Shown: positions 1-64,000 of the stretch, in pieces | Numbering within the stretch: position 1 is the first letter of the stretch | How the letters are laid out: the number at the start of each line of letters is the position of its first letter | DNA from: Thermoproteota archaeon | GTDB taxonomy: Archaea > Thermoproteota > Thermoprotei_A > EX4484-217-1 | Direction: 5' to 3' | Assembly (NCBI GenBank): GCA_029258915.1 | Contig: JAPDJU010000001.1 | Location: 1-64,000 of the forward strand | Length of the DNA: 64,000 nucleotides | Notes under the pieces: generated by a model | Seen by the model: the letters and a program-made list of their open reading frames with translations, nothing else | Told to the model about the DNA's origin: nothing | Database searches by the model: none | Position numbers and translations under genes: made by a program

Positions 1-197
1 GCATAAAAACAAAGGTAGCTCCAGTATCCACAATCATAAACGCATCGATACTTCACTCAATTTTAAGCACCGCTGCAAAGATGTTAGCTGACGAAGGCGT
101 TGAGCCTCCAGTTTGGTTAAGTGCAAATGTTCCAGGAGGAATAGAGAAGAATAAGAAGTATGTCGAGAAATACCTGTCCAAGATAAAGCCTCTATAA
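1..197 (+). CDS. C-terminus of a SIS-domain sugar isomerase-like protein (5' end outside window)
   Basis: The open frame enters from the left edge (codons begin at base 3) and stops with TAA at 195-197, giving about 64 residues. The segment VEPPVWLSANVPGG, followed by a Lys/Tyr-rich helix, resembles the C-terminal end of the SIS-domain 'sugar isomerase domain-containing protein' family (UPF0309-like), whose members end in a similar PPVxxSANxxGG stretch. These proteins are presumed cytoplasmic phosphosugar isomerases. nagA follows 88 bases downstream on the same strand, which fits an amino-sugar operon. A degraded copy of the same tail lies at 5133-5367, again just before a nagA copy. The family is inferred from this tail only. 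Confidence 0.6.
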   Translation, partial: IKTKVAPVSTIINASILHSILSTAAKMLADEGVEPPVWLSANVPGGIEKNKKYVEKYLSKIKPL

Positions 198-284
198 TAC
201 CTAATACTGCTTTTTAAAATACAAATACCATGTATGACTTGTTGCTTTCTGCAGAAATAATCAGTTCTTTAAAGGTGTATATAG

Positions 285-1466
285 TTGGCTGGAAAATCAG
301 TATTGATAAGGAACGCAGAAATATATACTCCATATGAACACATAAGGAGAGGGTTCATACTTGTAGAAGAGGGAGTGATAAAGGCTATAGGTAAGGAGTC
401 GTATAGTGGTAGCAGGAATGGCCTTGAAGAAATAGATCTTGATGGGAGAATAATTGGTCCAGGACTAATTGACACACACATACACGGCCTCTACGGATAC
501 GATACAATGGATGCCAGGCAGGAGTCATTTATCGAGATGTCGAGGATTCTTCCAAGATACGGCGTGACCTCCTTCATACCCAGCACTGTAACGAGCCCCC
601 ATGAAATACTTCTCAACGTTTCCAAGGCGTTCAAGACCGCCTATGATGCATGGAACCCGTCAATGGGTGCGAGACTTCTGGGATTGCATCTGGAGGGACC
701 ATATATTAATGTGGAGAAGGCGGGAGCACAAAACAAGGAGTTTATCAGGAAGCCATCCATCGAAGAATTCATGCAGTATTATGAGGAGTCGGGAAGACTT
801 ATTAGAGAGATAACTGTTGCACCCGAGATTGAGGGGGCTCTTGAATTCATAAGGCATGTCTCCTCGCTAGGAGTAGTCGTCCAGATAGGTCATACCAATG
901 CAACTTATGAAGAGGCCTTAAACGGCGTGCTGGCAGGGGCAAGAAAGGCTACCCATTTATTCAACGGTATGAGAGGTATTCATCACAGGGAGCCTGGTGT
1001 TGTTGTTGCATTAATGTCTTCAAAGTCAGTATTTCTTGAATTGATCACTGACTTCATACATGTTCGTCCCGAAATGATAAGGTTTGTAATAGATTATGCA
1101 GGGGTCGACAGGATAACCATGATAACTGACGCCATATCGGCAACTGGTCTCCAAGACGGAGAATACGAGCTGGGAGGCTTAAAGATCATAGTGAGGAATG
1201 GCGTATCGAGACTTGCAAACACAGGAGGTCTTGCGGGAAGCACATTGACCATGGATAGAGGGTTTAGAAATGTTGTATCACTTGGATATAGTGTTGGGGA
1301 AGCATTCGCAATGGCAAGCACTAATCCAGCGAGAGCAGTCCATGCTGACAAGGATCCCGGGATTGGGATGTTGAAGCCAGGCTTTAAGGCGGACATGGTT
1401 GTTTTAAACGATAGGCTTGAAGTTGTTGCCACAATTATTAAGGGACACATTGTTTACTCTAGGTAA
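285..1466 (+). CDS. nagA: N-acetylglucosamine-6-phosphate deacetylase
   Basis: It hydrolyses GlcNAc-6-phosphate to glucosamine-6-phosphate and acetate in the cytoplasm. The 393-residue length is normal for this amidohydrolase TIM-barrel family. Visible signatures are the DTHIHG metal motif (63-68), HLEGPY with the metal-binding Glu137, GHTNATY with His203, THLFNGM with His224, and the catalytic Asp282 in TDAISATG. The start used is TTG at 285; no better upstream start is visible. Base composition is richer in G+C than its neighbours: 28 of 60 bases at 601-660, against 23 of 60 in the homologous part of the degraded copy at 5761-5820. It is intact, unlike that second copy, and probably supplies the activity. 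Strong family match. Confidence 0.93.
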   Translation: MAGKSVLIRNAEIYTPYEHIRRGFILVEEGVIKAIGKESYSGSRNGLEEIDLDGRIIGPGLIDTHIHGLYGYDTMDARQESFIEMSRILPRYGVTSFIPSTVTSPHEILLNVSKAFKTAYDAWNPSMGARLLGLHLEGPYINVEKAGAQNKEFIRKPSIEEFMQYYEESGRLIREITVAPEIEGALEFIRHVSSLGVVVQIGHTNATYEEALNGVLAGARKATHLFNGMRGIHHREPGVVVALMSSKSVFLELITDFIHVRPEMIRFVIDYAGVDRITMITDAISATGLQDGEYELGGLKIIVRNGVSRLANTGGLAGSTLTMDRGFRNVVSLGYSVGEAFAMASTNPARAVHADKDPGIGMLKPGFKADMVVLNDRLEVVATIIKGHIVYSR

Positions 1467-1560
1467 TATAAGTCTTTTTACCCTTATCCCTTGATTCTTT
1501 CACTACATGTATTCAATGATTAATTATTCTCCAGTTCTTGTGCATAATTTACTGCACCCT

Positions 1561-1884
1561 CTACGAAGCCATGGGCTGAACCCTTTTAAGCCGCTTAATC
1601 ACAGCTTTTGGATCTATGACTCTCACATCTGCTACATATGATATCCTGGTTCCATGCAGCATTAAGCCATGTATTTGTGCCGTGAGACCTACAAGCATTA
1701 CTGAGTAGGCTCTGGGGTTTAGATATTCGAGTATAATGTGTAATGTGTTATTTATGCCATTTATGAGAATTGCTCTAGTGATTGCTGTAGCATAGATTTC
1801 GCCAAGTATTCTTACCTCGAAGAAGACTAGCAGGACTCTATCCCTTCTTAAAACAATGCTTCTAATGCTGATAGTGCATCTAGT
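1561..1884 (-). other. Open frame without a recognisable start, downstream of the TOPRIM-like ORF
   Basis: On the minus strand a frame runs open from just after a TGA at 1887-1885 to a TAG at 1563-1561, about 107 codons. It contains no ATG or GTG near its beginning. The translation is hydrophobic and regular (for example ILEYLNPRAYSVMLVGL), so it reads like real coding sequence rather than noise. It lies in a different frame from the preceding TOPRIM-like ORF and overlaps that ORF's end. It could be the frameshifted tail of that gene or the remnant of a separate one. I do not recognise the family. Confidence 0.35.
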
Positions 1885-2719
1885 TCATAACGTATCGCGT
1901 ACCCTCGCTTTCTTCTCTTCTATGTTTCGGGAATCTGGAGTAGGTTAAGCTTCTTAGCATCTTCTTGCGTCTCTTTGATCTATACCTGAAAACATGTGCG
2001 ATATCACCGCAGCTCTTATTGGCATCAGTTAAGATAAGTAGCTTCCCGGCTTTAGCTAGCATTCTCAAATAACGTGTTGGAAATCCTTTGCCCGCGATTA
2101 CAGCGCCACCAAGGTCATTAATTACATGCGCTATCCTCCTAGCTACGTGTATTTTCTCAACAAAGATAACGAACCTGCAGCTCTTCAAAACCTCTTCTGC
2201 AGTTTTCCTAAATAGTTCAACATGCTCTTCAAAACTTCTTAGATCCATCTCACCGTAGCCAGGTGTAATTATGATCTCGACAGATCTCTCCTCCTTCATA
2301 TCGGACAGGCCAGCGGCCTCCAGCGCCAATAGGAAGTAATAAACAACCTGCTTGTAGCAACCACTCCAGCCTTTCTTTAGCTTTTGAGCTTTCCTCTCCA
2401 AGAACTCCTGGATTTCACGTGGTGCAACAGTCATGAACCTATACCACACTTCCCTTAGCGTTATTGATTTATCTACAACAAATTCTATGTTGTTACATAG
2501 CACATGGTATACCTTCTTCCAATCCCGCCCGGCATCAGCGATGTAATGACACAGCCTTTTACGCTCTTCAAAGCTCAGATCATTCCTGTCTCTTACAATT
2601 CTAGCTACTTCTTGAACTCTTCTCGCTAGCTCTCCTTCAAGCTTGTAATTTTTAAATCCCTGTCGTATCTTTTCATTAGATGTAACCGCCCTTGCCGCCC
2701 CCAGCCATCTCCTTACTCT
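1880..2719 (-). CDS. TOPRIM-domain protein resembling Spo11/topoisomerase VI subunit A
   Basis: The first standard start is GTG at 2503 (207 residues), but the frame stays open upstream to a TAA at 2722-2720 with coding-like sequence and no ATG, GTG or TTG. The C-terminal half has a TOPRIM-like arrangement: FVIFVEK (acidic strand), GKGFPTRYLRML, then KLLILTDANKSCGDI, matching the 'EKE ... GKGxPD ... xxDADPYG' pattern of topoisomerase VI A/Spo11. SITLREVWYRF resembles the catalytic-Tyr helix of that family. Topoisomerase VI A is normally about 370 residues, so this is shorter. It has higher G+C than the flanks. It may be a mobile-element gene or a decaying paralogue; family assignment is by motif only. 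Confidence 0.45.
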   Translation of the reverse strand, partial: RVRRWLGAARAVTSNEKIRQGFKNYKLEGELARRVQEVARIVRDRNDLSFEERKRLCHYIADAGRDWKKVYHVLCNNIEFVVDKSITLREVWYRFMTVAPREIQEFLERKAQKLKKGWSGCYKQVVYYFLLALEAAGLSDMKEERSVEIIITPGYGEMDLRSFEEHVELFRKTAEEVLKSCRFVIFVEKIHVARRIAHVINDLGGAVIAGKGFPTRYLRMLAKAGKLLILTDANKSCGDIAHVFRYRSKRRKKMLRSLTYSRFPKHRREESEGTRYVMN

Positions 2720-2848
2720 TTATTCTATTTCGATGGTCACCCTGACACGCTTTCTCTTTTGATAGAATTCTTCGAGGTCTTCATTCCATTGCTTCGGTAC
2801 GTATATGTAAAAATGATCTCTTGATTTCTGAAGTCTTGAATTGTTCAT
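2720..2848 (-). CDS. Small 42-residue basic protein, in frame with the TOPRIM-like ORF
   Basis: ATG at 2848 to TAA at 2720 encodes 42 residues rich in Lys, Arg and Glu, with the central motif YIYVPKQW. AT-rich sequence with TATA-like stretches lies just upstream (about 2865-2905). The stop codon is directly followed, in the same frame, by the open frame of the TOPRIM-like gene. It could be an independent small DNA-binding or antitoxin-like protein, or the true N-terminus of the larger gene cut off by one nonsense codon. I do not recognise a family. Confidence 0.4.
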   Translation of the reverse strand: MNNSRLQKSRDHFYIYVPKQWNEDLEEFYQKRKRVRVTIEIE

Positions 2849-2955
2849 TCGAAAAGCATTATTACTTAGCTATAATTTTAACCTCAACTTAACTATATAT
2901 ATTAGATAGCATTGCTTAAGATATTATAGAATAGACAGTTGGAGATGACTTAAGA

Positions 2956-4772
2956 GTGGGTGGTATTTTCGGCTGTATATGTAAAAATACTATTAAGGAG
3001 AACACCATTATTGAAGGTCTAAAGAGACTACTGTACCGAGGGTATGATGGGGCTGGTGTTGCATTTCTAAGCAAGGAAGGAAAGATTATAATTAGAAAAG
3101 CGGCAGGACATTTAGAACAAGTCGCAAGGAAGGTTAATTTAGCTCATATACCATCAAAAGTGGCTCTCAGCCATACCAGATATGCTAGTAGAGGATGGCC
3201 CGTAGATGAAAATACTCATCCACTTACAGACTGCTATAATAGGGTTGCTGTTGTTGGCGATGGAATAATAGAAAACTTCGAAGAGGTAAGAGAAAAACTT
3301 GTAGAAAAAGGACATAAATTTAAATCAAGAACGGATATTGAAGTGTTTGCTCATTTACTTGAAGAAACCTTGAGAAACAATGAACCCCTTAAGGCATTAG
3401 CTTTAGCAAGTAGGAAACTACGTGGTATTTACTCAATAGCGTTTCTCCTAGAGAAGAAAAACAAAATATATGTGCTAAATAAGGGACAACATATAGTTAT
3501 AGGTGTACGTGGGGATAAAGAATGTGTTTTTATTTCGAGTGACATACCAAGCCTACATGGATTTGCTGATGAAGCATTGATTCTCGAGGAAAACATGGCT
3601 GCTGAAGTAGGCCTTGATGGAATAAGGGTAATTAATATTGAATCCTTAGCGGAAGTTAAGGAGGTTCGAAGAAAAAGAGTGAAATACGCTATTGGAGTCA
3701 TAGATAAAGCAGGCTATCCGCATTTCATGTTGAAAGAGATCTACGAAGCCCCCGAAGCTATTATTAGAACAACTGCCACTCTTATGGAAAAGTACCTTAG
3801 GCTTGCATCAATGATAATTTACGGGGCAAAGAACGTTTATATAATAGGTAATGGTACAAGTCTTTATGCAGGTTTAGTTGCGTCATATTATTTTACAGAT
3901 TTAGCTAATCTAAACGTTAATGTAGTTAGTGCTGCTGAATTCACTACTATGCGTTAGAAAATGTATCTACTGGTACAGTAATATTAGCTATTAGTCAAAG
4001 TGGTGAAACAAGAGACGTTATTAACAGCATTAAGTTAGCTAAGCAACGTGGTGCCGTAATAGTTGGTGTAACCAACGTTGTTGGTTCAAGATTAACGCTA
4101 GAATCAAATGTATACCTACCTGTGGGTGCAGGCCCTGAAATTGCTGTACCAGCAACGAAAACTTTCGTATCTACACTAACAACGCTTGCTATTTTAGCAG
4201 CATATACGGGTCTTTACACGGGAACGGTAAATTCTAAAGCGATACCACAATTAATTAATGAATTAAGAGGGTTCGCCAAAGAACTAAGCGCTAAGATGGA
4301 AATATTTAATAGAAGAGCTAGAGAAGTTGCCAATAAACTTTCTAAATGGAATAGCTTATATGTGGTAAGTAGCGGTGTAAACTATCCAATAGCATTAGAG
4401 GCAGCACTTAAGCTTAAAGAAGCAGCACTAATTCATGCCGAAGGAGTACAATTAGGAGAGTTAAGACACGGACCCATGGTCCTTATTTCCAATGGTTATC
4501 CAATAATATTTATAAAGCCTTTTGAAACCCCAGCCATAGAGCTTTACAATCGTACGGTTAAAGAGGCTCTTAATAAAGGTGCTTTCATAATCACCATAAC
4601 CCACGATGGAAAAGGTTATGGAGAACTCATAGAAACAATTAACGTTAACAACAGAATATTAGCGCCAATAGCGTCGATTATTCCTTTACAGCTAATAGCA
4701 TATAGAATAGGATGTATTAAAAATTTGCCGATCGATGCTCCTCCAGGACTAGCGAAAGCCATAACAACATAA
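2956..4772 (+). pseudogene. glmS: Glucosamine-fructose-6-phosphate aminotransferase homologue, broken by a frameshift
   Basis: Two frames together make a complete GlmS-like protein of about 605 residues. The first (2956-3957, GTG start preceded by GGAGATGA) carries the N-terminal Ntn-hydrolase-like domain and the start of the first SIS domain. The second (open through 4772) continues with AISQSGET, GPEIAVPATK, the second SIS domain and the C-terminal GLAKAITT. The reading frame is lost by one base near 3945-3955, where AAEFT should lead into YALENV. The glutaminase nucleophile is missing: the protein begins MGGIFG instead of MCGIFG, and the oxyanion-hole Asn-Gly is GDG (101-103). Even when intact it was therefore probably not a glutamine-dependent enzyme. 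A one-base assembly error is possible. Confidence 0.8.
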
Positions 4773-4850
4773 AATAAAGGCATTATTCTTATTATTTCTT
4801 CTTAATCATTATTAGACTTATTGTCCTTAACGCTACATAATGTTGAATCA

Positions 4851-5160
4851 TTATCTCCCGTACCTGTAACAGCTAATTTTATAGTTAAAGCTAGAGTCAT
4901 TCGACATGTACTGTATTCGATATTTAGAAAAGAGTTTAGACAGCCCGTTTACGCCTTTAAGCATAGTGACATTAGCAACAGAAAACACTACACTTAAGTC
5001 TCCGACAGCAATACCCATATTTGCTCCAACTAATGCTTCAACATCATTTATTCTGCCATTAACCATTGCTACATTTCTGTAGGTTATTCTTTTAACTAGC
5101 TCCATTTTAAAAGGATCCATGCTGACCAGTACTCCTTCAATACGGACGTTAGTTACAGGA
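4851..5160 (-). pseudogene. Remnant of a P-type (heavy-metal) ATPase
   Basis: The 89-codon frame (ATG at 5120) aligns by eye with the hinge region of P-type ATPases. VAMVNGRINDVEALVGANMG corresponds to the conserved VAMVGDGINDAPALAxADVG, and SVANVTMLKG to the following xxADVVLM segment. The invariant GDGxND has become NGRIND, and there are no membrane domains, phosphorylation site or N-terminus. It is a decayed fragment that cannot be functional. Similarity seems to continue a little beyond the ATG to about 5160, where it abuts the degraded SIS fragment on the other strand. Confidence 0.5.
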
Positions 5161-5367
5161 ACAGTTGAAAAACTCGTAGAGAAGAGTATGGAACCTTAAG
5201 TATGGGCAAGTGCAAATGTTCCAGAAGGCATAGAGAGAAATAAGAAATATGCGGATAAAATAATACCTGGCACTAATAAAACCAATATAGAGGATTTAGA
5301 TAAAAAAGTAGCTACTAAACTTTTCCAAATATTTTGGAATTTAATATATGGTGCATTAAGAATCTAA
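5133..5367 (+). pseudogene. Degraded C-terminus of a second SIS-domain sugar isomerase
   Basis: The plus-strand frame reads TVEKLVEKSMEP, then an in-frame TAA at 5197-5199, then VWASANVPEGIERNKKYADK, closely matching the end of the SIS protein at 1-197 (VWLSANVPGGIEKNKKYVEK). The frame continues past the usual end to TAA at 5365-5367. The upstream three quarters of the gene is absent, replaced by the P-type ATPase remnant on the opposite strand. Its place directly before a nagA pseudogene mirrors the intact-side arrangement at 1-1466. Confidence 0.7.
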
Positions 5368-5461
5368 CGTCTTTGGATCTAATAAACATAAACTATGTAA
5401 TTAGGAAATCTATTGTAAACTTTATTCGAAGTGAACTATAATCTAATGTAATAGGTGGAAT

Positions 5462-6661
5462 GTGTTTTTGTCTCGAAATGGTAGTTTAGTTTTCAGGCAT
5501 GCAAAGATTTACACGCCACACGAGGTAATAAATGACGACTATATTGTTGTAAGGAATGATATTATAATTGATCTTGGAAGAGAACCTGTAAAGGAAGAGT
5601 TCGGATTTAGGGAATTTAACCTTAAAGGATACATAGTAGGTCCTAGATTTATAGGTACACATATTCATGGCATTTATGGATATGACACCATGAATGGGGA
5701 GCCAAATCATTCATAAAGATATTTAAGGTATTGCCAAAATATGGTGTGACAAGTTTTATTCCAACCACAGTTTCTGCTCTCCATGATCTCATTCTTAAAG
5801 TGTTAAGAGCTTATCATAGTGCTGCTGAGAACCAGTTTCAAGGAATTGGTGCTAGGTTTCTAGGTCTTCATCTAGAGGGACCTTATATAAGTCCGGTTAA
5901 AGCTGGTGCTCAAAATAAAAAGTATATTAGAAAGCCAGATGTTAGCGAGCTAAGTGAGTATTTAAAGGCTTCTAATAATCAGATAAGGGAAATCACTATT
6001 GCGCCTGAAGTTGAGAAAGCACTGGAGCTTATAAAATACGCTGTTTCAAGAAATATAATTGTTCAAATTGGGCATACTAACGATACTTACGACTAAGCCA
6101 TGTTAGGTATGGTAGCGGGTGTTTCTAAAGCCACTCACTTATACAATGGAATGAGAGAAATACATCATAGAGAGCCAGGTGTGGTCATCGCATTACTAAC
6201 ATCACCCAATGCGTACTTAGAGTTGATCACAGACTTTATCTATGTAATGCCTGGAATGATAAAATTCACAATAGATTTTGCAGGAATACAAGGAATGGTT
6301 TTGATAACCGATGTTATATCCGCAACAGGATTACCCGATGGAGTGTATGAACTTGGCGGTTTAAAGATTAAAATTGAGAAAGGTATTTCTAGATTAATAG
6401 AGACAGGAGGCTTAGCTGGTAGCACGCTTACTTTAGATAAAGCATTTAAGAATATTATTAGACTGTGGTACAGCATAAGAGACGCCTTTATCATGGCAAG
6501 CACAAATCCATCTAAAGCTATTGGGGCCATGTACAGGGAAAAAAGGACTGCTAAAGCCAGGTCGTCAAGCTGACATCGTTGTTCTAGATAAGAACTTAAA
6601 TGTAGTGATGGCTATTGTTAGTGGAAAGATTGTTTACAGATCGTCTAATATTACTCCATAG
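5462..6661 (+). pseudogene. nagA: Second, degraded N-acetylglucosamine-6-phosphate deacetylase
   Basis: Three open stretches together cover a whole NagA. The first (5462-5716) contains GTHIHGIYGYD. A frameshift near 5700-5725 leads into the second (to 6096) with HLEGPYIS and QIGHTND. A nonsense TAA at 6097-6099 replaces a Glu-type codon. The third contains THLYNGMREIHH, TDVISATG and GGLAGSTLT. A further frameshift near 6530 precedes the expected C-terminus (KPGRQADIVVLD ... KIVYR) ending in TAG at 6659-6661. Residue identity to the intact NagA at 285-1466 looks like roughly 60%, so it is not a recent duplicate. It is more AT-rich, like the rest of the window. Confidence 0.88.
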
Positions 6662-6695
6662 CCTCAAGTGGAGGTTAACTATGCCATTAATATAA

Positions 6696-7769
6696 CTAGA
6701 AAGCTTTAACTATTTTTACTAAACCCTTAGGTTTATCTGGATTATGCCCTTTAAGTATGGTCCTATAAAATGCTACTAAATATAATGGTATAATGAACAA
6801 TAGTGATGAGTAGTATACATGGCCGGACCAGTTAATGTACAGCTGGTTTTTGTTCTTATAGTTTTCAATGTTTGTGACTAGTTTAACATTAAAACCTTTA
6901 TTAATTAATTCGTTATAGAGCTTAATCACTTTATCGGCACTTTTATCGCTTGGTGTAAGGATAAACAAGGCTACCTCCTTGCTTTTGCTGGCAAGAGCCA
7001 CTGGTCCATGTCTAAACTCTAGTGCATGTAATGCTTCAGTGAATGAGTGTGTCATTTCCTTGAATTTCAAAGATGCTTCGAAAGCCGCTGGCATAGTTAT
7101 TGATGTGCCTAAGAATATGAATGCATTCTTTTCCAAAGTTTCTTTCGCTAACTTATAATATTGCTGTTTATTATTTAGTATTTCCTCTACGGCTACTGGT
7201 AACTTAGTGGATTCTTCTACTATATCCTCTACCCGTTCATGATAATCGGAGATTTTATATAAAGACAATAACAATCCTGCTAATTGCATTGTAACAAATG
7301 ATTTAGTCATAACGTAACTTTCTTCGTAACATTTCTCTGCGAGAATAGAGTAGTCTGTTAATTTTAGAATAGGGCTATCTCTAGTGCAAGTGATACCTAT
7401 AGTTATATATCCTTTTTCCTTAGCTTGGCGCATAGCACTTAAAATTTCAGCTGTCGACCCTGACCTTGAAAACGCTATTACTGCCCTTCTTGATTCATAT
7501 CGGTTATTTAAGTGGTAAAAAATGAACTCTGATGCTGGAGCTACAATTGTTTTTACAGTGGAATGAATGAGTAACGGAAGCGCAGAACCCATAGCTACGT
7601 AGTGACTTGATCCACAACCTATGTAGTATAGCTCATTAACTCCTTTATTATTTAGCTCATCGACTATTTCTCTTATTCTACTAATATTACCAATAACTTC
7701 TCTAATACTCTCTGGTATTTCATTAATTTCTTTAAACGTTTTATAGTTAAATAGCTCTTCATCAGACAA
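6696..7769 (-). CDS. SIS-domain aminosugar-phosphate deaminase/isomerase (AgaS/GlmD-like)
   Basis: At 357 residues it has two SIS domains and no glutaminase domain. The first includes IGCGSSHYVAMG and FSRSGSTAEI (phosphosugar loop). The second includes FLGTSITMPAAFEASLKFKE and LEFRHGPVAL with the catalytic-type Glu/His pair. This architecture matches AgaS (galactosamine-6-phosphate deaminase/isomerase) and the archaeal glucosamine-6-phosphate deaminase. It would convert the product of NagA into a ketose phosphate plus ammonia. The upstream neighbour on the same strand is a KbaZ-like aldolase subunit, 144 bases away, so the two may form an operon. Which amino sugar is used cannot be told from sequence. 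Confidence 0.82.
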   Translation of the reverse strand: MSDEELFNYKTFKEINEIPESIREVIGNISRIREIVDELNNKGVNELYYIGCGSSHYVAMGSALPLLIHSTVKTIVAPASEFIFYHLNNRYESRRAVIAFSRSGSTAEILSAMRQAKEKGYITIGITCTRDSPILKLTDYSILAEKCYEESYVMTKSFVTMQLAGLLLSLYKISDYHERVEDIVEESTKLPVAVEEILNNKQQYYKLAKETLEKNAFIFLGTSITMPAAFEASLKFKEMTHSFTEALHALEFRHGPVALASKSKEVALFILTPSDKSADKVIKLYNELINKGFNVKLVTNIENYKNKNQLYINWSGHVYYSSLLFIIPLYLVAFYRTILKGHNPDKPKGLVKIVKAF

Positions 7770-7913
7770 TTTTGGAAACCTCTAACTTTATATGCCTTAG
7801 TTGGTTGTTGAATAGTTTTACGCTTAATCAAGACGGTAAGAACTATTTAATGAAAATAGATATTTAAAACAGTTTAGCAAAGCTACTGAACCAATTATGT
7901 ACATTTTATAACT

Positions 7914-9224
7914 TTAATTTACGTCTATACTAGCTAAGCTTTTATTTATTGAGCGATTTAATACCTTATTAAGTTTAGTAGTTGATCCCTCAAGGCCAAA
8001 TGCTTTCGTATACTTCCTTATCGCCTTTATGATTTCATCGATAATTACTTTATGACCGTTAACGCCTATGCTCTCTGCATGCTTATAGAGTTTCTTTCTC
8101 ATCTCATTAACTTTTCTATTTGACCAAATATATCTTGAACATATACCTATTACCCATTCCCTATAATTACTCGGTAAACTTTCAAGTTTATTAATGCCTC
8201 TCGGAATGTACTTCTTCCATCTACCATCCTTCTTCACTAAATCAACTATAGTATTTAATATTGAATAAAACTCATCCTTACCTTGCATTTCCTTTTTTTC
8301 CAATAATTTAACAAGTTTTTTAATACCACGATATTCTACATCCGCGAATTCAGGACCTACATTAGCTCCTCCAATGCCTATCTTTCTATAACTTTCAGGA
8401 TTTTTGACATAATCTGTTGAGTGTCCTTTAACGTATAAACCATATTTCTTAGCTATTTCAACTAATTTTATACCTACATTAATATCTAACATGTTCTTTG
8501 GTGTAGTGCGTGTTCCTAAATCGCCTACAACAAATAAGAGCGATGTTTCCTTAAGACCTCTTTCTATTAGTCCTTTTCTTATCATTTTAAGGAGAATGTT
8601 AACTCTTTCGGGGTCGCTAACTCCCCATCTATCGCTTCCCACTTCATAGTCTACTCTGGGTAAGCCTTTGCTTATACGTATAGACTCTGCGTATTCAATT
8701 AAATCAAGCGTTCTTTTAGCAATAACATCTTCATTTAAGGGTCTTTTCGAATGAATATCTACTGTCGTATCAATATGTAATAAATCATATCCTGAAGTTA
8801 TTGCCGCTTCAATAGATTTCATAACATGTTCCATAGCTTCCTCAAGATCAAGACCTTGACGTACATGAGTGTCTTTGAGCCATGGTCCGCCATGGTCAAG
8901 GGCAATTATTACTGGGCCTTCGTAATTTAGTTTAAAGGCTTTTTCAGACACTGTTTCAACAAATTTTCGCGGTGTCCAGCCAGTGTATCCGCCGTCTATA
9001 TCTACTTGGTTTAAGGAAGCAATAAACATTATAGGGGATTGATACCTTTTAGCAACGAGAAGAGCTGATTCAACCACTGAAATCGATGTAGGAGATACAC
9101 CCAGTAGTGTAATTGGTGTTCTTAAGGATTTATAAAATGCGTCTAAGATAAATCTTGTAATTGGCACATCTTTTTCCAACGCTGTTTCCCTAATAATGCT
9201 TTTATCATATTTCTTAATAGACAT
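7914..9224 (-). CDS. D-tagatose-bisphosphate aldolase non-catalytic subunit family (GatZ/KbaZ-like)
   Basis: This is a 436-residue TIM-barrel protein. Motifs typical of the GatZ/KbaZ family are the N-terminal LGVSPTSISVVESALLVA, NQVDIDGGYTGWTP, ALDHGGPW, HIDTTVD and YEVGSDRWG. In bacteria the family supports the class II tagatose-1,6-bisphosphate aldolase of galactosamine/galactitol catabolism. Here no catalytic GatY/KbaY partner is visible, so it may act alone or with another aldolase. The adjacent AgaS-like gene and nearby nagA copies support a role in N-acetyl-galactosamine or -glucosamine breakdown. The family call is firm, the substrate is inferred. Confidence 0.8.
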   Translation of the reverse strand: MSIKKYDKSIIRETALEKDVPITRFILDAFYKSLRTPITLLGVSPTSISVVESALLVAKRYQSPIMFIASLNQVDIDGGYTGWTPRKFVETVSEKAFKLNYEGPVIIALDHGGPWLKDTHVRQGLDLEEAMEHVMKSIEAAITSGYDLLHIDTTVDIHSKRPLNEDVIAKRTLDLIEYAESIRISKGLPRVDYEVGSDRWGVSDPERVNILLKMIRKGLIERGLKETSLLFVVGDLGTRTTPKNMLDINVGIKLVEIAKKYGLYVKGHSTDYVKNPESYRKIGIGGANVGPEFADVEYRGIKKLVKLLEKKEMQGKDEFYSILNTIVDLVKKDGRWKKYIPRGINKLESLPSNYREWVIGICSRYIWSNRKVNEMRKKLYKHAESIGVNGHKVIIDEIIKAIRKYTKAFGLEGSTTKLNKVLNRSINKSLASIDVN

Positions 9225-9408
9225 AAAAATAACCCCTGTTCTTCGATAATATGTAAACTAATTTAACACTGATAACTCTGTCTTAAGTAACTTACTTAAA
9301 TACTTCGACAGTTTAAATTAATTTTAATTCCAAAGATTTCCAATAGTGACTCATCTCTGATAATCACACATGATCATCTTTAATTGAAGGTGTGGGGTAA
9401 GTTTTATC

Positions 9409-10780
9409 GTGTTGAAGGGTGAAAAATTATTGGTGCTTCGGTTGTTTAAGGATGCGCCTTGGCGTATTTTGATTGTTTGTGTTTCTGCTTCATTTCTTGT
9501 TCCATTTATGTCTTCATCTATAGCTATTGCTTTGTAGAGTATTAGTGATAGTTTCAGTGTTGATGTAGCTGTTGTTAATTGGGTTGCGAACGCTTTTCTC
9601 GTTTCTTTAGCGGCTTCAATATTGCCTGTTGGTAGAATTGCTGACTGGATTGGTAGGGGGAGAATTTTTGTTTATGGTTTAGCGTTGTTCTCTTCAGCAT
9701 CTTTTCTATCAGCTATTACACCGTCATTTCCATTGCTTATATTGTTTAGGATGCTGCAGGGTATTGGTGGAGCATGTATTTCTACTACATCGATCGCCAT
9801 ATTATCAACAGTTTTTCTTCCGAACGTTAGAGGTAGGGTTATCGGTTTCAATACAGCATCGATATATGTAGGCTTAACCTTAGGGCCCTATATTGGGAGG
9901 GTTATTTGTAGACTATCTTGGATGGAGATGGCTTTTCCTATTTACTGCTTTAATCTCTACTGTAGGCTTTATTTTCTCAAGAACAATTTTAAATGTAGGT
10001 AAAGTAGCTACACCATTGCCAAGCCCGTATAGGCTAGGATTTTTAGCATTCTCTATTGCTTCAATAGTTTATGGTGCTTCATGTATCAATGAGCCCCACG
10101 GAATCATATTAACATTATCTGGCATAGTAGCTCTAATAGTGCTATTATATTTTGAATCCCTAGTTGACATAGGTATTATTGGCCGTAAACTACTTAGGAA
10201 CAGATTTTACATGGGTGCTTCGTTAGCAAACCTCTTAAGCTATAGTGCAACGTATGCTTTAGCAATTCTGATTAGCCTCTACTTACAGAAGATTAGAGGG
10301 TTTACTGGTCGCGAAGCCGGATTAATATTGTCTTCTCGCTCAATAGTTCAAGCAACACTATCCCCTATTGCAGGATTTATAGCTGATAAGTATAGGCCAT
10401 CGATTATTGCATCTATCGGACTATGCATAATAGTGCTAGGCATATATTGTCTAATTCCATTAGAAACATCCACATTAATTACAGAGATATTGTATGCACT
10501 CCTCATTTTAGGAGCAGGCTTTGCACTATTTACAACACCAAATACAACTTCAGCATTAAATGCCTCTCCAAGGAAACTATATGGAACAGCAAGTGCTTTC
10601 CTAGGCAGTATGAGGTTTCTAGGACAAGCAATTAGCACGTCAATAGCTATAGCGGTAACAAAGAACATACCAAACATGGTCGATGCGATAAACACAACCC
10701 TGTGGATATATTTACTCATAGCAATATTCGCAACTGTATCTACATCTATTATTAGAGGTAGCAGAAATACCTTAAAATAA
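9409..10780 (+). pseudogene. MFS drug/H+ antiporter-like transporter, broken
   Basis: The frame starts at GTG 9409 (or TTG 9412) with a basic N-terminus and TM1. A TAG at 9535-9537 then interrupts the first periplasmic loop, where most relatives read a sense codon before SISxxF. The frame continues with GRIADWIGRGRIF (MFS motif A) and GIGGACISTTSIAILS. Near 9893 one base is lost, where GPYIGR should continue as GGLFVDYLGWRW, and the C-terminal half runs to TAA at 10778-10780. Together it is a 14-TM DHA2-type exporter of about 455 codons. Two independent lesions make a pseudogene more likely than TAG recoding. Confidence 0.8.
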
Positions 10781-10879
10781 TATAACAGCTTCTTTTACTT
10801 CATCCTATCGTAAAACCCGAACTTGTTAAGAACACGCGTTGAACATTTTCTAAATAATGTCAGTATTTCTGAAGAAAAC

Positions 10880-11239
10880 TTAATGTTCTTCCCTTAATTC
10901 TAATTTTAAGCCATGTTCTTTTACTCGTTCGAAATCTTTATCTTTTGTTACTAGGACTAAATCGTTTACGATAGCTGTTGCTGCTATAAGCAGGTTAGCA
11001 TCTGGAATTAATTGTCCTTTTTGTTTCAATGTGTTGTAAAGGTCGCAATACTTCAATATCACTTTATTGTCGATATTCAATACATCAAAGCTTTCTTCAA
11101 GCAACTGTTTTACCTTAATTCTCTTCTTCAGAGATACGCCTCTAAGTATCTCTATTAACGTAATTATAGAGATTGAACCTTCTTCATAAATACCCTTTCT
11201 AATACTATCTATCAAAACGCTTGTATCAATAAGTTTCAT
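10880..11239 (-). CDS. vapC: VapC-type PIN-domain ribonuclease toxin
   Basis: At 119 residues it is the normal size for VapC. The PIN-domain acidic residues are visible: Asp5 (LIDTSVL), Glu30 (LIEILRG), Asp80 (IPDANLLIAA) and Asp100/Asp102 (TKDKDF). It would cleave a specific RNA, usually tRNA or rRNA, when free of its antitoxin. It overlaps the upstream antitoxin gene by 4 bases (ATGA arrangement), indicating translational coupling in one mRNA. Confidence 0.9.
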   Translation of the reverse strand: MKLIDTSVLIDSIRKGIYEEGSISIITLIEILRGVSLKKRIKVKQLLEESFDVLNIDNKVILKYCDLYNTLKQKGQLIPDANLLIAATAIVNDLVLVTKDKDFERVKEHGLKLELREEH

Positions 11240-11463
11240 TTAAGCTTAAACCCCCTTCTAAACTCCACACTTGACCTCGCAATATCCTTTAAATCCTTTT
11301 CATCAAGCAAACGCCTAAGTTCTTCGAAAGCCCTTTTTGCCCTAGAAATTTTTGCTTCCCTATACAATTCTAGCAAAAACATACTCCAATCACGATCCCC
11401 TTTCTCCTTCTCAAGTAACTCCCTAACCTCCCTCAAAACAGAGATAGTAACATACTTTCTCAA
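11236..11463 (-). CDS. vapB: VapB-type antitoxin
   Basis: A 75-residue charged protein just upstream of and overlapping vapC. The N-terminus (KYVTISVLREVRELLEKEKG) fits the DNA-binding half of archaeal VapB-like antitoxins, and the C-terminus (SSVEFRRGF) is the type of tail that docks in the VapC active site. It probably binds the palindrome directly upstream of its start and represses the pair. Function is inferred mainly from position and size. Confidence 0.82.
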   Translation of the reverse strand: MRKYVTISVLREVRELLEKEKGDRDWSMFLLELYREAKISRAKRAFEELRRLLDEKDLKDIARSSVEFRRGFKLK

Positions 11464-11476
11464 TCACATCACCACA

Positions 11477-11502
11477 TAACTATATAGTTAAGTAACTATA
11501 TA
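11477..11502 (-). promoter_or_regulatory. Palindromic operator/promoter of vapBC
   Basis: A perfect 14-base palindrome TAACTATATAGTTA (11477-11490) lies 14 bases upstream of the vapB start. It is followed two bases later by a second copy of the half-site, TAACTATATA (11493-11502). The TATA core doubles as a plausible archaeal TATA element, so binding of VapB-VapC would block transcription. This is an inference from position and symmetry. Confidence 0.6.
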
Positions 11503-11662
11503 AATTTATGATGAAGCTCGTGGAAGAATCAGTATAACATGAGGATCCTTCTTATTCAGCTTTCTTCTAGCACTTTTACCTTAATAATATTGTAGTACCT
11601 TCATTTTGAAACTAAACATTTATTTTCTATGGTATGATGTTTATGTTAGGGTGCTGTTTGTT

Positions 11663-12502
11663 TTGCATGAGTGGAGTATTACTGAAAGCATTGTTGTTTC
11701 GTCAGCTAAAATAGCTGTGGAGCAAGGGGCTTCGAAAGTTGTTAAGGTCTATGTTAAAGTTGGTGAGCTTTCTCAACTTGAGCTCGAAATTTTGAAGACA
11801 GCAACTAATGAGTTGAAGAAGGAGTATGATGTTGTTAGGGATGCTGATTTTGTTTTTGAAGTTGAGGAAGCACGTTTCAAATGTTTAAGCTGCGGATATT
11901 CATGGGGTTTCTCCGAGGTTAAGAGGAAAATAAACGAGATATTCTGTGGATCACCAGATAAAGAATGTGATAATCCAATACATTATGTTCCGGACCTTGT
12001 AAATTCGTTTATCCGATGCCCTAAATGTGGAAGTCCTGATTTCGAAGTTGTAGCTGGTAGGGGAGTGTACATAGCTAAACTCGAAAGAGACATTGTCGAG
12101 GGATTAACAGAGTTCTTCATGGGATATGTACTGTATACGAGATATTGGGAGTGCTATATTGCATGGATTAAAAGTAGATATCCTGTTTGCGCTATATCAT
12201 ATGAGAAGGACGTGAAACTTTTTGGAGCCGCAGCACAAGTACTGATACCAATTTCAGATCTCGCTAAGATATACGTATATAATCCTAGTATTGACTGGTA
12301 CGAGCAGTATAGGGGGTTCCTAGATAACTACAATATGGAGGATTTCCTAATAAATAAACCTAAGAAGAAGAGAAAATGGCCTTCCCGCACTTTATTTGAA
12401 AACATTATTGTAAAGATTCTTAGAGAGAAAGCCTGTGAGAATTTAGTGGGCGAATTCAGAGACTTGCTATATGAAGCCTCCATAAGTGAAGTACTAAATT
12501 AG
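11663..12502 (+). CDS. hypA: HypA hydrogenase nickel-insertion protein with a long C-terminal extension
   Basis: I chose the TTG at 11663 because it gives the obligatory N-terminus MHEW (Met1-His2-Glu3 bind nickel) and has GGTG nine bases upstream; the longer frame from 11606 lacks this logic. The HypA core is about 145 residues with zinc cysteines C74, C77, C119 and C122, plus the extra loop (C95, C102) seen in long archaeal HypAs. It delivers nickel to the [NiFe] hydrogenase encoded at 22374-24586. Unusually, about 135 further residues follow the core, containing FFMGYVLYTRYWECYIAW and a KPKKKRKW basic patch. I do not recognise this part. Total length is 279, against a usual 115-140. Confidence 0.85.
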   Translation: MHEWSITESIVVSSAKIAVEQGASKVVKVYVKVGELSQLELEILKTATNELKKEYDVVRDADFVFEVEEARFKCLSCGYSWGFSEVKRKINEIFCGSPDKECDNPIHYVPDLVNSFIRCPKCGSPDFEVVAGRGVYIAKLERDIVEGLTEFFMGYVLYTRYWECYIAWIKSRYPVCAISYEKDVKLFGAAAQVLIPISDLAKIYVYNPSIDWYEQYRGFLDNYNMEDFLINKPKKKRKWPSRTLFENIIVKILREKACENLVGEFRDLLYEASISEVLN

Positions 12503-12885
12503 AATTTCTAAATATTCCTCCAAGGAACCTATTGATCATGTTAGAATGAGCTTACATTAATTGATGTGACTATGCATATATCCAAGAAGTAGATGATCTA
12601 TTGGTGTTCCCATGTCAGACCTTAATCATTCGGAGGTTTATAAAAGAAGGATCAGCACTCAAGACCCCAATCATTCCCTTTTAGGGTCAGTCCTGCCGAG
12701 GTCATCATTAAACATCCCTGTCTCTTCACATATAGGAAAATGTAGGGAGCTACCTATAAAGGAATCGTTGTAGTAGAGCACTTTGCAGTCATAGTGATGG
12801 TAACCATAAATAGAAATGGTTAATCCCTAATTTTATTGGTGTGCTTATAAGCTAATTTAACGGCGTTTTTTATAATACAGCATAG
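12503..12885. other. Gene-free stretch
   Basis: No convincing gene is visible on either strand. The only structure seen is a weak stem GACCC/GGGTC (12663-12667 with 12684-12688) in a locally GC-richer patch at about 12640-12760. This could be the scar of a mobile element, but no terminal repeats or transposase motifs can be shown. Confidence 0.3.
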
Positions 12886-13467
12886 CCTACTATATTCTTA
12901 AGGGTTAAACTAGAAATAATTAGGTGTGTTGAAATTTTAAGAGTTTATGGTTTAATACCTGTTTCAATAACAATAACTAAGTATCATAAGAGTCTTCTTG
13001 CCAAATTAAGCACATATCTATCTAAACCTCTCTATGTTGAAGTTTACAAGTACCCTGAATTTTCTAAGTATGTGGTATTAGCATACACTTCTGATGAAAA
13101 CTTATGCGAATATTTCCAGAAAGTACGTAGAATGTTTAGCTATAAGGTAATGGGTGTTTCTTGCGAAGCATCAAACGAAGCATCATACTTTGTAGCATTA
13201 AAATCTAAATGTGAGTTTTAGATGTACTAGAGAAACATGGTGTAATAGTGCTTATGCCCTACGTTTTTAGAAATGGTAGAAGATATTTTAACACTTTATT
13301 TAGAGAGATAGATTAGAAAGTTTCATAGAAGAACCTCATAACCGCTACGGGAGAAAAACGTATACATAAGAAAAATGAAAAGCGCCGACATAGCTAAGAA
13401 AATATATTCAGATATAAGCAAACTAGAAAAAGGTTTAAGAAAACTGCTCGCTTATTTAAATACCTGA
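12886..13467 (+). pseudogene. Degraded gene of unknown family
   Basis: Three coding-like segments follow one another on the plus strand. The first runs 12886-13221 with no standard start (contains YGLIPVSITITKYHKSLL and VVLAYTSDENLCEYFQKV). The second, in another frame, runs 13224-13316 (HGVIVLMPYVFRNGRRYF). The third is a small ATG frame in the first phase at 13375-13467 (MKSADIAKKIYSDISKLEKG). Codon use and amino-acid pattern look protein-like, and the breaks look like decay of a single gene. I do not recognise the family; a regulator is possible but unsupported. Confidence 0.4.
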
Positions 13468-13517
13468 GATGATTTGAAGTTTTAGGTAGCTTTTAAATAC
13501 TTTAGAAATAGCATTCA

Positions 13518-13670
13518 TTGTTAAGAAAAGGCTTCCGCTTCAATGACGGTGTAGTAGCTATCAGGAGCGGAAGAATTTACCTAGTCTTCAGTAACCCGCA
13601 CCTTGTGGTGTGCGAGGATGTAGCTCCCAATGAACCACCGACTAGGGATGAAGTGGTTGAGGGGGTTTGA
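13518..13670 (+). CDS. Short ORF, possibly the tail of a lost gene
   Basis: TTG at 13518 to TGA at 13668-13670 gives 50 residues (KGFRFNDGVVAIRSGR, then NPHLVVCEDVAPNEPP). It is noticeably richer in G+C than the surroundings, suggesting an origin elsewhere, for example the C-terminus of a transposon-encoded protein. No family is recognised and no start signal is obvious. Confidence 0.25.
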   Translation: MLRKGFRFNDGVVAIRSGRIYLVFSNPHLVVCEDVAPNEPPTRDEVVEGV

Positions 13671-13680
13671 GTCTTCAAAC

Positions 13681-13989
13681 TTAACGTAAACCCTTTAGAC
13701 TTCTAAGTAAACCATAATATTCCATGTTTACTAACGGTATTAGAGGCGTCTCTCCTTCACCTAAAGTTACTATCTCGACATCTGAAGGTATCGGCAACAA
13801 TTCCTTATATCTCCACACGTTGAACCTTCTTGCTTTAAACCTATTCCAGTTAATATTCTTATCTACTTCTACGATAACTTCAAGCAGCCCTCCACATTTA
13901 GAACATAGAGATAGCATAGGATTCGCGTTAAATGTAAAATTACGGTTTATACATTTTAAATAAACTCTTTTAGATTTAAACTCAAAACT
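13681..13989 (-). pseudogene. N-terminal remnant of threonine synthase
   Basis: The minus-strand frame is open from 13989 to TAA at 13681, with an internal ATG at 13917. It carries the N-terminal zinc-ribbon and linker of archaeal threonine synthases: VYLKCINRNF, CSKCGGLLEV, VWRYKELLP and VTLGEGETPLIPL. It then stops after LRSLKGLR, before the PLP-binding lysine region. About 100 of some 390 residues remain, so it cannot catalyse the reaction. No standard start codon exists ahead of VYLKC. Confidence 0.7.
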
Positions 13990-14207
13990 TTAACAGTCTG
14001 TTCCCAAATAAACCACCACACATGTCTAGAACAGTTAAAGTAGTTAAGAGTTCTCATCAAAAAATGTTCTAAATTTCCTAAATACTTCATGAATTATACT
14101 TACTTAAATCAAACCATTACCAAAAGAATATTTAAACTTAACAATTATACTCTTGTCTAACAATGTAAAACTTTAAGAAAGACTTTAGAAAACTAACACA
14201 CTTGGAT

Positions 14208-14304
14208 GCGGCGGTCGTCTAGCCTGGATTAGGACGCCGGCCCCCCAAGCTTAAGGGCCGTGGAAAGCCGGTGATCCCGGGTTCAAATCCCGGCCGCCGC
14301 ACCA
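14208..14304 (+). tRNA. tRNA-Gly (anticodon CCC) with an 18-base intron; CCA encoded
   Basis: Acceptor stem GCGGCGG (14208-14214) pairs with CCGCCGC (14294-14300). The discriminator is A14301, followed by CCA. The D-arm is 14217-14235. Anticodon stem CCGGC (14237-14241) pairs with GCCGG (14267-14271). The T-arm is CCGGG/CCCGG with TTCAAAT. Between the anticodon-stem halves lie 25 bases instead of 7. Removing 18 of them at the standard 37/38 site (14248-14265 or, equivalently, 14249-14266) leaves the loop CCCCCAA, i.e. anticodon CCC. Position 33 would be C rather than the near-universal U. A T-run (14306-14310) follows as a likely terminator. Confidence 0.85.
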
Positions 14305-14386
14305 CTTTTTACACTCACTATATAAGGATCTTTTCTCCATGATCTCGGTTAACGTTGCTGTAGGGCTCTGATGATAATTGGAAGAA

Positions 14387-15493
14387 CTAGTGAGTTTCTC
14401 TTAATGCGTATGCGTAGAAGAAAACTATTATTGATGATGTTACGAAGAGCACTAGGCTAACGAGGTATGGAAGTGTTGGTCTTAGTGATGCTAAGAGCCC
14501 TGCTATGGCCGGTGATATTAGAGCTATTAGCCTCCTATAGCTTGATAGAGCTGATAATATACTGCTGGCTTTATTCTTAGGTATTTTACTGAAGATCCAT
14601 GATCTGTAAAATGGAAATGCTAAGACTTCACCAAATCTAGCTATGAAATATGCATCAACAACTAATATGAATGAGGGATTCATTGACATTATTAAAGCCC
14701 ATAGAGAAACTAACGCATACCCTATGGCAATAGCTTCAAATCTACGTCTTTGACTAGCTTTCTCCGAAATGTATGTAGCTAGAATAGCTCCTACATATAT
14801 TGCTGCTTCAACAATCATAACCTCAAACAAGGTCAATTCCAGAACATTTACTATATAATTTAACAGCACTATTTCCGGCGCTATAGACCATGCAAGAGTA
14901 AGTAATGCTTCTACCAGTAGAATCAATTTAAACTCTTTATCTATCCTAAACACAAAGCTCTCAGCACTAATCCTTTCCTCAACACCTAGCTTAGGTAAAA
15001 ACTTTAATAGATACATAATTGTGAATACTGACGTTAGGCCAAAGGCTATGAATCCAAGTCTATAATGATACGGTGTATTAAACACATAGCCAAATATGTA
15101 TCCTAAGATAAGGAACCCTATTAGCTGGCTTATTTCCGGGAGTCTTATATGCCAAGCAAAAACTTCTTTTATCTTACCCTCAGGATAAAGTATCCTTTCC
15201 GCTGCCTGATAGAGCGGATAGAAAATTGTTGTTATATCCTCTATTATCAAACCTAGGAAAAGCATTAATGGTGCTATAGGTCCATAAGCTAAACCGTATA
15301 GTATCGCCGATATTCCATCAAAACCATCTATAAGTACAAGACCTTGTCTAATAGCAACCTTGTCAAATATCTTCTCTACAACATATGTTACAGGTATAGA
15401 CAGTACATGAATAGGTGTAAAGATAATACCAACTTCCAGAACAGTATAATCTGTCATAAACATATACATAGGAAGCATATACCACGTGATCAA
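14387..15493 (-). CDS. MFS-like multi-pass membrane protein
   Basis: 368 residues from a TTG start, with about ten to twelve hydrophobic helices in two halves separated by a charged loop (near residues 165-185), as in major facilitator proteins. No classical motif A (GxxaDrxGrr) is obvious, so the substrate is unknown. The TTG start cuts into the first membrane helix. The frame is open upstream to about 15555 with sequence (YHTIISPLLITWYM) that looks like the true beginning of TM1, but it has no ATG, GTG or TTG. The real start is therefore uncertain. It is transcribed away from the DUF166 gene. Confidence 0.55.
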   Translation of the reverse strand: MITWYMLPMYMFMTDYTVLEVGIIFTPIHVLSIPVTYVVEKIFDKVAIRQGLVLIDGFDGISAILYGLAYGPIAPLMLFLGLIIEDITTIFYPLYQAAERILYPEGKIKEVFAWHIRLPEISQLIGFLILGYIFGYVFNTPYHYRLGFIAFGLTSVFTIMYLLKFLPKLGVEERISAESFVFRIDKEFKLILLVEALLTLAWSIAPEIVLLNYIVNVLELTLFEVMIVEAAIYVGAILATYISEKASQRRRFEAIAIGYALVSLWALIMSMNPSFILVVDAYFIARFGEVLAFPFYRSWIFSKIPKNKASSILSALSSYRRLIALISPAIAGLLASLRPTLPYLVSLVLFVTSSIIVFFYAYALRETH

Positions 15494-15795
15494 TAACGGT
15501 GATATAATAGTGTGATACAGTATATAGTGACGTGCTCCTGTAGAAATTTCACTTCATTGATTTCACCCGTCATTATAATAAGCATTATTTCATACAATAT
15601 GTAATATTTTAGCGTTAATTATGTGATAGCTGCCGATTAATTGAATTCCTTTACTTAAAGAATAAAGTGTGGTACATAGTATTCTAAGACTGTGCCATGC
15701 GGTCTACATGGATGGTAAGCCCTCTTAAACACTTATAAGAAATGGCTTAGAGACCTTTTAGCTATGGGAATTTATGGTTAACTATACTATTTCAG
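15494..15795. other. Intergenic stretch with an extended hairpin
   Basis: No gene is visible. At 15701-15755 three collinear stems can form: GGTCT/AGACC (15701-15705 with 15751-15755), TAAGCC/GGCTTA (15716-15721 with 15744-15749) and TCTTA/TAAGA (15723-15727 with 15736-15740), around an 8-base loop. The element sits about 40 bases beyond the stop of the DUF166 gene and may be a 3'-UTR structure or terminator. Confidence 0.4.
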
Positions 15796-16524
15796 CTAAG
15801 TTTTTTTACGTCTTTGAAGGGCTCTTTTTAAAGCCTGGTATACTGCTTTTTTCGTTATGAGACCTGCTATATGTAATGGTGTGTCACCTAAGATAGGGTC
15901 TTGATCCATCGACGCTAAGCATGGATAGTAGTTTAGGAGAAGGCCTGCCTTGACAATAAGTTCTTTCGTTTCTATACCTACTATTTTTTCAGCTACATAG
16001 TATGTTGAACCACATGGAGCACTACGTTTCACAGTTGCTGATACTACTACGTTGTCGCGTATTTCGATTTCAAGCTCCGGTTTTCCGAAGAATTTAGCGA
16101 ACTCATCTATGTAAGGATCGCCTATCGGTTCAAGAGTGCAGAAGGGACGTGCAAAAACACATGCAATACCCTCTCTTCTAAGTTCTTCCTTTACTTGGGC
16201 TTCTAAACCTAATCCAGGACTCCACATAGGACGATCAATAGCTACTATTACTGATGAAGCATTAGCTCTCTTAGCTATTGTTGGAAGTAAAAGCATTGCC
16301 GAAGGATTCTCACATAACGATAACACTAAATCACAGTTCTCTAAACCCTCAATATGTACTGTTTCAGGTTCATCTAAGGCTTGCTCAAAATCCACTTGAG
16401 GGACATGAGCCAATTTAACCTTCCAGTTAGAAGGCCCCTTCTTTGCCAGTGTTTCAGCTGTTCTATTACCAAAAAGACCTTGGGAAAGAGTGAGAATCTT
16501 CAATTTTATCACATTAAACAACAT
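15796..16524 (-). CDS. DUF166 family protein
   Basis: A 242-residue cytoplasmic protein. The layout matches DUF166: an N-terminal Rossmann-like strand (KILTLSQGLFGNR), the segment CDLVLSLCENPSAMLLLP, a Cys-containing FARPFCTLEPIGDPYI, and near the C-terminus RSAPCGSTYYVAEKIVG and ASMDQDPILGDTPLHIAG. The Cys residues in FCTLEP and APCGST look like conserved ligands or catalytic residues. It diverges from cooT with about 70 bases between them, and DUF166 genes are often near CODH/ACS genes, so a role linked to that complex is possible. Function is not established. Confidence 0.75.
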   Translation of the reverse strand: MLFNVIKLKILTLSQGLFGNRTAETLAKKGPSNWKVKLAHVPQVDFEQALDEPETVHIEGLENCDLVLSLCENPSAMLLLPTIAKRANASSVIVAIDRPMWSPGLGLEAQVKEELRREGIACVFARPFCTLEPIGDPYIDEFAKFFGKPELEIEIRDNVVVSATVKRSAPCGSTYYVAEKIVGIETKELIVKAGLLLNYYPCLASMDQDPILGDTPLHIAGLITKKAVYQALKRALQRRKKT

Positions 16525-16595
16525 TTACGCTATAGAGATTTAAAGGTTTGCGAAATATTAAGTTAACGGCGTTTATGTGTAATGGTGTTTAAAAC

Positions 16596-16940
16596 ATGTG
16601 CGAGTTTAAGGTTGTAATAGAAGATAATGGGAGTGTGATCGCTGAAAACATAGTTAAAACATTTTATGAGGGAAAAACGCTTAAGTTAGTGAATATTTTA
16701 AATGAAACAGTTGATGTGGAAAACGCTATGATAAGCAGTGTTGATGTAGGTAAGGAGGAATTGAAAATTCTAAAACATCCTCTACTCGGAGCAGTTTTTG
16801 AATTCCTTAAAATATACTTAGAATATCAAGGTAAAAATATTTACAATCCTTTAGTTGAGGAACTATGGAATAGAGTAAAATCCTTAGGTGAGGTAATGTT
16901 AAGAGAACTGTGGGTTAAAAGTAGGGGGACTAGAAAATGA
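16596..16940 (+). CDS. cooT: CooT-family nickel-binding protein
   Basis: 114 residues beginning MCEFKVVIEDNG. The N-terminal Met-Cys and short beta-rich domain are those of CooT, a small nickel-binding protein linked to carbon monoxide dehydrogenase maturation, in which Cys2 is the metal ligand. GGTG lies eight bases before the ATG. The protein is longer than bacterial CooT (about 65-70 residues): residues after about 70 form a helical extension of unknown role. It overlaps cooC by 4 bases, placing it first in the cooT-cooC-cdhDEC transcription unit. Confidence 0.8.
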   Translation: MCEFKVVIEDNGSVIAENIVKTFYEGKTLKLVNILNETVDVENAMISSVDVGKEELKILKHPLLGAVFEFLKIYLEYQGKNIYNPLVEELWNRVKSLGEVMLRELWVKSRGTRK

Positions 16941-17716
16941 CATTTACAGTAGCTATTTCAGGTAAAGGTGGAACAGGAAAAACAATGTTAGCAGCATTAC
17001 TTGTAATTTATTTGTTAAGGAAAACAAATAGTGAGCTAAAGATTTTAGTTGTAGATGCCGATCCTAATCAGAACCTAGATAAAGTACTAGGAGCTAAAGT
17101 CGATAAGACTGTAGGCGATTTACGTGAGGAACTACTGAACATTAAGGACAAAATACCATCAGGTATTTCTAAGAAACAATACTTTGAATACATGATCCGA
17201 AACATAGTCTATGAAGGAGAATACTTTGACTTACTAGCTATGGGGAGACCTGAAGGCCCAGGATGCTACTGTTATGTTAACCATTTGCTTAGAATGATTC
17301 TAGATAAAATATCGGAGGAATACGATGTAGTTATAATGGATACCGAAGCTGGGCTTGAACATTTAAGCCGCAGAACAACAAGAGATGTTGACGCACTAAT
17401 TATAATAACTGATCCGACATCTAGAGGAATAATTACTGCTGAGAGAATAAGAAAGCTTGTTCAGGAATTAGAAACTAAGGTTCATAAAATTTATGCTGTA
17501 GGGAACAGGGTAACCTCTTCCGTCTCTAAGAAAATAGAAGAAGAACTTGTAAGACGGGGATTCGAAGTATTAGGGCTAATACCTGAAGACCCGTATATTC
17601 AGGAGCTTGATTTAGAAGGTAAGCCGTTCACCGAAATACCTGACAATTCTCCGGCATATAAGGCTATAGAGAGTATTGCTGATAAGCTTTTTTCGCACAT
17701 AATAAATACTGCATAA
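16937..17716 (+). CDS. cooC: CooC-type nickel-insertion ATPase for CODH/ACS
   Basis: A 259-residue MinD/CooC-family P-loop ATPase. The deviant Walker A GKGGTGKT is at the N-terminus, VDADPNQNLD gives the second Asp motif, and VIMDTEAGLEHLSRRT carries the Walker B/switch region typical of CooC. A GCYCYVNHLL segment supplies the paired cysteines (C-x-C) that bind nickel or zinc at the dimer interface. It uses ATP hydrolysis to load nickel into CODH or the ACS A-cluster. It overlaps cooT and precedes cdhD by 13 bases. Confidence 0.92.
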   Translation: MTFTVAISGKGGTGKTMLAALLVIYLLRKTNSELKILVVDADPNQNLDKVLGAKVDKTVGDLREELLNIKDKIPSGISKKQYFEYMIRNIVYEGEYFDLLAMGRPEGPGCYCYVNHLLRMILDKISEEYDVVIMDTEAGLEHLSRRTTRDVDALIIITDPTSRGIITAERIRKLVQELETKVHKIYAVGNRVTSSVSKKIEEELVRRGFEVLGLIPEDPYIQELDLEGKPFTEIPDNSPAYKAIESIADKLFSHIINTA

Positions 17717-17729
17717 TGGTGTTTCTAAC

Positions 17730-18710
17730 ATGGGGCGGTGGGCAGGTAGAATTGTTGAAGTTAAAATAGGTGCTACTAAAGCTGAGGGCGGAAGTAGAGA
17801 CAAAGTAATAGTGGTCGGCGGAGAAACGGATTTACCCCTCTTTGGCTCTAAAGAGGATTTACCTAATCCTCCAATTATTTCTATGGATATTTTTGACTGC
17901 AAAATACCTTTACCTAAAGTTTTGAAGACGCCTTTTATCGAAGTTTTAGAAGATCCCGCTGAATGGGCTAAACTATGTGTTAACAAGTATGGAGCTGATA
18001 TGATAAGTCTCCACCTGGTAAGTACAGATCCTAATGTATTAGATAGAAGCCCTAAGGAAGCCGCTAAAACCGTGGAGGATGTTTTACAAGCAGTTAAAGT
18101 ACCTCTCATAATTGGTGGTTCAGGTAACCCTGAAAAAGACCCAAAAGTTTTCGAAGAAGTTGCAAAGGTAACTGAAGGTGAAAGATGCTTATTGTCCTCA
18201 GCTACGCTAGATGTTTATAAGGAAATAGCTGCTGCAGCGCTCATTTATGGACATAACGTTGTAGCTTTCACACCTGTCGACGTTAACTTAGCAAAACATC
18301 TTAACAGGTTACTTATGAATATGGGGCTTCCACCCGATAAAATAGTTATGGATCCAACAGCAGCATCACTAGGGTACGGTCATGAATACAGCTTCTCAGT
18401 TATTGAGAGAATAAGACTAGGCGGTTTACAGGGCGATAGAGACCTTCAAATGCCTATACTTGTCGGAGTAACTAACGCTTGGGGTGCTAGGGAAGCGTGG
18501 TTAAAAGATCCATCGCTGGGACCTAGAGAATATAGAGGACCTATTTGGGAGGCCGTAACAGGTATAACATATATGCTTGCAGGAGCCGACATACTAATGA
18601 TGATGCACCCGATTGCTGTTAGCTTAGTTAAACGTGTAATTAATAATGTTTTTCGAGGTGAAAAAACGTCTATAAAAGAAGTTTATGAATGGTTAAAGGA
18701 GGCGATGTAG
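17730..18710 (+). CDS. cdhD: Acetyl-CoA decarbonylase/synthase delta subunit (corrinoid protein, small)
   Basis: 326 residues, a TIM-barrel corrinoid-binding subunit. It heterodimerises with CdhE to carry the methyl group between the methyl-pterin carrier and acetyl-CoA synthase. Recognisable stretches are ISMDIFDCKIPLP, WAKLCVNKYGADMISLHLVSTDP, PLIIGGSGNPEKDP, MDPTAASLGYGHEYSFSVIE and a late MMMHPIAVSLVK. GGTG lies eight bases before the ATG. Length and motifs fit archaeal CdhD without the long extra domains of methanogen versions. The stop TAG at 18708-18710 is followed immediately by the TTG of cdhE. Confidence 0.93.
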   Translation: MGRWAGRIVEVKIGATKAEGGSRDKVIVVGGETDLPLFGSKEDLPNPPIISMDIFDCKIPLPKVLKTPFIEVLEDPAEWAKLCVNKYGADMISLHLVSTDPNVLDRSPKEAAKTVEDVLQAVKVPLIIGGSGNPEKDPKVFEEVAKVTEGERCLLSSATLDVYKEIAAAALIYGHNVVAFTPVDVNLAKHLNRLLMNMGLPPDKIVMDPTAASLGYGHEYSFSVIERIRLGGLQGDRDLQMPILVGVTNAWGAREAWLKDPSLGPREYRGPIWEAVTGITYMLAGADILMMMHPIAVSLVKRVINNVFRGEKTSIKEVYEWLKEAM

Positions 18711-20078
18711 TTGAGAAAACTAACACCCATGCAAATATACATGCTACTACCTAAAACTAATTGCGGAGAATGTGGATTCCCAACATGTCTTGCATTCGCA
18801 TTTAATGTTGCTTCAGGTAAAGCCAACGTATTTGCCTGCCCCTACTTAAGTGATGAAGCTAAACGTAAGTTAAGTGAAGCATTAGCACCACCTATAAAGC
18901 TTGTAACTATTGGTGTAGGAAGTGAAGCTATTAAAATAGGTGGAGAAAGGGTAATACACAGACATGAAGACAAGTTTTATAATCCTACAGCAATAGCTTT
19001 TGCAATTAGCGATCTACTTAGTGAAGAAGAGTTAAGAAAGCAAATAGCAGCTATAGAAAATACTAAGCTTGAGAGATTAGAAGAAATCTTAAAACCCGAC
19101 CTTATAGCTTTAAAGGGGAGCTCAGAAAACCCTGAACGTTTTGCTAAAGCCGTGGAAACTATTTTAGAAACCACATCGCTTCCAATAATACTTTGCAGTT
19201 TTAACCCTAAAGTTATGGAGGAAGGACTTAAACTATGTGGTTCTAAAAGACCCCTAATATATGCTGCTACTAAAGACAATTTAGAGTCAATGGCTAAACT
19301 AGCTATAGAATACGATTGCCCACTTGCAATATATGAGCCTGGAAGGTTAGAGTCATTAGCGGAACTAGTTAAGAAAGCAAGAAACATGGGTGTTAAGGAC
19401 TTAGTTTTAGACGTAGGTTTCAATGATTTAAGAGAAACACTAGAAAAACTAGTGCTACTAAGACATTTAGCTATCGGAGAGGAAAAACGCGAATACGGAT
19501 ACCCTACAATAACTTTCCCAAGCTTAGCAACCACAGAATCCGATGCTTTAGCTGATTTCTGGGAGGTTACTGTTGCAACATCATTTATGATAAGATACGC
19601 TAGCATCATAGTTTTAAACAGCATTAAGCCATGGAGAATATTGCCCCTACTAATACTTAGACAGGGAATATTTAGAGATCCAAGAATACATCCACGGGTT
19701 AAACCAGGGCTTTACGCTATAGGAAACGTAAACGAGCACTCTCCATGTTTAGTTACATCGAACTATGCCCTCACATACTTTACAGTTAAATCGGATATTG
19801 AAGCTTCAAAAGTACCATCATACCTTCTAGTGGTAGATACCGGTGGACTATCTGTTGCTTCGGCTTTTGCTGGAGGGAAATTTACTGCTGAGAAAATAGC
19901 TGAAGCTATTGAAGAATATAAGGTTAAAGAAAAGGTTAAGCATAGAACAATGATAATACCCGGATTAACAGCTAAAATCAGCGGTAAACTAGAGGAGCTA
20001 ACAAATTGGAAAGTTATAGTAGGACCTAGAGACTCCTCAGAACTAAGAGTGTTTCTCAGAAAAATATCTACCACTTAA
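18711..20078 (+). CDS. cdhE: Acetyl-CoA decarbonylase/synthase gamma subunit (corrinoid/Fe-S protein, large)
   Basis: 455 residues. The N-terminal [4Fe-4S] motif is KTNCGECGFPTCLAFAF followed by FACPYL, the four-Cys site that keeps cobalt reduced. A TIM barrel follows, and the C-terminal part (from about residue 330) is the cobamide-binding domain with LLVVDTGGLSVASAFAGGK. It is the methyl carrier of the Wood-Ljungdahl pathway. The TTG start is supported by GGAGG eight bases upstream and by abutting cdhD without a gap. Confidence 0.94.
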   Translation: MRKLTPMQIYMLLPKTNCGECGFPTCLAFAFNVASGKANVFACPYLSDEAKRKLSEALAPPIKLVTIGVGSEAIKIGGERVIHRHEDKFYNPTAIAFAISDLLSEEELRKQIAAIENTKLERLEEILKPDLIALKGSSENPERFAKAVETILETTSLPIILCSFNPKVMEEGLKLCGSKRPLIYAATKDNLESMAKLAIEYDCPLAIYEPGRLESLAELVKKARNMGVKDLVLDVGFNDLRETLEKLVLLRHLAIGEEKREYGYPTITFPSLATTESDALADFWEVTVATSFMIRYASIIVLNSIKPWRILPLLILRQGIFRDPRIHPRVKPGLYAIGNVNEHSPCLVTSNYALTYFTVKSDIEASKVPSYLLVVDTGGLSVASAFAGGKFTAEKIAEAIEEYKVKEKVKHRTMIIPGLTAKISGKLEELTNWKVIVGPRDSSELRVFLRKISTT

Positions 20079-20178
20079 AAATTTTACGTTTTTAAAAAAA
20101 TCATATAGTATTTTAAGAAATACTTAAAAGCTCAATTCCCTAATTCATAGTTTGAGTGTAAAAGATAGAGGTTATTTT

Positions 20179-22353
20179 ATGTCTGAAGTAGTAGTTAAAC
20201 TTGCACTAAGTGGTTTTAAGAAAGCTCTTGAACTAACAAGGAAAATTACTGACGAAGCAATTAAGGAGCTAGGAAGCGACCAAACCGTTGAAGTTCTCGA
20301 CACTGCATATAATGTTCCATCATACCATATTCTCACAGGGAAGAAAATAGAGAAATTAGGCGACATACCTAAAATCCTTGACGAACTCGAAGAGTCGGTT
20401 TATAGAAAATGTATCCTCCATAAAATGTATTTAGGTAAAGAACCGACAATCGAGAATGCGTTAGAAGCCGGTTTAGCAACATTAATTCTTGCTGACATTA
20501 TTGAAGTAATTAAATATGTTAAAACGCCTAAACCATATAAACCACCATACAGCGGCTTCATAAGTGATTCTCAAATAAGAGCTTTAGGTGTTTCGCTGGC
20601 TAGCGGAAAGATTCCAGGAATAGTTGTTGTTTTAGGTAAAGCTCCAAGCGATGAAGCTGCAGGTAAAATGGGGAAGGAAATTCAAGGCCTTGGAATGTTA
20701 GGCTTACTTGTTGGTGCCGTAGTGGAGCAAATGCGGAGAGCCGGAGTTAGAGTGGGAGCAGAATATAACCTTATTCCTTTAGGCGATACTATAACTTCAG
20801 CAGTACATGCTGCTAGCGTAGCTTTAAGAGTATCTACAATATTTGGAAGTTTAAAGCCTGGAGATCGGGAGAAAATAAGAGAGTATATTAAGGAAAGGGT
20901 TCCAGCATTCGTCATAGCTCTTGGACCATTAGATGACATAACTGTTGCTGCCGGAGCAGGTGTTATAGCTATAGGACTTCCTGTACTTACAGACCAGCCT
21001 GTTCCCGAAATACCAAATGCTCTTGTTCCTGTTAGGCCTGAGGAAGCTATTTCAAAAGGATGTGAGCTACGTAATATAAAGATTAAACCTGTGAAACTTG
21101 AAATTCCAATAGCTTATGGCCCTGTATTTGAAGGTAAAGCTATAAGAAAACATGACATGTACGTAGAATTTGGAGGAGGCCGTTCACCAGCTTTTGAATT
21201 AGTCGTAACGAAGCCTCTTAGAGAAGTAAAGGATGGAAAAATAGAGGTTATAGGTCCTGAAATAGATGAAATGAAGGAAGGTAAAGCCCACCCATTAGGT
21301 ATTGTAGTCTACATTGCAGGTAAAAAGATGAAAAAAGAGTACGAACCGATAATTGAAAGGAGAATCCATGAGTACATAAACTACGGTGAAGACACATGGC
21401 ATATAGGTAGTAGAGATATATGCTGGATTAGAATAAGCAAGGAAGGATACAAGAAAGGATTTAAGATAAGACATTTCGGCGTAATCCTATACACCATGAT
21501 TAAAAAGGACTTCTCAGCAATAGTAGACAAGGTTCAAGTAAAACTAATTACAGATAAAGATGAAGTTCTTAAAGCACGCGAGGAAGCACGGAAATTCTAT
21601 GCTGAAAGAGACGCTAGAATAGCCGCGTTAACCGATGAAAGTGTAGATGTCTTCTACTCATGCACATTATGCCAGTCATTTGCACCTAACCATGTCTGTA
21701 TCATAACACCTGAAAGACCAGGCCTATGTGGTGCTGTATACTACTTAGATGCTAAAGCCAGCCATGAACTTCAACCCGAAGGACCAAACCAACCTGTACC
21801 TAAAGGTAAATGTCTAGATCCTGTGAAGGGAGAATGGGAAGGAGTAAACAAGTTTGTATATGAAGCCTCCCACCATGCAACGAAGAGATATCACCTTTAC
21901 AGTGCACTTACATATCCAATAACCAGCTGCGGATGTTTCGAATGTGTTCTAATAGCCTCCTTTGAAACCAATGGCTTCATAATAATTCCGAGAGAATATG
22001 TAGGCGACAACCCAATAGGGCTTAGATTTAGCACACTTGCAGGTATGATAGGGGGAGGAAAACAGGCATCCGGTACTGTAGGAATATGTAAACGCTACAT
22101 AGTTTCACGAAAGTTCTTCAAAGCAGATGGCGGTATTAAACGTGTTGTGTGGATGCCTAAATCACTTAAGGAAGAGCTTAAGGAAGATATAATAAAGCGT
22201 GGTAAGGAAGAAGGAATACCTGATCTTTACGATAAAATAGCTGACGAAACCGTTGCAAAAACGATGGATGAGCTATTAGAGTATTTAAAGAAAGTAGATC
22301 ATCCTGCACTTAAAATGACGCCTCTAGAGAAGTTAATGGAATATCCCGGGTAA
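20179..22353 (+). CDS. cdhC: Acetyl-CoA synthase, catalytic beta subunit (full-length, AcsB-like)
   Basis: It condenses methyl, CO and CoA into acetyl-CoA on the nickel-iron-sulfur A-cluster. I prefer ATG 20179 (GAGG six bases upstream) over TTG 20152. The A-cluster ligands are visible: FYSCTLCQSFAPNHVC, a later GLCG, and SCGCFEC with the Cys-Gly-Cys that binds the distal nickel. At about 724 residues it is as long as bacterial AcsB. Methanogen CdhC is about 470 residues and lacks the N-terminal CODH-binding domain, whereas here some 290 residues precede the LGxxDDITVAAGAG region. It ends 20 bases from the convergent mvhA. No CODH catalytic subunit is in the window. Confidence 0.93.
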   Translation: MSEVVVKLALSGFKKALELTRKITDEAIKELGSDQTVEVLDTAYNVPSYHILTGKKIEKLGDIPKILDELEESVYRKCILHKMYLGKEPTIENALEAGLATLILADIIEVIKYVKTPKPYKPPYSGFISDSQIRALGVSLASGKIPGIVVVLGKAPSDEAAGKMGKEIQGLGMLGLLVGAVVEQMRRAGVRVGAEYNLIPLGDTITSAVHAASVALRVSTIFGSLKPGDREKIREYIKERVPAFVIALGPLDDITVAAGAGVIAIGLPVLTDQPVPEIPNALVPVRPEEAISKGCELRNIKIKPVKLEIPIAYGPVFEGKAIRKHDMYVEFGGGRSPAFELVVTKPLREVKDGKIEVIGPEIDEMKEGKAHPLGIVVYIAGKKMKKEYEPIIERRIHEYINYGEDTWHIGSRDICWIRISKEGYKKGFKIRHFGVILYTMIKKDFSAIVDKVQVKLITDKDEVLKAREEARKFYAERDARIAALTDESVDVFYSCTLCQSFAPNHVCIITPERPGLCGAVYYLDAKASHELQPEGPNQPVPKGKCLDPVKGEWEGVNKFVYEASHHATKRYHLYSALTYPITSCGCFECVLIASFETNGFIIIPREYVGDNPIGLRFSTLAGMIGGGKQASGTVGICKRYIVSRKFFKADGGIKRVVWMPKSLKEELKEDIIKRGKEEGIPDLYDKIADETVAKTMDELLEYLKKVDHPALKMTPLEKLMEYPG

Positions 22354-22373
22354 AAACCATATTTTTAATCTTC

Positions 22374-23705
22374 TTAACTAACTATTCTAAGTTTAACTAA
22401 GTGTGTAGCACAGGATATGCATGGATCATATGCTCTAACTACCATTTCTAGCCTTTGCTCAATTGTAGTTAGTTTTTCACCCTTTGAGAGGAGATCGCTA
22501 GCTACCCTAATTAACTCTCTTTCTAAAGGTGGAATATTCTGCTGAGTTGCTACTATTAGATTAACTTTCCTAAGTAAGCCTTTATCATCAATTTCATAGT
22601 GGTGTATAAGTACTCCTCTAGGTGCTTCAACAATTCCTACACCAATACCTGCCTTGGGTTTAACATGAGTTCTAATATTTTTGCTAAGTATTTCTTCATC
22701 TTCAAGTATGTTCAAAGCTTTTTCAATAGAAGCTATAATTTCCACCGCCCTAGCTAAATTATATGCGCCAACATTGTGGAAGGGTTTTCCTACCATTTTT
22801 CTTAACATCGCTAAGTAATTATCGGCAATTGGTGTTCCAAACTTCTCAGCCACATTTGTTCTGGCAAGTGTTCCAACCCTATATTTTTCACCATTAACTC
22901 TTAAGTAGGGGTGTTTTACGAAAGAATAACGTACGGAGTCTTCAGCTATGTATTTTAAATAGTCTAAGCCTTTAAAGGAAGCAATAACATCTCCTTTAGG
23001 GCTCATTATGTGCAATTCACCATCATATGTTTCATGGAGACCATGACTAACTAAGCCCATGTAGTACGTTAGATCTTCAGGATATGTGCTGAGTAGTTTG
23101 TTTTTCTCATAAATATCGAAAATGGTGTCAACTAATTCCATAGCGTTTTTTAATACTACTTCACCTTTCTTCATTAAAGTTTCCCTATCCTCACGTGGAA
23201 GAGGTTTAGACATACCGCCTGGCACTATGGTTGATGGGTGAATAGGCCTTCCACCCACGATTTCCGTTATTTCTTGACCATATTTCCTAATAACTATGGC
23301 CTTCTTAAATAGTTGAGGATATTTTTCAGCAATACCTATAACACCTTCTCCGGGGCATAGCATGTCGGGTAATGCTAGTAAAGCTAGGTGTAAGGTGTGA
23401 CTATGTATGTAGCCTCCAGCATGCAATAGTTTTCTAAGTTTTATCGCAGCCTCAGGAGGTTTTACGTCCCAAGCGTCTTCAACGGCTTTAACCGATGCTA
23501 GACCATGTGCTACGTAGCATATGCCACATATCCTCTCAGCTAATCTTACAGCTTCTTCTGCAGGTTTATTTTCCATAAATTTTTCAAATAGTCTTGGAGG
23601 CTCTAAAATGTTTATTTGAAGATTTTTAACCCTATTTTCCTCTACGTCTATCGTAATCGCCATATGGCCTTCTATTCTAGTAACTGGCTTTATCTGTACC
23701 CTCAC
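22374..23705 (-). CDS. mvhA: F420-non-reducing [NiFe] hydrogenase, large subunit
   Basis: 443 residues. The four nickel-ligand cysteines are present: RICGIC (C60, C63) near the N-terminus and DPCISC (C429, C432) near the C-terminus, followed by ATH and an 8-residue tail that a maturation protease should remove after His435. IKPVTRIEGH at the start is the usual large-subunit signature. It oxidises H2 in the cytoplasm and passes electrons to MvhG. It overlaps mvhG by 4 bases and is the last gene of the hdrA2-hdrA1-mvhD-mvhG-mvhA operon. HypA at 11663-12502 would help its maturation. Confidence 0.94.
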   Translation of the reverse strand: MRVQIKPVTRIEGHMAITIDVEENRVKNLQINILEPPRLFEKFMENKPAEEAVRLAERICGICYVAHGLASVKAVEDAWDVKPPEAAIKLRKLLHAGGYIHSHTLHLALLALPDMLCPGEGVIGIAEKYPQLFKKAIVIRKYGQEITEIVGGRPIHPSTIVPGGMSKPLPREDRETLMKKGEVVLKNAMELVDTIFDIYEKNKLLSTYPEDLTYYMGLVSHGLHETYDGELHIMSPKGDVIASFKGLDYLKYIAEDSVRYSFVKHPYLRVNGEKYRVGTLARTNVAEKFGTPIADNYLAMLRKMVGKPFHNVGAYNLARAVEIIASIEKALNILEDEEILSKNIRTHVKPKAGIGVGIVEAPRGVLIHHYEIDDKGLLRKVNLIVATQQNIPPLERELIRVASDLLSKGEKLTTIEQRLEMVVRAYDPCISCATHLVKLRIVS

Positions 23706-24586
23706 TTCTTCTTCACCTTGGTTTTCCTAATTAAGTCTTCAATAAGAGAACTTGCGAAAGAGTATCTGTAAAAATATGCACTATAGGTTCTAAGGTTAAA
23801 ATTTTTAATTGTATTGTAGGCTATGGTGGCTAAGGTATTTAACATGGCTGCTCCTTGGTCCAGTATTTTTGATGCAGGTCCTCTACATCCATCGCACGGT
23901 ATTCCGGCGCGTGGACATTTAGCTCCACATCCGGCTCTAGTTACTGGTCCCATGCAGAAGTATCCTTGCTCTAAGAGGCAAGTACTGGGTTTTGGAGGCT
24001 CAAATATTCTCCTTAACTTGCTAGGTTTTTTCCTTGGGGGGCCCAAAGGACATTCATCGCATACCGTTTTAGTTGGCAGAGTAGGCTTCTCACCTTTAGC
24101 TAGTGAGAGTATTATCTCCATTATCTCCTTAGACTCAGGAGGGCATCCTGGTATTTGAAAATCTACTTTAACATATCTAAATATAGGTGAAACCCCAACT
24201 ACTTCAGGTACGTTTTCCCTTGGAATTACACCTTTAATTACTGTTGGTGTTTTCTCATAAACGTATTTCAGCGATGAGTATAGGTCGAAAAGATTCGACA
24301 ATCCAGGAATTCCTCCGAAGCAAGCGCATGAACCCAGAGCTACTAAGATTTTGGCTTTTCTCCTAGCCTCCTTTAAAACTTCAACATCGTGAGATGTTCT
24401 AACACCTCCCTCAACGAGAACTATGTCCACGCTATCCGGTATTCTCCTCACATCTAAAACCATGTATGAGTGTACCAGCTCTACATTTTGAAGCAGCTGA
24501 AGAATATTTTCATGCATATCTAAAAACGCTACATGACATCCTCCATCAGACATTAAACTAACTATAGCTAGTTTCTTTTTCTTCAT
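23702..24586 (-). CDS. mvhG: F420-non-reducing [NiFe] hydrogenase, small subunit
   Basis: 294 residues with the Fe-S cluster ligands of the MvhG type: SDGGCHVAFLD (proximal cluster), ALGSCACFGGIPG, IPGCPPESKEI, and the C-terminal clusters in VCDECPLGPP, GYFCMGPVTRAGCGAKCPRAG and PCDGCRGP. There is no twin-arginine signal, so the enzyme is cytoplasmic. It wires the active site of MvhA to the [2Fe-2S] protein MvhD. It directly follows mvhD and overlaps mvhA, so subunit production is coupled. Confidence 0.94.
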   Translation of the reverse strand: MKKKKLAIVSLMSDGGCHVAFLDMHENILQLLQNVELVHSYMVLDVRRIPDSVDIVLVEGGVRTSHDVEVLKEARRKAKILVALGSCACFGGIPGLSNLFDLYSSLKYVYEKTPTVIKGVIPRENVPEVVGVSPIFRYVKVDFQIPGCPPESKEIMEIILSLAKGEKPTLPTKTVCDECPLGPPRKKPSKLRRIFEPPKPSTCLLEQGYFCMGPVTRAGCGAKCPRAGIPCDGCRGPASKILDQGAAMLNTLATIAYNTIKNFNLRTYSAYFYRYSFASSLIEDLIRKTKVKKK

Positions 24587-25009
24587 TTAAACACCCCCCT
24601 TAGACTTTAATGGATTAGGCCCTATTTCCCTAATTTTCATGTAAAAATTATTCATGCACTCCAATATTTTACCTGCTTCGCAAAAACCTACTAAATGCAT
24701 TTTTAACCTTTCACCACCAAGCCCTATGATGTCAAGAGTCTTTTTTAGCTTCTTCACCCTAAGCTGAGCTCTTAGGTTCCCATCTACGTAGTTGCATCCT
24801 CCTTTCAAGCAACCAAATATAATTACTCCATCCGCTCCATTACTAAATGCTTGAAGTATATGTGTAGAACTTATTCTACCAGAGCATGGTACTTTAATTA
24901 CTCTAATACTTTCCAAATAGCTTACTTTCCTCATACTAGCAACATCTATAGCTCTATAAGCTGAGTTTTCGCAGAGAAACGCTAATATTAGCGGCTTAAA
25001 CTTCTTCAA
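24587..25009 (-). CDS. mvhD: MvhD, [2Fe-2S] adaptor between hydrogenase and HdrA
   Basis: 140 residues, the normal size. Conserved cysteines lie in AFLCENSAYRAID, IKVPCSGRISSTHILQAF, FGCLKGGCNYVDGN and VGFCEAGKI. It relays electrons from the hydrogenase small subunit to HdrA flavin. It overlaps hdrA1 by 4 bases and mvhG follows directly. A second MvhD-like domain is fused to the C-terminus of the neighbouring HdrA2, so the cluster encodes two such adaptors. Confidence 0.93.
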   Translation of the reverse strand: MKKFKPLILAFLCENSAYRAIDVASMRKVSYLESIRVIKVPCSGRISSTHILQAFSNGADGVIIFGCLKGGCNYVDGNLRAQLRVKKLKKTLDIIGLGGERLKMHLVGFCEAGKILECMNNFYMKIREIGPNPLKSKGGV

Positions 25010-26970
25010 CTACTTAACACCCCCTTAATAATTTCACTTAACTGCTCATCCCTATAATTTACTAGCTGTATTGCTTCAGCAGGGCACTCAGCAGCACATA
25101 TACCGCACTCCTTACACATGACTTCTACAACATTAGATATGCCCTGAACCGAGACTTTAGCTGCATTAAATGGGCATGAAATTTCGCATACCCTACACCC
25201 TATACAGTAGTTTTCATTAACAACAGCTTTGCTTAACCTAACCCTTACCTCGCCTTTACCCAATACTTTAGCTACCTTAGACACGACCGCCAATGCCTGG
25301 TTTATCGTTTCTGATATGTCTGTAGGTCCTTGTGCCGCACCACATACGAAAATGCCGCTAACGTTTGTTTCAAGTGGAGCAAACTTAGGATGTGTTGAAG
25401 CGAAAAACTTGTCCCTCCTAAGACTTACGTCTAAAACCTCAGCTAGTTCAATAGCGTTAGCTGAAGGTATGAAACCTGTTGATAAAACTATTAAGTCAGC
25501 TAGTAAACATTTTCTTTCACTAAAAGACTCCAACTTTATTCTAAACCTTTTTAATTCAGGATCCCATTTAACATCAATCACTTCTCCTTTAACAAAATTC
25601 ACTCCTAACCTCTCACATTCCATAAGATATTTTTCGTCATACTTCCCCATGAGCCTAATGTCCTTATAAACTATTGTTACATCTATTTCAGGATGTCTCT
25701 CCTTAATACTTCTAGCGTGTTTTAAGGCTATGGAGCAACATATGCTAGAACAGTACGGATTTATTTTTGGGTCTCTTGATCCTACGCATTGTATCATAAC
25801 TATTTTTAGCGGCTTCTTACCATCAGAAACCCTAACCAACCTACCACCAGTAGGGCCGCTTAAATCAAGCATCCTAGCCAACATTAGCTGGGTAATAACA
25901 TCGGGATATATGCCGTAACCGTACATGTTTTTAGGGTTAAATTCTCTAAACCCTGTAGTTAAGATAATTGCTCCTACGTTTAACTCTATTCTCTCAAGTT
26001 TCTCGTTAAGATTTATGGCGTTGAACGGGCATACTTTTTCACATTCTCCACACTTACTACAGTTTTCTTCATCTATAATGTACGTGCGAGGTAATATGTG
26101 AGGAGAGGGCATGTATATTGCTTTTCTTTTTGAGAGACCAAAATCGAATTCGTTAGATACTTCTATTGGACATACTTCTTCACATACTCCGCAAGCTACA
26201 CATTTTTCGAAGTCAACGTAGGTAGGGTTCTTTCTTACGATTACCTTGAAATTACCTAAATATCCTTCTACATGTTCAACTATAGACTTTGTAAATATCT
26301 TAGTTCTGGGATTAGTTAGTACTAATTCTACGTACTTAAATAAGCATTTACGATGCCTCTCAAGCTTATAAGGCACCATACATACACCGCAGTCTTCTGT
26401 CGGGAAAACTGTTCCTAACTGTAATCCCTTACCACCTAGTGTAGCTTCTTTTTCAACAAGGTAAACTTGAAAGCCATAGTCTGCAAGTTTTAACGCAGCA
26501 GTAATACCTGCTATACCTCCTCCTACTACTAGAACAGAGAGCTTAGCTGGAACAGTTACTTCACCTATTTCCTCCAAAGTTTTCACCCTCAATATTGCTG
26601 TTTTAACCATGTTCTTGGCTTTCTCTGTTGCTTTAGAGGGGTTATCAGGGTAAGGCCATGCACATTGCTCCCTTATACTAACTATTTCAAGCATACATGG
26701 GTTAACTCCTTCCTCACTCAATATTCTCTTAAACGTGATTTCATGGAGTCTAGGCGAACACGCAGCAATTACAATGCGGTTTAGCTTATGCTCTCTAATG
26801 GCTTTTTTAAGAGCTTCCTGTCCTTCACTAAAACATAGGAAGTCGTGTTCTTCAACGTAAACTACGTTAGGTATTTTCTTAACATGTTCTTTTAAACTAT
26901 CTAAGTCTACAATGTTAGATATTTCGCCTCCACACTTACATATGAAAACGCCTATTCTAGCCTCGCTCAT
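25006..26970 (-). CDS. hdrA: HdrA, FAD- and Fe-S-containing electron-bifurcating subunit (copy 1)
   Basis: 654 residues. An N-terminal FICKCGG domain comes first. The Rossmann FAD site VLVVGGGIAGITAALKLADYG follows, with the inserted TEDCGVCMVP cysteines and two ferredoxin-type clusters (CVACGVCEEVCP, CSKCGECEKVCP). The thioredoxin-reductase-like second half contains QCVGSRDP, and two more clusters at the C-terminus (CIGCRVCEISCP, CKECGICAAECP). HdrA flavin performs electron bifurcation, sending one electron towards ferredoxin. It lies between hdrA2 and mvhD. No HdrB or HdrC is encoded here, so the second acceptor is probably not heterodisulfide. Confidence 0.93.
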   Translation of the reverse strand: MSEARIGVFICKCGGEISNIVDLDSLKEHVKKIPNVVYVEEHDFLCFSEGQEALKKAIREHKLNRIVIAACSPRLHEITFKRILSEEGVNPCMLEIVSIREQCAWPYPDNPSKATEKAKNMVKTAILRVKTLEEIGEVTVPAKLSVLVVGGGIAGITAALKLADYGFQVYLVEKEATLGGKGLQLGTVFPTEDCGVCMVPYKLERHRKCLFKYVELVLTNPRTKIFTKSIVEHVEGYLGNFKVIVRKNPTYVDFEKCVACGVCEEVCPIEVSNEFDFGLSKRKAIYMPSPHILPRTYIIDEENCSKCGECEKVCPFNAINLNEKLERIELNVGAIILTTGFREFNPKNMYGYGIYPDVITQLMLARMLDLSGPTGGRLVRVSDGKKPLKIVMIQCVGSRDPKINPYCSSICCSIALKHARSIKERHPEIDVTIVYKDIRLMGKYDEKYLMECERLGVNFVKGEVIDVKWDPELKRFRIKLESFSERKCLLADLIVLSTGFIPSANAIELAEVLDVSLRRDKFFASTHPKFAPLETNVSGIFVCGAAQGPTDISETINQALAVVSKVAKVLGKGEVRVRLSKAVVNENYCIGCRVCEISCPFNAAKVSVQGISNVVEVMCKECGICAAECPAEAIQLVNYRDEQLSEIIKGVLSS

Positions 26971-26974
26971 AGCA

Positions 26975-29302
26975 TCACCTGCTTGAGGTCTTAACGGGGA
27001 TTTTACATGTTACTTCAAGAAAACGCTTGGTCATAGTAGCTGGAGCGTTTACTATGTTAACTTTTTCAGGGAATAAACCTAGTTCCTCAAAAACCCTTCT
27101 AATAAGTTCTACCTTATACTTAGCAGTTTTAGCTCCTAATTCGAAATGGCATCTTTCTAGTGGGCAGCCTACTAGAAGAACGCCGTCTGCACCATAATTA
27201 AGTGCTTCGAGAATGTGAGTTATCGAAATTATTCCAAGACATGGAATAGTTATTGGAATTATTTCAGACATGTATTTTTCATGGTAGAACCCCAATGCAT
27301 CCATTAGTGTGTGCCCGCATTCTTCACAGCACAATGCAATAACTACTCTTTTCCTTAAAGCCTTAGCTTCATCTATAATTGCTTTAATTTGCCTAAGCAA
27401 CAACTCATTAGTGTTATTAACTATGTTAATAGCATTATTAGGGCAAACGCTAGCACATGTTCCACAGCCTTGGCATAATAGCTCATCTACTGATGGACCT
27501 TTCTCAGTAAGTGTTAGTGCATTATATGGGCATGAAATAACACATAGGCCGCATTTAGCACAGAATTCTTCGTCTAAAATAGGTGGTGTAAGTTTTTTCT
27601 CTAAATAGCTAATTACATAGAGTGCGGCTAATGTAGCTGCTGCACTTGCTTGAACAAGTGTTTCTGAAATGTTTTTAGGTCCTTGACACGTACCGCATAT
27701 GAAAATACCCGGTACTTTAGTTTCTATATTACTTACTTTCTCATCTAGTTCTTTAAAGAACCCATATTCATCTAATTCTATGTTTAGGATTTCAGCTAGT
27801 TTCTTAGAATTTTCTCTAGGAACAAGAGCGCAAGATAGTACTACTAAGTCTGCAGGTATTGTACCTGTTTTTCCAAGAGAATCTACGTATTTTACGAGCA
27901 AACTCCCAGACTTATCCTCATATACCTCAACTACATCACCTTTAATGAATTTCACGCCAAGCTCATCCCTAGCTTGAATGTAAAGCTCCTCGAACCTCCC
28001 ATAAGTCCTTATATCCTTATATAATATTGTAATTTCAGCTTCAGGAATATATTCTGTTTTAATTAGTATAGCGTTTTTAATGGCTTCTGTACAGCAGTAT
28101 TTTGAACAATAGGGGTTAGTATCGGGGTCTCTTGATCCTACGCATTGTATCATAACTATTTTTAGCGGCTTCTTACCATCAGAAACCCTAACCAACCTAC
28201 CACCAGTAGGACCTAGGGGGTCCATTAGCCTCTCTAATTGTAATTGCGTTATAATATCCTTGTACTTACCATAGCCGTACTTAGGTATAGTTGATGGGTT
28301 AAACTCTTCAGAACCTGTAGCGACAATAATTGCCCCTACTTCTACTTCTACTTCCTTCGCTTTCTGGCTGAAATCTATGGCATTGTAAGGGCAGACTTCT
28401 TCACAAATATTACACGAGTTCTCGGTAAAGTGTAGACAATGATTAGGGTCTATGATGTACCTGGGAGGTGTAACGTATGGAAGAGGAATGTATATTGCTT
28501 TACGCTTACTTAAACCTCTATCCCATTCGTTAAGAACTAATTGAGGACACTTCTCAGAACATAATCCACAGTTGGTGCACCTATCATAGTTAATATATTT
28601 GGGTTTCTTAATTATCTTAACCTTGAAGCCCCAAGGGTACCTTTTAACATCAGATATTTCACAGTACGTAAGTAGTTCAATATTAGGATTCTCATAAACC
28701 TCTAAAGGTTTTGAACTTTTAACACAAATAGCACAGTTACATTCGTTAATAGAAAACGTCCTATGTAGTAAGGAGGCTAAACCGCCTATAGCTGGGCTGG
28801 ACTCCACTAAATACACTTTAAAACCTTGGCTAGCTAAATCTAATGATGCTTGAATACCGGCGGGACCTCCTCCAATAACTAATACTGCTTCCTTTCTCTT
28901 TACCTTCAACACCTTTTCTTTGCCTAGGGACTTCGCCTTCTCTATTGCAGCAGCTATCATAAGTTTTGCTTTATCGGTAGCTTCCTTTAAACTACCACAT
29001 ACCCAGGCACAGTGTTCCCTAATATTCACATACTCTACTTTTAGGTTAACACCTAGACCACTGGCTGCTTTTTCAAGCACTGGTGAACATATGTACTTTG
29101 AACATGCAATAACTAAGAGAACTTCTGCATTTGACTTTACGTGTTCTTGAACAGCCTTTCTGGCCTCGAAAGTACATAGAGCAGAGTATTTTGTTACTCT
29201 AAGAACATCCTTATATTGTTTAACATATTTCTCAAGTTCGTTAAAGTCAATGTACTTCTCAAGAACCCCGCCACAAGTACAGAAAATAACGTTAATGCTT
29301 AT
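26975..29302 (-). CDS. hdrA: HdrA fused to a C-terminal MvhD domain (copy 2), probable ATA start
   Basis: The conserved HdrA beginning (VIFCTCGGVLEKY) is encoded upstream of the first standard start (GTG 29080, inside the domain). The frame stays open back to a TAG at about 29326-29328 with no ATG, GTG or TTG. An ATA at 29302-29300, seven bases after GGTG (29313-29310), gives a family-like N-terminus, M-S-I-N-V-I-F-C. From there the protein has 775 residues: FAD site VLVIGGGPAGIQASLDLA, CNCAICVK insertion, clusters CTNCGLCSEKCP and CNICEEVCP, QCVGSRDP, then CAKCGLCVISCP and CQGCGTCASVCP. A final MvhD domain (CCEECGHTL, IPCLGIISITH, GCPLERC) follows. A one-base error is the alternative to ATA initiation. 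Confidence 0.88.
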   Translation of the reverse strand: MSINVIFCTCGGVLEKYIDFNELEKYVKQYKDVLRVTKYSALCTFEARKAVQEHVKSNAEVLLVIACSKYICSPVLEKAASGLGVNLKVEYVNIREHCAWVCGSLKEATDKAKLMIAAAIEKAKSLGKEKVLKVKRKEAVLVIGGGPAGIQASLDLASQGFKVYLVESSPAIGGLASLLHRTFSINECNCAICVKSSKPLEVYENPNIELLTYCEISDVKRYPWGFKVKIIKKPKYINYDRCTNCGLCSEKCPQLVLNEWDRGLSKRKAIYIPLPYVTPPRYIIDPNHCLHFTENSCNICEEVCPYNAIDFSQKAKEVEVEVGAIIVATGSEEFNPSTIPKYGYGKYKDIITQLQLERLMDPLGPTGGRLVRVSDGKKPLKIVMIQCVGSRDPDTNPYCSKYCCTEAIKNAILIKTEYIPEAEITILYKDIRTYGRFEELYIQARDELGVKFIKGDVVEVYEDKSGSLLVKYVDSLGKTGTIPADLVVLSCALVPRENSKKLAEILNIELDEYGFFKELDEKVSNIETKVPGIFICGTCQGPKNISETLVQASAAATLAALYVISYLEKKLTPPILDEEFCAKCGLCVISCPYNALTLTEKGPSVDELLCQGCGTCASVCPNNAINIVNNTNELLLRQIKAIIDEAKALRKRVVIALCCEECGHTLMDALGFYHEKYMSEIIPITIPCLGIISITHILEALNYGADGVLLVGCPLERCHFELGAKTAKYKVELIRRVFEELGLFPEKVNIVNAPATMTKRFLEVTCKIPVKTSSR

Positions 29303-29428
29303 GTTTAAACACCTCGAAGGTACTCGCTATTTACCATGCGAATAAAAGTTTTATACTAATTTGTTTTTAACTTTAGAACAGCAATAATAATTTTTTCCTT
29401 AGTAAAAAATATGTGAGAGGAAGTTGAA
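29303..29428. promoter_or_regulatory. Divergent promoter region between hdrA2 and metV
   Basis: The 126-base spacer separates the leftward hdrA2 operon from the rightward metV-metF. It contains a perfect inverted repeat, ATAAAA-g-TTTTAT (29342-29354). Read leftwards, this offers a TATA-like element about 25-30 bases before a short hdrA2 leader. The symmetry could serve both directions or bind a regulator; this is inference only. Confidence 0.4.
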
Positions 29429-30097
29429 TTGATTGTTCTGAAGCAAAAACCCCTCGACTGGATTCTTGAAGCTGCTAGAAGCTATGATAACATATTGATA
29501 GTTGGATGTAATGGCTGCTCAGGCATATACCAGGTAGGCGGTGAAAAACAGGTTAAGAACTTAAAAATGGTTTTGGAAATGGCTCTTAAAATAAGATTTG
29601 GGAAGAATATTAATGTAGAAACATGTACTCTTCTAAGGCAGTGTGACAGAGACTTAGTCGCATCTTCCCTAAGACCGCTAGTTAAAAGAATTAAGGAGAA
29701 TGGAGCTATAATCTCGCTAGCATGCGGCGCCGGAGTTCAAACAGTTTCCAACGTCTTTCCCAAAGTCGTTGTGATACCTGGTTGCGATACTTTATTCGTA
29801 GGAATGCGAACTAAGGAATTAGGCGAATTTAACGAGCTATGTAGAGCATGTGGTGAATGCATACTTTTTGAGACTGGAGGCATATGCCCATTAACTAGAT
29901 GCGCAAAAGGCTTGCTTAACGGCCCATGCGGAGGTATGCGCGAAGGTAAATGTGAAGTAGACCCCACAAGAGATTGTGCATGGGCTTTAATCTACGAGAG
30001 ACTTAAAGCTCAAGGAAGATTAGATTTGTTTTTAAAATTCCGTCCACCACGAGACCATAGGGTATCTGCAAGCCCACGTGTGTGGCGAGGCGAGTAG
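29429..30097 (+). CDS. metV: MetV, zinc/Fe-S partner of methylene-pterin reductase
   Basis: 222 residues from a TTG start. It has the MetV/MTHFR C-terminal-domain signature: an N-terminal VGCNGCSGI, CGAGVQTVS, CRACGECILFETGGICPLTRCAKGLLN read across a run of cysteines, then GPCGGMREGKCEV and DCAWALIYERL. In acetogens MetV binds MetF and links it to a flavin/Fe-S electron input module. It overlaps the frame of metF slightly and diverges from hdrA2, supporting a joint MetFV-HdrA-Mvh assembly. Strong family match; the electron route is inferred from context. Confidence 0.88.
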   Translation: MIVLKQKPLDWILEAARSYDNILIVGCNGCSGIYQVGGEKQVKNLKMVLEMALKIRFGKNINVETCTLLRQCDRDLVASSLRPLVKRIKENGAIISLACGAGVQTVSNVFPKVVVIPGCDTLFVGMRTKELGEFNELCRACGECILFETGGICPLTRCAKGLLNGPCGGMREGKCEVDPTRDCAWALIYERLKAQGRLDLFLKFRPPRDHRVSASPRVWRGE

Positions 30098-30099
30098 CT

Positions 30100-31011
30100 G
30101 TGAGAAAGATCTATAGTAAGCTTATGGAGAATCTTTTAAGCGGAAAATTCGTTTACACTGCTGAAATAGAAGCTGGAAAAACAACTAATCTAGAGGAAAT
30201 AGTTGAAAAAGGTAAAATGCTGAAAAACTATGTAACTGCAATAAACGTTACAGATAATCCAGGGGCATGCGCCCACATGAATCCTCTAATTCCCTCATAT
30301 GTTATTCAGAGAGATGTAGGTGTAGAATCTGTTTACCAGATAACATGTAGAGACCGCAATAGACTCGCTATAATTTCAGATCTTTTAGCAGCTGCCGCTT
30401 TGGGTATAAGAAACGTTTTAGCAATAACGGGGGATCATGTAATTTTCGGCGATAATCCGGAAGCCAAGCCTGTTTTTGACTTAGATTCAGCAACATTAGT
30501 GTATCTTATTAGAAAAATGGTGGATGAAGGTGTTGATTTAGCAGGAAACAAAATTGAAGGTGAAGTTAAGTTTCATGTAGGTATAGCAGCTAACCCTAAT
30601 GCGGTGCCCTTAGAACTTGAAATACTTAAGATAGCACGTAAAGTGAAGTTAGGAATAGACTTTATTCAGACACAATGCGTTTTCGACATCGATGTAGCTA
30701 AAGAATTCCTTAGGGAAGTAAGAAAGTTCAATATTCCAGTGTTAATTGGAATATGTCCTGTAAGATCTATTGGAATGATGAAATGGTATATTAAGGAATG
30801 TCCAGGAGGAATCAAAATACCTGCAGACATGCAAGAAAGACTCATAGCCGCAAGGAAACAGAAAGGCAAAAAAGCGGTCTTAGAGAAGAGCATAGAAATC
30901 TCTGCAGAATTAATAAAAGAGTTAAGGAAAACTACAAACGCTGCTGGAGTACATATAATGGCCATAGGGTTTGAACATGTCATTCCTAAAATAATAGAGC
31001 ATTCTAGTTAA
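30100..31011 (+). CDS. metF: Methylenetetrahydrofolate (or tetrahydromethanopterin) reductase, MetF family
   Basis: Start GTG 30100 is chosen because GAGG sits about ten bases upstream and the metV stop is just before it; GTG 30082 is an alternative. The protein has about 303 residues, a TIM barrel with bound FAD: TAEIEAGK (catalytic Glu region), NVTDNPGACAHMNPL, QITCRDRNRLAIISDLLAAA, LAITGDHV, HVGIAANPNA, IDFIQTQCVFD and PVLIGICPV. It reduces the methylene-C1 carrier to methyl for transfer to CdhDE. Archaea with the classical pathway use unrelated F420-dependent Mer; a MetF homologue beside MetV, HdrA and Mvh suggests an H2-driven alternative. The pterin used is not determined. Confidence 0.9.
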   Translation: MRKIYSKLMENLLSGKFVYTAEIEAGKTTNLEEIVEKGKMLKNYVTAINVTDNPGACAHMNPLIPSYVIQRDVGVESVYQITCRDRNRLAIISDLLAAAALGIRNVLAITGDHVIFGDNPEAKPVFDLDSATLVYLIRKMVDEGVDLAGNKIEGEVKFHVGIAANPNAVPLELEILKIARKVKLGIDFIQTQCVFDIDVAKEFLREVRKFNIPVLIGICPVRSIGMMKWYIKECPGGIKIPADMQERLIAARKQKGKKAVLEKSIEISAELIKELRKTTNAAGVHIMAIGFEHVIPKIIEHSS

Positions 31012-31279
31012 TATTGGATAACTAAGCAAAGAGTATAGTAAATATTGATATCGTATTTTCTCAAAATAATACTTTTGCTATTATGATTAGTTTAATTATA
31101 AGGCTTCCGATTCGACAATGATTATAATGTGTAAATACAAGGGTAGGTGGTAATTTGAGCAGAAAGATATTAGTGAATGTTTACTTGGTTTTCTGCATAT
31201 CCCATGTTGAATAGTCTACAAATAGACTATACGGACCACGGAAAAGGGGTTCAGGTCTTATGGTATTTTATGATATGTG
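31012..31279. other. Intergenic stretch with a 19-codon ORF remnant
   Basis: AT-rich, with no real gene. A 19-codon TTG frame at 31155-31214 (KILVNVYLVFCISHVE), preceded by GGTGG, looks like the first transmembrane start of a lost membrane protein. Nothing else is visible. Confidence 0.3.
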
Positions 31280-31552
31280 TTATCCCTTCATCTTTATAGC
31301 CTTTCTTCTGCCGTAAGCATCGCCGAGTCTCCCGCCAATAAGATAGCCTAGTGCACCAAATAATGCAGCAAAAGAGTATATAAAACCTATATTGACTTCT
31401 AGGCCGAAGGAATTAAGATAGTATGGTATAAACAACATCCATAAAGTGTTAGTTGAAGTTCCAATAATTGAAATAACAGCCTGAATGTCTACATTGCCTC
31501 TGAATAAGGCACGAAGCTCGTTAAAAGCTATAATGATCTTCACATGAGACAT
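31280..31552 (-). pseudogene. N-terminal fragment of an MFS transporter
   Basis: 90 codons covering the first two membrane helices of a major facilitator protein and ending just after motif A (GGRLGDAYGRRKAI). The remaining ten helices are missing, because a stop follows directly and no continuation is seen in other frames. It is a truncated remnant and cannot transport. Confidence 0.65.
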
Positions 31553-31710
31553 TTTCTCTTAAAGATAAAGGAAAGCCTAAAATTCGAACTTTTTCATTCC
31601 ATATGAAAGCAATATACTATTATGATTCTCTAAACATGCAAGTCTAATTAGTAACTACAATGGCTTCGATTAATATTGTTAGACTATTTAGTGTTTTTTA
31701 ATGGATTCCA

Positions 31711-33837
31711 TTATGTTTTCTTTTTTCTAAGCACAATATAAGTGATTATTAATGCTGCAAGACCTATTGTTATGGTTATGTAGTTTAAACTTATAGCGAG
31801 AACCCCTAGTGCTCCAAGTGTTATTCTGATGTATCTAGGTAAAGGTTTCGTCAACCAACCTATAATACTTGTAGCTATTAGGTATATAGCTAAAACTGTG
31901 GCTATATAGCAGTAAACTATGTAAAATATTGTTTCAATATTCCATTCACTTACGGTTATAAGAAGCATTTCTGGGTGTGTGAAAAATATGTATGGCCCTA
32001 TGTATCCGGCTAAAGCGTATTTGCTTGCATTAATAGCTGTTTTCCAGAAATCTGATTTTGCCAGTGCTGAACCAGCGTATGCTGCCAAAGCAACTGGCGG
32101 TGTAACGTCTGCTAGGATTCCAAAGTAAAATACAAACATATGCGCTGCTAGCATAGCAATTTCCATTCCAACACCGTACCATTGATGGGCAGCATATACT
32201 ACTGCAGGTGCACATACTAGTGATGTAATTACGTAATTAGCAGTAGTTGGCACACCCATTCCAAGAACGAGGCTAAACGCCATAGCAAATATGAGTAGAA
32301 GGAATAGGTTCCCTGCAGCTATGTTAACTAGCATGTAGCCGAAACTTGTAATAAGCCCTGTTAATGTTAATACTCCCTGTATCATCCCTGCTACAGATGC
32401 TGCTAACATAACACTAATACTGGTTCGGCCAGCCTCAATCACAGCCTCAATAACTGCCTTAGACATAAACCTAGCTTCCTTAGCTACTAACCCTATTACT
32501 ATGGTCAGCAATATTGCAATTCCACCGCTTAAAACTAGGATTTGCTCAAGCATAGCGCCTGTAAGAAGCATTCCCATTATGAGTGAGCTAAATATAAGTG
32601 TAAATGCAAGTTTCACGGTAAGTTTGAGGTTTTCTTTGGCAAGCCAGGCTACCACCAAAGCAATGCTGAGCGATGATAGAGCAGCGTACTGAGGAGGTAT
32701 TCCTATTAGCAACTCGTAGGCGATAAGAGGAATTGGCGCTAACATGTAAATACTTCTTATAAACCGTTTAAGCGGTGTAAGCATCTCCTTTGGAATAGGT
32801 TTAAGCTTTAATCTCTTCGTTTCAAGATCTATGAAAATGTAGACCCCTGAATAATAAATAAGTGCTGGTATAACTGCTGCTATCATAATATCTCTATAAG
32901 GTCTCCCAAGAAACTCTGCCATAATAAATGCGGCAGCACCCATAACTGGGGGCATTAATTGCCCACCTGTTGATGCTGTTGGCTCTACGGCTCCAGCTAT
33001 TTCCGACGGGTAGCCACTTTTCTTCATTAACGGAATTGTAAAAGTCCCTGTAGTTAACACATTAGCAACAGAACTACCAGAAACAGTACCCATTAAAGCA
33101 CTAGCTACTACCGCGGATTTTGCAGGCCCCCCTGATTTAGATCCGAAAGTTGAAATCATAAATTCGGTAATGTATCTTCCAATACCTACTCTTAGTAAAA
33201 ACGATCCAAAAAAGACGAACGCAAAAACGTAAGTAACCATTGCAAATAATGGTATTGAAAATATACCTTCCTTACTTAAATACATGTGGTCTATAAATGC
33301 TTCAAGATCAAACTTAACAAATGACAGACCGTAGAGAAGAAACACCGTTCCTATTATCGGTAATGCTGGTCCAAGAACCCTTCTTGTAGCTTCTAACACC
33401 AAGACTATGCAAATAACTCCAAACACTACATCATAAGGGTTTACCAGGCCTGCTCTAATTATAAGGTCTGGAAATATGTAAAATATGTAAAGAGCTGATA
33501 TTGCTCCAAGAAATGCTAAACACCAATCATAAACAGGTATTTTCTTAAGATACTGTATTTTACGTCGTATTGGATAAAGCAGAAATGTCATAATAAGAAT
33601 CATTGCTAAAATAAATGCCTGACCTTGCTGAGTATCGAAGACTGTAGCTAAGACCCTTAACTTTATCCCAAATCTTTCTAACACAGAATATAAAGCGTAG
33701 TTAAAACCTAGTAAGAAGCAGATTTCATAGATAGCAATAAGTACCGACGCTATTATAGTCACGTATCTAGCTATACCGTATACGCTCCTTAACTTTATAA
33801 TCACACTTTTGCTGTTTTTCTCATTCCTCAAAATCAA
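31711..33837 (-). CDS. TRAP transporter fused permease (DctQM type, TAXI family)
   Basis: 708 residues and roughly eighteen hydrophobic helices. The C-terminal two thirds match the DctM-like domain, with GTVSGSSVANVLTTGTFTIP, PTASTGGQLMPPVMGAAAF and a later GMGVPTTANYVITSLV. The N-terminal helices correspond to the fused small permease. Together with the TAXI binding protein upstream it forms a Na+-driven uptake system for organic acids, probably dicarboxylates or glutamate-like substrates. It overlaps the DUF1850 gene by 4 bases. Confidence 0.9.
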   Translation of the reverse strand: MILRNEKNSKSVIIKLRSVYGIARYVTIIASVLIAIYEICFLLGFNYALYSVLERFGIKLRVLATVFDTQQGQAFILAMILIMTFLLYPIRRKIQYLKKIPVYDWCLAFLGAISALYIFYIFPDLIIRAGLVNPYDVVFGVICIVLVLEATRRVLGPALPIIGTVFLLYGLSFVKFDLEAFIDHMYLSKEGIFSIPLFAMVTYVFAFVFFGSFLLRVGIGRYITEFMISTFGSKSGGPAKSAVVASALMGTVSGSSVANVLTTGTFTIPLMKKSGYPSEIAGAVEPTASTGGQLMPPVMGAAAFIMAEFLGRPYRDIMIAAVIPALIYYSGVYIFIDLETKRLKLKPIPKEMLTPLKRFIRSIYMLAPIPLIAYELLIGIPPQYAALSSLSIALVVAWLAKENLKLTVKLAFTLIFSSLIMGMLLTGAMLEQILVLSGGIAILLTIVIGLVAKEARFMSKAVIEAVIEAGRTSISVMLAASVAGMIQGVLTLTGLITSFGYMLVNIAAGNLFLLLIFAMAFSLVLGMGVPTTANYVITSLVCAPAVVYAAHQWYGVGMEIAMLAAHMFVFYFGILADVTPPVALAAYAGSALAKSDFWKTAINASKYALAGYIGPYIFFTHPEMLLITVSEWNIETIFYIVYCYIATVLAIYLIATSIIGWLTKPLPRYIRITLGALGVLAISLNYITITIGLAALIITYIVLRKKKT

Positions 33838-34337
33838 CCCTCGAACAACTGTTTAACCATGACTTCAGCAATAGGCTTATAGGCTAAACGGATAACTAAT
33901 AACCCTCCATTATTTAACCTTACAACATACCCGTCATTTATCTGAACTTTACACATATTCTCAGGTATAAACCATGCTGTTATTTCGAAACCTAAATTTT
34001 CCCCTATATCATCTATACAGTAAAAACCTTCAACTTCAGTGATAGAGAGCTTAGTATTAATAGGTTCTGAAGGAAGACCCGAGCCGAAACTCTGCCATAG
34101 AAGCTTTTCAAGGTATATACCGTCGCTTTTAACTCTAAAAACTTCAATAACAGTTATTCTTTCGACGCTATGCACATATTCTAAAGTTATCTCTATTTCC
34201 CCCTTCAATGGTTTTTCATATAGAACCTGGTTTTCGCAACTAACTGTGATAACGGGGAGTCTAATAAGAAACCCTATTACAAGCATTACAAATATTAGTG
34301 ACAGAAAGAAAAAATGTTCGTTTAAATTCCAATGCAA
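33834..34337 (-). CDS. DUF1850 protein of the TAXI-TRAP operon
   Basis: 167 residues with one N-terminal membrane anchor (LSLIFVMLVIGFLIRLPV), then a beta-rich extracytoplasmic domain with YVHSVERITVIEVFRV, the usual DUF1850 motif. DUF1850 proteins are typically encoded between the TAXI binding protein and the fused permease, exactly as here. The role in transport is unknown. It lies 8 bases after the binding-protein gene and overlaps the permease gene. Confidence 0.8.
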   Translation of the reverse strand: MHWNLNEHFFFLSLIFVMLVIGFLIRLPVITVSCENQVLYEKPLKGEIEITLEYVHSVERITVIEVFRVKSDGIYLEKLLWQSFGSGLPSEPINTKLSITEVEGFYCIDDIGENLGFEITAWFIPENMCKVQINDGYVVRLNNGGLLVIRLAYKPIAEVMVKQLFEG

Positions 34338-34345
34338 ACACCCAA

Positions 34346-35356
34346 TTACGGCTTTAATTCCTCAGGAATGCTAAGACCTTTTTCCTCATAATACTTAATT
34401 GCTCCAGGATGAAGAGGTATACTCATTCCATCTAACGCTGTTTCTAAGCTAATAGCTGTGGCTTTTGCATGTACAGCTCTTAGCTCATCTACATGTTCGA
34501 AAAGGACTTTAGTCATGGTGTATACAACGTCTTCTGGAAGATCTGCACGTACAGTAATCATAGCAAGAACAGCTACCGTTGGTACATCCTTCTCCATGCC
34601 TTGATAAGTGTCTTTAGGTGCAATCTGTCGCACATAGAATACATAGCCTTCCTCATGTAGTTTTTCAAGAATATCATCTGGGATAGATAAAATACGTACC
34701 GGTGTTACTGTTGCAATTTCACTTACAGCTGGAGTAGGGATTCCTGCAACCAACACTGCACAATCTACTTCACCTAGCTTCAACATAGTAGCTGCTTCTC
34801 TGAAGGGAGCCCAAACTTTTTCTATATCATCCCATACGCCAGCTGCTTTAAGTATTTGTTCACAAGCAACAGCTGTACCGCTACCAACAGCACCAACAGC
34901 TACACGTTTACCTGATAGATCATATAAGCTCTTAATTGGACTATCTGCTCTAACAACGAACTGTATGGTTTCTGGATAAAGTGTTGCTAATCCACGCATT
35001 ACATCAATACTGCCTGTTTCACTAAACATGTAAAGTCCATGATATGCATAATACGCTATATCGTTTTGTAGTAAAATTACATTAGCTTTACCTTCAGCTA
35101 ATGCTCTAGCATTAGCTACGCTTGCACCGCTAGTTCTAGCACTAGCAGCTATTACGTCGCCAGCATACTTATTCAGCAGTTCAGCATATTTGGAACCTAG
35201 TGGAAAATATACTCCACCTGTACCGCCTGTAAACACTGTTAATTCCGTTTTTACCGTAGGCTTAGGCATTAATAAGAAAATACCTGCAATACATATTACA
35301 ATGACTACGAGAGCAACTAACACGATTACCTTTGTTTGTACCAAATTGTTCCCCAC
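34346..35356 (-). CDS. TAXI-family TRAP transporter solute-binding protein
   Basis: 336 residues from GTG. The N-terminal hydrophobic stretch (VIVLVALVVIVICIAGIFLL) anchors it outside the membrane. The mature part shows TAXI features: TGGTGGVYFPLGSKYAELLN, then RTSGASVANARALAEGKANV, and GKRVAVGAVGSGTAVACEQIL. It captures the substrate for the fused permease two genes downstream. It is the first gene of a three-gene operon. Confidence 0.92.
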   Translation of the reverse strand: MGNNLVQTKVIVLVALVVIVICIAGIFLLMPKPTVKTELTVFTGGTGGVYFPLGSKYAELLNKYAGDVIAASARTSGASVANARALAEGKANVILLQNDIAYYAYHGLYMFSETGSIDVMRGLATLYPETIQFVVRADSPIKSLYDLSGKRVAVGAVGSGTAVACEQILKAAGVWDDIEKVWAPFREAATMLKLGEVDCAVLVAGIPTPAVSEIATVTPVRILSIPDDILEKLHEEGYVFYVRQIAPKDTYQGMEKDVPTVAVLAMITVRADLPEDVVYTMTKVLFEHVDELRAVHAKATAISLETALDGMSIPLHPGAIKYYEEKGLSIPEELKP

Positions 35357-35377
35357 AAAAATAGTACTAACCGGGTA

Positions 35378-35388
35378 TTTTATAAATT
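35378..35388 (-). promoter_or_regulatory. TATA element of the TRAP operon
   Basis: Read leftwards, the sequence AAATTTATAAAAT sits about 25-30 bases before the binding-protein start at 35356. This spacing implies transcription beginning at or very near the start codon (leaderless or nearly so). Inference from archaeal promoter geometry. Confidence 0.45.
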
Positions 35389-35633
35389 TATCAAATGGAA
35401 GACTATGTTTATATTAAAAGATATTGAATGTAATATCTAAAGTTATGTCAATTTTTTACAAATGTGTGTTTTTAGCTTAGCGTTTAGACCATGAAAATAC
35501 GATATTAGCAAATAATAGTTAGAGATGCAAAGATACATTAAGCTGTTTTAAGGAAATTCTAAACATTTAATGGTGTCTCTATAGGCTAACTAATTTATTG
35601 TAGTAAAACATTGTTTTTGCAGGGGAATATGCT

Positions 35634-36326
35634 GTGAAAACCATAGGTGTAGTGGGTGGTTTAAGTCCTGAATCAACTGTACTTTACTATACTAATATTA
35701 TTAAAGAGTACAGGGAAAGGTATGGTAATGAAAATTATCCGAAAATTATAATATATAGCATTAGCTTTGGCAAATTTATTAGTTTAGTTGAGGAAAATAG
35801 GTTAAGAGAAGCTGCTAATATGCTTCTCGAAGCTGTTAAATCATTACATGTAGCTGGAGCTGACTTTGCATTGATATCGGCTAACACACCTCACATGTTT
35901 TTTGACTATATAGCGTCTAATTCACCTATACCTTTAGTCAGCATTATTGACGCTTTAGCTGAAACGTTGAAAAAAGATGATGTAAGGAAGGTTGGTTTGC
36001 TTGGTACTAAGTTCACGTTAACAGGCCGATTCTATGTTGAAAAGCTTAAAAAACACGGTATAGAAGCAATAATCCCTGACCCTGAAGATATAGAGACTGT
36101 AAATAAAATAATTTTCAGAGAACTAACAATAGGCCTAATTAGAGAAGAGTCTAAGAAACAATTGGAAGAAATTGCAAGAAAACTTATTAGAAAAGGTGCT
36201 GAAGGCATCGCTTTAGCATGTACTGAACTACCATTACTTCTTAAGGGAACAATTGACAAAGTAAAGTTCTACGATACAGCTAAAATCCACTCTATTAAAG
36301 CATTAGAACTAGCATTAAGCAACTAA
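35634..36326 (+). CDS. Aspartate/glutamate racemase family protein
   Basis: 230 residues. MKTIGVVGGLSPESTVLYY is the N-terminal signature, VGLLGTKFTLTGRFY opens the second half, and LACTELPLL contains the second catalytic Cys. The first catalytic Cys, usually in a (P/C)CNTxH motif, is replaced: this protein has ISANTPH. With only one of the two acid/base cysteines it may catalyse something other than two-base racemisation or act in one direction only. The family is clear, the substrate unknown. It stands alone between the TRAP promoter and a convergent membrane-protein gene. Confidence 0.82.
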   Translation: MKTIGVVGGLSPESTVLYYTNIIKEYRERYGNENYPKIIIYSISFGKFISLVEENRLREAANMLLEAVKSLHVAGADFALISANTPHMFFDYIASNSPIPLVSIIDALAETLKKDDVRKVGLLGTKFTLTGRFYVEKLKKHGIEAIIPDPEDIETVNKIIFRELTIGLIREESKKQLEEIARKLIRKGAEGIALACTELPLLLKGTIDKVKFYDTAKIHSIKALELALSN

Positions 36327-36370
36327 ATTTCTCTTAAATTTTTTTTACTCTATTATTAATCCTTAGCAAT

Positions 36371-36994
36371 TTACTTAATAATAACGGGAAATAAGTCACC
36401 CAGCGGTATTATAATAAGCATCATATTTAGAAGTATTAAAAAGGCTTTATAGAATAAGGTGCTTTTAGCTGACAAGCGTTTTAAACCAAGTATTACTAAA
36501 GCCACTATGTAAACTATAGGTACTAAGAAGTAATTGTAATCATGAATGAGCATTATTATTAACATCAGTATTAAGGGCAAAAGAAAGATAGGTTTTGACT
36601 CGACGGGAGACAATTTTATCTTAGCTCTTCTATAATCATTAACCCAATGATAGTAGATAAGCCATAAATGAGCTAACCCCCAAAGAAATGAACATAATGC
36701 TATAACTAAAACCAATTCCCATAGAACTCCGGCTAGCACTAAGGCATGTACTACATATAGGCTTACAGTTAACGCACCTGCTAAGCTAGAGACCCGATGC
36801 TTCCTCTTCAAAGGCGCGTATACTATTGTATAGATAGTTAAAGTTAGCATATAAAATAATAACGTTATAATAGAGTTGTAAACATTGCAAATCGCATATA
36901 AAATAAATAATGCTACATTTAAAAACACAAGCAGCATAACGTATGTTCTAACCTCGCCAAGCTTAAGAATACCCTTAACTAAAGGCCCCACCAA
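36371..36994 (-). CDS. Truncated UbiA-family membrane protein (heme O synthase-like)
   Basis: 207 residues with about seven hydrophobic helices. VYAPLKRKHRVSSLAGAL corresponds to the YTxxLKRxTxxNxxxG segment of CtaB/UbiA prenyltransferases, and FLWGLAHLWLIYYHWVNDYRRAKI to their second Asp motif region (LWxxxHFWxxxxxxxxDYRxAGI). The N-terminal third, with the first prenyl-diphosphate-binding motif (NDxxDxxxD), is absent. It is therefore probably not a standard prenyltransferase; it could be degraded or have a new function. The start is TTG or GTG near 36994. Confidence 0.55.
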   Translation of the reverse strand: MVGPLVKGILKLGEVRTYVMLLVFLNVALFILYAICNVYNSIITLLFYMLTLTIYTIVYAPLKRKHRVSSLAGALTVSLYVVHALVLAGVLWELVLVIALCSFLWGLAHLWLIYYHWVNDYRRAKIKLSPVESKPIFLLPLILMLIIMLIHDYNYFLVPIVYIVALVILGLKRLSAKSTLFYKAFLILLNMMLIIIPLGDLFPVIIK

Positions 36995-37663
36995 ACTGTT
37001 TTGGATTTAATGATTTTTTATAACAATTGTTGCAGTTTCTTTGGTTAAAACCTATAAACTTATCTGACCTATAATATTGAATATCAGATGAACTCGATGA
37101 GCGGCGAGAGGGATTTTAATGAACCTAACCGAGGGTGGTTTGGCACCCAAAAGGTTGGGGGATAGAGAATAAAATAGGGGAATGAAGGACAACAAACATT
37201 ATGAACCACTATAGATGACTAACCCCTATTCGAAGTTCTCAACATTAACCTATTAATATTGACCTCGAGGTAATTATTTAGTATTAAGGCTTTCATACAA
37301 CCTAGTATTAGTATGGGTACGGAAAAAATGAGGTTTAACAACGCATCATAGATGCTTTGGTTAGGTATTAAACACCGACATAGTATAGTATGTAAGCCAT
37401 ACTGTTAAAACCCATGCTATAACCTTAGGCCGTGATAAATATAGTAAGGCCTTTAACTTCGCCGGCATTTAGCGTATCCCAAATATTCTTAGCTTCCATA
37501 AATTTCCTTATTCACTTTCAAATATAGTTTTCTTCCCCCAAAACACGTATTTTAAGCTCTGATGTTTATGTTGAAGACTAAGAATAATAACTATACATTA
37601 GCTTTTCTGTAACATACTTAACTTGGTTGAAACTTTAAGCTTCCTTATCACCATACAATGTTT
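36995..37663. other. Gene-free stretch of about 670 bases holding a structured-RNA candidate
   Basis: No ORF with coding character is seen on either strand. The left part contains a GC-rich island (37090-37165) with nested stems, listed separately. The rest (37190-37660) is AT-rich and shows nothing I can name. Confidence 0.4.
37080..37180 (+). ncRNA. Candidate structured non-coding RNA
   Basis: A GC-rich island in an AT-rich spacer can fold into two stacked stems. The outer stem is CCTAACC with GGTTGGG (37124-37130 and 37153-37159, seven pairs with one G-U). The inner stem is GGGTG with CACCC (37133-37137 and 37144-37148) closing a 6-base loop. A TATA-like CTATAAACTT lies at about 37052-37061, some 25 bases before 37080. 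GATGAGCGGCGAGAGGGA precedes the hairpin. I do not recognise an RNA family; the strand is chosen by the TATA position. Confidence 0.4.
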
Positions 37664-37894
37664 CTACAGTCTCCTTTTAATTTCAGCCATCGACCTTAAA
37701 ACGTATATATCATAGACTGCAGCTAGTATCAATGGTGCTGCGATAAATATTAAAAGCCAGTATTCTCTATGATAAACAATGTAATCTAATATGTTTTCAT
37801 ATCCTTTCAGCCTATATATTTCATTAGCAGCTATAACTATTAATAACGCAAGTAATACATGTATCATAACTATGAACCTCGGTTTTCTCAACAT
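37664..37894 (-). CDS. Small two-helix membrane protein
   Basis: 76 residues. Two hydrophobic helices (MIHVLLALLIVIAANEIY and YWLLIFIAAPLILAAVYDIY) flank a short polar loop, with a basic C-terminus (EIKRRL). Not recognised. It diverges from the P-loop ATPase gene at 38037. Confidence 0.5.
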   Translation of the reverse strand: MLRKPRFIVMIHVLLALLIVIAANEIYRLKGYENILDYIVYHREYWLLIFIAAPLILAAVYDIYVLRSMAEIKRRL

Positions 37895-38036
37895 ATTTAA
37901 CTTTGTTCTTCATTTTTATATTTCCGTAAACACCGCTAAAAAGCATAAAACAGGCATGTGCTATTCCCTATATTCTAAACTTATATCATTCTCTCAGCTA
38001 ATTACTTTAACACTGAATGCAACCAGGTGAACTAAT

Positions 38037-38897
38037 GTGTTTACAGTTTTAGTTAACGGATTGCTTCCTTACGATTCAGGTAAGACATGGTTTTCTATAG
38101 CTTTAGCTAGAGGACTAATGTTTAAGGGTTTTAAAGTTTCTATGTATAAGCCTATTGCTGCACATTCTGCTTGGTATCAGTTTTTAACAGTGATTAACAG
38201 TTTAAAACATGGAATACTAGTCGGCGAAGACATCATCAAATATATTAGTATTTTAGGGTTAAACTTTAGCCTTGAACTAATAAACCCCGTAGATTTTATG
38301 ACTGCTCCACTGAACCCTAAACTGTTTTCTACCAGTAAAAAGTACCTTGCCAGCTTAGAGGAATTTTTCGAGCAAATTGTCTTAGCTAGAGTAAGCACTA
38401 TTAATGAAAACACCAAACATTACCTTATCGCAGCTAATGCGGAGAAAACCGTTAATTCACTTAAACCATGGATTAAAAAACTTTGTAACAAACTTAAGCC
38501 AGAAACTTTGAGCATAAATAAGTTGTTAAAGATCGTTTACTCCAGAAATGTATTAGAAACTTTAGACTATAACCTAGAAAAACTATCTGAGAAATCAGAT
38601 ATTATCATCGTTGAATCTTTCAGCAACGCTTCTATACCGTACTACAGGTTTTTAGAAAAAGTAAACATGGTATTAACGGTTACTCCAGGTTATGTTTTCA
38701 GTCTTAACGTTAAAGAGTTTAAAAAAGCTGTTCAAAAACTTTACAGAACCCTTGGCGATATTGGTTTAAGAACAGATCTTATAATCGATACTGTGAATAA
38801 AACTTTTGAAATACCTGTTTCTCCATCACTATCCCCTGAGGACCTAAATGTAGAAGATGTTGTTTTAAAAACCATAAAGCTATATAAAACATGCTAG
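38037..38897 (+). CDS. P-loop ATPase of the dethiobiotin-synthetase-like fold
   Basis: 286 residues from GTG (GGTG lies seven bases upstream). The N-terminal VLVNGLLPYDSGKTWFSIALARGL is a Walker A of the BioD/MinD-like class (G-x-L-P-Y-D-S-G-K-T), followed by KVSMYKPIAAHSAW. DIIIVESFSNAS gives the second acidic motif. It resembles archaeal predicted ATPases of unknown role; true biotin synthesis is unlikely since no other bio gene is near. Cytoplasmic. Confidence 0.6.
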   Translation: MFTVLVNGLLPYDSGKTWFSIALARGLMFKGFKVSMYKPIAAHSAWYQFLTVINSLKHGILVGEDIIKYISILGLNFSLELINPVDFMTAPLNPKLFSTSKKYLASLEEFFEQIVLARVSTINENTKHYLIAANAEKTVNSLKPWIKKLCNKLKPETLSINKLLKIVYSRNVLETLDYNLEKLSEKSDIIIVESFSNASIPYYRFLEKVNMVLTVTPGYVFSLNVKEFKKAVQKLYRTLGDIGLRTDLIIDTVNKTFEIPVSPSLSPEDLNVEDVVLKTIKLYKTC

Positions 38898-38922
38898 CTT
38901 GTTCATAAATTTATCAAGGAAA

Positions 38923-39894
38923 CTAAACTGCAGGGCATTTATTTCTAAGTTCACAAATCTTACATTTCCATTTTTCAGGTTTCAGGAATTCCCTACACTT
39001 ATCTATTTTCAAGAATGACGCTAATGTTTCTTCAGCATGACCTTTGTTTATGTTTTTATTTATAGTAAGCAGTTTATTTTCACTTAAAATATAGGTTTGT
39101 ATTTTCTTTCTTTTTCTACGGAAAAAGTATCCATAAATATCTGCTTGGGCTTCCGCCGCTTTAAATATTTCACCATATGTTCTCATATTTTTCGTTGTTT
39201 TAAATTCATAAACTATGTCTTCAGTTAAACCATCGGGTTCGGCTACTACAACATATTTATTCCATTCAAAGTTCCATCTTACTGTAGGATATTTTTCCTT
39301 AATCATAGCCTCTAATACTATGCCCCTAATTTTAGGTGGTAAACTATCAAAGTCTACAATTAATGCGTTCAATTCTTTAGCTTTTAGTTCAAACTTCTTT
39401 CTGATACCGTATTTTAGTGTCGGGTTTATGTAAGCTAATTTTATATTTCCATAGTGTATTATTGCAAGACTTCTCTCTATGATGGTAACTTTATATCCTT
39501 CTTCTCCAGTCCATGAAGTAATGTTGTCTTTTAGCTGTTCTTCTAATTCAACACTTTTTTCTTTAAGGATTTTCTCAACATCTTTCAATGTTATATTGTT
39601 TCCTATGTCTAGCACTTTTTCCTTTAGTTTACTAGGTATCTCATTTATATAGCCTAAACTGTAAGAGTATAGGATTCTATCTTGAAGATATATGGTGAAA
39701 TATTTTAGTTCATTAAGCCTACTTAACATGTAAGATTTAGTAGGACACCAATGATACATTGCAACTATGGCTGTTCCTACGAAAACAAGTTCTTTGCTAC
39801 TTAAACCTCTTCTATTCTTCTCAAAAGTGAGAAGCCTATATATGGCATCCTTATCGCTAACTAATGCTTTTACCTTCTGTTCTAAAATGTCCAA
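38923..39894 (-). CDS. Cas4/RecB-like PD-(D/E)XK nuclease with Fe-S cluster motif
   Basis: 323 residues. The cluster cysteines follow the Cas4/Dna2/AddB pattern: one near the N-terminus in HWCPTKSYMLSRL and three at the C-terminus in CKICELRNKC. The nuclease core shows EPDG (motif II) and YEFKTTKN (motif III), then a QADIYGYFF helix corresponding to the QxxxY motif. It is probably a DNA exonuclease. There are no CRISPR repeats or other cas genes here, so it is a stand-alone family member. It is longer than Cas4 (about 200 residues), with an inserted middle region. It converges with the P-loop ATPase gene. Confidence 0.75.
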   Translation of the reverse strand: MDILEQKVKALVSDKDAIYRLLTFEKNRRGLSSKELVFVGTAIVAMYHWCPTKSYMLSRLNELKYFTIYLQDRILYSYSLGYINEIPSKLKEKVLDIGNNITLKDVEKILKEKSVELEEQLKDNITSWTGEEGYKVTIIERSLAIIHYGNIKLAYINPTLKYGIRKKFELKAKELNALIVDFDSLPPKIRGIVLEAMIKEKYPTVRWNFEWNKYVVVAEPDGLTEDIVYEFKTTKNMRTYGEIFKAAEAQADIYGYFFRRKRKKIQTYILSENKLLTINKNINKGHAEETLASFLKIDKCREFLKPEKWKCKICELRNKCPAV

Positions 39895-40143
39895 GATTAG
39901 GCATCCTACGCTCTTGTAATTTATTCTAAGATATAGTTTAAAACTACTCAGAAATAAATGATGACTACACTATAAGTGAGTTTAAGAGATATCGTTTAAA
40001 TGCACTTTACAACTTTAGCTACAATTTTTGCGTGAAATAAGGTGATCTATACTACATAGATTTTAAAATTAAGAGAAAATGCTAAAGTTTTCTCTATTAC
40101 ATTCAGCAATTTGCTTAAATACATAAAGCTTTAATTTTTAAAT

Positions 40144-40464
40144 TTAGATCATTATATTAAACTGTACTTCATCTTCACTTATGCTAGCATCAAATTTTAA
40201 CTTCCACTCGTGTCCACAGTATTTGTTGAGAACATGTACAATTGTGTTAGAAAGCTCTATGCTGTCACCATATTTCCTACTTAAAACTTGATTAATAACT
40301 CCTTCATAGTTTTCAAGCAACCTATAAACTTCATGAATACATATTTCAACTTTATCTACATTTCTGCCTTTAAGATGAGCATAGATGTATAATGCTATAT
40401 CCCACTTCATTTCACATTTTTCACTATGAAATCTACCATTCTCAAAAACTATACATGTATGCAT
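40144..40464 (-). CDS. Uncharacterised 106-residue protein
   Basis: Starts MHTCIVFENGRF and contains four cysteines (C4, C17, C42 and one in NKYCGHEW), but no recognisable domain. It has no signal or membrane helix. It lies upstream of the Cas4-like gene on the same strand and about 100 bases downstream of the nitroreductase gene. Coding character is reasonable; function unknown. Confidence 0.5.
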   Translation of the reverse strand: MHTCIVFENGRFHSEKCEMKWDIALYIYAHLKGRNVDKVEICIHEVYRLLENYEGVINQVLSRKYGDSIELSNTIVHVLNKYCGHEWKLKFDASISEDEVQFNIMI

Positions 40465-40565
40465 TACTACTTTCCTTAATAAGATACTTAGCCTGCTCCG
40501 GCTTAAACCTAACTTAGAACATATACTTCAATACCCTATCTTTGAGAAAGTTTATGTGAAAAAAG

Positions 40566-41072
40566 CTAAGAATAGGTATTCTCATGCACGAGCTCATTAA
40601 GGGGTTTTCTAGGTCTGGGCTCCGGTTTTTCGGCAGGCCAGCCTACGGCTATAATTGCTATAGGCACCTTATCCGAAGGTATATTAAGTATTTTCTGAAT
40701 TTCTTCAATGTTTCTAAGAGATTGTATCCAAACAGTACCTAAGCCCAATGCATGGGCAGCTAGCATAATGTACATGGCTGTATTAGCGCAATCGACATGG
40801 TATGATATAGGCGATAACCTTTTATCGCAAATAACAACTATAGCTAAAGGAGCTCTAGCTATTGGTTTAGCTGATCTATGTATTCTGGATAATCTGTTAA
40901 GTAGGTTCTTTCTTTTAACTACAATAAACTCCCATGGTTGCCTATTTCCAGCGCTTGGAGCAAACCTTGCAATATCAAGAATTTTCATTATTAATTCGTC
41001 GCTTATAGGTTCAGGTTTGAAAATTCTTATGCTCCTTCTTGTTCTTAAAAATTTTAAATAATTCTCAGACAT
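40566..41072 (-). CDS. Nitroreductase family FMN oxidoreductase
   Basis: 168 residues. RTRRSIRIFKPEPI (FMN phosphate-binding Arg cluster), FAPSAGNRQPWEFIVV and the late GLGTVWIQ ... AIIAVGWPAEKP are standard nitroreductase signatures. It should form an FMN-binding homodimer reducing quinone- or nitro-like substrates, or act on F420-like deazaflavin in some archaeal members. No genomic partner reveals the substrate. Confidence 0.88.
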   Translation of the reverse strand: MSENYLKFLRTRRSIRIFKPEPISDELIMKILDIARFAPSAGNRQPWEFIVVKRKNLLNRLSRIHRSAKPIARAPLAIVVICDKRLSPISYHVDCANTAMYIMLAAHALGLGTVWIQSLRNIEEIQKILNIPSDKVPIAIIAVGWPAEKPEPRPRKPLNELVHENTYS

Positions 41073-41262
41073 GGTAACAACCTGTACTTAATCTATATTA
41101 TTTTTGAATTTTAATTTTTAACATCATAATTTTAAGTGTTAGTCTTTATACTATGTACTTAAAATGTGAAGTAATGGTACTTATTATCAGGATTAAACCG
41201 TAAAAACCCTGAGTATACGCTTAAATTATAGCCGTATATTATCACTTTACGGTGCAACTGTT

Positions 41263-41838
41263 TTGACAGTCTTACCTAAGAGCTTCTATTGTATGGACCC
41301 TGAAAGCGTTGCTCAAAGACTTCTGGGCAAGTTACTTGTGAGAATATATCAGGGAGCCAGGCTTTCAGGATATATTGTTGAAACTGAAGCTTATTTTGGC
41401 ACGGAAGATCCTGCCTCAAGAGCTAGGAAAGGAGGAAATCTAGCTAAGATCATGGCAGGGGATGTTGGCATAGCTTTAATTTATGGTGTTCATAGGCAAT
41501 GGCTCTTTAATGTAGTTGCCCATGAGCCAGAGCGTATTGGCGCTGTTCTTATTAGAGCCATAGAACCCGTTGAAGGCATAGGGATTATGAAGAAACTTAG
41601 AGGAACAAGTGATCTAAAGAAATTAACTAACGGGCCAGGCAGGTTAACTAAAGCTTTAGCCATAGATAAGAGTTTTCATGGTAAACCTGTTTGCAAGCAA
41701 TCTTCACTATTAAGGATAGAGGAAGGTGTTAAGATTCATAAAGTACTAATTGGTAGATCTTATAGAATAGGTGTTTCAAAAGATTTATCTAAACCCTTTA
41801 GATTCTACATTAAGAACAACCCTTATGTTTCAAGGTAA
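41263..41838 (+). CDS. 3-methyladenine DNA glycosylase (AAG/MPG family)
   Basis: 191 residues from TTG, with GGTG eight bases upstream. GYIVETEAYFG contains the catalytic Glu (E40 or E42 region). DPASRARKG corresponds to the family's DPASHAxxG with the His changed to Arg. GPGRLTKALAI and a C-terminal RIGVSKDLSKPFRFYI follow. It excises alkylated or deaminated purines in base-excision repair. The His-to-Arg change near the DNA-contacting loop is unusual. Confidence 0.9.
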   Translation: MTVLPKSFYCMDPESVAQRLLGKLLVRIYQGARLSGYIVETEAYFGTEDPASRARKGGNLAKIMAGDVGIALIYGVHRQWLFNVVAHEPERIGAVLIRAIEPVEGIGIMKKLRGTSDLKKLTNGPGRLTKALAIDKSFHGKPVCKQSSLLRIEEGVKIHKVLIGRSYRIGVSKDLSKPFRFYIKNNPYVSR

Positions 41839-41915
41839 TTAGGTGTTGGAAACTATTAAATTCTCTGCTCAAAATATTCTACTGAGTACAGAAATCGCAA
41901 CTGCTGAGGTGAATA

Positions 41916-42074
41916 ATTACGGGTAAATGCGCTCTATGCGGTAAGGAAGGAGTATCCTTGCTTATGGCTTTACATAAGAAACTAGGATACATTACGATAT
42001 GTACAGAGTGTTGGAAGAAAAACTGGCATGACCTACTACCCTACGGCGGTGGAGAGCGTAGTTGCTGCGGATAG
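41916..42074 (+). CDS. Small zinc-ribbon protein, non-standard start
   Basis: About 52 residues with three cysteine pairs: KCALCGKEG, ICTECWKKNW and a C-terminal SCCG. No ATG, GTG or TTG precedes KCALC after the in-frame TGA at 41910-41912. GAGGTG at 41906-41911 is a strong ribosome binding site, placing initiation at ATT 41916 or ACG 41919. It lies between the glycosylase and the nucleoside phosphorylase on the same strand. The conserved-looking Cys pattern argues that it is a real gene; it probably binds zinc or nucleic acid. Confidence 0.55.
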   Translation: MTGKCALCGKEGVSLLMALHKKLGYITICTECWKKNWHDLLPYGGGERSCCG

Positions 42075-42178
42075 CATCAGTTAAATGTTAAATAAGGATA
42101 TTCTTAAACAAAAACTGTATTTTCTAAGTTTAAGTTTTTGTACTTGCTCTTTCTAAGTTCTATTTTAGGTGTTTTCAG

Positions 42179-42910
42179 TTGAGCGGCCCCCCATACCATA
42201 TTAGGGCCAAACCCGAGGATATTGCTCCAAGAATCATTGTTGCCGGGGATCCTGCACGTGTAGAGCAAGTTGCTGATATGCTTAAAGAAGCTAAACTTGT
42301 AAATACTAACAGAGGTTTCTTAACATATACAGGCTACTATAAAAACACTTCAGTAACTGTAGCTACCCACGGTATCGGAGCCCCCTCAGCTGCAATTGTT
42401 TTCGAAGAACTCGTTATGCTAGGTGCTAGAACTGTTATTAGACTAGGCACATGCGGAGGTCTTGTAAAAGAACTTAGAAAGGGAGATATGGTAATAGCTT
42501 CTGGAGCAGCATATCCCGTAGGCGGTGGAGCTATTGGAATGTACGTTCCGGACTCATGTATGCCCACAGCACCGCACCCGGAAGTAACGTTAGCGCTAAT
42601 AGATTCTGCTAAGGAAAATAATGTGAAATTCCTTTTAGGCCCGGTAATTAGTAGTGATGCTTTCTACGCTGAAGACCCTGCTTTCGTTAAAAAATGGTCA
42701 CATAGAGGAATAGTTGCTGTTGAAATGGAATGTGCAATGCTATTCTCGTTAGGATGGATGAGAAATGTAAAAACAGGAGCATTGCTTGTTGTTAGTGACA
42801 GCTTAGTATATGAAGAAGAGAAAACACTGGCAACAGCTGAAGAATTAAGAGAAGCAATGGACACTGCAGCTAAAGTCGTTTTAGATGCATTAATTAAAGT
42901 TAGAGTATAG
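42179..42910 (+). CDS. Nucleoside phosphorylase (uridine/purine, PNP_UDP_1 family)
   Basis: 243 residues from TTG, with GGTG seven bases upstream. It has VAGDPARVEQVADML (phosphate loop), THGIGAPSAAIVFEEL, RLGTCGGL, and VAVEMECAMLFSLGW, whose Met-Glu-Met-like segment binds the ribose. SDSL carries the base-contacting Asp. This is the hexameric uridine phosphorylase/archaeal purine-nucleoside and methylthioadenosine phosphorylase family; the exact substrate is uncertain. Confidence 0.9.
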   Translation: MSGPPYHIRAKPEDIAPRIIVAGDPARVEQVADMLKEAKLVNTNRGFLTYTGYYKNTSVTVATHGIGAPSAAIVFEELVMLGARTVIRLGTCGGLVKELRKGDMVIASGAAYPVGGGAIGMYVPDSCMPTAPHPEVTLALIDSAKENNVKFLLGPVISSDAFYAEDPAFVKKWSHRGIVAVEMECAMLFSLGWMRNVKTGALLVVSDSLVYEEEKTLATAEELREAMDTAAKVVLDALIKVRV

Positions 42911-42919
42911 TTTCCCGGT

Positions 42920-44308
42920 TTACCTATATTCTATTTTTCCTTCCCAAACATTCCATTCTTCATTATACTTGAACACACCTAAATCAGTAGGTTCTATACT
43001 AAGTAATTTTACGGTGAAACCTATTTCAGCTATGGAGCCCGTATTGTAGCTTAACCACACAGCGTGCATTCCATTTTCCCTAGTTACTAAGTAGATTAAA
43101 ACTTTCCTCGACTTTCCAGGCACAATTACTAAAGGTGTTGTTGAAACAACTATACTGCTACTATTGACAAGGTTTGCTCCAATCCAGAACTCTGATGGGA
43201 CTTTTTCACCTGTTTTCACTTTTAACTCTAAGGTTATTACTGCTGGAGCATTATTTACGGACACATTAAATATTACGCCTTCAACATGACTTGCAGTAGG
43301 CAGGTTCAATAGGTCTCCTGTTTTTAGGTCTGGCGCTGATCGAAGAGAACCTATATTGCTGACTTCACTTAAAGCAACTACGTACTCCTTTTCCTCACTC
43401 TTTATAATGATAAAAAGATCATCTGAAGAGAAGACTCTCTTCATCCATCCTCCTTTAACAATTTTACCGTTTACAGTATGTCCTCCCCATCTAATATAGT
43501 ATGAAGGTATTATTACACTACTTAGATCAGCAACTATCCCTGTAGGACTCCACCAATTATGAGAGAATTTAGTGATTAAACAGTCTGAGAATTCTTCACT
43601 AAGTTGAATAGCTTCTACTTCTCCTCCTTTAGGTTTCTTTCTCAGGAAGATGAGGTTATTTTCATTATTCTTTATTTTAAATATTAAAAATCCGTAATTG
43701 TTTTTTATCAGATACTCCTTGTTGTAATTAAGTTCTATAAGCTCTTGCAATATGATGGTTAATTCGCCTTGAACTTCAACATCATAAACATTAACATTAA
43801 TAATGCACTTTGCTTCACAGTTTTCAGTAATGTAAAACCATTCGTCACTCCTTACTACATATGGAAGCTCTATGTCCCCTAAGTTCACTTCGTTTAGTAG
43901 TCCAGTGTATGTTGTTTCATGAGCTATTACCTTAAGTCTTACAGTTAATTTTGGGTTCTCACCTGTTACTGTAGCCTTTCTAATAGTTAGATAGTAATAT
44001 ACCATAGCTGATGTGACATTAACTGTTTTCTCGAATCCCTTATCTGAAGTGAAATTGTATTTCAGGGTTTTAAATGGAACTTCAACTTCTTCACGTGGAA
44101 AGTATTGGGTTGTTGGTGTGGGTGTTGTTTTGGTTAGAGGGGTAAGTATTGTAGATGTCGTCTCTGAAGTGGTTTCGATGGTCTCTGAAGTCTCAGACGT
44201 GGATGTAATATAAGTTTCTTTATGTGTGGTGTAAAGTATTCCTTCAATAATGAGAGCTAAAATAATAATCGCTATGATGATTGCTTTTTTCACAGTGCTC
44301 TCCCTCAT
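42920..44308 (-). CDS. Membrane-anchored extracellular protein with a Ser/Thr-rich linker
   Basis: 462 residues. An N-terminal basic stretch and hydrophobic helix (AIIIAIIILALIIEGILYTT) is followed by about 45 residues almost wholly of Ser, Thr, Glu and Pro (a likely glycosylated stalk). Then come beta-rich repeats ending in VTRENGMHAVWLSYNTGS. There are no recognised catalytic motifs. It is probably a surface protein anchored in the cytoplasmic membrane. Its 3' end converges with the phosphorylase gene. Confidence 0.6.
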   Translation of the reverse strand: MRESTVKKAIIIAIIILALIIEGILYTTHKETYITSTSETSETIETTSETTSTILTPLTKTTPTPTTQYFPREEVEVPFKTLKYNFTSDKGFEKTVNVTSAMVYYYLTIRKATVTGENPKLTVRLKVIAHETTYTGLLNEVNLGDIELPYVVRSDEWFYITENCEAKCIINVNVYDVEVQGELTIILQELIELNYNKEYLIKNNYGFLIFKIKNNENNLIFLRKKPKGGEVEAIQLSEEFSDCLITKFSHNWWSPTGIVADLSSVIIPSYYIRWGGHTVNGKIVKGGWMKRVFSSDDLFIIIKSEEKEYVVALSEVSNIGSLRSAPDLKTGDLLNLPTASHVEGVIFNVSVNNAPAVITLELKVKTGEKVPSEFWIGANLVNSSSIVVSTTPLVIVPGKSRKVLIYLVTRENGMHAVWLSYNTGSIAEIGFTVKLLSIEPTDLGVFKYNEEWNVWEGKIEYR

Positions 44309-44371
44309 TTGGCGAAATTTTAACGTAGAGTATCAGTATATATATTTTTCTTGTGAGGTTAAATATTAGAA

Positions 44372-45079
44372 ATGGAAGTATATGTTGGAACTTCAGGTTG
44401 GTTATATGATTGGAATATTGAAGGAAACTTAGAATGGTATGCTATGTTCTCAGGCTTAAACACTGTGGAACTTAATGCTTCCTTCTATCGCTTTCCCTTC
44501 CGAAACCAGGTAAGGTCGTGGGCTAGGAAAGGTAGCAAGCTTAAATGGGCTATTAAAGTTCATAGAAGTATAACACATTATCGAAAACTTGATAATAGAG
44601 CTTACGATATTTGGGTTAAATTTTACAATTTATTTTCTTTGATGGAACATCTTATAGACTTCTACCTTTTCCAAATGCCTCCAACCTTTACAAGAACAGA
44701 AAAGAATATTGAAAAAATTAAGAAATTTGTTCATAAGGTAAACCTAGGTTACAAATTCGCTATAGAGTTTAGACATAAAAGCTGGTTTAACAATGAAACT
44801 GTTGATTTATGTAGAAAGCTAGGTATAACATTAGTTTCTATAGATGCCCCGATAGCTAAATGGTTTGTTTGCTCTAATAGGGTAGTTTATTTAAGAATGC
44901 ATGGTAGGGAAGAATGGTATGCTTACGATTATAGCTATGAAGAACTTAAAGAGGTAGCAGATAAAATAACGTCTCTAAACCCTCTTAAAATCTATGTTTT
45001 CTTTAACAATAATCATTGGATGTTAGAGAATGCTAAACTAATGCAGGAAATTTTAAAGACAAAAATAGGTGGCCATTAG
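44372..45079 (+). CDS. DUF72 family protein
   Basis: 235 residues with the DUF72 signature: VGTSGWLYDW at the N-terminus, NTVELNASFYRFP, KWAIKVHRSITHYRKL, FLFQMPPTFTR, FAIEFRHKSWF and VYLRMHGREEWYAYDYSYEEL. It is a TIM-barrel-like cytoplasmic protein of unknown biochemical function. It lies about 80 bases upstream of mre11 on the same strand. Confidence 0.9.
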   Translation: MEVYVGTSGWLYDWNIEGNLEWYAMFSGLNTVELNASFYRFPFRNQVRSWARKGSKLKWAIKVHRSITHYRKLDNRAYDIWVKFYNLFSLMEHLIDFYLFQMPPTFTRTEKNIEKIKKFVHKVNLGYKFAIEFRHKSWFNNETVDLCRKLGITLVSIDAPIAKWFVCSNRVVYLRMHGREEWYAYDYSYEELKEVADKITSLNPLKIYVFFNNNHWMLENAKLMQEILKTKIGGH

Positions 45080-45157
45080 AAACCACGCTTTTAAATATGC
45101 ATTTTAAGAATAGAGGATTTTAGAGAAAGGAAATTTACGTTATGAGGTGTAAATAGC

Positions 45158-46417
45158 CTGTCATTTATACATACTGCAGACATTCATATTGGGGCTTTTA
45201 GCCATACACCGCTGAGAAAAGCCCCTTTAGATGCTTTAAAAGCAATAGTGAATTTGGCTCTTAGTGAAGGGGAGAAAATAATTGTTATCGCAGGGGACCT
45301 TTTCGAATCGCCTAGAATAGGGCATGAACTAACAATTGAAACTGTTAGAACACTTAAGAAAGCAAAAGCAGAAGGTTTAGAAGTAATAGTTACGCCCGGT
45401 TCGCATGACTTAACGGTTAAAGGGCATGGCGTCTTAGCCTTACTTAACGAAGTTGGCCTTGTTAAAACAACAGACTTCGTAGAAACAGAATTCGCGTTAA
45501 AACTTAAACCAGCAATAGTAGAGAACATTAGATTTTATGGAATACCAGGATTTAAGGGAGAAAGAGAAATAGAATATTTAGAGTCTAGGAGAATAGAATA
45601 CGGCGACTTCAGCGGTAACTATGACAATGTTTTAATAGCTCATGTAGGACTCGATATCGGTGCAATAGATCTTTCTAAAATAAGCCCCAAATACTCAGTA
45701 ATTAAGCTTTCAAGAGAAGCTCAAAAAGCAATACATAAACATTTTAAGTATTTAGCATTAGGCCATATTCATTTTCCAGTTCCATATCACGAATTTTTTG
45801 AAGCCAATATAGCATATCCTGGAGCACCAGTAGGCAGGGATGCTAGCGATATTTTTGAAACATATAAACTACGTAAAATGTTTAACACGGATAGAAGAGT
45901 TTTACATGTTAAACTAGGTAAAGACATACCTAGAATAAAGGCTTTAAAAAACAGTTTCAATATTGAAGTAGATGTTGTAGAAATTAGCAATCCCTCAGAA
46001 GCCGTAGGAATCGTAAAGTCTAAATTAAAAGACATGGCTGAAAAATACAAGTGTTTGATAATTTTTACAGGAAAAATAAGCTTTGAAAAATATAGTAAAA
46101 TAAGAAAGTATGTTGAAGAAGAAGCTAGAAAACATGGAGCATGGGTTCATATAATTCATAGTGAAGTAAGCGATGAATATGTTCAGTTACTTGAAGAGTT
46201 TAAAGCAGATTTAACAAACATTGAAGCATTAGAGCTGGAAGCAATAACAAGACTCATAAAGAAATTCGGTGTGAAAACATCACCGCAAAAAATACTTGAA
46301 CTAATTAACGTACTAGGTAAAGAATATCCTGAGGGGATTAAGAAAAGAGATTATGATGAAGAAATAGTTGGTGAAATAATTAAAATCCTAGACTATATTC
46401 TTAAAGGTGAAAAATAA
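45158..46417 (+). CDS. mre11: Mre11 DNA double-strand-break repair nuclease, probable CTG start
   Basis: The conserved beginning FIHTADIHIG (family: M-x-F-x-H-T-A-D-x-H-x-G) lies before the first standard in-frame start (ATG or TTG near 45248), and a TGA at 45143-45145 closes the frame upstream. CTG at 45158, eight bases after GGTG (45146-45149), gives M-S-F-I-H-T-A-D, the exact family length. From there 419 residues: GDLFESPR, PGSHD, AHVGLDIGAID and GHIH phosphoesterase motifs, plus a C-terminal Rad50-binding region. It forms the MR complex with Rad50, resecting DNA ends with NurA-HerA. It overlaps nurA by one base (TAATG). Confidence 0.92.
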   Translation: MSFIHTADIHIGAFSHTPLRKAPLDALKAIVNLALSEGEKIIVIAGDLFESPRIGHELTIETVRTLKKAKAEGLEVIVTPGSHDLTVKGHGVLALLNEVGLVKTTDFVETEFALKLKPAIVENIRFYGIPGFKGEREIEYLESRRIEYGDFSGNYDNVLIAHVGLDIGAIDLSKISPKYSVIKLSREAQKAIHKHFKYLALGHIHFPVPYHEFFEANIAYPGAPVGRDASDIFETYKLRKMFNTDRRVLHVKLGKDIPRIKALKNSFNIEVDVVEISNPSEAVGIVKSKLKDMAEKYKCLIIFTGKISFEKYSKIRKYVEEEARKHGAWVHIIHSEVSDEYVQLLEEFKADLTNIEALELEAITRLIKKFGVKTSPQKILELINVLGKEYPEGIKKRDYDEEIVGEIIKILDYILKGEK

Positions 46418-47772
46418 TGGATAACTTAACTAGTGTTTTAGAAAATGTCTTAGGATCTTTAGCTAAAATGGTTTCAGAAGTAGCACAGGATAAGATGACT
46501 AGGTTACTAGCTGAAGTTTATCAACAATACTATGTAGCTAAAGAATTTAAAGAACCTATAAAATCTAGTATAGCACTTGTAGATGCTGGAATATATCCTT
46601 TAGATATGGACATAGCAAGAGTACTATACATTCAAATAGGAGCGCTTGTACGAGATTCTGAAGGAAAGCTTGGAACAATAAACATTGTTCCGGGCTTAGA
46701 AAAGTACCCTCCTGTTGAAAGAATAATTCTAACAGTTACGCGTAGAAGAACGTTTAGTGAAGGCACTTTAAAACATGTTTTCGAAGTTAGAATACAGACA
46801 CCTGAGAGATCATCATTACTTCTTGAAAGTAATAGTGAAGCCCAAAGGATTTCAAAAGAAATCACTGAAGTACTTAGAGAACTAGGTTTAACGGTTGAAC
46901 TTAGAAGACCATCGCTATACCGTAAACTGGCTAGGTATATTGAAGGCCTTATAGAGTTAGCATATGGTATTAAATTGGCGGAATATGGAAATTTAAGTAC
47001 ATCGCTCATAGATGGAACGCTCATTAGATGGTTAAGACCTAAAAGAAAATCATCAAAGTATAAAATTGATGGATTAGACATATTATCAGCTATTCTAAGT
47101 AGCTCAACATATAAGGTTAAAAAGCAATGTATAGATAAGTTAGCAGGTTTAGCTAAAACCACAACATTCACCACATTAGCTAGAGCTATGAAGATTTTTG
47201 AGCCAAAATTAAAACAAGGACGCCATGAATTATACACTTTAATTAACAAGCATAGTTTACCATCAATAAAAATGCTTCTAGAAACAGTGGAAGAAAAAGG
47301 ATTTGAAGAATGTAGAATACCTAGGGAGGTTATTGAAGACATAGTTAAGAAACTAAGTACTAAGGTTTATCCAGCACATGAACTTTGGGTTTCTAGATTC
47401 CCATTAACAATGGATGGAGAACATATTATGGTTCTTGATGTTTATACCGAAAAACCTCCTATTGGTTTTATTCAAGAAGGTAAAGCACGTTTCCTAAAAA
47501 CATTTCCGCTTATAACAGAGGAGACAAATAAGAGAGTCGATACCATTGTCAGGGAAGCGTTCTCGGCTAAAAGCCCTCTTCCAGGCAGGCCTCCTACGGG
47601 ATTTATGGAGATAGATGAAAATGTTAGAGTTTATGGCGATTTAAGAAAGCTTTTTGAAGCCCATTTAACAGCAGCAGCCTTAAACATTTCTAAGAGAGAT
47701 AAAGAGCTTTCAAAAATACTTTTACAAATAATTAAAGGAAGTTTAAGATTAAGACTTGGCTATGGTGTTTAA
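46417..47772 (+). CDS. nurA: NurA 5'-3' nuclease
   Basis: 451 residues. The RNaseH-like NurA core shows the metal-binding Asp in IALVDAGIYPLD, a second acidic region around LSTSLIDGTLIRWL, and the late FPLTMDGEHIMVLDVYTEKPP followed by RPPTGFMEIDENVRVYG. It works with the HerA translocase to chew the 5' strand during recombination repair. It is third from the end of the four-gene operon mre11-nurA-herA-rad50, each gene overlapping or nearly touching the next. Confidence 0.9.
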   Translation: MDNLTSVLENVLGSLAKMVSEVAQDKMTRLLAEVYQQYYVAKEFKEPIKSSIALVDAGIYPLDMDIARVLYIQIGALVRDSEGKLGTINIVPGLEKYPPVERIILTVTRRRTFSEGTLKHVFEVRIQTPERSSLLLESNSEAQRISKEITEVLRELGLTVELRRPSLYRKLARYIEGLIELAYGIKLAEYGNLSTSLIDGTLIRWLRPKRKSSKYKIDGLDILSAILSSSTYKVKKQCIDKLAGLAKTTTFTTLARAMKIFEPKLKQGRHELYTLINKHSLPSIKMLLETVEEKGFEECRIPREVIEDIVKKLSTKVYPAHELWVSRFPLTMDGEHIMVLDVYTEKPPIGFIQEGKARFLKTFPLITEETNKRVDTIVREAFSAKSPLPGRPPTGFMEIDENVRVYGDLRKLFEAHLTAAALNISKRDKELSKILLQIIKGSLRLRLGYGV

Positions 47773-47773
47773 G

Positions 47774-49741
47774 ATGGGAAGTATTGTGGGCAGAATTTTT
47801 TCTTCATCAAAGGATGAAGTACTTATCTCAGTTTCTGGGGAAGCAAAAGTCAACGTGGGAGATATATTATACATAAAAATTAGCGGTCTAGATAACGTTT
47901 TGTTATTACACGTAGAGGATATTAAAAGCAAACTACCTACAGGAGTAAGCAGAACCTTAGGACTAATACCTAGCGGTGTTGAGCCAAGCGGATCAATTAT
48001 TGAAACATCGGTAGAAGAGGTTATAGTAGCGAAACCATTATTTACTCTGCGTAGAGGAGCCGAGATAAACGTAACTAGAGCCATAACGCCTCCTCCTGTT
48101 AATGCTCCGGCGTATATGCTGTCAAACGATGATGAAGAATCAAGGAAAATAATGGGGTTCTTTAGTAAAGGTATTGCACAGGAAATAACAGAAGCAACTA
48201 TACCTGTAGGTGTTCTTAGAAGCGGAACAGCATCAACAAGGGATGAAAGAGAGAGAAAGTATTTTGAAACAGCTAAAATTATAGCAAACATTGAGACTCT
48301 AATACCTAAACACATACTTGTCTCAGGGCAGACAGGTGCAGGTAAGACAACAAGTGTTATGGGGCTTATAATAAACTGGGCTTTACATTCAGCCAAGCCC
48401 ACAGGCTGGCTTATAATAGATAGGCATGGCGAATACAGCAAGTATTCTACAGGCTTAGAAGAAATGTTTCTTAACAAGCTAAGTAAAGCTTTAAAAGCTA
48501 ATAGCAATGAGGAAATAAGCACATTAAGAACATACGTTTACAGGTTATCATTTAGCCCTAAAGAACCTGAATATCCTACATCTAAAGTTGAAGTAAACCA
48601 TGCACCAATAAATGTAGGTAGTTTAACAGTTGATGACGTAGCCATGGCATTAGACCTAAGAGACGAAGAAACAGTATGGCTAGAAATGATAATAGAGACT
48701 TTAGAAAGCATAATTATGTCAAGCGATCTAGAAGAATCATGGAAAAATATTTTCAAAAGAAGCGAAGAAGGAAGTTTAAGCGGACACCTATTACCACTCT
48801 TAGTAACTATAGTAGATAACGTATGTAACTATGAAGGTGTAGGAGTTAAGGAAAAGAAAGGCGTATACAGAGAATTCGTTCAGCAAGGGATTTACATTCA
48901 AAAGCTAAGGCTATGGAGAAATAGAATAGCTTCAATTCTAAACATAAACACAAGAAAAATACCTGAACATGGTGGAGTTATAGTAATTCTAGACGATTCA
49001 AGAAGTATATTCAAAATAAGCGGCATATTTAAGAGTAAAAGTGCTCTCAAAAAACTACTTAAAGCAGTAGTTACAAGCCCCATACTTTCAGCAAGGCAGT
49101 CGCTTACAAGCTATAAATGGTATACTATAGAAGAGGAAGAAGAAGCAATAGCATTAGAAAACGGCATACCAATAAATACCATAATTGAGAAGGTAGAGAA
49201 AGGAAACATAGTAATACTTGATATTTCAACAGCTCCTTCAAACCAAGCCGATGCTTTCGTACTTAACGTTGTCAGAAGACTTCTACTAGGAAGGCTAGGT
49301 TTAACACCTAAAGAAATAAGAATGAAAAACATTATCGCCATAGTTTCTGAGGAAGCTCCCCTATATTTAACACCAGACAAAGTTAGAAGCCCCAGAAACG
49401 CTTTTGCAAGAATAGCTAGGGAAGGAAGAAAATTCAACATAGGATTAATAGCTATAACGCAGCTAGCAACGTTAATAGATAAGCAGCTCTTAGCGAACAT
49501 GAACACATACGTTGTTTTAAGGACAAAGTTTAGGTCAGACATAGAATATTTTTCATCAATAGGAGTGCCTCCACATGAAATACCATTACTTAATGATAGA
49601 GAGGGATACATTTACACGCCAGATCTTAAAGTTAAGGATCCAATACCAACATACTTCAAAGGATGGTTTGAAATAAACATAGAAGAAAAGGGAAGACCAA
49701 AAACTCTCAAAGAGATAAGTAAAATGTTAAGCGAGGTATAG
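47774..49741 (+). CDS. herA: HerA hexameric DNA-translocating ATPase
   Basis: I place the start at ATG 47774 (GGTG six bases upstream, directly after the nurA stop) rather than the earlier in-frame TTG. 655 residues: an N-terminal HAS-barrel (MGSIVGRIFSSS), Walker A SGQTGAGKTTSV, LIIDRHGEY (Walker B), and a C-terminal arginine-finger region in EGRKFNIGLIAITQLATLID. It pumps DNA towards NurA for 5' resection. Normal family length is about 500-600, so it is slightly long. Confidence 0.93.
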   Translation: MGSIVGRIFSSSKDEVLISVSGEAKVNVGDILYIKISGLDNVLLLHVEDIKSKLPTGVSRTLGLIPSGVEPSGSIIETSVEEVIVAKPLFTLRRGAEINVTRAITPPPVNAPAYMLSNDDEESRKIMGFFSKGIAQEITEATIPVGVLRSGTASTRDERERKYFETAKIIANIETLIPKHILVSGQTGAGKTTSVMGLIINWALHSAKPTGWLIIDRHGEYSKYSTGLEEMFLNKLSKALKANSNEEISTLRTYVYRLSFSPKEPEYPTSKVEVNHAPINVGSLTVDDVAMALDLRDEETVWLEMIIETLESIIMSSDLEESWKNIFKRSEEGSLSGHLLPLLVTIVDNVCNYEGVGVKEKKGVYREFVQQGIYIQKLRLWRNRIASILNINTRKIPEHGGVIVILDDSRSIFKISGIFKSKSALKKLLKAVVTSPILSARQSLTSYKWYTIEEEEEAIALENGIPINTIIEKVEKGNIVILDISTAPSNQADAFVLNVVRRLLLGRLGLTPKEIRMKNIIAIVSEEAPLYLTPDKVRSPRNAFARIAREGRKFNIGLIAITQLATLIDKQLLANMNTYVVLRTKFRSDIEYFSSIGVPPHEIPLLNDREGYIYTPDLKVKDPIPTYFKGWFEINIEEKGRPKTLKEISKMLSEV

Positions 49742-49746
49742 AAGTA

Positions 49747-52158
49747 ATGATAATTAAAGCTATATGGCTTCACAACATAAGATCCTATAAAGATGAAATA
49801 ATAGCCTTTCCAGAAAAAGGAATAACAGTAATTTATGGGGATATAGGGTCTGGAAAAACAAGTATTTTAGGAGCCATAGGATTCGCACTTTTCGGAAATG
49901 TGCCCGGAGCACCGTCAGACCCGTTGGCTAGATTTGCAAATCCGACAGCAAGGGATCTTTTGAGAAGAGGTGCATCAAAAGGCTTTATAAGATTATGGAT
50001 TAAAAGCAGTGGAAAAGACATCATAATTCATAGAGAAATTCAGGAAACAGGGAGAACTGTTCAAGATAAAGGAGGGTGGATTTTAGTTGCCGGTAAGAAC
50101 GTAGAACCAAGACTTAAGCATCTATCAGCAACAGAAATGAGAAGCTACATCATGGAGCTTTTAGGATTACCTGAGGAAAAAACCAGAGCTAGAAGCAGAG
50201 TTTTTGCTTCAGCAATATATGTTCCGCAATTTGGTGTACACTCAATTTTAACTGTTAGTAGTGAGGAAAGATCTGAAATAGTAAATAGAGTATTAAACCT
50301 TTACAAGTATAGTTTAGCTAAAAACAGAATTGACGCATTAAAATCAGTAATTAGAAGAAAAATAGAAAGAGAACTAAGGATAAAGGAAAGAGAACTAGAA
50401 ATTGAAATCTCAAAGGAACATGAAATAAAGAAAAACATTGAGAAACTAGAAAGAGAAATGTTAGAATTAAAAAGAAAGCTAAAGGAACTAAGCGAAAAAA
50501 TAGATGCGAAGAACAAGGAGGCAGAAGAGTTAGAAAAAAGGGTTCTTGAAAAACAAAAGGAAATAAGCGAACTAGAAGCTTATAGTAAGAGAGTTGAGGA
50601 ACTAAACATAGCCAAAGAGGAACTGTTAGAAGAAATTGGAGAAAGGAATACTGCAGAAATACTTAAAGAACTTAGTGAGTCAAAGAAAAAATTATCTGAA
50701 ATATTTAAAGAGATAGAAAAACTAGAAAAACTAAGAAACAGTATTTCATCCAAAATAGATTCTTTACAAAGTGGTTTAAATGCGAAAATAAAAAGCAAAG
50801 AAAGTGTAATAAGCAAACTGCAGCTTAAGAAGGGAGAACTAAACAAGCTAATTGAAAGACTAAGAGAAATAGAGGATTTAGAAAGAAAAGGTAAATGCCC
50901 CGTCTGTAAACAACCAGTAACTCATACGCATGCTAAGGAACTTAAAAATGGAATTAAAAGTAAAGTAACTAAAATAGAGAGCGAAATAAAAGAATTAAGC
51001 AATAAAGTAAAAGCCCTAGAAAATGAAATAAAAAGCTTAGAAAATACAATTAATGAGAAAAACAATGTACTTAAAGAGGTCAACGATAGGTATTCTACAG
51101 CGCTTACTGACTATAAGGAAGCAAATAATAGAGTAACGAAATTGTCTGTGCTTTATGAGAAAGCTAGGAAACTAGAGGAAATCAGCAATGAATTAAAAGT
51201 CTTACAAGAAAAACTTTCAAGAAAAGAACATGTTATAAAAGAATACAATAAGCTTAAACAAAAATTAGAAGACATTAAAAAAGAACGCACAGGGCTAACT
51301 GAGGAGTACCGCTCAGCAAGCGAGGATTATGGTAGAGTAAGAGGAGAACTTAAAGGGCTCAGGGAAATGCTTAAGCAAATAGATGAGAAAAAGGAGAAAC
51401 TCAATGAAATACGTGCAGAGATAAATAAATACATCAGGTATCTTAACTTTGTAAACAAATACATTTTAAGTATAATAAGTGAAGTTGAAAGATATGTGAA
51501 AAATAGAGCATTTAGTGCTTTTAGAGAAGAGTTTATGAAAATATTTAAAACATTGATGTCAGGTTATGAAAACATTGATGTCGAAATTAAGCCTGACTTC
51601 TCATTGTCGTTTAAAGCAAAAATTGATGGGGTTTTAAAAACAATAGAAACGCCAAGTGGAGGACAGTTAACATGTATTTCACTAGCATATAGGCTTGCTT
51701 TAAACAGAGTTGCTAGAAGCATGATACCACAACTTAGTAAAGGACTTCTAATACTTGATGAACCAACATACGGTTTTTCACCTGAAAGAGTAGAGCTTTT
51801 AAGAAAAGTACTATTTAGTCCAGGTGGACCAAACCAAGTAATTGTAGTAACTCACGATAGAACATTTTATGAAGCCACAGGTGAAGAACGGCTAAGCATA
51901 ATAAGGTTGGAGCTGAATTCAACAACAACAGCTACTAAGGTATTTTATGAAAACATTGATGAAAACTACATTAGAAAAGTCAAAGAAGCATTTAAAGAAA
52001 TTAGAAGAGCTGTGATAGAGCTTAAAGAAAAACCTATAGCTAAAGAATACGTTAAATTTAAACCTATAATTAAAACTAAGGTAGAAGTAAAGAAAAAAGA
52101 AGCTAAAGAAAAGAAAAAAGAAATACCCTTAATTGAATTCTTCAAGCAAGAAGAGTAG
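49747..52158 (+). CDS. rad50: Rad50 ATPase with zinc hook
   Basis: 803 residues. Walker A GDIGSGKT (31-38), a long heptad-rich coiled coil in two halves around the zinc hook CPVC (C384, C387), then signature TPSGGQLTCISLAYRLAL, Walker B LLILDEPTYGF and His-switch VVTHDRTF. The C-terminus ends in a Lys/Glu-rich tail (KKKEAKEKKKE) not typical of Rad50. It tethers DNA ends and controls Mre11. The last gene of the repair operon, 5 bases after herA. Confidence 0.95.
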   Translation: MIIKAIWLHNIRSYKDEIIAFPEKGITVIYGDIGSGKTSILGAIGFALFGNVPGAPSDPLARFANPTARDLLRRGASKGFIRLWIKSSGKDIIIHREIQETGRTVQDKGGWILVAGKNVEPRLKHLSATEMRSYIMELLGLPEEKTRARSRVFASAIYVPQFGVHSILTVSSEERSEIVNRVLNLYKYSLAKNRIDALKSVIRRKIERELRIKERELEIEISKEHEIKKNIEKLEREMLELKRKLKELSEKIDAKNKEAEELEKRVLEKQKEISELEAYSKRVEELNIAKEELLEEIGERNTAEILKELSESKKKLSEIFKEIEKLEKLRNSISSKIDSLQSGLNAKIKSKESVISKLQLKKGELNKLIERLREIEDLERKGKCPVCKQPVTHTHAKELKNGIKSKVTKIESEIKELSNKVKALENEIKSLENTINEKNNVLKEVNDRYSTALTDYKEANNRVTKLSVLYEKARKLEEISNELKVLQEKLSRKEHVIKEYNKLKQKLEDIKKERTGLTEEYRSASEDYGRVRGELKGLREMLKQIDEKKEKLNEIRAEINKYIRYLNFVNKYILSIISEVERYVKNRAFSAFREEFMKIFKTLMSGYENIDVEIKPDFSLSFKAKIDGVLKTIETPSGGQLTCISLAYRLALNRVARSMIPQLSKGLLILDEPTYGFSPERVELLRKVLFSPGGPNQVIVVTHDRTFYEATGEERLSIIRLELNSTTTATKVFYENIDENYIRKVKEAFKEIRRAVIELKEKPIAKEYVKFKPIIKTKVEVKKKEAKEKKKEIPLIEFFKQEE

Positions 52159-52268
52159 GCATCATTACTTAACTTTAACACTAACATCTATTCTCCCATA
52201 ACTCTTCATAGGAAATCTTTAACTTTACCAACAGTTTAGTTAGCTTAAAACATTAGGAACTGAGAACT

Positions 52269-52619
52269 ATGCTATTTAAACGTGGTAAAAAGGAACCCGT
52301 AATCGATATGCCATGTGATAAAAGAGCTTTTAAGAAAATTATTGAAGAAAACAAAGTTGTTGTAGTAGATTTCTGGGCTAGATGGTGTTTCCCATGTATA
52401 ATATATTCCAGGTATTTTAAGAAAGCTGCAAGCAGACTTGCTGACAAAGCCTTGTTCGTCAAGGTTAATGTTGGAGAATGCTACAGTATAGCAAAGAAAT
52501 ATAATATATTTGGTGTCCCAACAACAATAATATTTGTTAATGGAGAACCTGTACGAAGGATTATGGGACTAATGAGCGGTGAAACATTAGTTAACATAGT
52601 AAAAATGTATTTAAAGTAA
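52269..52619 (+). CDS. Thioredoxin
   Basis: 116 residues with the redox motif WCFPC (C40, C43) in VVDFWARWCFPCIIYSRYF and the cis-Pro loop FGVPTTIIFVNG. Phe-Pro replaces the usual Gly-Pro between the cysteines. Cytoplasmic disulfide reductase. The thioredoxin-reductase-like gene at 54445 could reduce it. It has an extra N-terminal stretch (MLFKRGKKEPV) with a further Cys16. Confidence 0.9.
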   Translation: MLFKRGKKEPVIDMPCDKRAFKKIIEENKVVVVDFWARWCFPCIIYSRYFKKAASRLADKALFVKVNVGECYSIAKKYNIFGVPTTIIFVNGEPVRRIMGLMSGETLVNIVKMYLK

Positions 52620-52673
52620 CTCTGATTCCTACTACAAAAACGAAGCTATAGTACATTACAAAGTTTCAGCCAA

Positions 52674-54281
52674 TTAACTCTGTCTGCTAAAGTATTGTAG
52701 GATTTCTTCAAGTTTTTTCCTACCCTTATCTGTTGTTGGATATGTTACTGCTTCAACTGGTTTAGGCATTGGGTTCTTTTTAACATAGTTTCTAACTTTT
52801 TCAGGCCACTGAGATGGATTGAAACCATGTTGTGCTAAGAATGCTATGGCCCATCTTTCAACACCGAAGCCTGAACAACCCGTCCATAATATTTTATTTT
52901 TACTATGCTTAATCTTAAACGGCTCAGTGAACTTCGTCCCATGAATCGAAATGTTTCCTACTTCAAGCCAGCTCTTTCTATCTTCTCTAGGTCCTTTATA
53001 TGGTAGCCAAACCTCAAAATCAATGGTTCCTGGCTTATTAATTTCAATTCCCTTTATTTCAACGACTGCACCTTCCTGCTCAAGATACCATGGTGTAACC
53101 CATGCCCATCTCCACTCTAAATCTAGGACTTTATCCATAAAGTGCTCATATCTGTCTAGAAGCTTATTTCTAATCTCAATTACCTGCTCGGGCAAACCTA
53201 GCCAAACAACTTCGATTCTGTGGAACTCAATGACTCTTTCAACACCGTAAATTCCTCCGGCTTCCCACCTAAATGATGGACCTGCATGATCAAACCACTT
53301 AATAGGTAATGATTTTTCGCTCATAATCTCCTTTGAAAAGAACTGGTAAAATGGCTCACATTGAGCAAAACATAGGAAGTATGATGGAGGTTTAACATAT
53401 TTTCCAACTTCTTCTGGGGGAGCTTTATTTGTAACATACATGTAGTCTATTAGTTCTTCAAATTCAGCAATATCATATGATATTGGAAGTGCAGCAAAAA
53501 GCATAGAGTTTATTGTTCCTCGTAAATGCCCTGTTCTAAGACCTAAATCTAAAGGATACATTTTGGGGAAAACTGCTTCTTCGAAGCCAAGAGGCTTAAC
53601 CACTTCTTCTAAAAATAGGTTCTTAACCATGTTTAGTAGGTACGTGAAAGGAGGAGTGTATATCCACTGTCCAATAGAGAATCTTTTAATCCAACCTATT
53701 TCTTCAAGAATTTTGTTAGGATCTTCCTTAAACATCTGTTCTTTCCCTTTAACACCGCTTTGTTTAATCAAATACCAGTGCTCAGCTTTACCTCCCCATA
53801 GAAGCCTTTGCTCCTTCTCATAGAGAAGCTTTAGCAGCCTGTCTATTATTGGTTTTTTAACATCGCTTTCCTCTAAAGTGCTAAGGTAAATTAGTGTTTT
53901 ACCTTCCTTAACCTCAATGTTTTTAACATAAGGTATTTTTAATGAGACCTTATGTTCGCCTTCCAGCTCAATAGTAACATCTTCTAAAATAATGTTCCTA
54001 ATACCTATTCTATACTTTTTACCTAGAATTTCAGCTAGTTTTCTTCTAGCTCTAAGAGCAGCATCATGTATTTTAACTCTACGTCCGCTAACAACATTAA
54101 AGACTATAGTGTTATTGTTAACAACATTGTAGCTTACAATTTTAGCTCCTAGCTCAGGCTTACCGACACCTTTAACTAGAATAGTGTTGTTTAAGTTTTC
54201 AACTATGTCTTTAAGCTCCACTTTCAGCTCTTCAGGTATAGGCTTACTTAGAATATAGAGTATTTTACCTGCAAACCTCAT
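52674..54281 (-). CDS. serS: Seryl-tRNA synthetase, methanogen type (type 2)
   Basis: 535 residues. It lacks the long coiled-coil arm of bacterial-type SerRS and has the extended N-terminal domain of the rare methanogen form. Class II motifs are visible, including GFEEAVFPKMYPLD, the zinc-binding Cys in FLCFAQCEPFYQ, FDHAGPSFRWEAGGIYGVER, RIEVVWLG, and TGCSGFGVERWAIAFLAQHG. It charges tRNA-Ser and recognises it with the N-terminal domain. It diverges from the thioredoxin-reductase-like gene. Confidence 0.92.
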   Translation of the reverse strand: MRFAGKILYILSKPIPEELKVELKDIVENLNNTILVKGVGKPELGAKIVSYNVVNNNTIVFNVVSGRRVKIHDAALRARRKLAEILGKKYRIGIRNIILEDVTIELEGEHKVSLKIPYVKNIEVKEGKTLIYLSTLEESDVKKPIIDRLLKLLYEKEQRLLWGGKAEHWYLIKQSGVKGKEQMFKEDPNKILEEIGWIKRFSIGQWIYTPPFTYLLNMVKNLFLEEVVKPLGFEEAVFPKMYPLDLGLRTGHLRGTINSMLFAALPISYDIAEFEELIDYMYVTNKAPPEEVGKYVKPPSYFLCFAQCEPFYQFFSKEIMSEKSLPIKWFDHAGPSFRWEAGGIYGVERVIEFHRIEVVWLGLPEQVIEIRNKLLDRYEHFMDKVLDLEWRWAWVTPWYLEQEGAVVEIKGIEINKPGTIDFEVWLPYKGPREDRKSWLEVGNISIHGTKFTEPFKIKHSKNKILWTGCSGFGVERWAIAFLAQHGFNPSQWPEKVRNYVKKNPMPKPVEAVTYPTTDKGRKKLEEILQYFSRQS

Positions 54282-54444
54282 ATTTAACTACCTAAACTTT
54301 CTGATACTATGAAGATAAAGCTAGGCATATAACTTTATCGATAAACCGTTAGGTGTTTAAGAAACTATAACACATATTAACGGTGTTAATGGCAAATAAA
54401 GACTTAAACTGTAAAATATGCATTATCGCTTAGGGGAGAGGATA

Positions 54445-55416
54445 GTGTCTTTAAAAATAACTTTTAGAAGACTGGAATTACCTACAAGACCTCTTGAAGA
54501 AAAAGAATATGATGTTGTAGTTATTGGTGGAGGACCTGCCGGCGTTGCTGCTGCAATATATGCTGCACGGTACATGTTAGACGCTATATTAGTAACTAAG
54601 GAAAAGGGAGGACAGCTAAATAAGATCGGATATGTTGAAAACTACCCTGGAATATTGAAAATTATGGGACCTGAACTCATAGATAGGCTATATGAGCATT
54701 TAGCAAAGTATAAAGTACCTGTAGTTTTAGATGAAGTAATTGATGTTAAACGCGAGGAAAACAAGTTTAATGTTATAACAGCCTCTGATAGAGTTTTCAA
54801 GACTGAAACTGTAATTTTAGCTTTAGGCGTTGTCAAAAGAAAACTAGGTGTACCTGGAGAAGAAGAGTTTCTTGGCAGAGGTGTTTCATACTGTGCTCCA
54901 TGCGATGCTCCACTGTTCAAAGATAAGGTTGTAGCTGTTGTTGGTGGAGGAGATAGTGCTGCAAGTGCATCGCTTCTCCTAGCTGAATATGCTAGAAAAG
55001 TTTACGTTATTCATAGGAGAAGCAGATTTAGAGCGCAGCCATATTATATTAGGCAAATGGAGCTTAATCCGAAAATAGAGTTTATTTTTAACAGTAATGT
55101 TGCTGAAATAGGTGGAACTAAAACTGTTGAATGGGTAAAGATCAAAGAAACTGGAAGAAAAATATTCGTAAATGGTGTTTTCATAGAAATAGGAGCTGAC
55201 CCTCCCGCAGAATTCTTCAGGAAAATAGGTGTTGAAACAGATGGGAAAGGATATGTTAAAGTAAGTAAAGACCAGTCAACAAATATACCAGGGATTTTTG
55301 CAGCAGGAGACTGTACGAATGCTGCTGGGGCATTTAAACAAATAGTAGTAGCTGCGGCCCAGGGAGCCATAGCTGCAGATTCAGCTTATAGGTATATAAT
55401 TAAGGAGTTTAGATAA
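54445..55416 (+). CDS. Thioredoxin reductase-like FAD/NAD(P)H oxidoreductase
   Basis: Start GTG 54445 (preceded by GGGGAGAGG) is preferred over ATG 54418. 323 residues: FAD site VVVIGGGPAGVAAAIYAARY, redox CAPC in GRGVSYCAPCDAPLFKDK, NAD(P)H site VAVVGGGDSAASASLLLAEY, and GIFAAGDCTNAAGAFKQIVVAAAQGA at the end. The NAD(P)H motif is followed by HRRSRFRAQP, whose arginines favour NADPH. It should reduce thioredoxin (52269-52619) or a related disulfide carrier. Confidence 0.9.
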   Translation: MSLKITFRRLELPTRPLEEKEYDVVVIGGGPAGVAAAIYAARYMLDAILVTKEKGGQLNKIGYVENYPGILKIMGPELIDRLYEHLAKYKVPVVLDEVIDVKREENKFNVITASDRVFKTETVILALGVVKRKLGVPGEEEFLGRGVSYCAPCDAPLFKDKVVAVVGGGDSAASASLLLAEYARKVYVIHRRSRFRAQPYYIRQMELNPKIEFIFNSNVAEIGGTKTVEWVKIKETGRKIFVNGVFIEIGADPPAEFFRKIGVETDGKGYVKVSKDQSTNIPGIFAAGDCTNAAGAFKQIVVAAAQGAIAADSAYRYIIKEFR

Positions 55417-55447
55417 CTTAGAATTATTAAACATTGTTTCTGCTGTT

Positions 55448-55693
55448 TTAAATTATTTTGACAAGAACTTTCATAGCCATTCCTTTCCCTATTGCAATAG
55501 TTATACCTCTTACTTGTAAAAGAACTGGTCCGACATCATTCTTCAAAACCTTAACAATAACCCCAGGTGTTAAACCTAGTTCTGCGAGTCTTCGAGAAGC
55601 ACCTCTTCCAGCAACAATACTAACAACTCTTACAGTATATCCTGCAGGAATTAGCGATAAGGGCATAGGGTAATCTTTAGGAATGCTTGACAT
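55448..55693 (-). CDS. feoA: FeoA-domain protein
   Basis: 81 residues, a single SH3-like FeoA domain: MPLSLIPAGYTVRVVSI, GRGASRRLAELGLTPGVIVKVL, GPVLLQVRGITIAIGKGMAMKV. FeoA regulates the FeoB iron transporter, but no feoB is in the window. It lies between convergent trxR and the ATPase operon. Confidence 0.88.
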   Translation of the reverse strand: MSSIPKDYPMPLSLIPAGYTVRVVSIVAGRGASRRLAELGLTPGVIVKVLKNDVGPVLLQVRGITIAIGKGMAMKVLVKII

Positions 55694-55863
55694 AAATGTT
55701 CAGCCTTCGTCTAACCTAACAATGTTAAACTAGCCATATTTTAATTTAGCGGAAAACTCTTTAGACATTAAAGGTTAATGGTAGAAACTTTTATTTCACC
55801 CTATAAGCTTCCAACTATTCGACTTTCGCACTATAGCAATTACTTAGCATAGGTGCCAGCATT

Positions 55864-56166
55864 TTGACAGCGCTTTCGGAGATAGAAGTAATAGAGAAGA
55901 AAGCAGAGGAAATAATTAATGAAGCTAAAAGAAAAGCGGAAGAACTTAAGAAGAGAGCAGAAGAGAAGGCCAGAGAAATATTAGAAGCCCCATTAGACCT
56001 AAGCGATGCAAAGGTTCAAGCAGAATCTATTGTTAGAGATGCTGAAGAGCGGGCTAAGAGAATAGAGCATGAAGCAAAATCAGAATTACAAAAACTAGTA
56101 AGTAGGGCTGAAAAGAAGAAAGATGAGATCATAAAGCTAATAGTCGACTACGTTACGGGGATATAG
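55864..56166 (+). CDS. atpH: A/V-type ATPase subunit H (peripheral stalk)
   Basis: 100 residues from TTG, with GGTG nine bases upstream. Almost entirely charged helix with 11-residue periodicity (KAEEIINEAKRKAEELKKRA), as expected for the right-handed coiled coil that pairs with subunit E in the peripheral stalk. First gene of the ATPase operon, 5 bases before atpI. Confidence 0.85.
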   Translation: MTALSEIEVIEKKAEEIINEAKRKAEELKKRAEEKAREILEAPLDLSDAKVQAESIVRDAEERAKRIEHEAKSELQKLVSRAEKKKDEIIKLIVDYVTGI

Positions 56167-56171
56167 TAAAG

Positions 56172-58175
56172 ATGACCTTAAATGTTGTTCTTAGCAGACC
56201 AGAGCCTATGTTTAAGGCTAGAGTAGTTAGTATAAAGGATGAAATAGATAAAGTACTTTTGGCCTTACATGCAGCAGAAGCTTTACATGTAAAAGAAGTC
56301 AAAGAACTAAGACCTATAGAAAGAGAAATTATTGAAAAAAGGAAAACAGAATTAGAAAACCTAATTAAAATAGTCGATAGATTTCTAGGCTATGTTAGAA
56401 AGGAACACATAGTAGAAGTTAAGGAGAAAATAGAACCTTACACAATACCTGAGCTTCTCGAAAAATATGGTGAACCAGTTAAGCAAGTGTTTTTTAAGCT
56501 ACAAGTTTTAGCTAAGAAGCTAAGTAATGTTGAAGCTTTAGAAGGAAAAACAAAAGAGACATTAAAGTACTTAGAACTTATAGTTAAAAAATATCCTGAA
56601 CTTAAGCTAAGAGACCTAAATTTTGAAGGCGAAGTGGTTTTTTCCAAGTCAATAATACTTCCAGTTGAAAGAGAAGAAGAATTCAAGGAGAAGGTAAAAG
56701 GAATAGTTCAGTTCATGTTTGAAGAATTAACACCGGATTTACATGAGAAAGTAGCTGCTATGGTCGGTTTGAAACGGGATTTGCAACATGTAAAACTCAT
56801 ACTTAGAGATCTAAATATCAAAACACTAGACGTACCTTCAGAATTGAAAACTATCAAAGAATACTTAGAGGAACTTAAAGAGAAACTTGGAAAATACAGT
56901 GAAGAACACTTAGAGACCACTAAAGAACTTGAAAAATTAATAGAAGACAATTTAAACCAAGTAATAGTTTTAAGACTCATTCTTGAAAACGAAGTTGCAA
57001 AACTATCAGTATTAGAGAAAGCAGTAGGCGCTAAATACGTAAGCGTTATTGAAGGATGGGTTCCGGAATCCCTTAAAAAGAAACTTCTCTACGAACTACA
57101 TAGCAATGTAAAGTACTTCTATATTAGCTTCTCAAAACCAGCAAAAGAAGAAGAGCCCCCAACAAAAATGAAAAACTTTAAAATACTAAACTTCTTTGAA
57201 CCTCTGGTTAAGTTCTATGGAATACCTCGATATAAGGAATGGGACCCAACACCTATAGTTGCATATTCGTTTTCAGCATTTTTCGGAATAATGCTTGGGG
57301 ACGTCATTTACGGCTTAGCTATGTTCTTAGCTGTTAAATACATATTAGACAAACTCGTTGAAAATCCCGAATCTGAAAACTATTTACTATTTAAACGGAT
57401 GCTTTATGTAGCTGCAGTAGCCTCAGTTACTGGAGGTTTACTCTTCGGCTCATATATGGGAGATACTTTTACAAGAATAGGTATAAACATACCACCTTTA
57501 GCACCGCAATTAACTGATCCACTTAGCTTAATCATAATATCTATGATAATAGGCTTAGTTCATGTAAATATAGCTCATTTCCTAGGATTTATTAGAGCGT
57601 TAAGGGAGAAAGATAAGCCTATTATACTTAATAAAATGGGATTATTTTTAGTACAAATTTTCGGAATACCCTACATCCTATATACTATGTTAAATTATCC
57701 TGTGCTCCCTATATCTGGAGAACTATATGAAAAGCTAATTTACGGTGTTTTCGTTGGAATAGGTTTTCTAGCATGTTCTCAATTCATGGCCATGAGATTC
57801 TTTGGAACCTTTCTATGGATATTTGACATAACAGGTTTACTTGGAGATGTGATGTCTTACACTAGACTTGCAGGAGTAGCTTTAGCAACAGTGTACTTAG
57901 CTTCAAGCTTTAACTTAATGTGTGAAATGGTTATCAATGGGGTAAACAGCTTCTTACCTGGAATCCCAGGGTTAATGCTTGGAGCAGTGCTTGGAGCAGT
58001 TGTTTTCGGATTAGGTCATTTGTTAAACTTCGTCCTTGGAATTATTGGCCCCTTTATTCACGCACTGAGACTTTGCTTCGTAGAGTTTTTGCCAAAGTTC
58101 TATGAGGGAGGGGGAATAGAATATTCTCCGCTAAAATTGATCATTAGAAAAAGACTGGTTATCAGACCTAGTTAA
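56172..58175 (+). CDS. atpI: A/V-type ATPase subunit I (membrane subunit a)
   Basis: 667 residues. The first half is the soluble, coiled-coil arm that binds the peripheral stalks; the second half, from about residue 360, has about eight membrane helices. The ion-channel Arg lies in FIHALRLCFVEFLPKFYEGGG near the C-terminus, and DVMSYTRLAGVALATVYLAS is a conserved helix. It forms the half-channels next to the c-ring. Confidence 0.93.
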   Translation: MTLNVVLSRPEPMFKARVVSIKDEIDKVLLALHAAEALHVKEVKELRPIEREIIEKRKTELENLIKIVDRFLGYVRKEHIVEVKEKIEPYTIPELLEKYGEPVKQVFFKLQVLAKKLSNVEALEGKTKETLKYLELIVKKYPELKLRDLNFEGEVVFSKSIILPVEREEEFKEKVKGIVQFMFEELTPDLHEKVAAMVGLKRDLQHVKLILRDLNIKTLDVPSELKTIKEYLEELKEKLGKYSEEHLETTKELEKLIEDNLNQVIVLRLILENEVAKLSVLEKAVGAKYVSVIEGWVPESLKKKLLYELHSNVKYFYISFSKPAKEEEPPTKMKNFKILNFFEPLVKFYGIPRYKEWDPTPIVAYSFSAFFGIMLGDVIYGLAMFLAVKYILDKLVENPESENYLLFKRMLYVAAVASVTGGLLFGSYMGDTFTRIGINIPPLAPQLTDPLSLIIISMIIGLVHVNIAHFLGFIRALREKDKPIILNKMGLFLVQIFGIPYILYTMLNYPVLPISGELYEKLIYGVFVGIGFLACSQFMAMRFFGTFLWIFDITGLLGDVMSYTRLAGVALATVYLASSFNLMCEMVINGVNSFLPGIPGLMLGAVLGAVVFGLGHLLNFVLGIIGPFIHALRLCFVEFLPKFYEGGGIEYSPLKLIIRKRLVIRPS

Positions 58176-58243
58176 GGTTACAGATATTAATTAAGATAAG
58201 GTTAAAAAACATGTTCGCATGTAAGTGAAGGAGGGTTTGGAAA

Positions 58244-58753
58244 ATGGAAGTAGTACCAACAATACCTCCTGAACTGGGTCCGGCATTAGCGGTTGTAGGT
58301 GGTGCAATAGCATTAGCAGGAGGATTAGCAGGGTCATCGGTAGGAGTAGGTATAGCGGGATCTGCTGGAGCGGCAACAGTATCGGAAGATCCAAAACAAT
58401 TTAGAAACGTACTGCTACTAGCATCGCTTCCAATGACCCAGACATTCTATGGTCTAATAACTTTACTATATATTATTACACAGATCTTACCTAAAATAGA
58501 AACCTACGGTGTCGAAGACCCTATTTTAGCGTTTCAGAAAGGACTAATGGTTTTAGGTATTGGTTTAATTGCTGCTTTTGCCGAAGGTTTTTCAGCAGCT
58601 TACCAGGGCGTTACATGCTCCTCCGGTATTGCTTTACTACCGAAAACTAAAGGCCAGATCCTTGGTTCAGCCATAATTCTAGCTGTATACACTGAGCTGT
58701 TCGGAGTATTGGGTTTAGTATTTACGATATTAGCGCTAATACTAACTGTTTAA
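58244..58753 (+). CDS. atpK: A/V-type ATPase subunit K (c-ring, four-helix double hairpin)
   Basis: 169 residues, four membrane helices in two hairpins. The ion-binding carboxylate is present only in the second hairpin (AVYTELFGVLGLVF). The equivalent place of the first hairpin (ASLPMTQTFYGL) has Met. This is the V-type arrangement with one ion site per four helices. The L-P-x-T-Q residues match the Leu/Thr/Gln ligands of Na+-binding NtpK rings, suggesting Na+ coupling. GGAGGG eight bases upstream supports the ATG start. Confidence 0.9.
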   Translation: MEVVPTIPPELGPALAVVGGAIALAGGLAGSSVGVGIAGSAGAATVSEDPKQFRNVLLLASLPMTQTFYGLITLLYIITQILPKIETYGVEDPILAFQKGLMVLGIGLIAAFAEGFSAAYQGVTCSSGIALLPKTKGQILGSAIILAVYTELFGVLGLVFTILALILTV

Positions 58754-58784
58754 AGTAATAACGTATTTGAAGAGGCAGAAAAGA

Positions 58785-59384
58785 ATGGCTGGAGAAGCTA
58801 CTTTGGAAAGAGTAAGTAAGGCTATACTTGAAAGAGCTAGAAAAGAAGCTGAAGTTATTTTAGAGAAGGCTAGGAAAGAAGCTGAGGAAATAATTAATAA
58901 GGCTAAGCTTAGGCGGAAAAGCGAATACGAAAAAGAGTCTTCAAAGATAATTGGGGCAGCTAAAAGAAAAGCTAGAGCAATAATAGTGCAAGCAGTATTG
59001 AAGACAAGAAAGGAAATAGTTAAGACAAAATATGATATCATTAGGGACATTGTAGAGGAAGCTAAAAAAGTTTTAGGGAAAAGAAAATTTAACGTAGAAA
59101 AATCCCTTAGAAACCTGCTTTTAGAAACCATACACATGATACCTTCAGAGAAAGTCCTAGTATATGTTAATCCTGATGACGTCAAAGTTATTGAAAAAAT
59201 AATAGAAAAAGAAAACCTTAGAACTAGGGTTGAAAAAGTATTAGCAGATAAAAACATAAGCGGAGGAATAATAGTATCTTCAGTAGATGGCAGATTTAGG
59301 ATAGACAATAGCTACAAAGCTAGACTTGAAATGGTGCTTTTAAGGATAATGCCAAAACTTAGTAGAGAGCTTTTTGGTGAATAA
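58785..59384 (+). CDS. atpE: A/V-type ATPase subunit E (peripheral stalk)
   Basis: ATG 58785 (GAGG about eight bases upstream) is preferred over TTG 58767. 199 residues: N-terminal charged helix that coils with subunit H, then a globular domain with VLVYVNPDDVKVIEKI and GGIIVSSVDGRFRIDNSY, the usual E-subunit C-terminal motif. It anchors the catalytic A3B3 head. It ends just before the atpC start. Confidence 0.9.
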   Translation: MAGEATLERVSKAILERARKEAEVILEKARKEAEEIINKAKLRRKSEYEKESSKIIGAAKRKARAIIVQAVLKTRKEIVKTKYDIIRDIVEEAKKVLGKRKFNVEKSLRNLLLETIHMIPSEKVLVYVNPDDVKVIEKIIEKENLRTRVEKVLADKNISGGIIVSSVDGRFRIDNSYKARLEMVLLRIMPKLSRELFGE

Positions 59385-59388
59385 AGCA

Positions 59389-60546
59389 TTGACCATAGCT
59401 TTATCATTTCCCCTACTTCTAACTATTATAATTCCTCCTGCCTTTCTGTTTATATTAGCTCTGTTTACTTCTATGAAATATAGGAGATATGGTGTTTATG
59501 GTTCTTTAGCTGCTTCTCTTAAAGGTAAGGAGGCAAAATGTGTAACTGAAGTACATGTTTTAGAAGCTTTAAAGAAAAAGAGCTTCGCGGATGCTGTTGA
59601 AGTATTTCTAAACACTGAAATAGGCTCATACCTGTCGGAGAGAATAGCGACAATAACTACTTTTGCTGACCTAGAAGAAAATATCTGGAACTATCTATCA
59701 TATGATATAGCTTATATTGAAAAATACTTACCTGAAGAAGCATTACTGCTTTTAAAACAATACCTTGTCAAATATGATTTAGCTAATATTAAACAGGTTC
59801 TTAGAAGAATTACAGAAAAATCTATACATCCAACAAAACTAGTGCCGTTAGGGCTAATTTACGAACAAGGGTTATTAAAGAAACTAGATGAAGCAGCTTC
59901 AATAGATGAAATAGCTGATATAGCTAAAATAGCCGGTCTTTATGATTACGCTACGTTAATTGAAGAGTACATTAAAAAGTTTACAACAGAAGCTAATATT
60001 AAAAGTGTTAGAAGCGAGCTTGAGAAAAAACTTGACAGCATGTATTACTCCAAACTACTATCTCTATCCCTTAAGTTAAGAGGTAGAGAACAGCTTCTAC
60101 CATGTATAGGAACATATATTGATCTTCTAAACCTAAGCATAGTTGTTAGAGGTGTTCTTTCAAAGGACCAGGCAGGTGCAGCTAAAAACATATTAGATGT
60201 TACTTATATTCTTCACCACGATGTTTTAAAGTCTATGCTTGAATCTAGAAGCTTAGATGAATTAGTAGAAAAAATTGAAAGAACACCCTATGCTGATGCA
60301 GGAAGAAAAATTATGGAAATATTTAGACTTATAGGTGACGTTCTTCTTGTAGAAAAGGTTATTTTAGACTACTCTATGAGAAGAATTAAAGAGACCGTTT
60401 CAACAGTTCTTCTAACGCCTGCTGTTCTACTGCACTACTTATTAGCCAAGGAAAAGGAAATCAGACTTGTGCTTTTAACCTTCAGGGTTGTTGGAGAAAA
60501 ACTTCCGGTAGAAGTTTACTCTAAGTTCCTTAAAGAAATAAGGTGA
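59389..60546 (+). CDS. atpC: A/V-type ATPase subunit C (d-type central cap)
   Basis: The longer frame begins at TTG 59374 inside atpE. TTG 59389, nine bases after GGTG and just beyond the atpE stop, is the more likely start. 385 residues, mostly alpha-helical with three repeats of the V-ATPase d/C fold (SVRSELEKKLDSMYYSKLLSL and KSMLESRSLDELVEKIE regions). A hydrophobic N-terminal stretch (ALSFPLLLTIIIPPAFLFIL) precedes the fold, which is unusual for this soluble cap and would anchor it. Confidence 0.85.
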   Translation: MTIALSFPLLLTIIIPPAFLFILALFTSMKYRRYGVYGSLAASLKGKEAKCVTEVHVLEALKKKSFADAVEVFLNTEIGSYLSERIATITTFADLEENIWNYLSYDIAYIEKYLPEEALLLLKQYLVKYDLANIKQVLRRITEKSIHPTKLVPLGLIYEQGLLKKLDEAASIDEIADIAKIAGLYDYATLIEEYIKKFTTEANIKSVRSELEKKLDSMYYSKLLSLSLKLRGREQLLPCIGTYIDLLNLSIVVRGVLSKDQAGAAKNILDVTYILHHDVLKSMLESRSLDELVEKIERTPYADAGRKIMEIFRLIGDVLLVEKVILDYSMRRIKETVSTVLLTPAVLLHYLLAKEKEIRLVLLTFRVVGEKLPVEVYSKFLKEIR

Positions 60547-60551
60547 CATAG

Positions 60552-60899
60552 ATGAGAAGAATAGAAAAATATAATGTTGCTGTTATAGGCGATGAAAATT
60601 TAGCTGTAGGTTTTCGTTTAGCAGGAGTTAAAAAAGTTTATGAAATACCTAAAAATGCTGATGAACGTAGGCTAGCTAGAGAGTATTTAAAAGAAATACT
60701 TGAAGATCCTAAAATAGGTATTATAATAGTACATGAGAAATTTAGTAAACATGTAGAGGACATAGTTTTAGAATATAAAGGTAAAAATATACCTATCGTA
60801 GTATATGTGCCGGGTATAGAAGGCCCCGCACACCCGGATGTCAAAGAATATTACAAGCAATATGTTAAAAAAGTAATAGGTTTCGCAGTTGAATTTTAA
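60552..60899 (+). CDS. atpF: A/V-type ATPase subunit F
   Basis: 115 residues, a Rossmann-like small rotor subunit: VAVIGDENLAVGFRLAGVKKVYEIP, IGIIIVHEKFS, and IPIVVYVPGIEGPA. It attaches to the central rotor with subunit D. GGTG six bases upstream of the ATG. Length normal. Confidence 0.92.
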   Translation: MRRIEKYNVAVIGDENLAVGFRLAGVKKVYEIPKNADERRLAREYLKEILEDPKIGIIIVHEKFSKHVEDIVLEYKGKNIPIVVYVPGIEGPAHPDVKEYYKQYVKKVIGFAVEF

Positions 60900-60911
60900 G
60901 GTGAGCAAAAC

Positions 60912-62678
60912 ATGGTTGTAGGTAAAATATGGAGGATTTCAGGCCCCTTAGTCATAGCTGAGAACATGAAGGGAGCCCAAGTATATGAAGTAGTTGAGGT
61001 AGGAGAAGAAGCTCTAATAGGTGAGATAATAGGTTTAGAAGGAGATCGTGCAATAATACAAGTCTACGAAGACACAGGCGGTTTAACTGTGGGCGAAAAA
61101 GTTGTTGGGACAGGAAAACCACTAGTTGCCGAGCTAGGCCCTGGAATTGTTGGAACAGTTTACGATGGCCTACAAAGACCTTTAAGCGAGCTTGAAGTTC
61201 TAGTTGGCCCATTCGTTAAAAGAGGTGTTAGAGCACATCCCCTATCTAGGGATAAGAAGTGGCATTTCACAGCTTTAATTAAGCCTGGGGAGAAGGTGAG
61301 TGGTGGAGACATTATAGGTACGGTACCTGAAACGCCTTTAATAGAACATAAAATTATGGTTCCACCTGATATTAGAGGGGTTGTTAAAGAAGTTGTTTCT
61401 GAAGGCGATTACACTATAGAGGAGACAATAGCTGTCGTGGAATGTGGAGGAGAAAAATATGAACTAAAAATGTACCATAAATGGCCAGTACGTAAACCTA
61501 GACCAAGCAAAGTAAAATTAGACCCTGAAGAACCTTTAATCACAGGTACAAGGGTCATAGATTACATGTTTCCACTAGCTAAAGGCGGTAAAGCAGCAAT
61601 ACCAGGCGGCTTTGGGACAGGAAAAACGGTTGCATTACAGCAGCTAACCAAGTGGTCTCACAGCCAGCTAAGTATTTACGTTGGCTGCGGTGAAAGAGGT
61701 AACGAAATGGCTGATGCGCTTCACAGCTTTCTTAAACTTAAAGACCCAAGATCGGGTAGGCCTTTAAGAGAAAAAGCAGTGTTCATTGCAAACACTTCTA
61801 ACATGCCTGTAGCAGCTAGAGAAACAAGCGTGTTTATGGGTATAACTATGGGTGAGTATTTCAGAGATATGGGATATGATGTACTCTTAGTTGCTGATTC
61901 TACTTCAAGATGGGCTGAAGCCATGAGAGAAATTTCTGGTAGACTTGAGGAAATGCCTGGTGAAGAAGGCTTCCCCGCGTATCTTGCTTCTAGACTAGCA
62001 GAGTTCTATGAAAGAGCAGGTAGAGTAGAGTGTGTAGGTAGACCACCACGTATCGGTTCAGTAACTGTTGTTGGTGCTGTTAGTCCTCCAGGAGCAGATT
62101 TTAGCGAACCTGTGACACAAAACACTCTTAGAATAATCCAAACGCTTTTCGCATTAGATGTAGCGTTGGCTAATAGAAGACACTTCCCAGCAATAAACTG
62201 GCTAATAAGCTACAGCTTATATGTTGATACCGTTGAGAAATGGTGGAGAAAAATAGATCCAGAATGGAAAGAAGTTAGAGCAACAGCAATGAGGCTTTTA
62301 CAGGAAGAAGCAGAACTTCAAGAAATAGTTAGACTTGTAGGTCCGGAAGCACTACCTGAAAAAGATAAGTTAACATTAGAAGTTGCACGTATGATTAGAG
62401 AAGATTTCTTAATGCAAAGCGCATTCCATGAAGTAGACACATATTCTCCACCTGAAAAAACACATTTAATGATGAAGACTGTTATAAGGTTCTATGAAAG
62501 GGCAAAGAAAGTTTTAGAAATGGGAATAACGGTTGATGAAATAAGAAAATTACCTGTAAAATATCGTATAGCTAGAATGAAGGAAATACCTTACAACAAA
62601 GTTGAAAGTGAAATTAAGAAAATATGGCTTCAAATGGACCAGGAATTTAAGAAATTAGTTGCTGAGAAAATGGGGTGA
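60912..62678 (+). CDS. atpA: A/V-type ATPase catalytic subunit A
   Basis: 588 residues with Walker [28 protein letters not shown] with the catalytic Glu, and [27 protein letters not shown]. The bulge domain (about residues 115-190) marks it as an A-type subunit. The P-loop is uninterrupted: there is no intein at the sites known from other archaeal A subunits. It stops 4 bases before the atpB start. Confidence 0.96.
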
Positions 62679-62682
62679 AAAC

Positions 62683-64000
62683 ATGGTTGAAGCACGTACA
62701 CCATATTTCGTAAAAGAAATAAGCTCCCTGTATAGTGCTAGAGGCTCGCTTCTCGTAGTTGAAAGCATGCCCGGAATAAAATACAGTGAAGTAGTTGAGG
62801 TTGAAACAGCATCTGGAGAGACAAGGTATGGACAAGTAATTGACGTTAGCAAAGAAGCTACGGTAATCCAGGTTTTCGGCGGAGTTAAAGAAGTAGACTT
62901 AAAGAGAAGTGCTGTTAGGTTTAAAGGCGAAACATTTAAACTACCATTATCTCTTGACATGCTTGGAAGAACATTTGATGGATTAGGTAGACCTATGGAT
63001 GGAGGACCGCCGATAGTTCCTGAAGACTATGCAGATATAAACGGTGCTCCGATAAATCCTGCAGCAAGACAACCTCCTTCAGAATTTATTGAAACAGGAA
63101 TATCTGCAATAGATGGATTAAACTCCCTGGTTAGAGGGCAAAAACTTCCAATATTTAGTGGTTCAGGACTTCCTCATAATAGAATTGCGGCTCAAATAGT
63201 TAGACAAGCAACAGTTAAAGGTAAAGAGGAAAGTTTCGCAATAGTTTTCTCAGCAATAGGAGTAACTTTTGACGATGCCAGATTCTTTGTTAAAAACTTT
63301 GAAGAAACAGGAGCTTTAGAAAGAACAGTAGTCTTCATAAACACAGCATCAGATCCAACAGTAGAGAGAATAGCTGCACCAAGGGTAGCACTTACAACAG
63401 CAGAGTTCTTGGCATGGAAACATGATATGCATGTATTAGTAATATTAACAGACATGACAAACTACTGTTTCCACAGAGACGCTGAAATCATACTATCTGA
63501 TGGCTCAATAGTTAAAATAGGTGATTTAGTTAAAAAAGCTTTAGAAAACTCGAGAACATCAATTAACCTTAACAAGTACAGTAACTTAGTTCAGGTAGTT
63601 TTAGGTAAAATAAGGAAAACAACAATAGCTTCGTGGGATATGTTAGACCAAACTGTAGGTGAAATAGTAGCAGTAGAGAAAATTAAAGCGCCAAAAACAC
63701 TAGTTAAAATACTGACAAGGTCCGGAGCAGAACTACTAATCACCAAAGATCATAAGCTATTAGTCGACACTGAAAAAGGACCGCAACTAGTCCAAGCCTC
63801 CGAAATAAAACCCAATATGGAGCTATACTCTATTAGAAAACTCAAGGTAAAGGAAATAAAAGCACCATACATGTTAGAGCTATTATTGCCATATTCAGAG
63901 GAAGTATTTGTCCACGTAAAATCGGATGTTTTAGAAAAGAAACTGTCTAGGAAATATGGTAGCTTAAGAAACTCTTGTAGAATGTTAGGTATAGATTACG
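62683..64000 (+). CDS. atpB: A/V-type ATPase subunit B, interrupted by an intein (3' end outside window)
   Basis: ATG 62683 (GGTG upstream) opens a frame that stays open to the window edge. Residues 1-261 are the N-terminal beta-barrel and the nucleotide-binding domain (LDMLGRTFDGLGRPMDGG, FSGSGLPHNRIAAQIVRQA, FINTASDPTVERIAAPRVALTTAEFLA). After LTDMTNY, where B subunits continue CEALREIS, the sequence switches to an intein. The C-extein is beyond 64000. The mature subunit is the non-catalytic partner of AtpA. Confidence 0.94.
   Translation, partial: MVEARTPYFVKEISSLYSARGSLLVVESMPGIKYSEVVEVETASGETRYGQVIDVSKEATVIQVFGGVKEVDLKRSAVRFKGETFKLPLSLDMLGRTFDGLGRPMDGGPPIVPEDYADINGAPINPAARQPPSEFIETGISAIDGLNSLVRGQKLPIFSGSGLPHNRIAAQIVRQATVKGKEESFAIVFSAIGVTFDDARFFVKNFEETGALERTVVFINTASDPTVERIAAPRVALTTAEFLAWKHDMHVLVILTDMTNYCFHRDAEIILSDGSIVKIGDLVKKALENSRTSINLNKYSNLVQVVLGKIRKTTIASWDMLDQTVGEIVAVEKIKAPKTLVKILTRSGAELLITKDHKLLVDTEKGPQLVQASEIKPNMELYSIRKLKVKEIKAPYMLELLLPYSEEVFVHVKSDVLEKKLSRKYGSLRNSCRMLGIDY
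63466..64000 (+). other. Intein in the atpB gene (5' part)
   Basis: It begins with Cys (codon 63466-63468, residue 262 of the precursor) in CFHRDAEIILSDGSIVKIGD, the intein block A. Block B is LLITKDHKLLV with the T-x-x-H pair. Further on, KYGSLRNSCRMLGIDY resembles the start of a homing-endonuclease or linker region. The splice junction lies within the very conserved LTDMTNY-C motif. The expected C-terminal HN and +1 Cys lie beyond the edge. Confidence 0.9.

Follow-up and report, generated by a model that had tools for sequence, protein, structure and literature searches.

A candidate H2-linked methylene-H4MPT reductase built from Mvh hydrogenase, two HdrA and MetVF in a Thermoproteota archaeon

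The 64,000-nucleotide stretch of Thermoproteota archaeon DNA analysed here (the window) contains a seven-gene cluster that probably lets H2 directly power the final methyl-forming step of CO2 fixation, without an F420-dependent enzyme or HdrBC. The cluster belongs, as a variant form, with the known MetVF/Hdr methylene-pterin reductases and is not a Moorella-type complex, and we read it, with moderate confidence, as a cytosolic methylene-H4MPT reductase linked to H2. For acetogens it has long been asked by what route H2 electrons reach the final reduction of the methyl branch, and whether that step conserves energy; to our knowledge, the second acceptor of the Moorella complex is not yet established. 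The same MetVF pair occurs with a dedicated hydrogenase, with or without HdrA, in H4MPT-using relatives. If the reading is correct, archaea without Mer gain a defined H2-dependent, F420-independent route, and HdrA works with a partner other than HdrBC.

Gene layout and conserved motifs

All seven genes of the original prediction are present between 22374 and 31011, in the divergent arrangement that it described: mvhA, mvhG, mvhD, hdrA and an hdrA-mvhD fusion form one minus-strand operon, in which adjacent genes overlap by ≤4 bp or sit within 4 bp of each other, and metV-metF lie on the plus strand. The cluster adjoins an acetyl-CoA synthase gene cluster. The features are as follows.

16937–17716, plus strand: cooC-type ATPase of the acetyl-CoA synthase cluster (ORF and sequence class; blastp homologues in relatives)
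17730–18710, plus strand: acsD/cdhD corrinoid protein subunit (TIGR00381, 439 bits)
18711–20078, plus strand: acsC/cdhE corrinoid protein subunit (NF003195, 590 bits)
20152–22353, plus strand: acetyl-CoA synthase, bacterial-like AcsB with CODH-type N-domain (NF007078, 965 bits; PF19436, PF03598, PF18537)
22374–23705, minus strand: mvhA, group 3c-type [NiFe] hydrogenase large subunit, 443 aa (PF00374, 2e-39)
23702–24586, minus strand: mvhG, hydrogenase small subunit, 12 Cys (PF01058, 3e-30; NF045875 VhuG, 287 bits)
24587–25009, minus strand: mvhD, stand-alone [2Fe-2S] connector (PF02662, 7e-40)
25006–26970, minus strand: hdrA1, 654 aa (NF040770, 710 bits)
26975–29302, minus strand: hdrA2-mvhD fusion (NF040770, 631 bits; PF02662, 2e-26)
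29303–29428, no strand: divergent intergenic region, 126 bp, between hdrA2-mvhD and metV, read directly from the sequence
29429–30097, plus strand: metV, Fe-S/Zn partner of MetF, 14 Cys, NGPCGG motif (PF12225, 1e-34)
30082–31011, plus strand: metF, methylene-pterin reductase, frame overlapping metV (PF02219, 2e-36)

The closest solved relative of MvhA is MvhA of HdrABC-MvhAGD (5odc_F, 4e-105), and both of its Ni-ligand motifs, ERICGIC and DPCISC (the Ni-binding CxxC pairs), are intact. The Ni and Fe-S ligands of MvhA, MvhG and MvhD are present except that the second CxxC Cys of stand-alone MvhD is Ser (CENS, aligned with 5odc_D and the homologues in relatives G230 and G219), whereas the MvhD domain at the C-terminus of the fusion keeps CCxxC. 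The fusion had been given a GTG start at 29080, which we reject because the frame is open further upstream to an ATA at 29302 (775 aa); this ATA, which lines up with the Met in the homologue from G230, is the probable start codon. MetV (78% identical to its G230 homologue) has the NGPCGG motif and Cys-rich region of MetVF-type reductases, and MetF (83%) has their barrel.

Genome-wide census and related loci

The genes, operon conservation, genome-wide absences and conserved residues reported here were read directly from the sequences. Neither hdrB nor hdrC occurs in the window cluster, HdrC being judged by gene order alone. The whole genome (99.66% complete) encodes two HdrA, both in this cluster, and a single MvhA at E ≤ 1e-60, so a second mvh copy linked to hdrBC, which would have told against the original prediction, does not exist. 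Its sole CCG/HdrB-like gene, on contig C2, lies within a group-4 (membrane) hydrogenase operon, as in the HdrB-linked membrane hydrogenases Ehd/Ehe/Ehg (PMC9723716); this locus and complex are distinct from the window cluster and, by gene order, do not supply a partner of HdrA1/HdrA2. The predicted lack of HdrBC partners thus holds. In relative G230 (98% complete), no CCG (HdrB-type) domain was found anywhere in the genome and the only HdrA are the two of the equivalent cluster, so HdrB cannot be the HdrA partner there. The completeness of both genomes also eliminates an assembly gap as the cause of the missing HdrBC.

No protein in the genome passes a Mer cut-off: the best score is 106.6 against 276 bits for NF002619 and 93.3 against 348.7 bits for TIGR03555. 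Three luciferase-family proteins are encoded, two of F420_Rv1855c type and one divergent and Mer-like; an intact Mer elsewhere in the genome is rejected because this sole Mer-like protein is far under threshold. These scores support the proposal that MetVF replaces Mer, and the accompanying search for CODH found a CooS enzyme, which occurs together with ACS. Apart from Mer, the H4MPT branch is complete (ftr, mtd, fwdDB, fwdA, fwdC, mch and mptN). Among 74 Mch-bearing genomes of the phylum, Mer and MetV avoid each other weakly (odds ratio 0.23, Fisher p 0.07), a statistic that ignores phylogenetic kinship and is not used here as proof; 35 of the 74 have neither.

The original prediction had suggested assays with either methylene-H4F or methylene-H4MPT. 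H4MPT is very likely the pterin used by the window MetVF because the genome has its own ftr-mtd-fwd-mch set, the G230 cluster lies beside mch-fwd-mtd, and Mer or Mtd genes are found beside metVF in relatives.

Related loci occur in larger and smaller versions, which makes the wiring testable. G230 has the same divergent layout as the window, with FrhB-like, mptN, mch, fwdC, fwdA, fwdDB and mtd genes downstream of metVF. G219 carries a single co-directional operon (hdrA2-mvhD, hdrA1, mvhD, mvhG, mvhA, metV, metF) with gaps of ≤19 bp. G027 and G043 have only metV-metF-mvhG-mvhA, and their genomes encode neither HdrA nor MvhD; the hydrogenase–MetVF link therefore does not require HdrA, and the contrast between the window and these two genomes offers a natural experiment on what HdrA contributes. 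The five closest MvhA among the hits in the phylum are exactly the five directly metVF-linked ones (412–985 bits; the next scores 321), and the metVF-linked MvhA, including those of G027 and G043, form one clade (support 97/93). HdrA1 (100/100) and HdrA2-MvhD (100/99) also form clades; the MetF tree does not match the hydrogenase clade exactly. Coupling of the hydrogenase to MetVF, as originally predicted, is well supported by the G219 seven-gene operon, the G230 layout and the G027/G043 operons, and a chance neighbourhood is ruled out by the G219 operon together with the clade-specific MvhA and HdrA.

Proposed electron route and alternatives

We infer complex formation, electron route, substrate and bifurcation from these observations. 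MvhAG would oxidise H2, and electrons would then pass through MvhD and the HdrA1/HdrA2-MvhD core to MetV, whose Fe-S clusters would feed the MetF flavin, reducing methylene-H4MPT to methyl-H4MPT for acetyl-CoA synthase. MetVF would thus occupy the HdrBC place of the methanogen complex and take over the Mer reaction. A second electron pair could go from the HdrA2 FAD to ferredoxin, with high H2 the most plausible condition, and the complex could run in reverse at low H2. Repetition of the layout in the window, G230 and G219 favours this scheme. Against it, the window metVF diverges from the operon and is not co-transcribed with it; feeding of acetyl-CoA synthase is not a universal role, since no CODH/ACS was found in the G230 genome.

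The prediction that HdrA splits H2 electrons between ferredoxin and MetF fares less well. Aligned to 5odc_A, HdrA2 of the window keeps all Fe-S ligands, Cys197, E356 and K409. HdrA1 keeps all Fe-S ligand Cys, Cys197 and K409 and has an additional ERHRKC insertion, but its E356 is Ala, and this Glu is lost from HdrA1 in all three loci, which makes the suggested stacked or dual-flavin bifurcator unlikely. In G219, HdrA2 lacks E356 as well, together with one TrxR-cluster Cys; bifurcation is therefore not conserved. Residues permit bifurcation by the window complex, which we regard as possible but somewhat doubtful. Equally tentative is an asymmetric HdrA1/HdrA2 core in which only one HdrA flavin bifurcates and MetVF replaces HdrBC, with relatives shrunk to MvhGA-MetVF lacking HdrA and MvhD; as part of the same reading, these four-subunit forms might use H2 to reduce the pterin with no need of F420, ferredoxin, HdrA or MvhD.

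It is less probable, though a serious candidate, that coupling involves no energetic split (H2 + methylene-H4MPT → methyl-H4MPT): MvhAG would hand electrons to MetVF, with HdrA1/HdrA2-MvhD as a wire or ferredoxin side branch. The G027/G043 operons lacking HdrA and MvhD, their MvhA in the same clade, and the absence of E356 from every HdrA1 and from G219 HdrA2 are consistent with this, as is the little energy that the H4MPT couple leaves to split; yet the complete bifurcation signature and all clusters of the window and G230 HdrA2 would then be idle. With a methylene-H4MPT couple near −320 mV, the bifurcating reaction has approximately zero standard energy for ferredoxin at −500 mV, so its direction depends on H2. 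Joint oxidation of methyl-H4MPT and reduced ferredoxin to H2 (confurcation, in methyl oxidation or syntrophic growth) is accordingly conceivable but unlikely. G230, which has the complex and an H4MPT oxidation branch without CODH/ACS, would suit it, as would the three membrane [NiFe] hydrogenase-type operons of the window genome, but adjacency to ACS genes and the presence of CODH fit methyl synthesis, and direction is not readable from sequence. We consider it improbable that Mvh-HdrA is a separate H2:ferredoxin system serving another acceptor (a disulfide via the membrane-hydrogenase HdrB, or F420 via an FrhB protein) and that metVF, merely adjacent, uses free ferredoxin. In favour of this, the MetVF of Clostridium ljungdahlii depends on ferredoxin when it acts alone (PMC8515935), metVF occurs with no Mvh close by in many genomes of the phylum, and the window genome has one HdrB-like gene, but the G219 and G027/G043 operons, the clade-specific MvhA and the lack of HdrB in G230 argue against it.

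Relation to known MetVF and Hdr systems

The 2S-type MetVF of C. ljungdahlii, of the same MetV and MetF families as the window pair, works with free reduced ferredoxin and has no Hdr or hydrogenase subunits (PMC8515935). Hdr-type (6S) MetFV-HdrABC-MvhD systems such as that of Moorella resemble the window cluster more fully: MetV and MetF accompany HdrA and MvhD, and there are two HdrA units, fused in Moorella. In the window, metV and metF are likewise adjacent with overlapping frames (29429–31011) and hdrA and mvhD share the locus (24587–29302), but hdrB and hdrC are missing from it, MvhAG is present and the two HdrA are separate, whereas 6S systems have HdrB and HdrC, lack a dedicated hydrogenase, and use NADH or a membrane chain and H4F. 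In Sporomusa, homologues bind one another in pull-downs (MetV-HdrA, MetF-HdrA and MvhD-MetF; PMC9430772). Methanogen MvhAGD-HdrABC (5odc) matches MvhA (4e-105) and HdrA1 (2e-176) and shares the ligand sets of MvhA/G/D and HdrA; the window differs in lacking HdrBC, in its extra HdrA with its own MvhD, and in a link to MetVF instead of heterodisulfide chemistry. A fold search of modelled MetV (mean pLDDT 72) against the PDB returned nothing below 0.001, leaving a likeness to HdrB or MvhD unsupported. No description of Mvh-HdrA-MetVF without HdrBC was found in the literature searched. The MetFV-HdrA-MvhD clusters of Candidatus archaea come close, with a MetVF, beside HdrA and MvhD, suggested to use H4MPT in place of Mer, but no hydrogenase is reported for them and their tandem HdrA show complementary loss of the N-domain and Cys197. 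The same complementary loss marks the tandem heterodimers HdrA5/6 and HdrA12/13 of ANME; a heterodimer of this kind is rejected for the window, where neither HdrA has lost the N-domain Cys or Cys197.

Gene content and proposed activity of the cluster

All seven genes that the original prediction had assigned to this cluster are present in the window, where they form two divergent units separated by an intergenic distance of 126 bp.

29302 to 22374, minus strand: mvhA, mvhG, mvhD, hdrA (HdrA1) and an hdrA-mvhD fusion (HdrA2-MvhD), no junction exceeding 4 bp
start 29429, plus strand: metV and metF

Upstream of the cluster are cooC, acsD, acsC and a bacterial-like acsB. MvhA retains both Ni-binding CxxC pairs, and among solved structures it is closest to its counterpart in the methanogen HdrABC-MvhAGD complex; the hydrogenase looks active on paper. 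The true N-terminus of the fusion has no ATG, GTG or TTG: none occurs in frame upstream of a GTG at 29080. The frame stays open as far as 29302, where an ATA matches the position of the closest homologue's Met in the alignment and appears to be the start codon. Elsewhere in the window, frames look broken in a two-piece glmS-like gene (2956-4772), a two-piece second nagA-like copy (5731-6573) and a transporter fragment (31280-31552).

The best-supported reading of the cluster is an H2-linked methylene-H4MPT reductase in which electrons would pass from MvhAG to MvhD and HdrA, then to MetV and finally MetF. Pull-downs in Sporomusa ovata revealed MetV-HdrA, MetF-HdrA, MetF-HdrB and MvhD-MetF binding, and its washed membranes carry H2 electrons to methylene-THF (PMC9430772). 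MetV is by analogy a credible electron entry point because free MetVF takes electrons from reduced ferredoxin (PMC8515935). Acetogens are already known to have MetVF with HdrABC and MvhD; for archaea, MetVF-HdrA-MvhD clusters and a Mer/MetF switch have been noted (PMC9012536). HdrBC, present in both known complexes (MetFV-HdrABC-MvhD and MvhAGD-HdrABC), is missing from the window cluster, which is therefore not filed as a member of either. In the open-licence papers searched we found neither MetVF with a dedicated MvhAG hydrogenase without HdrBC nor an HdrA-free metVF-mvhGA operon.

HdrB-like, Mer-like and CO dehydrogenase genes in the same genome

The archaeal genome that contains the window (1.6 Mb, 99.66% complete) encodes one Mvh-type large subunit at E <= 1e-60 and two HdrA, both within the cluster. 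Relevant loci on its contigs C2 and C7 are as follows.

L003 7303-13602 (C2): group-4 hydrogenase operon with the genome's sole HdrB-like gene
L077 6962-7855 (C2): divergent Mer-like protein, 297 aa
L238 7433-18413 (C2): CooF-like ferredoxin, CooS CODH and CooC, then an operon for a membrane [NiFe] hydrogenase that has Mrp-type subunits
L057 15622-19554 (C7): a further group-4 hydrogenase set with MnhF/MnhG-like genes

The claim that no HdrBC accompanies the cluster holds, as judged by gene order for HdrC, with the only CCG-domain gene (HdrB-like, 292 aa; 233 bits against TIGR03288, cut-off 345) located in the C2 membrane hydrogenase operon alongside NuoC, NuoD with Ni ligands, NuoH, NuoI, NuoB and a truncated antiporter subunit. 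This operon is similar to Ehd, Ehe and Ehg, membrane hydrogenases that are linked to HdrB (PMC9723716); it has no evident HdrC and adjoins hypD, hypE and hypF. None of three luciferase-family proteins exceeds the Mer profile cut-off: the best models for two are F420_Rv1855c-type, and the third reaches 106.6 bits where 276 are required, and may be a Mer that has degenerated or taken on another function. The remaining H4MPT branch (ftr, mtd, fwdDB, fwdA, fwdC, mch, mptN) is on C7, with the group-4 set of that contig close to ftr-mtd-fwd-mch. The genome-wide check for CODH yielded the CooS-type enzyme on C2, whose neighbours are a ferredoxin-like subunit and a further membrane hydrogenase operon; this gene order points to CO oxidation with release of hydrogen, which could supply the Mvh complex with H2 internally.

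MetVF and its electron inputs across the phylum

MetV (PF12225) occurs in 44 of 300 phylum genomes, with full-length matches in 35 of these. One relative, G230, has the same layout as the window (identity mostly 65-83%, stand-alone MvhD 55%), followed directly by an FrhB-like gene, mptN, mch, fwdC, fwdA, fwdDB and mtd; it has no CCG domain genome-wide, so its HdrA pair cannot use HdrB. Another, G219, carries all seven genes in a single operon near a true Mer (427 bits). Two further genomes have a shorter operon.

L065 14973-18795 (G027) and L066 9516-13341 (G043): metV-metF-mvhG-mvhA

Neither genome encodes HdrA or an MvhD-type domain anywhere, G043 also has no CCG domain, and the operon is a possible minimal H2:methylene-pterin reductase. 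In G154, G276 and G059, metVF diverges from a tandem HdrA-HdrA-MvhD protein, beside which HdrC and HdrB are read in G154 (a Moorella-like set); in G118 and G243 the genes divergent from it encode a GltD-ferredoxin-MvhD fusion and an FrhB-like protein. Family f12 has metVF without any such input genes nearby, in genomes without Mch. These differing neighbourhoods therefore point to MetVF as a constant catalytic pair fitted with differing electron inputs. Input modules that differ from the window's adjoin metVF at L048 12802-17827, L050 5763-10777 and L072 4949-10968: tandem HdrA-MvhD accompanied by HdrCB, a GltD-ferredoxin-MvhD fusion accompanied by FrhB, and ferredoxin-MvhD with mvhAG nearby.

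Among 398 genomes searched, the five MvhA nearest the window's (itself counted) are exactly the five directly linked to metVF; they score 412 to 985 bits, the next MvhA 321, and form a clade (support 97/93). HdrA1 and HdrA2-MvhD from the window, G230 and G219 form separate clades (100/100 and 100/99). The MetF tree departs partly from the input-type split: the G219 protein sits among MetF associated with other inputs, in a clade that is nearly confined to genomes with Mch. This fits swapping of input modules around MetVF.

Replacement of Mer by MetVF, as originally predicted, is supported in the window's genome, G230, G027 and G043, but Mer/MetV avoidance across the phylum is weak and two genomes carry both. 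Neither Mer over cut-off nor MetV occurs in 28 of the 62 phylum genomes with Mch and acetyl-CoA synthase.

HdrA residues and the energetics of possible bifurcation

In the window, neither HdrA has lost the N-domain Cys, Cys197 or K409 (numbering of 5odc_A, HdrA of the solved methanogen complex) or the cluster ligands of the inserted ferredoxin, C-terminal ferredoxin and TrxR-domain. E356, which positions K409, is a proposed marker of bifurcating HdrA (PMC12054007). HdrA2 retains it in the window and G230 and has lost it in G219. In HdrA1 the residue is Ala at each of the three loci. No HdrA pair therefore has more than one flavin that looks bifurcating, which argues against the dual-flavin complex first envisaged. 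Complementary loss of the N-domain and Cys197 suggested HdrA heterodimers in ANME (PMC9012536), whereas the window pair shows no such loss and retains both features; HdrA1-HdrA2 pairing is plausible, with no indication from this comparison. At these three loci HdrA1 shares a conserved insertion after Cys197 (ERHRKC; window 25006-26970) that brings in an extra Cys; very few of the other HdrA compared have it. The second Cys of the CxxC motif is kept in fused MvhD; in stand-alone MvhD it is Ser in the window and Ala in G230.

Reported potentials are -414 mV for H2 and -200 mV for methylene-H4F (PMC5861303), with ferredoxin near -500 mV (PMC3685469). Bifurcation with H4F at that ferredoxin potential is calculated to yield about -25 kJ/mol. 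Methylene-H4MPT lies at about -320 mV, from which the calculated yield is about -1.5 kJ/mol with ferredoxin at -500 mV and about -17 kJ/mol at -420 mV; each tenfold drop in H2 costs about 11 kJ/mol. Because the energetics with H4MPT are marginal, we place the predicted bifurcation somewhat short of an even chance: the near-zero yield at -500 mV speaks against it, and it is possible only where H2 is high or ferredoxin is less negative. Given these small yields and the H2 cost, the complex should be readily reversible.

Follow-up and report, generated by a model that had tools for sequence, protein, structure and literature searches.

The mre11 locus

The window, a 64,000-nucleotide stretch of DNA from an uncultured, heat-loving Thermoproteota archaeon (genome G000), contains the DNA-repair gene mre11 in the stop-to-stop frame 45146-46417 (+), whose stop codon lies at 46415-46417, and the genes nurA, herA and rad50 follow on the same strand (Table 1). 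The bases after the TGA that closes the frame on the 5' side read GGT GTA AAT AGC CTG TCA TTT ATA CAT ACT GCA GAC. An earlier note, made from the sequence alone, had proposed that the gene starts at this CTG, and its description of the site is accurate: the conserved N-terminus is encoded upstream of every standard start, the first in-frame ATG, GTG or TTG being the GTG at 45248; the TGA lies 12 bases before the CTG; and the CTG follows a GGTG (45146-45149) after exactly 8 bases. Between the TGA and this GTG, 30 codons downstream of the CTG, no standard start gives the conserved N-terminus.

Table 1 Features of the mre11 locus and of two further genes in the window
Feature	Position	Strand	Description and evidence
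ATA, probable start of hdrA2	29300..29302	-	frame 26978-29326; register-15 GAGGTG; start of NCBIfam HdrA2 profile no more than one residue away
ACG, probable start of small zinc-ribbon gene	41919..41921	+	frame 41913-42071; GAGGTG 7 nt upstream; G001 orthologue has ATG GGT AAA TGT at the same codon
TATA-box-like element TTTTAAATA	45089..45097	+	about 65 bp before CTG; direct reading; present in sister species G001
Mini-ORF ATG AGG TGT AAA TAG	45142..45156	+	overlaps the Shine-Dalgarno sequence; frame differs from mre11; ends 1 nt before CTG; direct reading
In-frame stop TGA	45143..45145	+	bounds mre11 frame on 5' side; direct reading
Shine-Dalgarno GAGGTG	45144..45149	+	complementary to own-genome 16S 3' end ATCACCTCCT; kept in G001, G002 and G006
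CTG initiation codon of mre11	45158..45160	+	register 16, 8-nt spacer; NTG in 10/10 orthologues; aligns with P. furiosus Mre11 Met1
mre11	45158..46417	+	419 aa read from CTG; nuclease of the Mre11-Rad50-HerA-NurA set; PF00149, PDB Mre11 matches, operon neighbours
First standard in-frame start GTG	45248..45250	+	likely mis-annotated start; its use removes the first 30 residues including D-x-H
nurA (46417), herA (TTG 47756), rad50 (49747)	46417..52158	+	downstream of mre11; Pfam NurA, DUF87/HerA, AAA_23 and zinc hook

The 3' end of the 16S rRNA of this genome is GGATCACCTCCT, so that the GAGGTG is a 6-nt Shine-Dalgarno (SD) match. Registers were measured from where the full SD, AGGAGGTGATC, begins; that of the CTG, 16, falls within the main peak (13-16) of the SD-marked standard starts, which were sampled over 450 kb and then over 850 kb. 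The match to the 16S gene itself (L159, G000:C8:29093-31288, -) spans 2196 bp against a model of 1478 positions, and the gene thus holds intron-like insertions of about 700 bp in all.

The TATA-like element, which is common to the sister species, suggests a promoter, and its position points to a leader some 40 nt long, so that the mre11 start is probably not leaderless.

The Mre11 protein

The mre11 product scores 34.1 bits against the metallophosphoesterase family PF00149 (cut-off 21.5). It did not reach the cut-offs of the NCBIfam Mre11 equivalogs, the best, NF041029, giving 53.1 bits where 600 are required; the names of these models (Pyroc, Sulfo, Halo) mark them as lineage-specific. Motif I, D-x-H, is present near the N-terminus, within H-T-A-D-I-H, which spans residues 5-10 when the CTG is taken as residue 1. 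Motif III reads GSHD and not GNHD in this genome and in G001, G002, G006, G016 and G037, and GNHD in G028, G005, G029 and G036. In studied Mre11 proteins the Asn of this motif is a metal ligand. GSHD is a variant common to a group of orthologues, in which His and Asp are kept and Asn is replaced by Ser.

The protein is collinear from residue 2 with Pyrococcus furiosus Mre11 (PDB 1II7), with which it shares the D-x-H, GDLF and GHIH motifs; it differs in the CTG start of its gene and in the GSHD of motif III. Residue 2 aligns with residue 2, and the CTG therefore takes the place of Met1.

Conservation of the start codon among orthologues

Mre11 was found in 38 of the 41 genomes. G001 belongs to the same genus (Desulfurococcales metagenome genome ex4484_217_1, locus on NJED01000019.1), and its Mre11 is 81% identical. 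We compared ten close orthologues, including the one in the window, at the codon four positions before the His of the motif. This codon is NTG in all ten: CTG in G000, G001 and G006, TTG in G002, G016, G037 and G036, and ATG in G028, G005 and G029. The CTG is thus carried not only by both species of the genus but also by a member of another family of the class (G006). SD and CTG are unchanged from G000 to G001, although an indel and substitutions have altered the spacer between them. CTG is rare among leucine codons (4.6% of Leu codons and 0.48% of all codons in G000, 5.5% of Leu codons in G001), so its presence as an ordinary leucine in three genomes would be odd. G006 has an in-frame GTG five codons upstream of the CTG, overlapping the SD, and in that genome the CTG is therefore not strictly forced as the start.

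A stop codon directly precedes the mre11 start in four of the ten orthologues (G001, G016, G037 and G036), and in G001 it is an in-frame TAG. Among SD-marked starts of G000, about 11% of those at TTG or GTG have a stop directly before them, compared with 5% of those at ATG; taken as a general motif, the arrangement favours TTG/GTG starts over ATG starts only weakly.

Probable initiation at the CTG and its alternatives

Taken together, the sequence comparisons indicate that translation of mre11 very probably begins at the CTG at 45158, through ordinary SD initiation on a leadered mRNA. The GAGGTG of the leader would pair with the 16S 3' end and place the CUG in the P site, where the initiator Met-tRNA would tolerate its mismatched first base. 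Mre11 would then presumably begin with Met and have a normal N-terminus, (M)SFIHTADIHIGAF, that is (Met)-Ser-Phe-Ile-His-Thr-Ala-Asp. The CUG may also lower the yield and so keep Mre11 scarce. The alignment of Mre11 starts in related genomes, which the earlier note had named as a check, supports its proposal through the conserved NTG and the match to the P. furiosus N-terminus.

The mini-ORF opens another route to the same codon, in which ribosomes would start at the ATG at 45142, terminate at the TAG and restart at the adjacent CTG. We consider it improbable that the CTG is used mainly through such reinitiation. The corresponding mini-ORF of G001 (ATG AGG TGT AGT TAG) ends 0 nt before the CTG, as against 1 nt in G000, although the frame relative to mre11 differs between the two species, and both this and the stops directly before the start in other orthologues would fit a coupled restart. 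However, the ATG of the mini-ORF is part of the string ATGAGGTG, whose GAGGTG is the SD itself; an AT stands directly 5' of GAGGTG in 14 of 166 cases, and the placement of the mini-ORF over the SD may be a coincidence. Nor is the arrangement general: G002 lacks such a mini-ORF, in G006 the place of its ATG is taken by a GTG that itself opens the mre11 frame, and the frequency of stops directly before SD-marked TTG/GTG starts in this genome (see above) also speaks against a special role.

The other alternatives dispense with the CTG as a start, and we give each of them almost no weight. Both G000 and G001 have an ATG and a few codons immediately upstream, and a programmed frameshift or readthrough could in principle join it to the mre11 frame, but this would take a +1 shift at the TAG in G000 and readthrough of the in-frame TAG in G001; elsewhere among the relatives the CTG site holds an NTG immediately preceded by a stop, and one simple start explains all of these cases. 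The source is a draft genome of 15 contigs, in which an assembly or sequencing error could hide an ordinary start, the outcome that the earlier note had named as refuting its proposal. This is not borne out: G001 and G006 share the CTG at the same codon, one of them with a stop directly before it, and the other relatives have TTG or ATG. Both an error and a frameshift are very unlikely. A gene finder that accepts only ATG, GTG and TTG would be expected to call the GTG at 45248, yet a protein starting there would lose the 30 conserved residues that include the catalytic D-x-H motif; 20 of the 25 residues just upstream of this GTG are identical in G001, and the alignment with P. furiosus Mre11 begins at residue 2. 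Initiation at the CTG, the preferred reading, makes mre11 a new, well-supported case of a known type of non-AUG start.

Candidate non-standard starts in the rest of the genome

The earlier note had listed hdrA2 and a small zinc-ribbon gene of the window beside mre11 as having non-standard initiators. Both are plausible in outline, the zinc-ribbon gene strongly so (ACG, where G001 has ATG); in hdrA2 no standard start lies close to the conserved N-terminus, and the ATA at 29302 (-) is the best candidate. We detected similar candidates in other genes. Reverse gyrase has a CTG after an 8-nt SD, and G001 has ATG one codon later; in an NAD-dependent epimerase the CTG follows an SD of 7 nt. Both species have GGTGGGGTTTAA CTG in a gene whose product contains a Bud32/RIO-like kinase domain, and ACG in the gene of a DUF1512 protein; the candidate start of HflX is ATA. 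NCBI table 11 lists CTG, ATA, ATT and ATC as possible starts, and ACG is absent from it.

Two further genes have a strong SD with TTT at the best distance and no near-cognate of AUG there, namely coaD (L124:10233-10724 (+); G001 contig 40), in both species, and uridine phosphorylase (L202:11424-12266 (+)). In G001, a TFB-like zinc-ribbon gene (contig 55:10357-11355 (-)) has AAGGTGAGATT ACG ATA TAT before its conserved part and no standard start nearby.

In a sample of 850 kb and 722 genes of G000, the codon at SD register 14-16 was scored when it lay upstream of every standard start. Many raw candidates were antisense shadows or lay at contig edges and were discarded. With an SD of at least 6 nt, CTG was observed 3 times against 0.08 expected and ACG 2 times against 0.09. 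With an SD of at least 5 nt, CTG was observed 5 times against 0.25 expected (P about 6e-6, a rough value, as are the P values generally, because expectations are average codon frequencies with no full gene model and several codons were looked at). The CTG excess comes from only a few genes, and the candidate lists include chance sites. G001 gave 3 CTG against 0.43 expected (SD of at least 5 nt), and a 400-kb sample of G003, from another genus of the order, gave 0 CTG, 0 ACG and 0 ATA at the register.

From these counts, the genus may have relaxed start selection and, given a good SD, may start roughly 1% of its genes, mre11, reverse gyrase, hflX and hdrA2 among them, at near-cognates of AUG (CTG, ACG and ATA), unlike another genus of its order; we regard this as equally likely to be right or wrong. 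Such a pattern across the genus would be of more interest than the mre11 case. In a comparison of aIF1 with that of relatives other than G001, the body of the protein showed no striking feature and the factor of this genome looked ordinary, so that no cause for relaxed start selection was found there. Neither the retrieved tRNA loci nor a simple end pattern yielded a recognisable initiator tRNA; several tRNAs carry introns, and the initiator tRNA gene may simply be interrupted by one.

Comparison with known starts and significance

The mre11 start resembles standard archaeal SD-led starts in its GAGGTG complementary to the 16S tail, its 8-nt spacer and its register in the main peak of the genome, and differs from them in that the codon is CTG and not ATG, GTG or TTG. 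A review of archaeal initiation names, in part of its text, only AUG, GUG and UUG as start codons (PMC7531240), and a survey of start codons found that CUG had replaced an ancestral AUG start in 2 of 61,358 cases (PMC5622118). Archaeal aIF1 reportedly counteracts non-AUG complexes (PMC6237735, PMC8211752). In the open-access literature, a scope outside which most subscription journals lie, we found no direct precedent for CUG starts in archaea. With the rare CUG starts of prokaryotes the mre11 codon shares its nature as a near-cognate that differs from AUG at the first position. In contrast to them, it is retained by two congeneric species and also present in a more distant third genome, and other apparent near-cognate starts occur in the same genus.

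Gene finders that accept only ATG, GTG and TTG would truncate or misplace mre11 and several other genes in such archaea, and surveys built on such annotation would under-count other starts. For the question of how far archaeal initiation, with its SD, aIF1 and aIF2, tolerates a mismatch at the first codon position, nature offers a clean test in the CTG conserved within a repair operon; for the second position it offers one in the ACG/ATG pair of the zinc-ribbon gene.
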